Counted from the stretch's first letter, positions 1 through 33,596 are shown. The stretch is 33,596 nucleotides of DNA from a virus (IMGVR_UViG_3300044712_000614:1-33596), one strand, 5' to 3'. The notes: generated from the sequence alone by a model not told the origin. A program made the numbers and translations.

Positions 1-2
1 CG

Positions 3-89
3 GCCAACCCGCCCACGGGCGCCGGCGGCCTCAAGCCCGCTCCGGCGAAGCCCGGCCAGCCGCCGGCGACAGTGTATTCTCGCGTCTGA
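3..89 (+). pseudogene. Possible 3' end of a host gene cut by the left phage end
   Basis: Reading frame 3 is open from the window edge to a TGA at 87-89. It encodes a Pro/Ala/Gly/Lys-rich stretch (for example PAPAKPGQPPA) and then TVYSRV. Low-complexity composition like this is common in linkers of host proteins. If the phage begins at the TG at 73-74, the last five codons are phage DNA and the host gene is a truncated fusion. The piece is too short to identify, and a chance open frame in GC-rich DNA is possible. Confidence 0.3.
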
Positions 90-97
90 TCCTGGCA
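78..97 (+). repeat. Putative transposase-binding site L1 (outermost left)
   Basis: The core GATCCTGGCA is at 88-97. The 20 bases 78-97 match the reverse complement of the outermost right copy (33551-33570) at 15 of 20 positions, both starting TCTC and ending CTGGCA. A TG at 73-74 (TGTATT) lies just outside and is a candidate left terminus, because Mu-family ends begin with TG. The exact terminus is not proven. Confidence 0.55.
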
Positions 98-98
98 C

Positions 99-118
99 AG
101 TTCGCGCCGGTTCTAGCA
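99..118 (+). repeat. Putative transposase-binding site L2, 21 bp from L1
   Basis: The core GGTTCTAGCA is at 109-118, exactly 21 bases (two helical turns) from the previous core and in the same orientation. The flanking AGTTCGC and CGGTTCT match the right-end copy at 33414-33423, which reads AGTTCGCATCGGTTCTGGCA on the minus strand. The CTA at 113-115 inside this core is the TAG stop codon of the last late gene. Confidence 0.6.
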
Positions 119-526
119 ATCGGGGGTTCCGGGCGGCTGGAATGCGGTGGGGCTGCAGCTGGGGATCTTGGCCTTTGCAGCCTGGTAGAATCCCACTAGC
201 CGGCGCCTTTGATGGGCCTTCCAACAGGCCGATCGGTGCGCATGCATGGCTAGAAACGCCTCTGTGAGCCTTGCCTCCTCCTTCAGAACCGACCAAATGC
301 AGACGTTGGGGGCCGCCTGGATCGCTTGCCTGGTGGCCTCGTAGGCGCTCTGGGGGGCATGGGGTTGCCATGGGAGCCCCTGGGGACAATCAAAGTCAGG
401 GGTCTGGAGACCACGGAATGCCGCCACCAAGCTCTCCCGGAACGACCTTCCCCCATCTCGATCACGACAGGTTGGGCAGTGAGAGCCGCTCGTGCAATGG
501 ATACTCGAATGGAAGAGCTTCCTCAT
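113..526 (-). CDS. Terminal late gene product, Cys-containing, unknown function
   Basis: A 137-residue protein and the last gene of the late operon. The start at 526 is chosen because its ATG overlaps the TGA of the upstream gene in an ATGA junction. A longer in-frame start at 616 would overlap that gene by about 90 bases. The N-terminal part has a CPTCRDRDGG segment and then FRESLVAAFRG, and residues near 50 read DFDCPQGLPW. The spaced Cys residues suggest a small metal-binding fold, but I do not recognise the family. Its 3' half carries three transposase-binding repeats, one of which supplies the TAG stop. Its extreme end position recalls genes such as Mu mom, but nothing in the sequence supports that function. 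Confidence 0.6.
   Translation of the reverse strand: MRKLFHSSIHCTSGSHCPTCRDRDGGRSFRESLVAAFRGLQTPDFDCPQGLPWQPHAPQSAYEATRQAIQAAPNVCIWSVLKEEARLTEAFLAMHAHRSACWKAHQRRRLVGFYQAAKAKIPSCSPTAFQPPGTPDC
183..192 (-). repeat. Putative transposase-binding site L3, inverted
   Basis: Reads GATTCTACCA on the minus strand, preceded by AGTGG and followed after a few bases by GCAAAGG. The outermost right copy has the same surroundings (GTGG before its core and CCAAAGG after). It faces the opposite way to the two outer left copies and lies inside the coding region of the terminal late gene. Confidence 0.5.
248..257 (-). repeat. Putative transposase-binding site L4, inverted
   Basis: Reads GTTTCTAGCC on the minus strand, with ATG after it, so GTTTCTAGCCATG against GGTTCTAGCAATC in L2. 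It is the weakest of the left copies and also lies inside the terminal late gene. The spacing of about 65 bases to the previous copy is comparable to the spacing between right-end copies. Confidence 0.45.
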
Positions 527-960
527 GACACTACCGCACTGCTTCCCACTTTGTCGGCCTCGTGGGCAGTCGGCGGAGATGACTCGTAATAGGTATAGCT
601 CCCTGCCGGGCTGCAAGGATCGGTCGACCCTACGAACACGACCTGTTCACCACCGAAGTAGAACTCCAGAACCCACATGCTCGTCCCTCCCAGGGACGTC
701 CATGTCAGGTTGCCTGCTGCATTGGACCACTGACAGTACCCCCAGGTGTTGACCATCGAATACGAGCCGTTGTACGACGAGAAGTAGCCCGTGAGGCCGG
801 AGATGGTTGCGGTGAACGTGTCACTAAGCTTCGGATCGCAGCCGTTGCAGTTGTTCTCTGGCTCCTCTTCTGGGCAACAACAATCCGCCATCGGACTGCC
901 TGCGTGAGGGCCATAGGTGAAACGTAGGGGAGCGCCATCGGATGTTCGGTAAGCTGGCAT
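523..960 (-). CDS. Virion-associated protein with a Cys-rich segment and an NG-Y repeat domain
   Basis: A 145-residue protein with no signal peptide. Residues about 26-41 are Cys-rich (DCCCPEEE, then NNCNGC). A beta-type domain follows, starting FTATISGLTGYFSSYNGSY and containing paired Trp and Cys residues (WGYCQW). The 'sG...yNGsY' pattern also occurs twice in the exported protein at 7166-7864, so the phage appears to reuse one domain type in different proteins. Lying just downstream of the tail-tip gene, it could be a receptor-binding or tip accessory protein. That role is inferred from position only. Confidence 0.6.
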   Translation of the reverse strand: MPAYRTSDGAPLRFTYGPHAGSPMADCCCPEEEPENNCNGCDPKLSDTFTATISGLTGYFSSYNGSYSMVNTWGYCQWSNAAGNLTWTSLGGTSMWVLEFYFGGEQVVFVGSTDPCSPAGSYTYYESSPPTAHEADKVGSSAVVS

Positions 961-969
961 GACCCCCCC

Positions 970-2991
970 CTACGGCGCAGGGCACGGCTGGAACGTGATG
1001 ACGTCCGTCCAATCGGACTCAACACCCACATTGATGGCCCACATTGACCTGGTCTTCACCTGGAATGTGTGCGAGGTGCCGTTATACTGCGACGCCGTTA
1101 TTACAGTCACCTGGGTCAGCTTCTCATCACCATAGGAATCAGACGCCAGCACTTGGCGCTTCTTTAAGGAGGTGGCAGCGGAGTCCAGCATGAACAGCTC
1201 CCGAGCCTTCATCTCGACGGCCGCGTCGGTCTTCGAGATGTCGGCGGGATCAAGCTTGATGCCGGCGATGAAGTTGCTCCCGCCACTCACATTGACCTTG
1301 CGGTAGATCTGCGTCAGGGGCTCCCGCTCTCCATCCGCAACACTGGTGTCCGGGATGATGCCATCCTCCTCCAAAGAGGACTCGGCGTCGATCGAGTCTC
1401 CGGTCTCACGGGCCTTCCATCGGATGGACGATACGCGTCCCCGGTTCGCCCGAAGTAGCTCGATGAGATCCGCCGGCCCCAGGTACTTGCATGGGCCGAA
1501 CGTGGCCGTGCTCCTGCCGGCATCGACATCCTCCTCGATGCTCACCACGAGCGCGCGCATGTTCTCCCACTCCGGGCGCCCGTCTGTGAGGTTGAGGAGA
1601 TTCCCCATATCCGGCTTGCCGTAGACGTCCTCGGCTACCGTCACGAACTGGCCATCGAACTGGAGAGGGTTGACCGAATTGTAGAGGGCCGCAGCGAGCC
1701 CCACCGGCACCGCTTCTCCAGAGGACGACTCGACGGTGTGCTTGTAAGTCCCCTTCTTGACGTTCGGATCGGGCGTATCGTCGGTCGGGTTCAGCTCGGT
1801 GGTGACGCATGAGTAGACGACGTATCGGTTCACCACCTGGGATACCTCCAGGCCGGATTCATCCTTCTCGTTCAGCGTGTAGGAGATGTACGCCCAGATG
1901 GTGTCCTTCTCGGCCCCGCCTGGCATCCAGGAGTGAACGGTGCCCTCGATCAGCTCGTTGGGATAATCGTGCATACCCTCTATGGCCGATCTCCCAGCAT
2001 CCGTGATGATGATCGTGGCCGGGTCAATCGAAAGATCGTTTAGCCAAACCAGCTTGCGCTTCCACCACGGGATCGCGGCGGCGTCCTCCAGGTCTGCAGG
2101 GATAGCCTCGACCTTGATCTCTTGGCTCTCCTGAATGATGCGACTGCCGGCGAGCTGCATAGTCATCACGACGGCCCCGAACTCGCGGCCCGTGGCGTCG
2201 ACGGGAAAGCGGTCGAGGGTGACGGACTGGTAGGATAGATCGTTGACCTGGTGCGTCTGCTCGTACTTCAGGATGACGGCCGGGATGCGGAGATCCTCCC
2301 GGCTCGTGATCGCGATGCGCTCGTTGGGTGCTCCCGCGTTCACGCTAGTGGAGACCGGCGTGAGGCTGGGCCGGCGGGCACAGTTGAACGTGGGGGGATT
2401 GGTGCTGTAGTCGAACCACGTGATGGCATCGGGACACCAGCGGAGAACCCGCCGGATCGCTTCGCCGCAGGTGATATCGACGGCCTCGTCCCAGGGGAAC
2501 TGGATGGAGGGCTCGATCGTGCCAATGGCGAGCGGCACACCAGCGTCCTGTGCAAACTGGAGGATTTCCTGAATCTGCCCCCCAGCCGTGAGCCGAGTGC
2601 CGGCGACGTTCTGTCCTAGGATCACCCGGCCCTTGTACTGAGGCGTAGCCTCTTCTTCCCCCGCATCCCATAGCATCCACTGCTGCTGGAAGATGAGGTT
2701 GTCGAGGTGCCACCAGGGGCCGGCGAACTTGTAGAGAATGGATTCGGCTTTTGGCGTGCCCTCGCGCGGAACCTGAATAACCCGGCCCACGAACCAGGGC
2801 GTGGTGTCCTTGAGGATCTCCACGGTCGATCCGTAGGCGAACACGGGAGGACCGTCAAAGGCGGCGCCATCCGCGAGACACGTCACGATATCCTGTTCCT
2901 GGCTGCGGCGAAGACGCGTGAGGGACCCGAGGCCCCAGGCCTCACAGGTCTTCGTCTGGCCGTCGTACCGAATGGACCACACGACGCTCAT
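970..2991 (-). CDS. Tail-tip / baseplate hub-like protein
   Basis: A 673-residue protein, the largest late product, immediately downstream of the tape measure gene with a TGATG overlap at 2989-2993. In long-tailed phages this position usually holds the distal tail or hub protein that caps the tube and carries fibres. The N-terminal half looks like a phage hub (WFVGRVIQV near residue 70, then long beta-rich stretches with WWHLDN and ITWFDYSTNPPTFN). The C-terminal 150 residues are strand-rich and may bind receptor or fibre. I see no peptidoglycan hydrolase motif. Assignment rests on size, position and general character, not a specific motif. Confidence 0.6.
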   Translation of the reverse strand: MSVVWSIRYDGQTKTCEAWGLGSLTRLRRSQEQDIVTCLADGAAFDGPPVFAYGSTVEILKDTTPWFVGRVIQVPREGTPKAESILYKFAGPWWHLDNLIFQQQWMLWDAGEEEATPQYKGRVILGQNVAGTRLTAGGQIQEILQFAQDAGVPLAIGTIEPSIQFPWDEAVDITCGEAIRRVLRWCPDAITWFDYSTNPPTFNCARRPSLTPVSTSVNAGAPNERIAITSREDLRIPAVILKYEQTHQVNDLSYQSVTLDRFPVDATGREFGAVVMTMQLAGSRIIQESQEIKVEAIPADLEDAAAIPWWKRKLVWLNDLSIDPATIIITDAGRSAIEGMHDYPNELIEGTVHSWMPGGAEKDTIWAYISYTLNEKDESGLEVSQVVNRYVVYSCVTTELNPTDDTPDPNVKKGTYKHTVESSSGEAVPVGLAAALYNSVNPLQFDGQFVTVAEDVYGKPDMGNLLNLTDGRPEWENMRALVVSIEEDVDAGRSTATFGPCKYLGPADLIELLRANRGRVSSIRWKARETGDSIDAESSLEEDGIIPDTSVADGEREPLTQIYRKVNVSGGSNFIAGIKLDPADISKTDAAVEMKARELFMLDSAATSLKKRQVLASDSYGDEKLTQVTVITASQYNGTSHTFQVKTRSMWAINVGVESDWTDVITFQPCPAP

Positions 2992-4274
2992 CAGTTCCTT
3001 GCCGCATTCTTAACCTGGTCTCGCAGGTCCTTTAGCTGGTCGGCCAGCTTGAGCACGATCGCCGCGATTTCCTTCAGGCTCGCCCCGGAAGTCTCAACAG
3101 CTGCTTCCAGGTTCTTCAGCTCGGCCTTGTCCTTTGAGGACATTAAGTGCCCAGCCTTTTCGCTGCGAAAGTTCTTCAGTCGTGCTTGTGCCTTCTGATA
3201 GTCGGTCTGAGCGTCAACCTGCGAATCAACAGCATCGCCAAACTCCATGACCTTGTCAGCGGCGGCATCACGAGTAGCCTCCTCACGCTCCTTCTTCAGG
3301 ATCGGCGTCTCTTTCGCTTTTCGCTCATAGACGATCGTATCCTTCTGCGCGCTCTGGACGCGCCGATTGCTTCGCTCCTGGGCGATCTGCTGATCGATCT
3401 CCTTCAGTTCTTTCTGAGCTTCCTTCAGCGCCTCTTTGTTCGCAGTCTCAGTTGCGGAGAGCTCAGCTCTCACCTGCTTTGCCATCGGCCCCTTATCGCC
3501 GGGAGTGGCTCCTTGAATGCGTTCAATGGCGGCCTTCCGTTTAGCCTCCAGCCCATCTACCTCGGCCTGCAAAGAGTCGATCTTGTCCTTGATCTTCTTC
3601 CGCGCCGGCTCCAGCTCCTGGAGATTCATCACGTTCTGCTCGATGTCGAGGCTCAGGTTTGACTGAGCCTTCTGCTTCTCTAGGTCAGCAATCTTGCGAT
3701 CCCGAGCAGGAGACTCCTTCTCTGTGCGCGTCTTCGCCAGTTCGCGGTCTATGATTGCATCGGCTTCCTGTTTCCTCATGGCGTAGATGCGGGAGAGATC
3801 TGCGAGGGTCTCCTTCAGGCGATCCTGGATTCCCTTAATCTCCTTCGCAAGGGCGTCGAGCTTGACCTTGTTGACCTTCTCGAACTCCTCCTTGGTCTTG
3901 ACGACGCCCTCAGCCGTATCGAAGGTGGTAGTCTTGAGATCTATCCATTCCCGGACAATCGTTCCAACCTTCCATCCGGCCAGGGCTGAGCCGACCACGG
4001 CGATGAGCGGGCCGATGCCGGCGAAGAGGCCTCGGATACTCTGGCCAATCTGCACGATGCCAGTCATGTCTCCCTTGAGGAGACGCATCGCCCCACTCAT
4101 CACACCCGTGGTGGCGGAGATCTTCCGGCCGGTCTGCTCAAAGGATTCGCCCGTATCAACGCCGGCCTTCTTGACGTCGGATGTGACCGTCTTCAGATCA
4201 CGCAGATCGTTGCCGGCGTCCTTGATGGAGCTGCCGGACTGCGTCTGCTTTACGTTGATCTCGAACTCGGACAT
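2991..4274 (-). CDS. Tail tape measure protein (short)
   Basis: A 427-residue protein. It has a hydrophobic, Gly-rich segment at about residues 83-107 (GLFAGIGPLIAVVGSALAGW). A long Lys/Glu/Ala/Gln-rich heptad region from about 130 to the C-terminus is strongly predicted to be coiled coil. The N-terminal part (INVKQTQSG...DLRDLKTVTSDVKKAG) is like other tape measures. At about 1.5 angstrom per residue it would set a tail near 64 nm, which is short for a siphovirus. It lies between the exported-protein cassette and the hub gene, so it is separated from the tail tube gene by about 5.6 kb. Confidence 0.75.
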   Translation of the reverse strand: MSEFEINVKQTQSGSSIKDAGNDLRDLKTVTSDVKKAGVDTGESFEQTGRKISATTGVMSGAMRLLKGDMTGIVQIGQSIRGLFAGIGPLIAVVGSALAGWKVGTIVREWIDLKTTTFDTAEGVVKTKEEFEKVNKVKLDALAKEIKGIQDRLKETLADLSRIYAMRKQEADAIIDRELAKTRTEKESPARDRKIADLEKQKAQSNLSLDIEQNVMNLQELEPARKKIKDKIDSLQAEVDGLEAKRKAAIERIQGATPGDKGPMAKQVRAELSATETANKEALKEAQKELKEIDQQIAQERSNRRVQSAQKDTIVYERKAKETPILKKEREEATRDAAADKVMEFGDAVDSQVDAQTDYQKAQARLKNFRSEKAGHLMSSKDKAELKNLEAAVETSGASLKEIAAIVLKLADQLKDLRDQVKNAARN

Positions 4275-4279
4275 GGCGG

Positions 4280-4720
4280 CTACTCGTTGCCGGAGCTGCT
4301 CTGATCGATCGTCAGGGGGCCGTTGACAGGGCCGATGATGATGGTGTTGTCGTCGCCCATGCTCCCGCTTGGAACGCCAACCGGCTTGGACTCACCATTG
4401 TCGCCAAAGAGGGCGTTGCCCGCTGCAGCGAGGCCGACGGCCGTCCCGATATCTGCCACCGTGGAGATGGTCATGGCACCGGGGTTATCCTTCCACGCCT
4501 GCCAGTAGCCGGTGAGACCGAGCACATCGAGCCCGAGGTTGATGCCCTGGCCGCCTGGCTGGGCCTGGGCCTGCAGCGCGTGCCGTTCCATGACGGCCCG
4601 GTCGTGGCGCGAGACGGTGTAAGCGGAGGCGCAGCCAGTAGCCCCACAGACGGCGAGGATGAACGCGGCCACGAGTGCGAGAGCTCCAACGATGCAGACG
4701 ATCCTACCGATGACTTTCAT
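4280..4720 (-). CDS. Small membrane or lipoprotein-like protein, unknown
   Basis: A 146-residue protein. The N-terminus is basic and then strongly hydrophobic (MKVIGRIVCIVGALALVAAF...), continuing to a Cys-containing LAVCGATGC segment around residues 22-30. That fits a signal anchor or a lipoprotein signal, though the lipobox is not clean. A second, weaker Gly/Ala-rich hydrophobic stretch lies near residues 85-105 (VADIGTAVGLAAAG). The C-terminus is polar (GPVNGPLTIDQSSSGNE). It is translationally coupled (ATGA) to the gene upstream. It could be a lysis component or a membrane-anchored tail-region protein; I cannot choose. Confidence 0.6.
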   Translation of the reverse strand: MKVIGRIVCIVGALALVAAFILAVCGATGCASAYTVSRHDRAVMERHALQAQAQPGGQGINLGLDVLGLTGYWQAWKDNPGAMTISTVADIGTAVGLAAAGNALFGDNGESKPVGVPSGSMGDDNTIIIGPVNGPLTIDQSSSGNE

Positions 4721-4905
4721 GTGCGTTTCCTTTCTTTGTGGTTGAGAAGCGCCTGAACGATCGCCAAAGCGCCAGCTATGGCGCTGGCAGGTGACGTGAC
4801 GCCTGATGCACCTGGACGAAGTGCCAGCTTTGGCTTGGGCAAATCAGATGGCCACAGGCTGTGGCTCAACTCGTCATGCCATTTCTGGAGCTTAGCGGAG
4901 GTCAC
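4717..4905 (-). CDS. Small protein of 62 residues, unknown
   Basis: Starts with GTG at 4905, overlapping the end of the upstream gene (TAA at 4892-4894), and ends in an ATGA overlap with the next gene. The sequence is basic and Pro-rich, with an Ala/Ile-rich helix (SAIAGALAIVQALL) and a basic tail (NHKERKRT). Tight coupling on both sides suggests it is real. The position just before the tape measure is where tail-assembly chaperones often sit, but no slippery sequence was found. Confidence 0.5.
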   Translation of the reverse strand: MTSAKLQKWHDELSHSLWPSDLPKPKLALRPGASGVTSPASAIAGALAIVQALLNHKERKRT

Positions 4906-5167
4906 GCAGCAAGGCCCTCGTCTTGGGATGGTTCCGGAGCTTCAGCAGAGCGCGGCGCTCAATATCGATGATCTGCTGGACCGATGGGATGTCCCGGACA
5001 ACACCCGTGATGAACATGAGCGCCGCGACTTCCGAATAGGGGCGAAGGGGCACGCCAGCTGGATCTCTGCGCTCACGCTGGCCACCGTCCACCACGTGGA
5101 CCATGTCGGGCATATCGTCAAACGTCGGCGTGGGAGTCAGAGAGTCGAGTGTGAGAGCGGCGTTCAT
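4892..5167 (-). CDS. Small late protein of 91 residues, unknown
   Basis: The start at 5167 is chosen because its ATG overlaps the TGA of the upstream gene (ATGA). The longer in-frame start at 5386 would lie wholly inside that gene. The N-terminus is Thr/Pro-rich (LDSLTPTPTFDDMPDMV) and the second half is helical and basic (QQIIDIERRALLKLRN). The family is not recognised. It belongs to the small-gene cluster ahead of the tape measure. Confidence 0.55.
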   Translation of the reverse strand: MNAALTLDSLTPTPTFDDMPDMVHVVDGGQRERRDPAGVPLRPYSEVAALMFITGVVRDIPSVQQIIDIERRALLKLRNHPKTRALLRDLR

Positions 5168-5904
5168 TGGATCTCCAGCACCCCCGAGGCTCCCCAGACC
5201 AGCGGATCGGAGACGGAACGAAGCACGAGGCGGAGCTGCTCCTCCGGGTAGGGCAATCCCGTGACCTGCCACGTCAGGGAGTTGGTGCCAACAACGCGAC
5301 TCGTGAACGTGGCAACAGGAGTGAACCCGACCGTGGGAGTGATGTACCCGATCTGAACCGAGTCGCCGGCTCCAGCCTGGACCCACTCCAGGTCGATGTA
5401 GGAGCCATGGGTGATCGTCTCGCCGGCGACCGGAGTGTGGATGAAGATGCCGGCGATCGTGAACGGTTCAATGGAGCGGCCGATCTGCTCGCCCTCCAGA
5501 TCCGTGACGCGGACGACGGCCCGCTCGGTGATGATGGTCTCGTCCCACCATGGCAACGAGTAGACGCACGAGGCCGCGCAGTTGGTGACGGGTAACCCGT
5601 AGGCGATGTACCGCGTGTAGTTGGAGCCGCCATCCACCGACAGCTGCAGGTGAACCCTCCTAGGGATCGGCGCGTACTCGCACGTGGGCCAGTCGGTGCG
5701 GTTAGTGAGAGCCGCAACGACCACCTCGTATTCGTTCCCGGCCGGGGCCGACGTGGTGAGCATGGGGCGAGGCTGCACAGCCACATGGAATGGCGCCTGC
5801 ACGGGCCTGACGGGAGTGTTGCAGCCTGGCAGAACAGCGATCAGCATGCCCAGCAATCCATGCACGCAGCCAAGAAGGAACGCGAACTGGAGTCGGTATC
5901 TCAT
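5164..5904 (-). CDS. Exported lipoprotein-like protein, beta-rich, unknown
   Basis: A 246-residue protein starting at 5904, where its ATG overlaps the upstream TGA. The first 28 residues look like a lipoprotein signal: a basic start (MRYR), a long hydrophobic core (FAFLLGCVHGLLGMLIAVL) and PGC as the likely lipidation site. The rest is rich in beta strands and Thr/Val with Cys pairs (NCAASCVYSLPWWDE), consistent with Ig-like or similar surface modules. A lipid-anchored protein inside a tail gene cluster is unexpected. Possible roles are superinfection exclusion or binding at the envelope. The gene is coupled at both ends by ATGA overlaps. Confidence 0.6.
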   Translation of the reverse strand: MRYRLQFAFLLGCVHGLLGMLIAVLPGCNTPVRPVQAPFHVAVQPRPMLTTSAPAGNEYEVVVAALTNRTDWPTCEYAPIPRRVHLQLSVDGGSNYTRYIAYGLPVTNCAASCVYSLPWWDETIITERAVVRVTDLEGEQIGRSIEPFTIAGIFIHTPVAGETITHGSYIDLEWVQAGAGDSVQIGYITPTVGFTPVATFTSRVVGTNSLTWQVTGLPYPEEQLRLVLRSVSDPLVWGASGVLEIQ

Positions 5905-7157
5905 GGCAGCAGGAGTCCCCCGACGAAGTGGAGCGCCTGCGTCGCACCGCCGGCCACGATGACGTTGATGTTGGTCGTCAGACCATTCGTTCCATGGGCC
6001 TGGTACGCGGAACTCACGTTGCAGTAGGAAAGCTCTGCGCCGTAGCCCGTGAATTTCCGTGAACCGTACAGCAGCCAGCCGTCGTCGTAGATCACCGCGA
6101 CCGTGTTGCTGTTGTGGGCATAGGCCCATCCGGACCCACCGGCGATCGACTTTCGGTACCAGCCATCCAGGGGCGCAGAATAGAACGTCATCGAGGGAGC
6201 CGCCGCCGCGCCATCGTAGGCGCGCACATTGCAGTTGAGATCATCCTCGTACAGCTGCAGGGACCCGTGGAGCATCGTGATACCGTTGGTGCTCACATAG
6301 CCCACCGCAACGCCGTCCACCACCCAGTAGAGTCGGTTCGTCGTCTGGATCTCGCCCTCGCCGACAAGCGGGAAGTGAACGGATACCGTGTGCTCGTCCA
6401 CCCGCTCGATCCGACCGACCGCCTCATCGATTCCCTTCTGCACATTGGTGACCGAGTTCGGCGTCAGGTCGCCAACGCGGGCCAGGTACAACGGGAAGTC
6501 GACCAGGTTCGCGGCCGATCCAGAGTAGGGAACGTCCGAGGTGATGCTGTGGACGTGCGCGGCGCCCGTGCCGTCGAAAAGCGTATCCAGCTCGGCCTGC
6601 AGGTCGTCGATCTGGAAGCTACTGAGAAACGGAGCCGACCCGATATTGCTGTGGTCGACCGTCGCCCAGTCGATCGACCGGACGGCATCCGGAGTTGCGC
6701 TCGTGGCCCCAGAGTTGGCGATGCTCTGCTGCAGGAGAAGATTGCCGTAGCTCCTCACCAGCATCGCGTCGGTCGACTGAACGGCAATTTCGTACACATA
6801 GGAGCTGTTCGTGGTCTCATTCGCCGTGCTCCACCGCACGTTGACAACGCCACCCGTGGCGACCGAGACCTGGCCCGTAATGACGTAGTAGGCTGTCAGG
6901 TTCGTGGATGTCGTGGGGCGGTACCGGAAGGTGACCAGGTGTGCGGATGACAGATCGATCGGCGCTCCGTAGTTCAGGTATATGGGCTCCAGGTTCACCG
7001 TCTCTCCTCGACGGATCAGCAGGTCCTGCTTCGCGAGCTTCTCGGTATTCACTTGCCACCGAAGCGTGGGGGCGATGTCGGCGGCGCGCGCGCAGGGGGC
7101 AGAGAGCATGGCGCAGAGGGCCGCAGAGAGGAACAGAACGGACGAAACGGATCTCAT
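5901..7157 (-). CDS. Exported fibre-like protein with Sec signal peptide
   Basis: A 418-residue protein preceded by AGGAGA at good spacing. Residues 1-25 form a clear signal peptide (MRSVSSVLFLSAALCAMLSAPCARA) with a probable cleavage after ARA. The mature part begins DIAPTLRWQVNTEKL. It is beta-rich with Thr/Asn-rich strands, contains FQIDDLQAELDTLFDGTGAAHVH like the linker or chaperone-like segments of tail fibres, and has a Trp/Tyr-rich C-terminus (WYRKSI, GWLLYGSRKF). A phage fibre would normally assemble in the cytoplasm, so the signal peptide is odd. It shares general style, but no obvious identity, with the non-exported fibre at 8807-9487 (both have LQLYED- or LQIYED-like segments). 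Confidence 0.65.
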   Translation of the reverse strand: MRSVSSVLFLSAALCAMLSAPCARAADIAPTLRWQVNTEKLAKQDLLIRRGETVNLEPIYLNYGAPIDLSSAHLVTFRYRPTTSTNLTAYYVITGQVSVATGGVVNVRWSTANETTNSSYVYEIAVQSTDAMLVRSYGNLLLQQSIANSGATSATPDAVRSIDWATVDHSNIGSAPFLSSFQIDDLQAELDTLFDGTGAAHVHSITSDVPYSGSAANLVDFPLYLARVGDLTPNSVTNVQKGIDEAVGRIERVDEHTVSVHFPLVGEGEIQTTNRLYWVVDGVAVGYVSTNGITMLHGSLQLYEDDLNCNVRAYDGAAAAPSMTFYSAPLDGWYRKSIAGGSGWAYAHNSNTVAVIYDDGWLLYGSRKFTGYGAELSYCNVSSAYQAHGTNGLTTNINVIVAGGATQALHFVGGLLLP

Positions 7158-7165
7158 GTTTTCTC

Positions 7166-7864
7166 CTATGGCTTGGCCACGACCGTTACAGTGCCCGTGT
7201 CGGCCGGATACGTGAAATCCTCCCAGTACCGGCCCGGAACAGTCCAGGGTGTCGTATAGCCGCCGTTGTAGTAGCCTTCATGGTAGGTGTTCGCTGCGGG
7301 ACCTCCAGAAATAGCCATCCATCCGTTGCCGGCCGTCCCCCATCGCAGTTGCCTTCCTGCCGCGTTTGTGAATCCAACATCGAACACATCGGGGAACGAT
7401 GCCTGGATGTAGATGCCGTTGCGGTTGGTGTCAGAGGCAAAGCCTGAGACCGAGTAAGCGTGGTTTGGCGTTACGGTGATCGAGCCTGATCCAGCGAATA
7501 TGGACCACCCGGAAGTGTGAGGCCACTTTCCGACGTCACTGTTGGCATTCAGGGTCGTCCAGGATGCCTCGTACAGCTGCCAGTAGGAGTTGGCCCCTCC
7601 CGCAATCTGATCGAGCTTGTAGATGCCGTTGGTGTATGTCGTTCCAGCGGCATTTGTGCTGGCAATTCTATACTCGCCGTTGGCGTTGGTCGGCGAGGTA
7701 AGACCGCTGACCGTATAGGACTCATAGGGCTGCGTCGTGGTGGTGGTCGTGGGTACGGACAGAACTCGGATCACCAGGCCTTGGGAGGAAATGGCGGCGA
7801 TCGCAGCGGAGGCCGCGATGCACAGGACAAGGACCAGGAGCAGACTATGGTTGCGTGTAGTCAA
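7166..7864 (-). CDS. Exported protein with two NG-Y repeat domains
   Basis: A 232-residue protein. The start is a TTG at 7862-7864, inside the 3' end of the upstream gene, whose TAG is at 7845-7847. No in-frame ATG precedes the hydrophobic core, and the TTG gives a sensible signal peptide (NHSLLLVLVLCIAASAAIAA). The mature part has two related domains: YTVSGLTSPTNANGEY near residue 45 and YSVSGFASDTNRNGIY near residue 140, each followed by TNAAG and a Trp-rich strand. The same pattern occurs in the protein at 523-960. These look like small beta-sandwich or carbohydrate-binding-like modules, but that is only inference. Confidence 0.6.
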   Translation of the reverse strand: MTTRNHSLLLVLVLCIAASAAIAAISSQGLVIRVLSVPTTTTTTQPYESYTVSGLTSPTNANGEYRIASTNAAGTTYTNGIYKLDQIAGGANSYWQLYEASWTTLNANSDVGKWPHTSGWSIFAGSGSITVTPNHAYSVSGFASDTNRNGIYIQASFPDVFDVGFTNAAGRQLRWGTAGNGWMAISGGPAANTYHEGYYNGGYTTPWTVPGRYWEDFTYPADTGTVTVVAKP

Positions 7865-8810
7865 TGGCGGGCATCCAGTTGGTGGCGGCTGTTATGTTCG
7901 TGGCGATCGTACCGACCCAGTACCCGGCCGGGACCGAGATCGAGAGGTTGACGTTCGTGGCGACGGTCGTGGTCACCAGGCCAGTGCCGGCGGTGACGTA
8001 GTTCCTGGCCGCGTTGGTGGCGTGGCGCAGGGCGATGTCGGCAATGACGCTGCCGGCTTCGGTGAGGCCGCGATAGGCTCTCAGCGTTCCCGCGCGGGCA
8101 AAGTAGAACCACACCATGTTCTGAGCGTTGGTCTGCGGCTGTGGGTCCGTGAAGCAGAGCGTGTTCGTGAGGGCAGCCTTCTCGAAGGTGTTCCAGACTG
8201 TGTTCGAGAGATTGCTGTCGGCCGCCTGGTAAAGGGCGAGGACGGCGTTGGATAGAGCGATATCGGCGGCCTGGTACAGCTGCACGAGCGCATTCGAGAG
8301 CGCGGCGTCGGCGTTCGTAGTGGAAAGGCCGTTACGCGCAGCGAAGTTCGTCGGGCTCACGACAACGCCATTGCTGTCTGCCTGGACGGGCCAGGAGGTG
8401 GCAGTCGCCGGAGATCCAGTTGGGGAGCCGGCCAGGGTCCAGAAGCTGGTGGAGGCGGCGGCCCAGGCAGTATTGGTGCCGGCGGACAGGTACCAGCGGT
8501 AGTAGTAGAGCTGCGATGCGGTGAGGCCGGTGATGTTGGTGGAGACCGCTCCGGTGGCCACGCCGCTGATGAGGCCGTTGGTGCTGGCCCAGCTGGCGGC
8601 GTTGCTGCCGCCGTCGCTGGTGCCGTAGTAGAGCCGCAGGTAGGTCGTGTTCGTTCCGCCGTTCGTCGAGACCACGTTACCGCACAGCCAGGCGGCCGTG
8701 CGGGTGATGCCGGTGGCGGAGGCGCAGTCCACTTGCAGCGCGGCGGCAGACTTCTGCCACGGACCCACGCAGACGCACACGGACAGCAGAAGACAGATCA
8801 GGCGCTTCAT
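7845..8810 (-). CDS. Exported protein with fibronectin-like domain and heptad region
   Basis: A 321-residue protein. The start at 8810 is fixed by an ATGA overlap. Residues 1-24 form a signal peptide (MKRLICLLLSVCVCVG...KSAAA). It is followed by a fibronectin-III-like domain (ITRTAAWLCGNV, YLRLYYGTSDGG, LTASQLYYYRWYLSAG, then a strand with SFWTLAG), a pattern I associate with secreted proteins of PVC bacteria. Next comes a short repeat, ALSNALVQLYQAAD / ALSNAVLALYQAAD / NLSNTVW, which looks like a coiled-coil or fibre shaft. Such a shaft suggests a trimeric fibre, again with an export signal. Confidence 0.65.
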   Translation of the reverse strand: MKRLICLLLSVCVCVGPWQKSAAALQVDCASATGITRTAAWLCGNVVSTNGGTNTTYLRLYYGTSDGGSNAASWASTNGLISGVATGAVSTNITGLTASQLYYYRWYLSAGTNTAWAAASTSFWTLAGSPTGSPATATSWPVQADSNGVVVSPTNFAARNGLSTTNADAALSNALVQLYQAADIALSNAVLALYQAADSNLSNTVWNTFEKAALTNTLCFTDPQPQTNAQNMVWFYFARAGTLRAYRGLTEAGSVIADIALRHATNAARNYVTAGTGLVTTTVATNVNLSISVPAGYWVGTIATNITAATNWMPAIDYTQP

Positions 8811-9487
8811 AGTTCCTCCCCTGGGCCGAGGGTTAGGACGGCTGCGCCGTCGCGGATCTCGGCGATCTCCGGGTACCAGCGATCGGTGGATTGGATGTAG
8901 TGGTACCAGCGGCCGTTGTGCCAGCGCGCCCACGCCTGGTCTTCGTGCTTCTGGACGTAGCGGGCATCGGCTTCCTGCTGGGTGTAGATCGTCTGACCCT
9001 GGGGCATGGTCGTGGGGACGGCTCCAACGCCATCCTCGTAGATCTGCAACGTGGTGCAGCCCGGTGTCACGTCGCGCCCTGGGGAATCGTTGGTCACATA
9101 CGAGATCGCCACCCAGAAGACCTTGTTCGTATCGGGAGCCACAGCGGGGCTCATCTCGGCATTGGTGAAGTACACCAGGGCATGCTGATGCGTCCTTGCG
9201 GCCCACTGATCCGAAGTGAGGGCGCCGTTGAGGTCCGCCGCGAGAACGGTCTTGGCGACCAGCACGTTCGCCGACGCCGTGGGGCCATCCAGGATCGTGA
9301 CGGTGAGCGAGGCGATGTTGGAGATGTCGGTGATGATCGCATTCGAGACGCCAATCGCGATCTCGAACTGGATGTCGTTGCCGCGCCAGGACGCAGGGGT
9401 GCCGCCGGTGAAGATGTCCTTGAGGGCTGTTCCGGGAGCAATGGCCGCGTCGGCCAGGATGCGAATGCGTCTTCGTCCCAGTATCAT
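8807..9487 (-). CDS. Tail fibre-like protein, cytoplasmic
   Basis: A 226-residue protein without a signal peptide. The N-terminal half is beta-rich (FEIAIGVSNAIITDISNIASL). Around residue 170 it has YTQQEADARYVQKHED, very close to the 'tkaeaDarYvqk' linker that recurs in tail fibres and tip proteins. The C-terminus is Trp/Tyr/His-rich (ARWHNGRWYHYIQSTDRWY). It is coupled by ATGA overlaps to the tail gene upstream and the exported protein downstream, so it marks the switch from tail tube to the fibre/exported cassette. Confidence 0.65.
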   Translation of the reverse strand: MILGRRRIRILADAAIAPGTALKDIFTGGTPASWRGNDIQFEIAIGVSNAIITDISNIASLTVTILDGPTASANVLVAKTVLAADLNGALTSDQWAARTHQHALVYFTNAEMSPAVAPDTNKVFWVAISYVTNDSPGRDVTPGCTTLQIYEDGVGAVPTTMPQGQTIYTQQEADARYVQKHEDQAWARWHNGRWYHYIQSTDRWYPEIAEIRDGAAVLTLGPGEEL

Positions 9488-9882
9488 GATGGCCTCTCCT
9501 TCAGGATCTTCCCGCCAGTGATCGTGTAATCGAGCAGCACCGTGACGCCGAGCAGGCGCGGATTGCAGGCATGCACGACCGCATCCTTGAGATATCGCTC
9601 GACCTCCTTCGTAGGGCTCTTTGCCGTGATAGTCACCAGGCCGCGCGCGAGCGTCTCCTCGGCGTGCTCCAGGTAGAAGACCTGCGCGTCCGCCAGATCC
9701 TCGAACAGGTGAGACCGGGTGAATGTGATCACGGTCTTGCGGTTCTTCCGATCATAGTTGTCCTGGGACGCGGCGCGGAGGTGTGGGGCCTCCTGCAGCG
9801 CGATGCCAAAGTTGCCTCGGATGTCGATCGGGCCATCCCGGTCGTCCCCGGCCAGAACCGTGTTGTCGAGCTTGATGATCAT
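9484..9882 (-). CDS. Tail-region protein of 132 residues, unknown
   Basis: The start at 9882 overlaps the TGA of the tail-tube gene (ATGA). A much longer upstream extension in this frame is only a shadow of the tail-tube gene. The protein starts MIIKLDNTVLAGDDRDGPI and has mixed helix and strand (THLFEDLADAQ-type helix, ITAKSPTKEVERYLKDAVV). It ends with strands (LLGVTVLLDYTITGG) and a basic tail. It is a candidate tail-completion or assembly protein by position only. Confidence 0.6.
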   Translation of the reverse strand: MIIKLDNTVLAGDDRDGPIDIRGNFGIALQEAPHLRAASQDNYDRKNRKTVITFTRSHLFEDLADAQVFYLEHAEETLARGLVTITAKSPTKEVERYLKDAVVHACNPRLLGVTVLLDYTITGGKILKERPS

Positions 9883-10844
9883 GCCGCATTCACTTCGAGC
9901 TTGAAGAGATCCACGAGCGCGCCGGCGTTGAGAGTCCGGAGCGTCTTGAACTCCAGATCCGGAACCCGGTCGCCGATGGCATAGGCGTGCTGAGCGGCCT
10001 GCAGGGTGCAGCCGTAGATCGTGGCCTTCGGGTTGCTTGCGCCGCCCGTGATGACCAGCGTCTGGGCCTTGTCCAGGATGGAGACGCCGCGCGCCACGCC
10101 GGTCCCCTGCAGCTTCATGAGGCCGTGCAGATCCGCGACCTTGATGCCGATGGGCTTGCACTTGGCCGATACGGAGGCGTTGCCATTGTAGATCCAGTCG
10201 AAGATGCCGATGTCGTCGACGATCTGTGGATCGAGCCCCACGTCGAAGCTCAGCACCCAGCCGTCCTTCGTCTGGATCGCGTTCCAAGGGGCGCTGAGCG
10301 CGCCCAGGGCGGCGCTGTAGGGCACCGTGAGGATGTTGGCCAGGGTGAGGGAGGTGTCGGTGAAGGCGGCGTCGGCCAGGGCGAATAGATGCGACGCGTT
10401 GCTCCAGGCCTGGTTGTCGGTGCCGATGCAGGTGAGCGTGACCTGGCCCATCACCGTCTTGACGGAGGATAGGAGAATGTCCGGCATCTTCGAGACGAAC
10501 CCGCTCGAATAGGTGAGCTTCTCCTTGCCGTTGAGGGGCCACACGACAACGCTCTTGTCGGTGCTGGGCATGGCCGATGCACCGGGCGTGCAGGCGGTGT
10601 GCGGATAGAGCACCTCGAAGACGCTCGCGGGCGTGGTGCCCTCGATCTCGCCGGCCGGGGTGAAGGTGATCTCGGTGATGATCTGCTGGATGCGCTCATC
10701 CAGCTTGCCGCGCCCAGACACGACGATGTCGAAGAGGTCGTAGCGGGTCGCGATCTTGATCTCGTCCTTGATCCAGAACGTGACGCCGTTGAAGGTCACG
10801 ATGGCGGGGCCGCGAAGGATAGTTGCGTCTGTTCTGCTGAGCAT
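9879..10844 (-). CDS. Major tail tube protein (probable)
   Basis: A 321-residue protein preceded by AGGGAG. It is beta-rich with a segment (FTPAGEIEGTTPASVFEVLYPHT) that fits the tail-tube fold of B3-like and other siphoviruses. It also has strands around WVLSFDVGLDPQIVDDIGIFDWIYNG. It lies directly downstream of the head-tail connector genes, where the tube gene belongs. No contractile sheath gene is present next to it, which supports a non-contractile tail. The exact family is not proven. Confidence 0.6.
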   Translation of the reverse strand: MLSRTDATILRGPAIVTFNGVTFWIKDEIKIATRYDLFDIVVSGRGKLDERIQQIITEITFTPAGEIEGTTPASVFEVLYPHTACTPGASAMPSTDKSVVVWPLNGKEKLTYSSGFVSKMPDILLSSVKTVMGQVTLTCIGTDNQAWSNASHLFALADAAFTDTSLTLANILTVPYSAALGALSAPWNAIQTKDGWVLSFDVGLDPQIVDDIGIFDWIYNGNASVSAKCKPIGIKVADLHGLMKLQGTGVARGVSILDKAQTLVITGGASNPKATIYGCTLQAAQHAYAIGDRVPDLEFKTLRTLNAGALVDLFKLEVNAA

Positions 10845-10854
10845 GTTGATCTCC

Positions 10855-11289
10855 CTATTCCAGTTTGAAGCCGGCGGTTGCCTTGCAGTTGATCAGATAG
10901 ATCAGGGCTCCGCCCGAATCGTTCACGAGCACGAAACTCTCGGCAAAGGCCGGCACCTGGCGCGCCGGGTTGAGCAGGCACAGGATCATCGCCACGACCT
11001 GGGAGGCGCTCTTCTTGGTTCCGCTGGCGCTCTGGTTTACGACGACGTTCTCGGTGACGGTGATCGCGACCTTCAGGTCCAGGCTATAGGCGCCCACGCC
11101 AAGCGTCTCGGGCTTGCCGGTGACGGTTTCCACAATGACGCAGAGGCCAATCTTCCCGAGCTTGATCTCGATCGTGTTGAGGATGTCGCCCTTGAGCTCG
11201 GTGATGACGGGGATGTTGCTGAAGAACGGGTCATTCAGCAGCGCCCTGGAGATCTGGACCTGGATGTCATTGAGAGGGTCCTGGCTCAT
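10855..11289 (-). CDS. Head-tail connector / tail terminator-like protein
   Basis: A 144-residue protein starting at 11289 by ATGA overlap. It has the pattern of a tail terminator or minor tail protein: an N-terminal helix (DIQVQISRALLNDPFF), central strands (IEIKLGKIGLCVIVETVTG) and the segment LDLKVAITVTENVVVN. It lies just before the tail tube gene and after a virion morphogenesis protein, the order seen in many siphoviruses. Assignment rests on position and predicted shape. Confidence 0.5.
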   Translation of the reverse strand: MSQDPLNDIQVQISRALLNDPFFSNIPVITELKGDILNTIEIKLGKIGLCVIVETVTGKPETLGVGAYSLDLKVAITVTENVVVNQSASGTKKSASQVVAMILCLLNPARQVPAFAESFVLVNDSGGALIYLINCKATAGFKLE

Positions 11290-11963
11290 GCGACGGCCCT
11301 CCGGTTATTCGCTTCGACGCGGGCGAGCATCTGGGAGAGCTCGTCATGGATCGCATCATCGATGTACTGCGGATCGGGAAGCGCGCGGGGATCGGCGTAC
11401 TGGGTAACCTTCTTTGCGAGCCAGTACCAGACTGTGCCGACGCCTGTCGTGGCCTTCGCGGCTGTCGCCTTCACGCGCAGGCCCTTCTTCTTCCCCTTCT
11501 GAACCGTGCGCTGGTAGTTGTAGGCGGCGATCAGGGCGGGCCGTGTAACCCAGAGCTTGGGGTCGAACACCATGGCGAACTTGAGGGCCGGCGTGGCGCC
11601 CTCGCGCGGAGAGCCGGCGGCGTAGGCGGCGGCCGTGGCGGGGATGGCGAGATGCGAGACGCGCTTGGGGGTGATGGTTCCGCCGTAGACCTTCTGATTG
11701 AAGGCCGGATCGGTGACGGCGATCGTCGCCTGGTTGGCGTCCACAGAGGCCAGGGCAGTCGACTTTCGAATGCGCGCCCAGAATCCCTGCTCGGGCCAGC
11801 CCATCTTGTTCCCCTCGGCATTGCGCATGGCAAAGTGGTCGCGCAGCTCCTTCTCGACGCGCTTGCCGGCGACCTGCAGGATCTGTTCTGGACGATCGAC
11901 GATGTCCTGCAGCGTCTGCAGCATCGGCGTGGCGGTGTCGCGAGTGATGGAGATCTCAAGCAT
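11286..11963 (-). CDS. Virion morphogenesis protein (Mu gpG / gp10-like neck family, probable)
   Basis: A 225-residue protein. The N-terminal half resembles phage virion morphogenesis proteins: an early helix (LQDIVDRPEQILQVAGKRVEKELRDHF), then a WPEQGFW motif and a basic strand region. In this family the N-terminal helices and following strands help join head and tail. Its gene overlaps the upstream DUF6527 gene by 8 bases and the downstream gene by ATGA. The C-terminal helix (DDAIHDELSQMLARVEANNRR) is typical of such proteins. Confidence 0.55.
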   Translation of the reverse strand: MLEISITRDTATPMLQTLQDIVDRPEQILQVAGKRVEKELRDHFAMRNAEGNKMGWPEQGFWARIRKSTALASVDANQATIAVTDPAFNQKVYGGTITPKRVSHLAIPATAAAYAAGSPREGATPALKFAMVFDPKLWVTRPALIAAYNYQRTVQKGKKKGLRVKATAAKATTGVGTVWYWLAKKVTQYADPRALPDPQYIDDAIHDELSQMLARVEANNRRAVA

Positions 11964-12270
11964 GAACGGCCTCCGCTTGAGCTTCTGGAAGATACAGGCC
12001 TGCCCAGTCCGGGATCTCAGTAGTCTGCCCGTGAAGCTTGTGGTCGCAGTCGTTCAGGAACTCGATCTGGCCGTCGCGGACAAATGAATGGCAGCGGTAC
12101 GTTCCAATGGAGAGGATGCTGGGTGACACCGTTGGCTTCTCTACATCCCTGTTCCAGGTCCACCGGACCTCATTGAACCAATGCGCATATCCGCAGGCGG
12201 GGCAGAAGAACGCGAACTGGGGAGTGTGCGGTTCCAGCGGGCCGGAGAGTTTGAAGGCCTTGATCTTCAT
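11956..12270 (-). CDS. DUF6527-like small phage protein
   Basis: A 104-residue protein. It has the landmarks I associate with DUF6527: FFCPACGYAHWF, a Trp-Asn segment (WTWNRD), KPTVSPSIL, then CHSFVRDGQIEFLNDCDHKLHGQT and a Pro-Trp near the C-terminus. The Cys and His residues (CPAC, the second Cys/His group) suggest metal binding. Its function is not known in the family. It sits between the minor head and neck genes, coupled by short overlaps to both. Confidence 0.7.
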   Translation of the reverse strand: MKIKAFKLSGPLEPHTPQFAFFCPACGYAHWFNEVRWTWNRDVEKPTVSPSILSIGTYRCHSFVRDGQIEFLNDCDHKLHGQTTEIPDWAGLYLPEAQAEAVHA

Positions 12271-13142
12271 GCCTTGCCCCCCGCCTTAGCAAGGCCTACG
12301 GCGGGCGTGCCCGTCCAGGAGATGGTGTCGCCATCGAACGAAATCCGGTCACCGAAGATCGTGCGGAGCGCATTGAGAGTGTCCGGGGAGAGGTCCTGGG
12401 TAGAGGCAAAGAGCGCCTCGTTGAAGTCCTCATCCACCGGCTGGATCTCCTCGCCCGGCCCCAGGAGACCGAAGTCCTCTGCATCGCGGCGGGAGACGTC
12501 GTCGAGCCCCATGCCGCTCCCGAAGTCAAACGGCGGCCACGGCGTTCCGAAAGCCGAGATCGCGGTCCAGATGGGGTCGGTCTTGAGAGCGATCATGCGG
12601 TCATTGCCGACGAGCTTTCCGCCTGCAGCCACCCATCGCCACGTCCAGTTCCGGGGCTCCTTGCGGTTCTCGATCCGAACGAGTTCATAGGCTGGATAGG
12701 CGTCCAGGATCGCGGGCTGCATGTCGGTCTTGCGGCGGGCGTAGTTGGTGGCGTGCCCGGTCTGGATGTCGTAGATGAGGCCGAGGCGCCGGCGAGAGGC
12801 CAGGTCTATGAGTCCGCCGGATTCATCGGAGAGCCCGGCGTCGATGGCATGCTGACGCATGTCGCCGATGAAGCTGGAGCGATCGACGTAGGCCGATGCG
12901 ACCTTGCCCGTGGCGGGATTGATGACCTTCTCCTTCTGCATCGAGACGGCCATGAGGAGCTTCGACTTGGCGGTCTCCAGGAAATGGGCGTCCTCGACGG
13001 CCGCACTGAAGAACGCCCGCTCGCGGAGGGCTGTCGGCACCTCGGACCATTCGGCCGTGCGCAGAGTGGACGCCACGACGCTCTTGGCGTCGAGCTTCGC
13101 GATCGCGTCCTGCAGGGGAACGGCTGTGGTGAAGAGCTTCAT
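12267..13142 (-). CDS. F: Minor head protein (Mu gpF / SPP1 gp7-like)
   Basis: A 291-residue protein. The middle has features of phage head morphogenesis proteins: DIQTGHATNYARR near residue 128, then WTWRWVAAGGKL, and the C-terminal part FGTPWPPFDFGSGMGLDDVSRRDAEDFGLL, like the 'PP.hp.CRC' end of the gpF family but without the Cys pair. These proteins sit near the portal and aid DNA ejection or head assembly. In Mu this gene precedes the protease and capsid genes; here it follows the capsid gene, so the order is changed. Confidence 0.65.
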   Translation of the reverse strand: MKLFTTAVPLQDAIAKLDAKSVVASTLRTAEWSEVPTALRERAFFSAAVEDAHFLETAKSKLLMAVSMQKEKVINPATGKVASAYVDRSSFIGDMRQHAIDAGLSDESGGLIDLASRRRLGLIYDIQTGHATNYARRKTDMQPAILDAYPAYELVRIENRKEPRNWTWRWVAAGGKLVGNDRMIALKTDPIWTAISAFGTPWPPFDFGSGMGLDDVSRRDAEDFGLLGPGEEIQPVDEDFNEALFASTQDLSPDTLNALRTIFGDRISFDGDTISWTGTPAVGLAKAGGKA

Positions 13143-13145
13143 GGG

Positions 13146-13601
13146 TTAGAGGCCGGTCATCGAGTCGCGGGTCATGATGCGGGTGGGTTTGCGGACAATC
13201 GTGATGCTGCCGGCGCCGGACTGCACATCCGGCGTCTCGGGATCGTCCGGCATGGAGATGGGGAGGTCCTCGGTGCCGGCGATATCGAGATCCTTGTAGG
13301 CGCGGGAGATCTGGGTCTTGTGATCCTCGGAGAGGTTGAGCCCTGGAATCCGGGGTTGAAGGGCTTCGAGAGTCAGGAGCGCGGCGCAACCCTTGAGCTC
13401 GGGCGGTACCGCGTAGGGCGTGAGCGATCTCTGGATGCGCTTGGCTATCCGGTTGCGGATGTAGTTGCAGCGGTCATGCATGGTCTCGTCAAACGGATTC
13501 GCCTGGCCTTCCGCGAGGGCGGCGGTACAGACGGCTTCGACGAGGGCTCCCACCTGGTAGCGGTTGAGGTCAGCGACCGTTATGACGACCCATGCGCTCA
13601 T
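13146..13601 (-). CDS. Head-completion adaptor (Mu gp36 / DUF1320-like, tentative)
   Basis: A 151-residue protein. I choose the ATG at 13601, which has GAGGA at good spacing; a start at 13658 would add 19 residues with a weaker site. The N-terminus ITVADLNRYQVGALVEAVCTAALAEG followed by a helix (DRCNYIRNRIAKRIQRSL) fits head-tail adaptor proteins that follow the capsid gene in Mu-like phages. Similarity to gp36 is judged by eye and is weak. Confidence 0.5.
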   Translation of the reverse strand: MSAWVVITVADLNRYQVGALVEAVCTAALAEGQANPFDETMHDRCNYIRNRIAKRIQRSLTPYAVPPELKGCAALLTLEALQPRIPGLNLSEDHKTQISRAYKDLDIAGTEDLPISMPDDPETPDVQSGAGSITIVRKPTRIMTRDSMTGL

Positions 13602-13666
13602 GTTCAGATCCTCGGGCCGAGGGCCAGCCGGCTGGGAGGTGACAGCCGGCCGGCCCATGCCCCTCG

Positions 13667-14059
13667 CTAGCGGCTGCGGTTATCGAGAACGACTTCGGCC
13701 AGGAAGTTCGACGTGGCCGAAACTTTGAGCACGTCCCCCTTGAGCTGCACGTACCCGTTCGTCGACAGGTCTGCGGACCCGGACGTGGCGCTCGTGATGG
13801 TCGTGAGCGAGTTCGTGAGTGCCCCGGTCGAGTCGACCTGGCTGAACACCATGGCGTTGGTGCACGCCGCGCCGGCCATGTTCTGCGCTCGGATCGACAG
13901 GATCTTCGCGTTATAGAACGCAGCGCTGTTGGTGTACGCGGCGGACGTGGTGCCAGAGAGGATCACCCTCTGGTACTCGTCGGCCTTGGCTTTCGGGGCG
14001 ATGCTGACACTGGCCACGATCACAACGGCGAGCGTGGCGCTGATGAGCTTTCGGAACAT
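13667..14059 (-). CDS. Small exported protein next to the capsid gene
   Basis: A 130-residue protein with GAAGGAG upstream of the ATG at 14059. Residues 1-27 form a clear Sec signal peptide (MFRKLISATLAVVIVASVSI...AKA) with probable cleavage after KAKA. The mature part starts DEYQRVILSG and is Ala/Ser/Thr/Asn-rich and strand-forming. It resembles small decoration or trimer proteins more than enzymes. It lies between the capsid and head-completion genes, downstream of a strong hairpin, which is an unexpected place for an exported protein. Confidence 0.6.
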   Translation of the reverse strand: MFRKLISATLAVVIVASVSIAPKAKADEYQRVILSGTTSAAYTNSAAFYNAKILSIRAQNMAGAACTNAMVFSQVDSTGALTNSLTTITSATSGSADLSTNGYVQLKGDVLKVSATSNFLAEVVLDNRSR

Positions 14060-14117
14060 ACCGTTTCTCCTTCTTCGTGAGTCCTTGAATCGAGTTGCGA
14101 TGACAGACAGAGAACGA

Positions 14118-14144
14118 GGCGGGGGGCTTTCTCTGCCCCCCGCC
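14118..14144 (-). terminator. Strong hairpin after the major capsid gene
   Basis: A perfect 10-bp stem (GGCGGGGGGC at 14118-14127 and GCCCCCCGCC at 14135-14144) with a 7-base loop, 11 bases past the capsid TAG. There is no long T tract on either strand. It could be a partial terminator or an RNA-stabilising hairpin that raises capsid mRNA over downstream genes. Confidence 0.65.
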
Positions 14145-14154
14145 CAGGGGTTGA

Positions 14155-15156
14155 CTAGCTGATGTTGAGACGCCGGGCGCTGCCGGTGCTGACGATGTTG
14201 GAGTAGTGGGCGACGCTGATCTCGATCAGCTTGGCGCTGAGTTCGCGCCGGTAGACTTGGAACTGTCCGCCGGTCGTGGTGATGAACCGCTTCAGGGAGG
14301 ACGGGTCCTCCATGACGGGGCTCGACGTGCGGTGGAACGCGATGGCGTAGGCGCCCAGCATGCGCGTCTTGTCGCCCGTGCCCGTGCCGTACCGCTCGCC
14401 GAACTTGCGCAGGCCCTGCTCCAGCCCGAGCCACTCGCTCAGCAGCTGGGGAGTCCACATCGAGCTCGCGAACCCGCCGGCCTTGTCGGTCGACCGCAGG
14501 TTCTGCACGCGATAGGTCCAGCCCGTTGACCCGATCGCCAACGCGTTGGCGTTCAGGCCGGTCGTCGTCCCGACCGCCTCGCACAGGTCGAGGAGATCGA
14601 TGTCCGGATCGCTGACGGGGGCGGTGATCCACTTGACGGCCGTGCCGGCGTGCAGCGCGAGGAGCGCCGTGACCGCGCGGCGGAGGTCGTTGCGCATGAT
14701 CCGGTTCTTGAGCCAGCCGGCGTAGAGCTGTTCCCAGTTGGGAATCTCGCCGACGACATCAAGGTCGCCCACGAAGGCGAGACCCTTGTTGATCGTGCGC
14801 GCGCTTTCGAGCTCGCCCTTGAACTCCACGATCTTGAAGTTCGTGCCCGGCGCCCGAGCGTCATCGGTCTCGCTCAGGAACTGCTGGACGTTGCCGAACT
14901 TGCGGAACTCGAACCGCCGGCCGGCCGGCACTCCGGGGGCGATGAAGTCCAGGGCTTCCTGGATCTTGTCCGCGTCGGTCATGCCGCCCACGAACGCCGT
15001 GAGAGGCTGGCTCATGAACGAGTTGTTGAACGACTGCTCGTTCGCGGCACAGATGATACCCTTGCCAGGGTTGGCGCCGTAGAAGACGGGCGCGAGTTCG
15101 AGAACCTGATGGCCGGCCGCATTCGCGGCGGCGATGAGTCTGCTGTCGATCTGCAT
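14155..15156 (-). CDS. T: Major capsid protein (Mu gpT-like)
   Basis: A 333-residue protein preceded by AGGGAG. Its length and position, after the protease/scaffold and decoration genes, fit the major capsid of B3/Mu-like phages. The N-terminus (MQIDSRLIAAANAAGHQVLELAP) is like other Mu-like capsids, and the central E-loop-like region contains FEFRKFGNVQQFL. The 3' UTR carries a strong hairpin. No single signature motif proves the call. Confidence 0.7.
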   Translation of the reverse strand: MQIDSRLIAAANAAGHQVLELAPVFYGANPGKGIICAANEQSFNNSFMSQPLTAFVGGMTDADKIQEALDFIAPGVPAGRRFEFRKFGNVQQFLSETDDARAPGTNFKIVEFKGELESARTINKGLAFVGDLDVVGEIPNWEQLYAGWLKNRIMRNDLRRAVTALLALHAGTAVKWITAPVSDPDIDLLDLCEAVGTTTGLNANALAIGSTGWTYRVQNLRSTDKAGGFASSMWTPQLLSEWLGLEQGLRKFGERYGTGTGDKTRMLGAYAIAFHRTSSPVMEDPSSLKRFITTTGGQFQVYRRELSAKLIEISVAHYSNIVSTGSARRLNIS

Positions 15157-15223
15157 GTTGCTGCTCCCTGTTGGGATTCTGAGTTACTGTTTCGATCCTT
15201 CGCTGCTGACGTCGTCCTTTGTG

Positions 15224-15691
15224 TTACGTCACGACGATCTTGACCGGCGAGCACGGGGCCATCTCGACCTCGTCGTCATTCGCATCGGCGGCGGTGATGG
15301 CCGTCCCGACGATGTAGTACGTGCCGCCCGCCACGGGCAGCGTCTTGACCTTCTCGCCATCCGCGATGAGGATGGCGTTCACGGCGATCGCGGCCGACGC
15401 GATCACACGAACCGTGGTGTCGGCGCCGCCCAGGGCCTGGACCCCGACTTCATAGCCATCGAGTTCGGTGGCCATGGAGACGCCGATCGGCACGCCGTCG
15501 TTTGCCGCGACGGTGCCGGCGGCCGAGAGCTTCACCAGCTTGTGCAGGTTTACGGTGCCCGAGGCCGTGGCTGTGAACCTGCCTCCTTGATGGGTCCCGA
15601 CGTTGGTGATCGCGTTGATCGCGGCCACGAGTTTCCGCCCGGAGGCGAGAATGATCGCCAGACGGGCACGCAGTGCGCGCAGCTTGTTCAT
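15224..15691 (-). CDS. Capsid decoration protein (DUF2190-like)
   Basis: A 155-residue protein with AAGGAC upstream. A basic N-terminal helix (MNKLRALRARLAIILASGRKL) is followed by a small beta domain: LHKLVKLSAAGTVAANDGVPIGVSM, VGVQALGGADTTVRVIASAAI and ILIADGEKVKTLPVAGG. The 'VkLs..G.v......iGv......' pattern is that of DUF2190-type decoration proteins found between the protease and capsid genes. The N-terminal hydrophobic-basic helix is longer than usual. Confidence 0.65.
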   Translation of the reverse strand: MNKLRALRARLAIILASGRKLVAAINAITNVGTHQGGRFTATASGTVNLHKLVKLSAAGTVAANDGVPIGVSMATELDGYEVGVQALGGADTTVRVIASAAIAVNAILIADGEKVKTLPVAGGTYYIVGTAITAADANDDEVEMAPCSPVKIVVT

Positions 15692-15755
15692 GTGCTGCTG
15701 TCCTTTCTCCGCCTTCAGGCGGTGTTGAGGCCTGATCCCCGGCCCCTACGGGTTG

Positions 15756-15769
15756 CGGGCATTCGCCCG
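15756..15769 (-). terminator. Small hairpin between scaffold and decoration genes
   Basis: A 5-bp GC stem (CGGGC at 15756-15760 and GCCCG at 15765-15769) with loop ATTC, 7 bases past the protease/scaffold TAA. A second one (CCGCC/GGCGG with loop TTCA) lies at 15709-15722. No T tract is present. Together they may adjust the ratio of scaffold to capsid mRNA. Confidence 0.35.
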
Positions 15770-15775
15770 AAATCG

Positions 15776-16963
15776 TTACGCCTTGCCCCCGTTGGGCATC
15801 AGCTTGTAGAGCTCGGAATGCTTCGCCTGGCATTCATTCCAGGCGATCTCCCAGGTGGTCTTCGTGGTCGCCATGTGCTGGCGGACGAGATCGACGAAGC
15901 GGTCGGCGGCCGGACGCGTGCCGAGATCCGCGTTCGCGGCGGCCACGCGGGCGGGGTCAACGACCGATTCGACCTTGAGAGCGGCCGGGGCGAAGAGCTC
16001 ATTGACGGCCGCCGGGAGCTTCATGATCTTGTCGCGCCAGTGCTCGCGATCGGCGGCGACGATCCGGCCGGCGGCCGTGGCGCCATCCAGGATGGAGTTG
16101 ACGGAGGTTGCGATCGCATCCGCCTTCTCCTGCTGGAGAGCGGCGCGGAGCGCATCCATTTCGGCGCGCAGGTTGGCGCCCCATGTGCGCTCCTGCAGGA
16201 GGGCGTTCTCCTTTTCCGCGACGATCTTGGCCAGGGCCGCGAGCTGCTGGTCGGCGGTATCCTTCGCGGCGACGGCAGCGGCGAGAGCGTCCTTGAGCTG
16301 CAGCATCTCGGCGCAGCAGTCGGCCAGCTGCTGGGCAACGATGCTCCCATCCATCATGACGGCGGCCACGGCGGCGGAATCGATCGGGGGCGGGACAGCC
16401 TCATTGACGGCCGCGCCGGCGATGTTCGGGCGGGGCGTGATGCCCATCGAGTAGAACGCGACGGGCTCGCAGATCGCGAGGTCATCCTTCTTCTCGGCGG
16501 TCCTGGCCAGGCCCCAGTGCGGCGACGGGGCGAGCGTCTCGTTGGCGGCCAGGATCGTCTTCGCCTCCGGCGTGAAGTCGCCGATCACGACGAGCGCATC
16601 CTCGCCCGCTTCCATGCCCGTGTTCTTGCCGAGACGCGACCAGGCGTTGGCAGCCGTGGCCTTGGCATAGTCCGGATGGCCCATGAAGATGGGCGAGCCG
16701 GAGACGATCCGGCTCAGGCGCCCACGGAAGGAATTGAACGCGGCCATGAGCCGGCCGGCGACCGCCTTATCGAGACGCTGAACGACCTTCTCCTCCTTGC
16801 CTTCGGCGTTCACGATCGTGACGGGCCACATGCCGTAGGGAATGGTCATGCGTCCCTCGACGACGCGTGCGTTGACGGCCGTCGCGCCGGCGACGGAGGG
16901 GAAGTCGGCGACGGCTGAGATCGTGGCGGAGTTGCAGGCAGTCAGAATGACGATGCGCTTCAT
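15776..16963 (-). CDS. I: Prohead protease / scaffold (Mu gpI-like)
   Basis: A 395-residue protein with start 16963 (AAGGAC upstream); a longer frame extends upstream but only shadows the peptidase gene. The N-terminal half has the layout of gpI-type proteases: PIFMGHPDYAKATAANAWSRLG near residues 92-111, where the GHPD His is the likely catalytic His, and VVIGDFTPEAK near residue 147. The C-terminal half is Ala-rich and coiled coil (ADQQLAALAKIVAEKENALLQE), as expected for the internal scaffold that many Mu-like phages make from an in-frame start. A clear catalytic Ser was not assigned. Confidence 0.7.
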   Translation of the reverse strand: MKRIVILTACNSATISAVADFPSVAGATAVNARVVEGRMTIPYGMWPVTIVNAEGKEEKVVQRLDKAVAGRLMAAFNSFRGRLSRIVSGSPIFMGHPDYAKATAANAWSRLGKNTGMEAGEDALVVIGDFTPEAKTILAANETLAPSPHWGLARTAEKKDDLAICEPVAFYSMGITPRPNIAGAAVNEAVPPPIDSAAVAAVMMDGSIVAQQLADCCAEMLQLKDALAAAVAAKDTADQQLAALAKIVAEKENALLQERTWGANLRAEMDALRAALQQEKADAIATSVNSILDGATAAGRIVAADREHWRDKIMKLPAAVNELFAPAALKVESVVDPARVAAANADLGTRPAADRFVDLVRQHMATTKTTWEIAWNECQAKHSELYKLMPNGGKA

Positions 16964-17001
16964 GCTGAGGTCCTTTCGGTGTTCGTGTTTCGAGATCGTG
17001 C

Positions 17002-17787
17002 TCACGCCGCGTCCTCCTCGACGAGCGTGATGGTCCAGAAGTCGGCGGAGAGATCGGAGTTCACCAGATACTTGAATGGCATGTAGAAGTAGCCCTTGTC
17101 GCCCCAGGCCTCGCCCCAGGAGTTGCGAACGATGAACTGCAGGCTCTGGGAGTCGTAGCCGACAGCCATCACTGCATGGCCGCCCAGGAGCCGCTCCCCA
17201 GGGCCGGGCATGGGGACGACGCCGGCCTTCGCCACCGACTGAGTCTCGAAGGACTCGTAGACACTGAACCCGAAGACGAAGGGATGCCCGGCGGCAAGGC
17301 AGACCTGGAAGTCGGTGATGGTCTGGCGCAGCCGCTGGTACTTGAGCACCTGGTGGTCGAGCGCGTGACGGTAGCACTTGATCGAGGGCTTGCGCGTGAA
17401 GCGCGAGGTCACGTAGGGCCATTCGGATTCCGGGCACACTCCCTGCCGAACGACGCTCTTGATGCCGTCGCGGAGCATGGCGCCGGAGTCCTGGTCGACC
17501 GTGCCTTCGATCTTGCGCTCGTTCCAGTAGATGAACAGGCGGGACGGGACGAAGGATTCCGCCACAGACCCACGCAGACAGCCACGGACCTGCTCGAACT
17601 GGTGCGCAGCGCCGATGGCGTTCGCCGTGCAGCTTCCCAGCTCCCCCTGGTTGTAGACGGCCGGACACTGGGCGCGGAGATCCACCTTGGGGGGAAGCTG
17701 GAGCGGATCATAGCCTCTGGGCGTCCAGAGGTAGTAGAGATCGCGGTGATCGGGTAGATCCGGGACCCATCCGTAGCGGCGGCTCAT
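17002..17787 (-). CDS. Papain-like (C1A) cysteine peptidase
   Basis: A 261-residue protein with AAGGGG upstream of the ATG at 17787. All papain landmarks are visible: the oxyanion Gln and nucleophile Cys in YNQGELGSCTANAIGAAHQF (Q47, C53), the His in GGHAVMAVGYD (H204) and the Asn in VRNSWGEAWGDKGYFYMP (N222). There is no signal peptide and little room for a pro-region (about 34 residues before the PPKVDLR start of the mature-like domain). It lies between DUF1353 and the prohead protease. Possible roles are lysis, head maturation or cleavage of a host or surface protein. It is expected to be an active peptidase because all active-site residues are present. Confidence 0.85.
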   Translation of the reverse strand: MSRRYGWVPDLPDHRDLYYLWTPRGYDPLQLPPKVDLRAQCPAVYNQGELGSCTANAIGAAHQFEQVRGCLRGSVAESFVPSRLFIYWNERKIEGTVDQDSGAMLRDGIKSVVRQGVCPESEWPYVTSRFTRKPSIKCYRHALDHQVLKYQRLRQTITDFQVCLAAGHPFVFGFSVYESFETQSVAKAGVVPMPGPGERLLGGHAVMAVGYDSQSLQFIVRNSWGEAWGDKGYFYMPFKYLVNSDLSADFWTITLVEEDAA

Positions 17788-18140
17788 CGAATTTCCCCTT
17801 TCTTGGAGGCCTTGCGAGATTTGCCCCTGCAAATCGACGCTATGCCCTTGCAAACCGTTTCGGGGTCGCCGCGTCGGGTGTCCGGACGCGTTTCCGGCCG
17901 GCCCGTTGTAGGGCATCGTGGGGGCTCGGCGCTGGCAGCGCCGGCCAAGGGGCAAGTGTCATGGGGCAAGGGGGCGGAATTGAGGCCCTGCAGCCCCTGG
18001 ATGGCGGCCTGCTGGTCGTTGATCTGGCGGCGGCACTCCTGGGCGTCGAAGTGATGCCCCTCCTGGACGTGCTCCTTCTCCTGGATCTCGCGCAGGTGAA
18101 TGCGCTCGGCCAGGCAGTTGATGGCGGTCTGGTACTTCAT
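17784..18140 (-). CDS. Small coiled-coil protein with basic Pro-rich tail, unknown
   Basis: A 118-residue protein coupled by ATGA overlap to the peptidase downstream and by a short overlap to DUF1353 upstream. The first 50 residues are helical and charged (ERIHLREIQEKEHVQEG, CRRQINDQQAAIQGLQGL). The rest is Pro/Arg-rich and probably disordered, ending in a basic SRKASKKGEIR. It might be an accessory or inhibitor of the peptidase; there is no direct evidence. Confidence 0.45.
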   Translation of the reverse strand: MKYQTAINCLAERIHLREIQEKEHVQEGHHFDAQECRRQINDQQAAIQGLQGLNSAPLPHDTCPLAGAASAEPPRCPTTGRPETRPDTRRGDPETVCKGIASICRGKSRKASKKGEIR

Positions 18141-18604
18141 GCGAACACGGCTCTCTGGGTTGGGGGTCTGGGCTTAACGTCGCGCTTCCATGAGAACCAA
18201 CCGAACATCCGAACGGCGCGGTACATGAGCCAGGCACTCGACGGGCGGCATCCGACGTAGATCATGATCTCGTAGAAGAGCGCATCGGCCTCGGCCCTGT
18301 CGCAGAGACTGAAGTCGATGTAGTGCTCCGCGTACACTCGATCGTGGAACAACGCGGCGATGCCGTAAGGATTTCCCGTGAGGCCAGCCGGAGGGAATAC
18401 GCGCCAGAGGAACCGGGGGATCGAGGCGAAGTCAAACTCGAAGCCGCCCAGCACTCGGCAAAGTCGGCCCGTGAACCGGCCGCGCGACACGCGATAGGAG
18501 ATGGAACGCGCCACCCTCCATTTCCGGCCGTCGATGTACTCAACCATAAGAGGCAGGCCCTCGAAGCGGTCATCACGATCAGCGATGAGGCAGGCGGAAT
18601 TCAT
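18137..18604 (-). CDS. DUF1353 family protein
   Basis: A 155-residue protein with start 18604, where its ATG overlaps the portal TGA. Signature segments are present: FEFDFASIPRFLWRVFPPAG, then YGIAALFHDRVYAEHY, then a helix with CDRAEADALFYEIMIYVG. These match DUF1353, a family common in tailed phages and often found near lysis or head genes, with no proven function. The conserved HD pair and the Asp in 'RAEAD' suggest metal binding. Confidence 0.75.
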   Translation of the reverse strand: MNSACLIADRDDRFEGLPLMVEYIDGRKWRVARSISYRVSRGRFTGRLCRVLGGFEFDFASIPRFLWRVFPPAGLTGNPYGIAALFHDRVYAEHYIDFSLCDRAEADALFYEIMIYVGCRPSSAWLMYRAVRMFGWFSWKRDVKPRPPTQRAVFA

Positions 18605-20199
18605 GCGGTTGCCTCCGAGAGCTTCGCTTCGTTCTGCTGGAGCGCATTGACGACGCACGTGCCGAGCATGCCTTCGCCGATCTTGGCGAGCCGGGCGATG
18701 TTCTCCTGGGTGAGCAGCTGCGGAGGCATCTCCTTGATGGCTGCCTCCACAAGGTCGATGTACTCCGACTGCGTGGCCCGTTCAGGCAGCGATGCTTCCA
18801 GATCCGCAAGCCACTTCTCGAACATCCGAGCGCGGCCCTTCAGGGTTTCATCGATGGCCTCTTGCACGAGATCGTTGCGGATCTCCTCCGCGCGCGCGGC
18901 CTGACCTACGGACGCGAGATCCTGTCTGGTGATGAGCGAGTTCGCAGCACGCACAGCCGGCAGTACCCCAGGCGACATGGGCGCCGGCGGGACGAGAACG
19001 GTCTGGCCCGGCTGCGGCAGTGTGCGCTGGTAGCGTTGGGCAAGGTCCTCCTGGGTGAAGGGGAAGTTGCGCTCGGCCAGGAATCGATCGACCTCGATGT
19101 CGGCTTTGACATCCGACTTCGCGCTGGTCTTCCACTCGACCCATGCGAGCGGCTCCTCGTCGAAGCGGTACCGGATGACCGGGAGCACAACGTACTCGTT
19201 GAGCGCCTCGGAGATCATCATCCCGTCGTCCTGTTCCAGAATGACGGACTCCGTGCCCTGCACGGTGACGCCGCTCTGATTCGGGCCGCCGGCGGAATCG
19301 GTCATGAGGTTGCCGCCGCGCCACAGAACCGTGATGGCCTTGACCATCGCCTCGTACATCTGCGGCCAGGGGAGCGTGCCCTTGAGCGCCATCTCGATCG
19401 GGTTGATGCTGACGCCGTCGCCCGTGACCATCTTGAGATCGAAGCTGAAGTTGTCCACGGCGTCTTCGAGCGTGCGCCATTCGTCGCTGTCGGGAGAGGC
19501 ATTGGTCTTGCCGTGGATGCCTGGCCCGACGCGGCCGTTGTAGATGGCCCAGTCGGTGAGGGCCATGCGCTTGAGGAGGTACAGGACCGACGTGGCCGCC
19601 ATGAGCCCGTCGCCTCGCGTGATGAGCCAACCATCGGGCTCCAGGGGGACGCCCTCGATCGCCAGATCCTGGGGAAGGTACCGCAGATTCCCGGTCGTGC
19701 GTTCGAACCACCACAGCGGCATGGCGGTTGTCTGGAGCGTGAGCCCTTCCGGCCTGGGTTGCCACACGATCTCATGCACCTGCCACTGGAACCCGATGGC
19801 CCGCATCATCTGCCGGGCGAGCGTGGTAGTTCCGCCCTTGTTCGATGGATCGAGCACGTCGGCCGCAGTCAGGTTGTCCAGGGCAAACGTGATGGCATCG
19901 ATGTGCCGGCGCACGGCCGGGCTATCCGGCTTCTGGCCCGGAGCGGCGACGACCTTGTACCCGTAGCGGGGCACGGCCTTATGGCGCTTGTTGCAGTCCG
20001 CGCCAACGCGATCGTCGCGCCACTGGATGGCGTGCCACAGGAGGGCCGTCTCGCGAAGGTAGCCACGGGTGAAGCTGTCGAGATACGAGGAGAGGTTCTC
20101 GGGCGTGAGCTGTGGGATCGGGTTGGGCGCGAAGCGGATCGCGTCGGTAACGCGGGCGGAACTGACGGCCGTGGACTTGGTCTTGCGGGGCTTGCTCAT
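18601..20199 (-). CDS. Portal protein (Mu gp29 / DUF935)
   Basis: A 532-residue protein with the ATG at 20199 overlapping the terminase TGA. It has DUF935 landmarks: ETALLWHAIQWRDDRV near residue 55, VHEIVWQPRPEG near 140, LMAATSVLYLLKRMALTDWAIYNGRVGPG in the middle and the C-terminal ITRQDLASVGQAARAEEI. Portal proteins form the dodecameric ring at the head vertex through which DNA enters and leaves. Order (small terminase, large terminase, portal) is as in Mu. Confidence 0.85.
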   Translation of the reverse strand: MSKPRKTKSTAVSSARVTDAIRFAPNPIPQLTPENLSSYLDSFTRGYLRETALLWHAIQWRDDRVGADCNKRHKAVPRYGYKVVAAPGQKPDSPAVRRHIDAITFALDNLTAADVLDPSNKGGTTTLARQMMRAIGFQWQVHEIVWQPRPEGLTLQTTAMPLWWFERTTGNLRYLPQDLAIEGVPLEPDGWLITRGDGLMAATSVLYLLKRMALTDWAIYNGRVGPGIHGKTNASPDSDEWRTLEDAVDNFSFDLKMVTGDGVSINPIEMALKGTLPWPQMYEAMVKAITVLWRGGNLMTDSAGGPNQSGVTVQGTESVILEQDDGMMISEALNEYVVLPVIRYRFDEEPLAWVEWKTSAKSDVKADIEVDRFLAERNFPFTQEDLAQRYQRTLPQPGQTVLVPPAPMSPGVLPAVRAANSLITRQDLASVGQAARAEEIRNDLVQEAIDETLKGRARMFEKWLADLEASLPERATQSEYIDLVEAAIKEMPPQLLTQENIARLAKIGEGMLGTCVVNALQQNEAKLSEATA

Positions 20200-21866
20200 G
20201 CGCAGATCCTCCTGGCGCGCTGCGGGACAGCCCGGCCGCGCGACGCTCGCTCTGCCGTCGGGTGCTGGACAACATCGCCGCCGCCGCCCCACTTCTTCTT
20301 GGACACGCCGCACGACCCGGCCGAGTTGAGCACGTGGAACGAGATCTTCCCGCTGTCGAAGGTGTCGCCGTGGCCGCCATCGGTGTCGACCTCGCAGCCA
20401 TAGACGCCGTGATCCTTGATGACGGAGCGGTGGTCTTTCTTGAAGTAGGCTTCCGGGGGCAGGACACAACGGTTGTCGTTGATCTCGGCAGTGTACAAGT
20501 CCCCGGTGAAGGTCTTGTAGTTGACCGACGTTTTGTACCCTGACGGAAGAGGGTCGACCGTTTCGCCTGAGACAATGATATCGACGGGAATGAGCGAGGC
20601 GAACTCCTGACGCGTCTCGTCGGCGAAGTACTTCTCATTCGATCCATCGATGCCCATGCGTCGGGCCGGCGCGCCGGCCGCCTTGCAGCACTCCACGATT
20701 CGCCTCATGCGTTCACGTGCGATCTTCGCGTTGCGGGTTTTCCAGAGCGCATTCAGCACGGTTGCATACTCGATGCCGTTGCGCTGCGTGACGCTGACAC
20801 TCGTCGGGTTACTCATGCCCTGCTCGGTAGTGGCGACATCGACGCCGATCCCCGTGGGCAAGCCCGGAATGACATGGCCGCGAAGCCAGGCGACCACGCG
20901 CTCGAAGTCGCGGTCGTTGTCGCAGTAGATGCATGCGCACTTCCCGATGCCGCGTTGCTGGGCGGTGTGCAGGGCGAGTGCGTCGATCGCGGCCGAGCCG
21001 CCGGCTTCGTGGACGAGCATGTAGTTCCACTTGCGGGCGTTGGGGCTCATGCCGGCGAGGGCCTTCTCCAGGGGCATGGGCTCGCCGGTCTTCTTGTCGA
21101 AAAGCGTGTGGCCGGCGGCGTAGGCGTCAGCCAGATCCACGCGGTGGACGAGGATGCCCGTCTGCGAGATGTAGAAGTGCCCCTTGGGATCGGGCTTGAA
21201 CGTGCCGACGTCCTTGGGGAGCGTCATTTCGTAGCCGGGATGGCGATCGTCGCCGCAGAGGTTGCTGGCGTAGATGAGCCGGAAGGTCGGGTCGGTGTCG
21301 ATGATGGGATCGGTAGCGAGCTGGAGATCGCGCTCCAGCTCGGGGTGTGTGAATTGCTGCTCGTCGCGGAACACCCAGCCGCCCCACCCGCGAGCCGTTG
21401 CCGGATTCGGGGCGATGACGAGCAGTCTCGAATATCGGGTCTTGTCAAAGTAGAGGCGGAACTCCAGGCGCTTCGACTTGTAGAGATCGGCGTAGTCGTC
21501 GTCGGTGAGGGAGCGGTAGGACTTCCCTGTCTCCGAGTTGGCGGCCACCAGGTTCACATCGCTCCCCTGGGCGGAGTTCTCCAGGGCCATCTTGAGCGCG
21601 GCGGCCTCCTGCTGGATCTTGATGGCTTGCTCGGTGGCGGAGAGCGTCATGCTCACCAGCTCGGAGCCAACGAGGAGCGAGGCCGATGCGGCGATGACCG
21701 ATTGCCCTGGAGCCGAGGACATGGCGTCGAACGCCATCGATCCGAGCGTCGTCGATTTGCGGCCGCGCCGGGTCCAGAACAGGTACATGACGCGCGTCTG
21801 GCGGGCGGCCACCATGGCGTGCTTCTCGTACTCGCGGCGCTGCCACTGTTTGATCGGGGCGGTCAC
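20196..21866 (-). CDS. Terminase large subunit (Mu gp28-like)
   Basis: A 556-residue protein. It starts with GTG at 21866, which overlaps the small-terminase TGA (GTGA). Motor motifs: a Walker A-like LFWTRRGRKSTT (K37) and a Walker B-like GWGGWVFRDEQQF (D168, E169). Nuclease-like acidic residues are seen at GIGVDVATTEQ (D343), GIDGSNEKYF (D407) and GGHGDTFDS (H499, D501, D504), the usual RNase H-like spacing. It drives headful packaging of transposed phage DNA. Confidence 0.85.
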   Translation of the reverse strand: MTAPIKQWQRREYEKHAMVAARQTRVMYLFWTRRGRKSTTLGSMAFDAMSSAPGQSVIAASASLLVGSELVSMTLSATEQAIKIQQEAAALKMALENSAQGSDVNLVAANSETGKSYRSLTDDDYADLYKSKRLEFRLYFDKTRYSRLLVIAPNPATARGWGGWVFRDEQQFTHPELERDLQLATDPIIDTDPTFRLIYASNLCGDDRHPGYEMTLPKDVGTFKPDPKGHFYISQTGILVHRVDLADAYAAGHTLFDKKTGEPMPLEKALAGMSPNARKWNYMLVHEAGGSAAIDALALHTAQQRGIGKCACIYCDNDRDFERVVAWLRGHVIPGLPTGIGVDVATTEQGMSNPTSVSVTQRNGIEYATVLNALWKTRNAKIARERMRRIVECCKAAGAPARRMGIDGSNEKYFADETRQEFASLIPVDIIVSGETVDPLPSGYKTSVNYKTFTGDLYTAEINDNRCVLPPEAYFKKDHRSVIKDHGVYGCEVDTDGGHGDTFDSGKISFHVLNSAGSCGVSKKKWGGGGDVVQHPTAERASRGRAVPQRARRICA

Positions 21867-22420
21867 TTGGGCAACGCAACCTTTCCTGACTTCTCCAGCT
21901 CGTCCACGTCCCGGAGGAACTCCCGGCGGATGGCGGCGATCTTTTCGGCGCGGGGTGCTGTGCTCTCGGCGATCTGGCGGAGGCGGTCCTGGTCGAATCG
22001 ATCGAGGATGTTCTCGGCAGCGGCGTTTTCGAATTGGTCACGCGCGAGCCTGACGGTGTCCTCCCTGGACCGCTGCCGGCGGAGCGCGATGTGGAGCTTC
22101 GCGTCTTTGGTCTTCAGGGCCTGGATCTCGAACACAGCCTGCGCGGCCTTGTTGATCTTGTCGTCATCCAGGGCGAAGCCAGGCATCGCCTTGAGGTCGG
22201 TCTTGAGTTGATCGGCGAGCGAAGCGGCTTCTTCGATCTGGCTGGTGACGTAGTACCAGCCGTAGAAGTCGCTGAGGGCGGCCGGCGATGTGGTGATCCC
22301 GAGCTCCTTGGCGATCTTCTGCAGGGTCGCCTTCTGCGTGCCTGTCTCCAGCCAGCCGATGACCTTGACCTGGTCGAGCTTGGGCAGCGTCTTGAGCTTG
22401 GAGTCTCCGCGCGGCTTCAT
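21863..22420 (-). CDS. Terminase small subunit (Mu gp27 / DUF3486-like)
   Basis: A 185-residue protein with ATG at 22420 by ATGA overlap. It begins with a basic, helical domain (KLKTLPKLDQVKVIGWLETGTQKATLQKIAKELGITTSPAALSDFY) that resembles an HTH DNA-binding domain, followed by a long helical region rich in Ala, Asp, Glu and Arg (DRFDQDRLRQIAESTAPRAEKIAAI). This layout is that of DUF3486 proteins encoded just before the large terminase in Mu-like phages. Confidence 0.8.
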   Translation of the reverse strand: MKPRGDSKLKTLPKLDQVKVIGWLETGTQKATLQKIAKELGITTSPAALSDFYGWYYVTSQIEEAASLADQLKTDLKAMPGFALDDDKINKAAQAVFEIQALKTKDAKLHIALRRQRSREDTVRLARDQFENAAAENILDRFDQDRLRQIAESTAPRAEKIAAIRREFLRDVDELEKSGKVALPK

Positions 22421-22671
22421 GCGAGGGCGGCTCTCCCTTCATCGGTGAGCGTCCATTTCGGCTGCTTGAAGTTGTCGAGGACACCAGTGATCCACAGGTT
22501 GGACTGCATCATTTTGATGGCTGCATCGAACTCGGCTCGCAAGGGCGCGGGGGAGATCACGAGGCAGGCCTGGGCGTAGAACGCCTTCTCGGGGAGAAGG
22601 TACCTGCTGCTCTGCGCGAGGATGTTGAGCAGTTCCTTCTGGATGTAGATCTCTCTCTCTTCCCTCGTCAT
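22417..22671 (-). CDS. Small winged-helix-like protein, unknown
   Basis: An 84-residue protein just upstream of the small terminase, coupled by ATGA. It is helical at the N-terminus (REEREIYIQKELLNILAQ) and ends with KWTLTDEGRAALA, the strand-turn-strand and helix typical of winged-helix DNA-binding proteins. It occupies the place of Mu gp26. A role in packaging or late regulation is possible. Confidence 0.55.
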   Translation of the reverse strand: MTREEREIYIQKELLNILAQSSRYLLPEKAFYAQACLVISPAPLRAEFDAAIKMMQSNLWITGVLDNFKQPKWTLTDEGRAALA

Positions 22672-22672
22672 G

Positions 22673-23071
22673 TCAGCCGCCCTCTGTTAGGCCTCGCATT
22701 TCGGCGATCGATATTGCGCAGGCGTTGATCTTCTCGTGAACGCCTCCGATATCGGTCTTGATCTCAAGCCGAAGCGCATCGGTTCTCTCCTTATGCTCCT
22801 CCTCCGTCTTTCGCAGCTCCTCATGGACGACGGATTTGAACTGCTCGGCGGCGACTTGGATCATCAGTCTGAAGTCGGTGCGTTGCTGGTCGTGGAACTG
22901 ATTGCACTGCTCAACGGTCATGAGTTTTGGCGCGGCGGTTACCTGCAGAGGCTGCGGCGTGATCTCGCGCTTCTCGCTCTTCCCCAGGACGCCACGCAGC
23001 TCGCGGAGGAAGCCCAGCACCACAACGGCACAGGCAATGAAGATCCCAACATCTCTGAAGTCCGGCGTCAT
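22673..23071 (-). CDS. Mu gp25-like membrane / coiled-coil protein (DUF2730-like)
   Basis: A 132-residue protein. I choose the start at 23071 for its AGGAG site. It has one N-terminal membrane segment (VGIFIACAVVVLGFLREL, residues about 8-25) and then a charged coiled-coil region (FKSVVHEELRKTEEEHKERTDALRLEIKTDIGGVHEKIN). This is the layout of Mu gp25/DUF2730 proteins at the head of the packaging genes. It might act in lysis or membrane-linked assembly. It is the first gene after the long leader. Confidence 0.6.
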   Translation of the reverse strand: MTPDFRDVGIFIACAVVVLGFLRELRGVLGKSEKREITPQPLQVTAAPKLMTVEQCNQFHDQQRTDFRLMIQVAAEQFKSVVHEELRKTEEEHKERTDALRLEIKTDIGGVHEKINACAISIAEMRGLTEGG

Positions 23072-23159
23072 AGAGAGACTCCTGAAGGAATGGGTTGCAG
23101 GGCATGAGGGAGAAAGGATCGGGGCGAGGAGCACCAGGGAAGGCGGTGCGAAAGAAGGA

Positions 23160-23193
23160 GGGGGCGGGCCGGGCGTGACGCGGCCGCGCCCCC
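23160..23193 (-). terminator. GC-rich hairpin in the late leader
   Basis: GGGGGCGGGCCG (23160-23171) can pair with CGGCCGCGCCCCC (23181-23193), leaving a loop of about 9 bases and one bulge. It lies between the upstream palindrome and the first late gene. No T tract is seen. It could be an attenuator, an antitermination target or an RNA-stability element. Confidence 0.45.
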
Positions 23194-23298
23194 AGGTACT
23201 GGAGCGTGCGGACTGAGATGTTGATGGGCGTCTACATGCTGATCCTCCTTTGAAGATCTTGTCTGCGGATGAACAGCTGCGCTATTCCTTCGCTTCAA

Positions 23299-23321
23299 CA
23301 TGGGATCACTATGATCACATG
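23299..23321. promoter_or_regulatory. 23-bp palindrome, candidate activator/repressor site for late genes
   Basis: The arms read CATG-GGATCA and TGATC-ACATG around a central CTA. Nine of the 11 arm pairs match; the mismatches are at the fifth pair and next to the centre. It lies about 230 bases upstream of the first packaging gene and just past the stop of the preceding gene. In Mu, late and middle promoters are activated by C and Mor, which bind dyads next to the -35 region. A comparable role here is inference. Confidence 0.5.
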
Positions 23322-23396
23322 CCAGGGGAAAGCGTTACGGTTGCGTGCGCTGGATGCGCTAGATGGGCGCGAAAACGATTTGCTGCGTCGCCGGAA

Positions 23397-23729
23397 TTAG
23401 AACGACCGCCAGATCTGGAGGGCGCACTGCGCCAGGAACGCGAGGACGGCAAAGCAGATCGTCCAGACGGCCATCGTGTAGAAAAGGCCGACCATGCGTT
23501 TGATCTCCCGCACCTCGGCGGTGATCCCGCGCACGAGATCGTTGGTGCAGCGTGCCGACTGCTCGTAGGCAACCTGATCCTGCGAGCGCTTGCTCGACAT
23601 GGCGGCAGCAACGGTCGGGATCTCCAGCGGCGTGTTGCAGTTCGGGCAGTCGAGAAGCTGGCCGATCATCGCCTGGTCGGCTTCGAGGGGATGCTGGCAT
23701 GAACTACAACTGAAGCGGATGGTGCTCAT
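23397..23729 (-). CDS. Zinc-ribbon protein with C-terminal membrane segment
   Basis: A 110-residue protein starting at 23729. The N-terminus has two CxxC pairs (FSCSSCQHPL and LLDCPNCNTPLEIP) forming a zinc ribbon. A charged linker follows (RCTNDLVRGITAEVREIKRM), then a membrane helix close to the C-terminus (MAVWTICFAVLAFLAQCAL). The Cys residues and membrane anchor suggest a regulatory or lysis-related membrane protein, but the family is not recognised. It overlaps the 3' end of the upstream gene. Confidence 0.6.
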   Translation of the reverse strand: MSTIRFSCSSCQHPLEADQAMIGQLLDCPNCNTPLEIPTVAAAMSSKRSQDQVAYEQSARCTNDLVRGITAEVREIKRMVGLFYTMAVWTICFAVLAFLAQCALQIWRSF

Positions 23730-23973
23730 GGGGGGCATCCTTTGTATTGGACTCATGGTTATCGATGACGATGCGGACGCGGTTAGCGCACTGTATGTAC
23801 GCCTGCTCGGGAGTGTCAGCGAACCCGCTGCCCTCCGGTCGCTCTGCACGTCTGCGCATCCATGCCTCGATGCGTTTCACCGCGTCCAACAACTGCTCGG
23901 ACGGTACAGGAGTAACCGCTCCGAGCGTGGCCCCTGAATGCTTGTCGTTACTCATGGTTCCGTCTGCACTCAT
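23704..23973 (-). CDS. Small protein of 89 residues, unknown
   Basis: Coupled by ATGA to the RHH gene upstream; an internal ATG at 23955 is an alternative start. The central part is helical with basic residues (EQLLDAVKRIEAWMRRRAERP) and ends in a helix (TPEQAYIQCANRVRIVIDNHES). No family is recognised. Its tie to the RHH gene suggests a role in the lysis-lysogeny switch or early leftward functions. Confidence 0.55.
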   Translation of the reverse strand: MSADGTMSNDKHSGATLGAVTPVPSEQLLDAVKRIEAWMRRRAERPEGSGFADTPEQAYIQCANRVRIVIDNHESNTKDAPHEHHPLQL

Positions 23974-24179
23974 GGTTTCTTTTCCTTCCCGTACTTCTCC
24001 CGGATCTCACGCACGACCCATTCACGCTCGGTGGGGCTTAGGTAGTTCATGATGGCCTGCCGGATGATATCTGACTTGTTGGTCATCTTCTCCCCCGCCT
24101 TCTGTTCAACGAGATCCAGAAGGAACTTCGGAAGCGTGAACGACGCGATCACGGTTTCCTTGTGTGGGCGATTGGCCAT
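23970..24179 (-). CDS. Ribbon-helix-helix repressor candidate (leftward)
   Basis: A 69-residue protein. The N-terminal strand (TVIASFTLPKFLLDLVEQKAG) and helix pair (KSDIIRQAIMNYLSPTEREWVV) have the ribbon-helix-helix (CopG/Arc) pattern, with the SDIIRQAI helix typical of this fold. Such proteins bind palindromes as dimers, and a matching one lies 55 bases away at 24234-24256. It is the first gene of the leftward unit and diverges from another RHH-like gene. It is a candidate phage repressor or Cro/Ner-type regulator. Confidence 0.75.
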   Translation of the reverse strand: MANRPHKETVIASFTLPKFLLDLVEQKAGEKMTNKSDIIRQAIMNYLSPTEREWVVREIREKYGKEKKP

Positions 24180-24248
24180 GGTCAGAAGGGTATATTAAAA
24201 AAACATATTTTTCAACAGCTACTTCTTGACTGGGGTATAATATTCAAT
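24180..24248. promoter_or_regulatory. AT-rich divergent switch region
   Basis: The AT-rich stretch between the two RHH genes stands out in GC-rich DNA (runs such as TATATTAAAAAAACATATTTTT). The rightward unit has TATAAT at 24236-24241 with TTCAAC at 24211-24216 (19-base spacing) as a possible -35. Transcription starting about 7-8 bases after the -10 would begin at or next to the ATG at 24249. For the leftward unit, TTGAAA at 24214-24209 (minus) and TATACC at 24193-24188 give a possible promoter with 15-base spacing. A GGTATATT half-site near the leftward start resembles the main palindrome. Confidence 0.6.
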
Positions 24249-24256
24249 ATGATACC
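24234..24256. promoter_or_regulatory. 23-bp palindromic operator overlapping -10 and start codon
   Basis: The arms are GGTAT-A-ATATT and AATAT-G-ATACC around a central C at 24245. Ten of 11 arm pairs match; the only mismatch is at 24239/24251. It covers the TATAAT and the ATG at 24249, so a bound dimer pair would block transcription and translation start. This is a strong operator candidate for one of the two flanking RHH proteins. Confidence 0.7.
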
Positions 24257-24452
24257 TCCCAGAATGAAACGCAAGACACGCTTCGATGACAATGTTCCTG
24301 TCTCCGTGTTGATCCCAAAGCCTCTCCAGGAAATGGCTTACCGACGGGCCGTTCGAGAGGATCTCTCATTCTCACAGCTCGTTCGACGAGCCATCCGAAA
24401 GGAACTTGAGAGTCAGGGCATGTGCGTGCCTGAGCCCACGGAGGCAACATGA
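24249..24452 (+). CDS. Ribbon-helix-helix protein (rightward, first early gene)
   Basis: A 67-residue protein starting at 24249 (an alternative start is the ATG at 24264). A basic N-terminus (MIPPRMKRKTRFDD) is followed by a strand (VPVSVLIPKPLQEM) and helices (SFSQLVRRAIRKELES), the RHH pattern. No Shine-Dalgarno is seen, and the likely transcript start is at or beside the ATG, so translation may be leaderless. It opens the early operon and ends in an ATGA overlap. It may act as a Ner/Cro-like regulator opposing the leftward RHH protein. Confidence 0.7.
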   Translation: MIPPRMKRKTRFDDNVPVSVLIPKPLQEMAYRRAVREDLSFSQLVRRAIRKELESQGMCVPEPTEAT

Positions 24453-24790
24453 GCCCAGCCCGGCTCTCTCCTCTCTCGCCTCCCGCCGCCGCGATCCGCA
24501 GGGCGGTGCAGCAGGAGCTGGCGCTGAATCCCCCCAAGGTGGAGATCTCGGCCAACGAGCTGGCCCGCGTTGGCATCCCGGCGCTGAAGCAATGGTTTCG
24601 CTTGGACGAGTGCGCCACGATCTTCGCCGTCTCGACCAGCCAGGTCCGCAACTGGATCGACGCGGGCGTGTTGGAGGCCCGTGGAATCAACAGCGTTATC
24701 GATCCCACGAAGCCGCCCGAGCGGAAGCACAAGCGCGTGACGCGCGAGAGCGTGGTGCGGCTCCTGAATGATCGGTCGAGGACCGTGTGA
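24449..24790 (+). CDS. HTH DNA-binding protein (MerR/excisionase-like)
   Basis: A 113-residue protein coupled by ATGA overlap. The centre has WFRLDECATIFAVSTSQVRNWIDAGVLEARGIN (residues about 49-81), a clear helix-turn-helix with the 'sts.VrnWidaGvL' wing typical of MerR/excisionase-like domains. The C-terminus is basic (KPPERKHKRVTRESVVRLL). It is likely an early regulator or accessory factor for transposition. It could take the place of Mu Ner. Confidence 0.7.
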   Translation: MSPARLSPLSPPAAAIRRAVQQELALNPPKVEISANELARVGIPALKQWFRLDECATIFAVSTSQVRNWIDAGVLEARGINSVIDPTKPPERKHKRVTRESVVRLLNDRSRTV

Positions 24791-24851
24791 GGCGGAAAGA
24801 GCATGGCGCATGGTGCAGGGCAAGTGGCGTGACAAGACAAAGGAGGAAGGC

Positions 24852-25145
24852 GTGAAGAAGGACGGACTGGAAGCGGCGTTGTCGAAGCGTGGGCACGATA
24901 TGAAGCGCATCCACGGAGTGAAGGGCCTGAAGCGATGCCCCTTCTGCGGGGCGAAGGCGATCGTGACGTGGTTCAGCGAGACCCCGCCCGACTGCCCGAG
25001 GCCATGGTTCTCGGTCCAATGCTCCAAGAACACGGCAAGGGCTTATCGGGAAGGGATGGGTTGCCCGGTGACGGCAACGGCTATCGGAGAGAGCATTGAG
25101 TTGGTCAAAGCATCGTGGAACACCCGTTCGGAGGGCGTGGCGTGA
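24852..25145 (+). CDS. Lar-like restriction alleviation protein
   Basis: A 97-residue protein starting at a GTG with AGGAGG five bases upstream; a longer frame from 24768 has no site and overlaps the previous gene. Lar-type landmarks are present: LKRCPFCGAKAIVTW near residue 28 (C29, C32), then VQCSK and GC (C57, C71) and the closing helix with KASWNTRSE. Lar-type proteins reduce host type I restriction. Together with the DNA methylase at the far end of the early operon it gives the phage two possible anti-restriction functions. Confidence 0.65.
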   Translation: MKKDGLEAALSKRGHDMKRIHGVKGLKRCPFCGAKAIVTWFSETPPDCPRPWFSVQCSKNTARAYREGMGCPVTATAIGESIELVKASWNTRSEGVA

Positions 25146-25885
25146 AGAAGAAGACGGTGACGGCTGTTGAGGTGGTGCCGAAGAGCAGCATAGGTAAGTG
25201 GAGCGACGAGCAGTTGGCGGCGAGGGTCGTCGGCCTGCACATGCAGGCGAAGCAGTTCGCGAGCGCAGCGGTTTACTGCTCGGCGGCGGCTGGGGCGATC
25301 ATGCTCCAGAAGAAGGCGGCGACGGAGCACGGGCAGTTTGGGGCCTGGCTTGAGCAAGTGGCAAGTGACCTTGGGGTGTCAGAGCGGTCCTGCCAGAAGT
25401 ACATGGCCCTGGCCCTGGAGATGGTGGAGCGGATCAAGCTCCTGCCAAAAACGAACCGCGATTCGTTTTTGCCTGCAACGACCAAGCTACATGGCGATCT
25501 GCCGGCGGAAAGCATTCTCGGGCTCCTAGCCCAGTTCGATCCCTCGAAAGTCAACGATCTGCGCACGCAGAAGGTGATCGACCTGGTGAAGCATGTGACG
25601 GGGCAGAGCACGCTGCGGCAGCTGTACTTCGACTGGAACATCGCCCAGGCGCCGAAGCGCGAAGGTGGGGACCCAGAGACACCACCTGAGATGGCTCCTC
25701 CGAGCGACCCAATGCGCGAGGCCGACACCGACTGGACGGACCTTCTGAAGCGCATCTACGACCACGGGATCAAGCGCAAGGACTGGCAGCACCTATCGCA
25801 CAAGCGCATCGCCGAGGCCTACGGGATACTGAAGCTGGTGGTTGACGAGATGGCGCCAGTGATCCGCGAGATCAGCAAGCGATAG
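25142..25885 (+). CDS. DUF3102-like protein
   Basis: A 247-residue protein starting with GTG at 25142 in a GTGA overlap. The region HGQFGAWLEQVASDLGVSERSCQKYMALA near residues 70-98 is typical of DUF3102, an HTH-type domain of phage and plasmid proteins. It is preceded by an Ala-rich helix (QFASAAVYCSAAAGAIMLQKKAA). The C-terminal helices (WQHLSHKRIAEAYGILKLVVDEM) are basic and amphipathic. It sits just before the transposase gene and may be a DNA-binding helper of replication. Confidence 0.65.
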   Translation: MKKKTVTAVEVVPKSSIGKWSDEQLAARVVGLHMQAKQFASAAVYCSAAAGAIMLQKKAATEHGQFGAWLEQVASDLGVSERSCQKYMALALEMVERIKLLPKTNRDSFLPATTKLHGDLPAESILGLLAQFDPSKVNDLRTQKVIDLVKHVTGQSTLRQLYFDWNIAQAPKREGGDPETPPEMAPPSDPMREADTDWTDLLKRIYDHGIKRKDWQHLSHKRIAEAYGILKLVVDEMAPVIREISKR

Positions 25886-25894
25886 GAGCCTGCC

Positions 25895-27904
25895 ATGGAT
25901 CTTCCTGCATTGATGACCGATGGGGAGTATGCCGTTCTTCCTGATGACGTCCGCAAGGAAGTCCATGCATGGTTCGTGGCGGTGCAGCCGCTCCTGGGTG
26001 GGAATGTCGAGGGCGGGATGATGGCGGCCTATCGCAGGCTCTCTCAGCAGTTCAATGTCTCCATGGCGACGGTGCGCGGCAAGGTGGCGGCGATCAGGAC
26101 GCTCGGCTGGCGCGGCGCCGTTAACCACGCGAAGGTTCCGGCGGGCCGAAAACTGCCGCGCGCGTTCATCGAGCACTGGAGGCGGCTCTGCGAGGAGAAT
26201 CAGCGCAACTGTAAGCAGGCGTACAATAAGCTCGTCTACCAGTGGAAGTACACGGATGAGCCGATCCCCGGCTATGAGACGCAGCCGCCGGCATCGATCG
26301 GTGGGATTCCCCGAGGCTGGCACTACGGCAACCTGATGCGGTATGCGCCGACGAAGTTCGAGCTGACGGCCGCGCGCGTCGGGCGGTCTGCGGCGGCGAC
26401 CTACCGGCAGAAGATCCTGACGACTCGGGTTGGGCTGGAGGTGATGCAGTACTGCCTCTTCGACGATCTGGAGCATGACGCTCTGACGAACCTGGTGGGC
26501 GTGAACAAGCAGGCACGGCGGCCCCTGGAGCTGGGCGCCTTCGATCTCTTCTCGGGCTGCAAGTTCGCGTATGGGTTGAAACCGATCCTGGACGGGGATG
26601 ACGGCGCGAAGCAGATGCTACGCGGGCGCGACATGCGGTTCCTGCTGGCCCTGGTGTTGACGCAGATCGGGTACCGCCTGGCCGGCACGACGTTCGTGGT
26701 CGAGTGGGGCACGGCCGCGATCCAGGAGCAGATGGAGAAGCGGATCTTTGACATGACGGCCGGCGCTGTTACGGTGCAGCGCTCCGGCATCGAGGGTGCG
26801 CCGGCTCTGCATGGGTGGTACGAGGGGAGAGGCAAGGGCAACTTCCGCCTGAAGGCGGCGTTCGAGTCGCAGCACTCGCTTGTCCACAATGTCACGGCCG
26901 CGCTTCCTGGTCAGCTCGGGCTCGATCGCAATCACTCGCCTGAGGAGTTGCACGGGCGCGAGCGCGTGAACAAGATGCTGCTCAAAGCGGCGGAGGCCCT
27001 GCCTCCCGAGAAGGCCGCGCTCCTCCGCTTCCCGTTCATCCACTTCCATCAGTTCCACGAGATCCTGGATGCGATCTACCGCCTGATCAATGCGCGGACG
27101 GATCACGACCTGGAGGGGTTTGAGGCGGCCGGGCTGATCACCCAGGAGTATCGCCTCGACATCCGCGACAAGCGGTGGCTGCCGGCGGCATCCCTGGACA
27201 TGCTCGTGCCGCAGAAGCGTGACGCGGTGGCGGCGCTGATCGAACGGCCGGGGATGACGCGGTGCCGAAAGCTGGCCCCGATCGAGGTCTGGGAGGCGGG
27301 CCGGAAGAACCTCGTGAAGCTCCCGATCTGGAGCCTGCCCTCGATCCTGGGCCAGGACCTGGCTGTGGAGCGCACGGTGAACGACGAGGGGGCGTTCCAG
27401 TTCGAGGATGAGGATCTCTCGCCTGATCCGCTCGTCTACCTGGCGCAGGTGACGAACCGCGATGGGCACACGGTGCTCCTCAAGGACAAGGAGACATACC
27501 TCACCTTCGTGAATCCGTTCGACTTCTCCAAGATGATCGTGTGCGACGCGCGCGGCGGCTACATCGGCACCTGCGACCGCGTCGTGCCGCCGAGTAAGGC
27601 GCGGCCCGAGGATCTGTATCCCGCCATGGGCGAGGCGGCGCACACGGAGAAGATTCGTCTGGCCGGTTTCCGCGCGCGGCACGCGGGCACCGTGGCTCAG
27701 CGAACCGAGGACGAGGCGTGGAACGACAAGGTCATCTCGGGCGCGCCCGTGCTGCCTGAGGAGATCGCCGTTGCCGCGCGCCTGCGCAAACTCTCGAAGG
27801 GCAGCGCCACGGAAGCGCTTGCCGCCGACCAAGAGCAGGCGGCGCCGAAGAGGGCGCCGCGTGAGGCCTATGCAATCTCGATGGAGGAACTGAGCGAACT
27901 GTAG
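25895..27904 (+). CDS. A: MuA-type DDE transposase
   Basis: A 669-residue protein, close to MuA in length (663). N-terminal HTH region: LSQQFNVSMATVRGKVAAIRTLGW (residues 49-72). RNase H-like catalytic core: FDDLEHD (D190/D191) as first acid, FVVEWGTAAI as the second motif and FESQHSLVHN (E324) as third. Spacing 270 to 324 (54) is close to MuA 336 to 392 (56), so E270 sits where MuA has Asp. The mid and C-terminal beta-barrel region follows, ending in an Ala/Lys-rich tail with AYAISMEELSEL. It cuts and joins phage ends for integration and replicative transposition, acting on the terminal repeats described here. Confidence 0.85.
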   Translation: MDLPALMTDGEYAVLPDDVRKEVHAWFVAVQPLLGGNVEGGMMAAYRRLSQQFNVSMATVRGKVAAIRTLGWRGAVNHAKVPAGRKLPRAFIEHWRRLCEENQRNCKQAYNKLVYQWKYTDEPIPGYETQPPASIGGIPRGWHYGNLMRYAPTKFELTAARVGRSAAATYRQKILTTRVGLEVMQYCLFDDLEHDALTNLVGVNKQARRPLELGAFDLFSGCKFAYGLKPILDGDDGAKQMLRGRDMRFLLALVLTQIGYRLAGTTFVVEWGTAAIQEQMEKRIFDMTAGAVTVQRSGIEGAPALHGWYEGRGKGNFRLKAAFESQHSLVHNVTAALPGQLGLDRNHSPEELHGRERVNKMLLKAAEALPPEKAALLRFPFIHFHQFHEILDAIYRLINARTDHDLEGFEAAGLITQEYRLDIRDKRWLPAASLDMLVPQKRDAVAALIERPGMTRCRKLAPIEVWEAGRKNLVKLPIWSLPSILGQDLAVERTVNDEGAFQFEDEDLSPDPLVYLAQVTNRDGHTVLLKDKETYLTFVNPFDFSKMIVCDARGGYIGTCDRVVPPSKARPEDLYPAMGEAAHTEKIRLAGFRARHAGTVAQRTEDEAWNDKVISGAPVLPEEIAVAARLRKLSKGSATEALAADQEQAAPKRAPREAYAISMEELSEL

Positions 27905-27922
27905 AGAAAGAGGAGGCGTGAC

Positions 27923-29020
27923 ATGGCGGACGAAGGCGTGACGGTCGTAGAGGGGCAGGAGCGGCTGGAGGATGTGGAGCGCGAGTGCTCCGGCACCAAC
28001 CAGATCAACATCGGCGGGAACACGGTGACGAAGGCCACCGAGCACCTGCCCGAGCAACAGAAGATCCTCATCCGGTGGGCGTACCAGGTGGCGCGCGACA
28101 AGGGAATGTCGTGGGCCGATCTGGAGAAGGCGAGCGGGATCTCGCAGACGACCTGGTACCGGATCTGGCACGACAAGTACATCAACTCGGCTACGGGGGG
28201 GCGGGTCTCCCTGTCGAGCATCATCCAGAAGGTGGAGAAGTGGAAGCACCTCTACGAGGCGCGCGCGCACATCAACGATGAGCTGTTCGTGGAGACGAGC
28301 GTGTGGGAGCGGATCGACTGGATCTGCCAGAAGGTTCGCATCCGCCGGAAGATCGGGATGATCTACGGCGAGAGCCACTGCGGCAAGAGCGAGTGCCTGA
28401 AGCGGGTGCAGCGGCTCAACAACCACGGCGCGACGACCTACGTCGAGATGCCTCCCTCGGGCGGCGTGCAGCTGATGACGCGGACCATTGCCAAGGCCCT
28501 GCACGTCGCCAGCAGCACGTGCTACGAGCACCTGATCGAGGACGTCATGGAGGCCCTGGACGACTCGAAGCTGCTCATTATCGATGAGGTCCACCGCGTC
28601 TTCACGACCTACCAGCGCACCTCGGTGATGCGCTGCCTCGACGTGCTGCGCTACATCCACGACCAGACGCACTGCGGGATGGTCCTTTGCGGGACGAACG
28701 CGTTCCGGGATGAGCTCCAGGAGGGCACGTTCTGGCAGTACCTGAAGCAGCTGCGCCGGCGCGGGCTCTACGAGATCCAGCTGCCGGACGTGCCGCCGCG
28801 CGCAGACCTGGATCTGATCGCAAAGCACTACGGCCTCCCGCCTGCCTCGGGCGAGGCCGAGCAGACGATGCTGCAGAGCGTGAAGAATAACGGCCTGGCC
28901 GTCTACTTCACGCGGCTCGACGACGCCGTCGAGATGGCCGCCAAGGCCAAGGCCACGCTGACCTGGACCCACTTCGAGAAGGCCGTCGCCTACACCGAGA
29001 AGATGAAGGCGGTTCGGTAG
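27923..29020 (+). CDS. B: MuB-type AAA ATPase (target selector)
   Basis: A 365-residue protein with GAGGAGG upstream. The N-terminal HTH region (MSWADLEKASGISQTTWYRIW, residues 62-82) is followed by the AAA core: Walker A GESHCGKS (149-156), Walker B KLLIIDEVHR (216-225) and a sensor-1 strand GMVLCGTNAF. MuB-type ATPases bind target DNA, pick integration sites and activate the transposase. It is longer than Mu B (312). The gene follows A at a 18-base gap, as in other Mu-like phages. Confidence 0.85.
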   Translation: MADEGVTVVEGQERLEDVERECSGTNQINIGGNTVTKATEHLPEQQKILIRWAYQVARDKGMSWADLEKASGISQTTWYRIWHDKYINSATGGRVSLSSIIQKVEKWKHLYEARAHINDELFVETSVWERIDWICQKVRIRRKIGMIYGESHCGKSECLKRVQRLNNHGATTYVEMPPSGGVQLMTRTIAKALHVASSTCYEHLIEDVMEALDDSKLLIIDEVHRVFTTYQRTSVMRCLDVLRYIHDQTHCGMVLCGTNAFRDELQEGTFWQYLKQLRRRGLYEIQLPDVPPRADLDLIAKHYGLPPASGEAEQTMLQSVKNNGLAVYFTRLDDAVEMAAKAKATLTWTHFEKAVAYTEKMKAVR

Positions 29021-29030
29021 GAGGCGCACC

Positions 29031-29186
29031 ATGGAGAAGGAAGCAGAGGTGGCGTTCGCGAAGAAGTGGAAGGCGGCCATGCAGTCGGTGAATGGCCTGC
29101 TGTTGATTCGAGCGGCGGAGGAGCGGGCCTTGAATGCGGCCGTCGAGGCATTGGCGGGGCATGTCCCGCGGAACTGTCAGAACTAA
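29031..29186 (+). CDS. Small helical protein of 51 residues
   Basis: A short gene with AGGAGG eight bases or so before its ATG, starting 10 bases after the B stop. The product MEKEAEVAFAKKWKAAM... is one amphipathic helical segment rich in Ala, Glu and Lys, ending in HVPRNCQN. It has no recognised family. The good ribosome site and fit in the operon support it as real. Confidence 0.55.
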   Translation: MEKEAEVAFAKKWKAAMQSVNGLLLIRAAEERALNAAVEALAGHVPRNCQN

Positions 29187-29196
29187 GGAGGTAGGT

Positions 29197-29436
29197 ATGG
29201 CGGACAAACCAGATAGCGAGATGGGGAAGACGTTTACAGCGCTCGTGCGGATTCACGAGGCCAACGTCAAGATCGAGTACCCGAGCGAGCAGGAGCAGAA
29301 CTTCCGCGTGGCGATCATGAAGAAGATCGCCCAGGTCCTGGAGCTTGCCGACCTGCGTCAGCTCGGGATCGCCGGGAGCAGCAAAGGCATTCCTCGGCCC
29401 GCCGCGACGGGGGCAGGCAAGGGAGGCGGCTCATGA
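29197..29436 (+). CDS. Small early protein of 79 residues, unknown
   Basis: The start at 29197 follows AAGGAGG; a longer frame from 29134 overlaps the previous gene and has no site. The product has a strand segment (KTFTALVRIHEANVKIEYPSE), a helix (QNFRVAIMKKIAQVLELADLRQLG) and a Gly/Pro/Ser tail. Function not recognised. Confidence 0.6.
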   Translation: MADKPDSEMGKTFTALVRIHEANVKIEYPSEQEQNFRVAIMKKIAQVLELADLRQLGIAGSSKGIPRPAATGAGKGGGS

Positions 29437-29588
29437 ACCTCGGGGCGGATGTGATCAGCCCGGAGGCCCTCCTGGCGTTCGTAGCGCTGGCCCTGGTCGT
29501 CGGGGCGATGGGTGGCATGCTGCTAGGGCGTTGGTGTGACCGCAATGACAGGGAGGCGAACCATGGGGCGCATGGGACTGTCCAATAG
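29433..29588 (+). CDS. Small single-pass membrane protein (51 residues)
   Basis: Coupled by ATGA to the previous gene. The product contains one hydrophobic helix (LLAFVALALVVGAMGGMLLG, residues about 13-32) followed by a basic/polar tail (RWCDRNDREANH). It may be a membrane-acting early protein such as a superinfection-exclusion or holin-like peptide. Early position argues against a lysis holin. It overlaps the start of the following gene by 26 bases. Confidence 0.5.
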   Translation: MNLGADVISPEALLAFVALALVVGAMGGMLLGRWCDRNDREANHGAHGTVQ

Positions 29589-30069
29589 GATGCAGGGGCT
29601 CTTCCGCCCGCTCGTCACGAAGGCCTGGCTCGCGCACTGCGAGCGGAACGTGGATCTCGATCCGATGAGCAGCATCGACCACTCCATATGGTACCGCAAG
29701 GTTATGATGGACAAGTTCCACTTCGACTCCACGAAGGCAATCGACGGGGACAACGTCAAGCAGGTCGATGAGCTATTCCAGCTCTTCGCACAGATCTCTG
29801 GCGACGAGCATGAGATCGACTACTGGTCGCGCTGCGAGGAACGGCGGATGCTGTACCACATCCGGAAGCGCCTGGAGCGGATCTCCGAGCTGCAGCACTT
29901 CGTGGCCGACTGGAAGTACGTCCGTGCGATGTGGTCGCACATGAACCTGCCGCTTACGCCCGAGGAGGCCCCTGCAGAGATCCTGCAGACGCTGTTCCAG
30001 GCCCTGGACACGCACGTCCGCCGCCTGGAGAGGGACCGCAAGGAGTCGGCGCGCCGTAAGTGTGCATAG
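29563..30069 (+). CDS. Early protein, possibly GemA/Mu gp16-like
   Basis: A 168-residue protein; the ATG at 29563 has GGGAGG upstream, with a further start at 29572. Segments such as SIWYRKVMMDKFHFDSTKAIDGDNVKQVDELFQLF and the C-terminal YVRAMWSHMNLPLTPEEAPAEILQTLFQAL recall the 'YR.mL....g..S...l...q...v...l' and 'lW..lh' patterns of the gp16/DUF1018 (GemA) family, which affects host gyrase in Mu. The match is visual and partial. The rest is helical and charged. Confidence 0.4.
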   Translation: MGRMGLSNRMQGLFRPLVTKAWLAHCERNVDLDPMSSIDHSIWYRKVMMDKFHFDSTKAIDGDNVKQVDELFQLFAQISGDEHEIDYWSRCEERRMLYHIRKRLERISELQHFVADWKYVRAMWSHMNLPLTPEEAPAEILQTLFQALDTHVRRLERDRKESARRKCA

Positions 30070-30072
30070 GCA

Positions 30073-30477
30073 ATGAACGACGTCCTCCAGGCTCAGCGCA
30101 AGGAACTCGAAGACGCGATCGAGCAGTACCTGCTTGCCCGCGCCGACTGGGTTCCGACCGAAGAGATCTGCAGGACGTTCGGCGTGGGGGAGCGGAAGCT
30201 TCGTGACGATGGCAACCAGGTCGGCCTCTGCAGCCGGTTCGCGTTGTCCAGGACGGACAACGGCGGGGGGTACATCCACGTGCAGGTTGCCTCCACGGAG
30301 CAGTACCAGGAGTTCAGAGGCCGCACGCGCAAGCATGCCATCAAGGAGCTGATGCGCGTTCGGGCCATGGATAGACGCCGGCAGAACGTGAGCCGGCCAG
30401 CAAAGCGAGTCGAGTGGGAGAGAGACACGGGCCAGGGTCTGATCCCCGGCCTGGACGTCTCCAGGAGGACAGCATGA
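30073..30477 (+). CDS. Winged-helix-like early protein, unknown
   Basis: A 134-residue protein. Residues 10-65 look like a winged helix: AIEQYLLARADWVPTEEICRTFGVGERKLRDDG..., followed by a strand pair (LCSRFALSRTDNGGGYIHVQVA). The tail is basic and probably disordered (MRVRAMDRRRQNVSRPAKR). It may be a DNA-binding early regulator. It is coupled by ATGA to the next gene. Confidence 0.55.
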   Translation: MNDVLQAQRKELEDAIEQYLLARADWVPTEEICRTFGVGERKLRDDGNQVGLCSRFALSRTDNGGGYIHVQVASTEQYQEFRGRTRKHAIKELMRVRAMDRRRQNVSRPAKRVEWERDTGQGLIPGLDVSRRTA

Positions 30478-30875
30478 CAAGGGAGAGGGTTCCATTCCGG
30501 GCGGTGTTCGCCTGCAACGGCTGCGGCAAGGACGTCGAGCTGACGGCCGACGCGCAGGCCCGCGCAACCGACATCATTATGCACTGGCAGAAGGACTGCC
30601 ACAGCCGATGCGACGAATGTTTGAAGAAGCGGAAGCCTACAGCCGAAGACCGCCGCGATGGTCTCAAACCAAAATACCAGATCCGCCATGCGGACGGGAG
30701 TCCGTGCGATTCAGACGCGAAATACTTCGTTCTGCGTCTGGACTACCATCCGGGCTGCGATGAGCGGCACATTAGCGCCTGTCGGGCCGCCGTCATGACT
30801 TACGCACACCAGATCCAGAACCATCTTCCCACGCTGGCCTCTGACATCTGGCGCACACTGGAGGACCGGGAATGA
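30474..30875 (+). CDS. Small Cys-rich zinc-finger-like protein
   Basis: A 133-residue protein with AGGAGG before the ATG at 30474. It has a zinc-ribbon-like CNGCGKD near residue 14 and another CxxC pair (SRCDECLKKRK) near 45, likely binding one zinc. The C-terminus is helical (CRAAVMTYAHQIQNHLPTLASDIW). Function not recognised. Coupled by ATGA to the next gene. Confidence 0.55.
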   Translation: MTRERVPFRAVFACNGCGKDVELTADAQARATDIIMHWQKDCHSRCDECLKKRKPTAEDRRDGLKPKYQIRHADGSPCDSDAKYFVLRLDYHPGCDERHISACRAAVMTYAHQIQNHLPTLASDIWRTLEDRE

Positions 30876-31084
30876 GAGACCTGCCCTACAGCAAGACGGC
30901 CGACATCGCATCAATGGACGCGGCCGTTCCTCAAGAGCCAACCCGCCCAAAGAAGACCAAGCCCGCCGTCCCGCCGACGCACTGCCACGAGGCCTATGGC
31001 TGCAAGCTGCGCAAGGATGGCAAGTGCTCTCCGCTGCACTGCTTCAACGCACTGAAGTACAAGGAGGCACCATGTTCAAGCTAA
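30872..31084 (+). CDS. Small Cys/His-rich protein
   Basis: A 70-residue protein. The second half has CHEAYGCKLRKDGKCSPLHCFNALKY, a Cys/His spacing that suggests zinc binding. The N-terminal part is Pro/Lys-rich and probably disordered. No family is recognised. Overlaps neighbours at both ends (its last codons overlap the DUF550 start). Confidence 0.5.
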   Translation: MRDLPYSKTADIASMDAAVPQEPTRPKKTKPAVPPTHCHEAYGCKLRKDGKCSPLHCFNALKYKEAPCSS

Positions 31085-31455
31085 TCCAGTATATCCAGCG
31101 CCAGCGCGCGTGGTCAAAGAGGACATTCGGCCCTGGGAAACGAACGGTGGGGCTGAAGCGACACATCCTCAAGGAACTGGCCGAGATCACGGCTGAGCCT
31201 GAGAGCCTGGAGGAGTGGGTTGACGTCGTCATTCTCGCGCTGGATGGCGCATGGCGCGCTGGGCATAACCCTGCCGAAATAGTTGCCGAGTTGCAGCGGA
31301 AGCAGTCCATTAACTTCAAACGAGAATGGCCGCCTCCTGGCCCACAGCATAATCCTACTGAGTACATCCGCCATCGGTGCAAGGGGTGTGGGTTTCCAGT
31401 TGCAGAGGGTGGTGCGTTCTGTGGTGAGTGTGCATGCGAAGACGAGGCGCCATGA
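31072..31455 (+). CDS. DUF550 nucleotide pyrophosphohydrolase with C-terminal zinc ribbon
   Basis: A 127-residue protein with GGAGG upstream of the ATG at 31072. The first 90 residues match DUF550: AWSKRTFGPGKRTVGLKRHILKELAEI and EEWVDVVILALDGAWRAGHNPAEIV. Metal-binding acids are visible (E35, E38, E48, D51). This all-alpha (MazG-like) fold hydrolyses (d)NTPs such as dATP/dGTP. The C-terminus adds a zinc ribbon (CKGCGFPVAEGGAFCGEC; C103, C106, C117, C120). DUF550 proteins (MazZ) aid 2-aminoadenine synthesis in phages with PurZ; no PurZ is present here, so pool balancing or dNTP removal is more likely. Confidence 0.8.
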   Translation: MFKLIQYIQRQRAWSKRTFGPGKRTVGLKRHILKELAEITAEPESLEEWVDVVILALDGAWRAGHNPAEIVAELQRKQSINFKREWPPPGPQHNPTEYIRHRCKGCGFPVAEGGAFCGECACEDEAP

Positions 31456-31628
31456 CCAACGTTCCCGACGTGAAAATGGCTGCAGCAGGTGAGGCCAATC
31501 TCTACCTCATCATCTACCGCCACGACGGCCGCGAATGGCGCACGGTAGGCGAAGGCCCAACACCGGAAGCGGCAGCGGCCAGCTTTCGAAGGGATCATCC
31601 CCACGTAGAACTCGTGAGATGTGAATGA
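31452..31628 (+). CDS. Small early protein of 58 residues, unknown
   Basis: Coupled by an ATGA overlap to the DUF550 gene. The product is one small alpha/beta segment (ANLYLIIYRHDGREWRTVGEGPTPEAAAASFRRDHPH), like small phage proteins of unknown role. No motif is recognised. Confidence 0.5.
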   Translation: MTNVPDVKMAAAGEANLYLIIYRHDGREWRTVGEGPTPEAAAASFRRDHPHVELVRCE

Positions 31629-31870
31629 ACATCGAGCAACTGACGCTTCCATTGAGCCAATTTTCCGCTCTGTACCTACCGCACAGTGGCAATGTCGTCT
31701 TCTATCGGAACGGCAATGATCTCGGATTCATGCGATGGGCAGACAAGACTCTCTTCGTGGTGACTGGTTGCTCGGTGTCGAAGGATCTGCAGCCTGTTGC
31801 TGCCGAGTACATACGGACGCACGCACTACCGACAGATGACGAAGCCATCATCATCAGACCGGGGGCATGA
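31625..31870 (+). CDS. Small early protein of 81 residues, unknown
   Basis: Starts at 31625 by ATGA overlap. The product is strand-rich (FSALYLPHSGNVVFYRNGNDLGFMRWADKTLFVVTG) with a closing helix and an acidic end. No family is recognised. It is one of the small genes that fill the early operon between the nucleotide and DNA enzymes. Confidence 0.5.
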   Translation: MNIEQLTLPLSQFSALYLPHSGNVVFYRNGNDLGFMRWADKTLFVVTGCSVSKDLQPVAAEYIRTHALPTDDEAIIIRPGA

Positions 31871-31871
31871 T

Positions 31872-32396
31872 ATGGACCTCACCATCGCGGAGATCCGCGC
31901 CAAGACAATCGTCGACCAGCTGGCCCCTTTCTGCAGCCGGATCGAGATCGCCGGCAGCATCCGCCGGCGGCAGCCCCAGGTTGGCGACATCGACCTGGTC
32001 ATTGAGCCGCTACCGGGGAAGCGCCGCTACATCCGGGAGCGCTGTCTGTCCTGGCGCCCCCAGCTCCTGCAGGACGGCCAGATCAACCTCGTGTTCAGCC
32101 TCAAGGAGACGCAGGTCGACATCTTCTTCTCCGACGAGCCTGGCGCGGATCTCTTCAGCGAGCCGACTAACTTCGGCAGCCTCCTGGTGTGCAGGACCGG
32201 CAGCAAGGAGTTCAATGTCGCCCTGTGCGACCGCGCGAAGGATCGAGGCCTGCACTGGAATCCCTACCGTGGCGTCATAGAGCACGGCCGCGTCATTGCC
32301 TGCGCCACGGAGGAGGCCGTCTTCAAAGCCCTGGGCCTGGCCTGGATCAAACCGGAGGACCGCGAGATCACGAGTGTACGGGCCGGCGCTGTGTAG
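31872..32396 (+). CDS. Minimal Pol X-like nucleotidyltransferase
   Basis: A 174-residue protein. The Pol beta superfamily motif is clear: IEIAGSIRRRQPQVGDIDLVIEP (G28, S29, D39, D41), and the third acid is in QVDIFFS (D83). The C-terminal part keeps the palm subdomain (TNFGSLLVCRTGSKEFNVALCDRAKDRG, GLHWNPYRGV). It lacks the N-terminal 8-kDa lyase and HhH domains of full Pol X enzymes. The likely activity is nucleotide addition to DNA or RNA ends, perhaps repair or end processing during transposition. It lies next to the methylase at the end of the early operon. Confidence 0.8.
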   Translation: MDLTIAEIRAKTIVDQLAPFCSRIEIAGSIRRRQPQVGDIDLVIEPLPGKRRYIRERCLSWRPQLLQDGQINLVFSLKETQVDIFFSDEPGADLFSEPTNFGSLLVCRTGSKEFNVALCDRAKDRGLHWNPYRGVIEHGRVIACATEEAVFKALGLAWIKPEDREITSVRAGAV

Positions 32397-32526
32397 TGCC
32401 GGCGAACAAGTCAGAGCGGCGCCAACCGCTCCAACCGATAGACGTTTGACCCGTCCATCACCCTGCCAAAGCTGCTCGCCGACGTGGCACACTCAGCTGA
32501 CGGCAGACTATCGGAAGGAGCACGCA
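32397..32526 (+). other. 130-base intergenic gap before the methylase gene
   Basis: The longest gap in the early operon. It has no convincing promoter and no open frame; TTTGACC near 32446 has no matching -10. The GGAAGGAG just before 32527 is the ribosome site of the methylase gene. Confidence 0.5.
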
Positions 32527-33312
32527 GTGAAAAGTCCTCTCAACTATCTCGGTGGCAAGTCCCGCCTGGCCGAGCGCATCGTCAAACTCATCCCCTCCGA
32601 CCACCTCTGCTACTGCGAACCGTTCTGTGGCGCAGCCTGGGTGCTGTTCAGCAAGGAGGAGTCGAAGGTAGAGGTTATCAACGATGCCGACGGCGAACTT
32701 GTGGTGTTCTGGCGTGTGATCCAGAACCACCTCGACGAGTTCCTGCGCTACTACAAGTGGGCCGTGATCTCCCGTCGCATCTTCACCCTGGAGAACATGA
32801 AGAACCCCGAGACGTTGACGGACATCCAGCGCGCCGTCCGCTATTTCTACCTGCAGAAGCTCGGCTTCGGCGGGAAGACGTTCAAGAGGACGTTCGGGTA
32901 TTCGGCCACCGAGCCGTCGCACCTGGGCGTGGCGACGATCCAGGACCGCCTCCTGGAGGTCCACTGGCGGCTTGAGCGAGTGACGATCGAACACCTGGAC
33001 GCGGTCAACTGCATCGAGCGCTACGACCGCCCGACCACGCTGTTCTACATCGACCCTCCCTACTGGTCGACGGCCGGGTACGCCATCAAGTGGGGCGAGG
33101 CCGACTTCATCCGGCTCCGCAAGGCCCTCGACAAGGTCCATGGCCGCTTCCTGCTGTCATTGAATGATCACCCGGAGGTCCGCAAGCTATTCGCCGGCTT
33201 CCGGATCAGGTCTGTCAGCACGTCCTACAGCGCCGCCAATGGCCGCGTCCGTGGAGGGGGCCGGTCCCATGGAAGGTCCGAGGTAATCATCGACAACCTC
33301 GACCGTCGATAA
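32527..33312 (+). CDS. DNA adenine-N6 methylase (D12/Dam class)
   Basis: A 261-residue protein; GTG start at 32527 with GGAAGGAG upstream. A long upstream extension in frame is not supported. Motifs: NYLGGKSRL (the start typical of D12 enzymes), CYCEPFCGAAWVLF (SAM-binding, residues 28-41), NDADGEL and the catalytic DPPY (TLFYIDPPYWSTAGY, residues 176-179). Dam-type enzymes usually methylate GATC; many GATC sites are present, so avoidance is not apparent. It probably protects phage DNA from host restriction, like other end-located modification genes of Mu-like phages. It ends before two hairpins. Confidence 0.85.
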   Translation: MKSPLNYLGGKSRLAERIVKLIPSDHLCYCEPFCGAAWVLFSKEESKVEVINDADGELVVFWRVIQNHLDEFLRYYKWAVISRRIFTLENMKNPETLTDIQRAVRYFYLQKLGFGGKTFKRTFGYSATEPSHLGVATIQDRLLEVHWRLERVTIEHLDAVNCIERYDRPTTLFYIDPPYWSTAGYAIKWGEADFIRLRKALDKVHGRFLLSLNDHPEVRKLFAGFRIRSVSTSYSAANGRVRGGGRSHGRSEVIIDNLDRR

Positions 33313-33343
33313 ACAGGCCCACGTTCGCTCGACGTTGGCCTGT
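33313..33343 (+). terminator. Hairpin terminator candidate after the early operon
   Basis: ACAGGCCCACGT (33313-33324) pairs with ACGTTGGCCTGT (33332-33343) with one mismatch and a 7-base loop, right after the methylase stop. No T tract follows. It is a likely end of the rightward transcript or an RNA processing site. Confidence 0.6.
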
Positions 33344-33356
33344 GGCGGCCTGCAGG

Positions 33357-33394
33357 GGCCTTGCGGGGGTACTTCCAACACCCTCGCAACGGCC
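33357..33394 (+). terminator. Second hairpin, followed by TTT
   Basis: GGCC-TTGCGGGGGT (33357-33370) pairs with ACCCTCGCAA-C-GGCC (33380-33394) with one mismatch and a one-base bulge, leaving a 9-base loop. It is followed by TTTCAG, a short T tract. Together with the first hairpin it may act as a bidirectional or backup terminator protecting the right-end array from transcription. Confidence 0.5.
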
Positions 33395-33413
33395 TTTCAG
33401 GGGGTCGGAACAG

Positions 33414-33423
33414 TGCCAGAACC
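33414..33423 (-). repeat. Putative transposase-binding site R3
   Basis: Reads GGTTCTGGCA on the minus strand. The upstream AGTTCGCATC matches the left copy L2 (AGTTCGCGCC) at eight of ten positions, so the shared block extends to about 20 bases. Confidence 0.6.
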
Positions 33424-33464
33424 GATGCGAACTCGCCCGTTTTGGGCCTGTTCTGGCCTCGGAT

Positions 33465-33474
33465 TGCTAGAATC
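33465..33474 (-). repeat. Putative transposase-binding site R2
   Basis: Reads GATTCTAGCA on the minus strand, then ATC; the nine bases TTCTAGCAATC share exact identity with L2. It lies 51 bases outward of R3. An opposite-facing GTTCTGGCC occurs nearby at 33450-33458. Confidence 0.6.
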
Positions 33475-33550
33475 GCCCTCTGAGGCCCGCGTCCCCCCAG
33501 AAACCCCTGATATTCGGGCTAATTCAGGCTCCTGCGGGCTCCTTTGGCAT

Positions 33551-33570
33551 TGCCAGAGTCCCACGAGAGA
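33551..33570 (-). repeat. Putative transposase-binding site R1 (outermost right)
   Basis: The core GACTCTGGCA is at 33560-33551 (minus). The 20-base block 33551-33570 matches L1 at 15 of 20 positions. No CA end is visible close outside (the nearest are at 33562-33563 and 33588-33589), so the right terminus is unresolved and may lie near the window edge. Confidence 0.55.
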
Positions 33571-33596
33571 AAGCCCCCGGCCTCGCTCATGCTCGC

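Follow-up and report, generated by a model that had tools for sequence, protein, structure and literature searches.

Predicted Sec-exported, fibre-like proteins in the tail gene cluster of a Mu-like siphophage lineage of Verrucomicrobiota

The window, a stretch of DNA of 33,596 bases from one virus (IMGVR_UViG_3300044712_000614), holds in its tail gene cluster five successive minus-strand genes whose products begin with Sec or lipoprotein signals. They start at 8810, 7864, 7157 and 5904 (products SP1 to SP4, Table 1) and at 4720, and a sixth signal-bearing gene, with its start at 14059 on the same strand, adjoins the capsid gene. In SP3 the signal is followed by a domain whose predicted fold is that of the BppU-type baseplate docking domain. 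These findings suggest that virion parts of this lineage are completed or used outside the cytoplasm. The explanation that we favour, and to which we would give an even chance, is that the fibres are exported as Sec pre-proteins and dock on virions after export, accompanied by exclusion-type lipoproteins.

The ORFs and starts were re-read and signals were called with a rule of our own, namely a basic N-terminus with a hydrophobic core behind it, then a site of the AXA or lipobox type. All six products carry these elements, with an imperfect lipobox in the 4720 product. The original prediction had named the same six proteins as exported, and the starts on which it relied keep the hydrophobic N-termini and are the same in a near relative. 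It had also described 4280-9487 as one exported cassette, which holds for the five signal genes and fails for the first gene (9487-8807) and the ORFs at about 5167-4892 and 4905-4717, as these have no signal. No usable match to the cassette proteins of the window was found in Pfam and PHROGs, and HMM searches found no tail-fibre domains in the window proteins themselves. The fibronectin-like architecture that had been suggested for window proteins found no Pfam match either; the FN3 reading of SP1 was made by eye only. No supported fold was obtained for SP1, SP2 or the capsid-adjacent protein (mean pLDDT of 55 for the model of the latter). Comparing the profiles of the g9487 and SP3 families gave short matches of low probability.

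Table 1. Cassette genes, capsid-adjacent gene and context genes of the window
Feature	Coordinates	Strand	Details
g9487, first gene after tail-completion gene; fibre-like C-terminus (YTQQEADARYV); without signal peptide; internal contrast	8807..9487	-	12-member family without credible signal (alignment)
SP1, Sec signal and fibre-like protein	7845..8810	-	ATG; upstream GGGGAGGAACT; signal MKRLICLLLSVCVCVGPWQKSAAA; signal kept in three homologues
SP2, Sec signal and beta-rich protein	7166..7864	-	TTG start, overlapping previous stop; signal MTTRNHSLLLVLVLCIAASAAIA
SP3, Sec signal, BppU-type docking domain (about residues 28-145; predicted fold), variable C-terminus	5901..7157	-	ATG; upstream GGAG; signal MRSVSSVLFLSAALCAMLSAPCARA
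SP4, candidate exclusion lipoprotein, 246 aa	5164..5904	-	ATG; lipoprotein signal MRYRLQFAFLLGCVHGLLGMLIAVLPG/C, lipobox LPG/C
91-aa ORF in cassette, without signal	4892..5167	-	28430-28705 of reverse complement; present in relative
62-aa ORF in cassette, without signal	4717..4905	-	84% identical in relative
Lipoprotein-like or membrane protein, cassette end, before tape measure gene	4280..4720	-	ATG; hydrophobic N-terminus ending GATGC
Small exported protein (predicted), between major capsid and head-tail adaptor-like genes	13667..14059	-	ATG; signal MFRKLISATLAVVIVASVSIAPKAKA; predicted mostly beta, low confidence
Mu-type portal (context)	18601..20199	-	PF06074, E 4e-45; served to find relatives
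Major capsid protein (context)	14155..15156	-	PHROG 1005 major head protein, E 7e-4; homologues in proviruses
Tail tube protein (context)	9879..10844	-	Common to 39 loci; function from position and original prediction
Tape measure-like protein (context)	2991..4274	-	Position
Tail hub/tip-like protein (context)	970..2991	-	Homologues in 27 loci

All six signals recur at the same places in IMGVR_UViG_3300044712_001454, the sole near relative found in IMG/VR, whose gene order is the same and whose proteins are mostly 70-90% alike. Between window and relative, the signals of SP1, SP3 and SP4 share 9/22, 9/26 and 7/19 aligned residues (about 35-41%, gapped), against identities of 89%, 88% and 91% for the remainder of these proteins. 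As the signals drifted while the mature parts were kept, it is the nature of the segment that is conserved and not its sequence. SP2 shows the reverse, with 20/24 identical signal residues and a mature part of 49% identity. Furthermore, in the relative, two other cassette genes have signal DNA that matches that of SP3 in the window, and two adjoining genes in the provirus L288 have the signal MKKLIALLILPFSLFA in common (16/16 residues identical) before unrelated mature proteins. We read the signals as exchangeable export modules, with signal and mature parts diverging independently.

The error rate of the signal rule is the one given by controls, for which we took late regions from 49 Mu-like loci of IMG/VR that do not belong to the clade, and the same fixed rule was used throughout. 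It called 17 of 675 late genes (2.5%) signal-bearing in the controls versus 80 of 452 (17.7%) in the clade (Fisher P 4e-19), and, within the clade, 31 of 34 members of the SP3 family versus 12 of 280 for the remaining structural families in these loci (Fisher P 1e-29); since related loci are not independent, both P values exaggerate the certainty. Several of the 17 control calls are clear false positives, for example in protease or capsid-type genes. A start-codon artefact, or one of high-GC overlapping frames, is therefore scarcely credible: the one TTG start and the home-made rule could be held in its favour, but there are good ribosome sites at SP1 and SP3, the relative has the same starts and the pattern returns in dozens of loci against the low control rate, so that conservation has largely refuted it already. 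The hydrophobic segments could also have no part in export and remain on the virion proteins as uncleaved anchors, for assembly or in the membrane. We consider this decidedly improbable; cleavage is a prediction from sequence, but the AXA or lipobox sites lie directly before the domain, signal character is kept through rapid drift, signals are swapped between unrelated proteins and five homologues do without a signal. Sec export with processing is thus well supported by the sequences and, in our judgement, very probable.

The window phage is Mu-like, having a Mu-type portal and the ATPase of transposition gene B, which matches AAA_22/TniB in Pfam; for its transposase there was no match in Pfam. 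Its relatives are proviruses of Verrucomicrobiota, in line with the PVC-type host that had been foreseen, and the lineage is one of Mu-like siphophages of Verrucomicrobiota. Searching with the portal gave matches in 19 of 388 Verrucomicrobiota genomes (27-43% identity) and in none of 246 Planctomycetota genomes. The tail-tube profile matched 28 of 346 genomes, all from one class of Verrucomicrobiota; that this class is Kiritimatiellia is only a guess. A terminase scan of the genome contigs had no match. The genomes are metagenome-derived and their gene starts automatic. We also ran tblastn with SP3, an IMG/VR relative of it, the tail tube and the terminase against 50,697 phage records and obtained 0 matches, so that, for the genes tried (tail fibre, tube and terminase), the collection of annotated phages has no match to this Verrucomicrobiota phage lineage.

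Provirus and virus loci were oriented on the tube gene and their genes listed from capsid to hub. The expected co-occurrence with Mu-like heads was borne out. The cassette is coherent and recurs across loci. Cassettes with several signals lie between the tail-completion and tape measure genes in L202, L222, L224, L227, L244, L245, L247, L248 and others. L192 has a single signal-bearing cassette gene, the SP1 homologue, which is a fibre of 1288 aa with its signal, and in another sublineage (L234, L236, L238) the SP3 homologue is placed after the hub. At least 14 loci have a small signal-bearing gene between those for capsid and adaptor (the window, its relative, L192, L196, L222, L223, L224, L228, L239 and L244-L248), among which the one of L245 has no basic residue before the core and was counted by eye. 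The tail genes of L200, L201, L203 and L204 have no convincing signal; our guess is that these are contractile-tail-like relatives. A g9487-type gene is absent from several loci (L244, L245, L247, L248), which leaves the signal-bearing proteins as the main fibre candidates there. By eye only, the C-terminus of the L192 fibre looks C1q-like and proteins of L241 and L227 look trypsin-like; neither the L192 fibre nor a protein of L241 had a match in a PDB sequence search.

The SP3 family was sampled in 49 loci, out of which 43 have a signal peptide, five clearly have none and one is unclear. With iterated profiles, we obtained 24 members from provirus loci and 14 from IMG/VR, 11 of the latter distinct. 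In this first set, 33 of 34 distinct N-termini have a signal, counting L243 and L244, whose N-termini the rule called hydrophobic and which we read as signals by eye. The single exception is L249, in which the gene is fused with the tube frame at the edge of the contig. Another 15 loci came from a second search of genomes, ten with a signal and five closely related ones without (L287, L289-L292); in some of the latter the next gene bears a signal. That the docking domain occurs without a signal in these five loci suggests that it can do without export, and that export is an additional trait which serves a purpose of its own. The family had 0 matches in the sampled genomes of Planctomycetota (199), Bacteroidota (178) and Pseudomonadota (190), whose phyla follow the titles of the centre genomes; such empty answers are weak evidence.

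SP3 was modelled with AlphaFold from 13 sequences. Residues 28-145 have a pLDDT of about 71-90 and the C-terminus is below 50. When aligned (VIA-align) with 4v96, 6v8i, 9m8o, 3uh8 and 9mt4, the mature N-terminus reached Z 11.0-12.6 at an rmsd of 2.3-3.3 Å over 107-119 aligned residues, versus Z of about 7 for unrelated Ig folds. The structural matches are BppU of TP901-1, the 80alpha and NF5 baseplates and Bas63 connector domains, and Foldseek gave E 2e-6; in BFVD there were many BppU or baseplate matches. On the basis of the model, we assign the mature N-terminus of SP3 to the BppU-type baseplate docking domains; it begins directly behind the predicted cleavage site. As in TP901-1 ORF48, Staphylococcus phage 80alpha and T5 p132, an N-terminal beta-sandwich docking domain is followed by variable fibre-like parts. 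To our knowledge no BppU-type protein with a signal peptide is known, whereas in the present family 43 of 49 loci have a Sec signal before the domain. In TP901-1, such domains fix the receptor-binding proteins to the Dit ring, and T5 p132 has the same fold (PMC7291167). The BppU_N model (PF10651) does not match SP3 of the window and matches one signal-bearing relative at E 1e-4.

Among 79 signal-bearing proteins of the relatives, Pfam recognises Collar (E 2e-19) and phage tail repeat (PTR, 2e-33) domains and, furthermore, Phage_tail_C, Phage_fiber_2, tail-fibre repeat, tail-tip, Gly-rich and collagen domains, and most PHROGs assignments are tail-fibre families. By domain content, therefore, some at least of the exported proteins are tail-fibre proteins. 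It has also to be considered that these are surface adhesins, or other lysogenic-conversion proteins, which serve the host cell and are merely parked in a late operon. Signals combined with lectin-, collagen- or protease-like C-termini in the relatives would fit, but the place in the tail module is fixed across divergent phages, and neither the baseplate docking fold nor the recognised phage tail domains agree with it; we regard this as improbable.

In the explanation that we favour, the tail-fibre proteins and the small capsid-adjacent protein would be made as Sec pre-proteins, cross the inner membrane and lose their signal, and the exported fibre proteins would then fold and oligomerise in the periplasm. 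Virions would assemble in the cytoplasm, and the exported proteins would dock only once lysis opens the inner membrane, so that tail maturation would end outside the cytoplasm. The lipoproteins encoded at the cassette end would not leave the envelope, where they would probably shield receptors like T5 Llp. That the lineage completes its virions outside the cytoplasm, its fibres and a capsid-adjacent decoration leaving by Sec, being processed in the periplasm and docking during or after lysis, seems to us a little short of an even chance. Docking on virions after export is favoured because the conserved docking domain sits at the new N-terminus, and we count for it that cleavable-type signals directly before this domain are conserved across a divergent family. 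Against it we count g9487 of the window, which is fibre-like yet without a signal, and the five loci in which the docking domain has none.

Assembly of tailed phages is held to be entirely cytoplasmic until lysis, and we know of no tailed phage in which export precedes attachment to the virion. In the open-access literature that we searched, we found no description of a signal peptide on the tail fibres of tailed phages. The virion proteins pVIII and pIII of filamentous phages are synthesised with signal peptides and join the particle outside the cytoplasm, as we propose here; those phages, however, belong to another virus realm, are secreted without lysis and are unrelated in sequence or assembly. 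Lom of lambda and Cor of HK022, phi80 and N15 are exported moron products encoded beside the tail-tip gene. They likewise come from the tail region, but are single moron genes and not fibres with a baseplate docking domain. If true, a family-wide Sec signal before such a domain would break the rule of cytoplasmic assembly; the fibres would gain access to periplasmic folding, disulfides or glycosylation, and natural secreted receptor-binding proteins would be on offer.

The main alternative is that the fibre proteins, once exported, do not become part of virions and, free or envelope-bound, block receptors on the infected or lysogenic cell and on debris, serving exclusion or anti-readsorption beside Llp-like lipoproteins. 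This would still be a new exclusion strategy, and under either reading the N-termini should be found processed, be it in virions or in the periplasm. The lipoproteins of the same cassette argue for receptor blocking, as do the five loci with a docking-domain fibre without a signal, in some of which the next gene bears one. Moreover, T5 llp adjoins the receptor-binding gene, Llp jams the receptor, and purified pb5 blocks T5 infection (PMC9586334). A pure blocker would, however, have no need of a conserved N-terminal baseplate docking domain, and loci without a signal-free fibre-like gene from tube to hub would be left with few candidates for the virion fibre. We judge it rather unlikely, while taking it seriously.

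Both ideas had been raised in the original prediction. Virion parts acquired during exit suit the SP3 family best, because its mature N-terminus is a docking fold and its relatives carry tail-fibre domains, and suit the lipoproteins SP4 and the 4720 product less. Superinfection exclusion or an envelope role is the better fit for these two and not the best one for the SP3 family. By analogy, SP4 and the 4720 product may work like T5 Llp: the SP4 gene with its lipobox comes directly after that of SP3, and small lipoproteins are present in the relatives. In contrast to exclusion lipoproteins of the T5 Llp/Cor type, which are smaller than about 100 aa, SP4 is far larger with its 246 aa and has no sequence link to them. 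A lipoprotein-type N-terminus is kept in SP4 of the window and in its homologues in the relative (G001) and L222. Other cassettes also end in small lipoproteins, with smaller ones in the relatives L202 and L224.

Compact modules in Verrucomicrobiota chromosomes (loci L193, L195, L197, L198 and L199) combine a gene resembling the C-terminus of terminase with genes for portal, protease, decoration, capsid and adaptor and for a protein of 600-1000 amino acids that starts with a domain of the type found in g9487, a fibre-like window protein. No tube, tape measure or hub was found in these modules by blastp. It is possible that they are tail-less, capsid-forming satellites or domesticated heads. 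Signal-like N-termini were seen in some relatives on decoration-type genes (L195, L206 and L207), which are homologues of window 15224-15691.

Five closely related loci, L287, L289, L290, L291 and L292, possess a docking domain of the type in the exported 7157 protein without a signal peptide, and in L287, L289 and L292 the gene that follows the docking-domain gene has a signal-like start. These five loci are a natural comparison for the role of the signal.

Features detected in the window and in two loci of relatives
Feature	Position	Pfam match	Remark
Papain-type C1 protease	17002-17790	PF00112, E 2e-15	
D12-class adenine methyltransferase	32416-33312	PF02086, E 2e-25	end of early region
Cys-rich protein (DCCCPEE)	523-960		after hub gene; without signal
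Signal-bearing cassette protein	L241 7126-9126		GGDSGSP close to C-terminus
Signal-bearing cassette protein	L227 6969-8324		GGDSGSP close to C-terminus

The papain-type protease has homologues at 55-62% identity in MAGs from many different phyla; in two jumbo phages the identity is 42-50%. At locus L020 the protease homologue directly adjoins a homologue of the neighbouring window gene (18137-18658), and the two genes possibly form a mobile pair. Judged by eye, the GGDSGSP proteins are reminiscent of trypsin-like serine proteases. The repeat of the Cys-rich protein likewise looks by eye like that of the exported 7864 protein.
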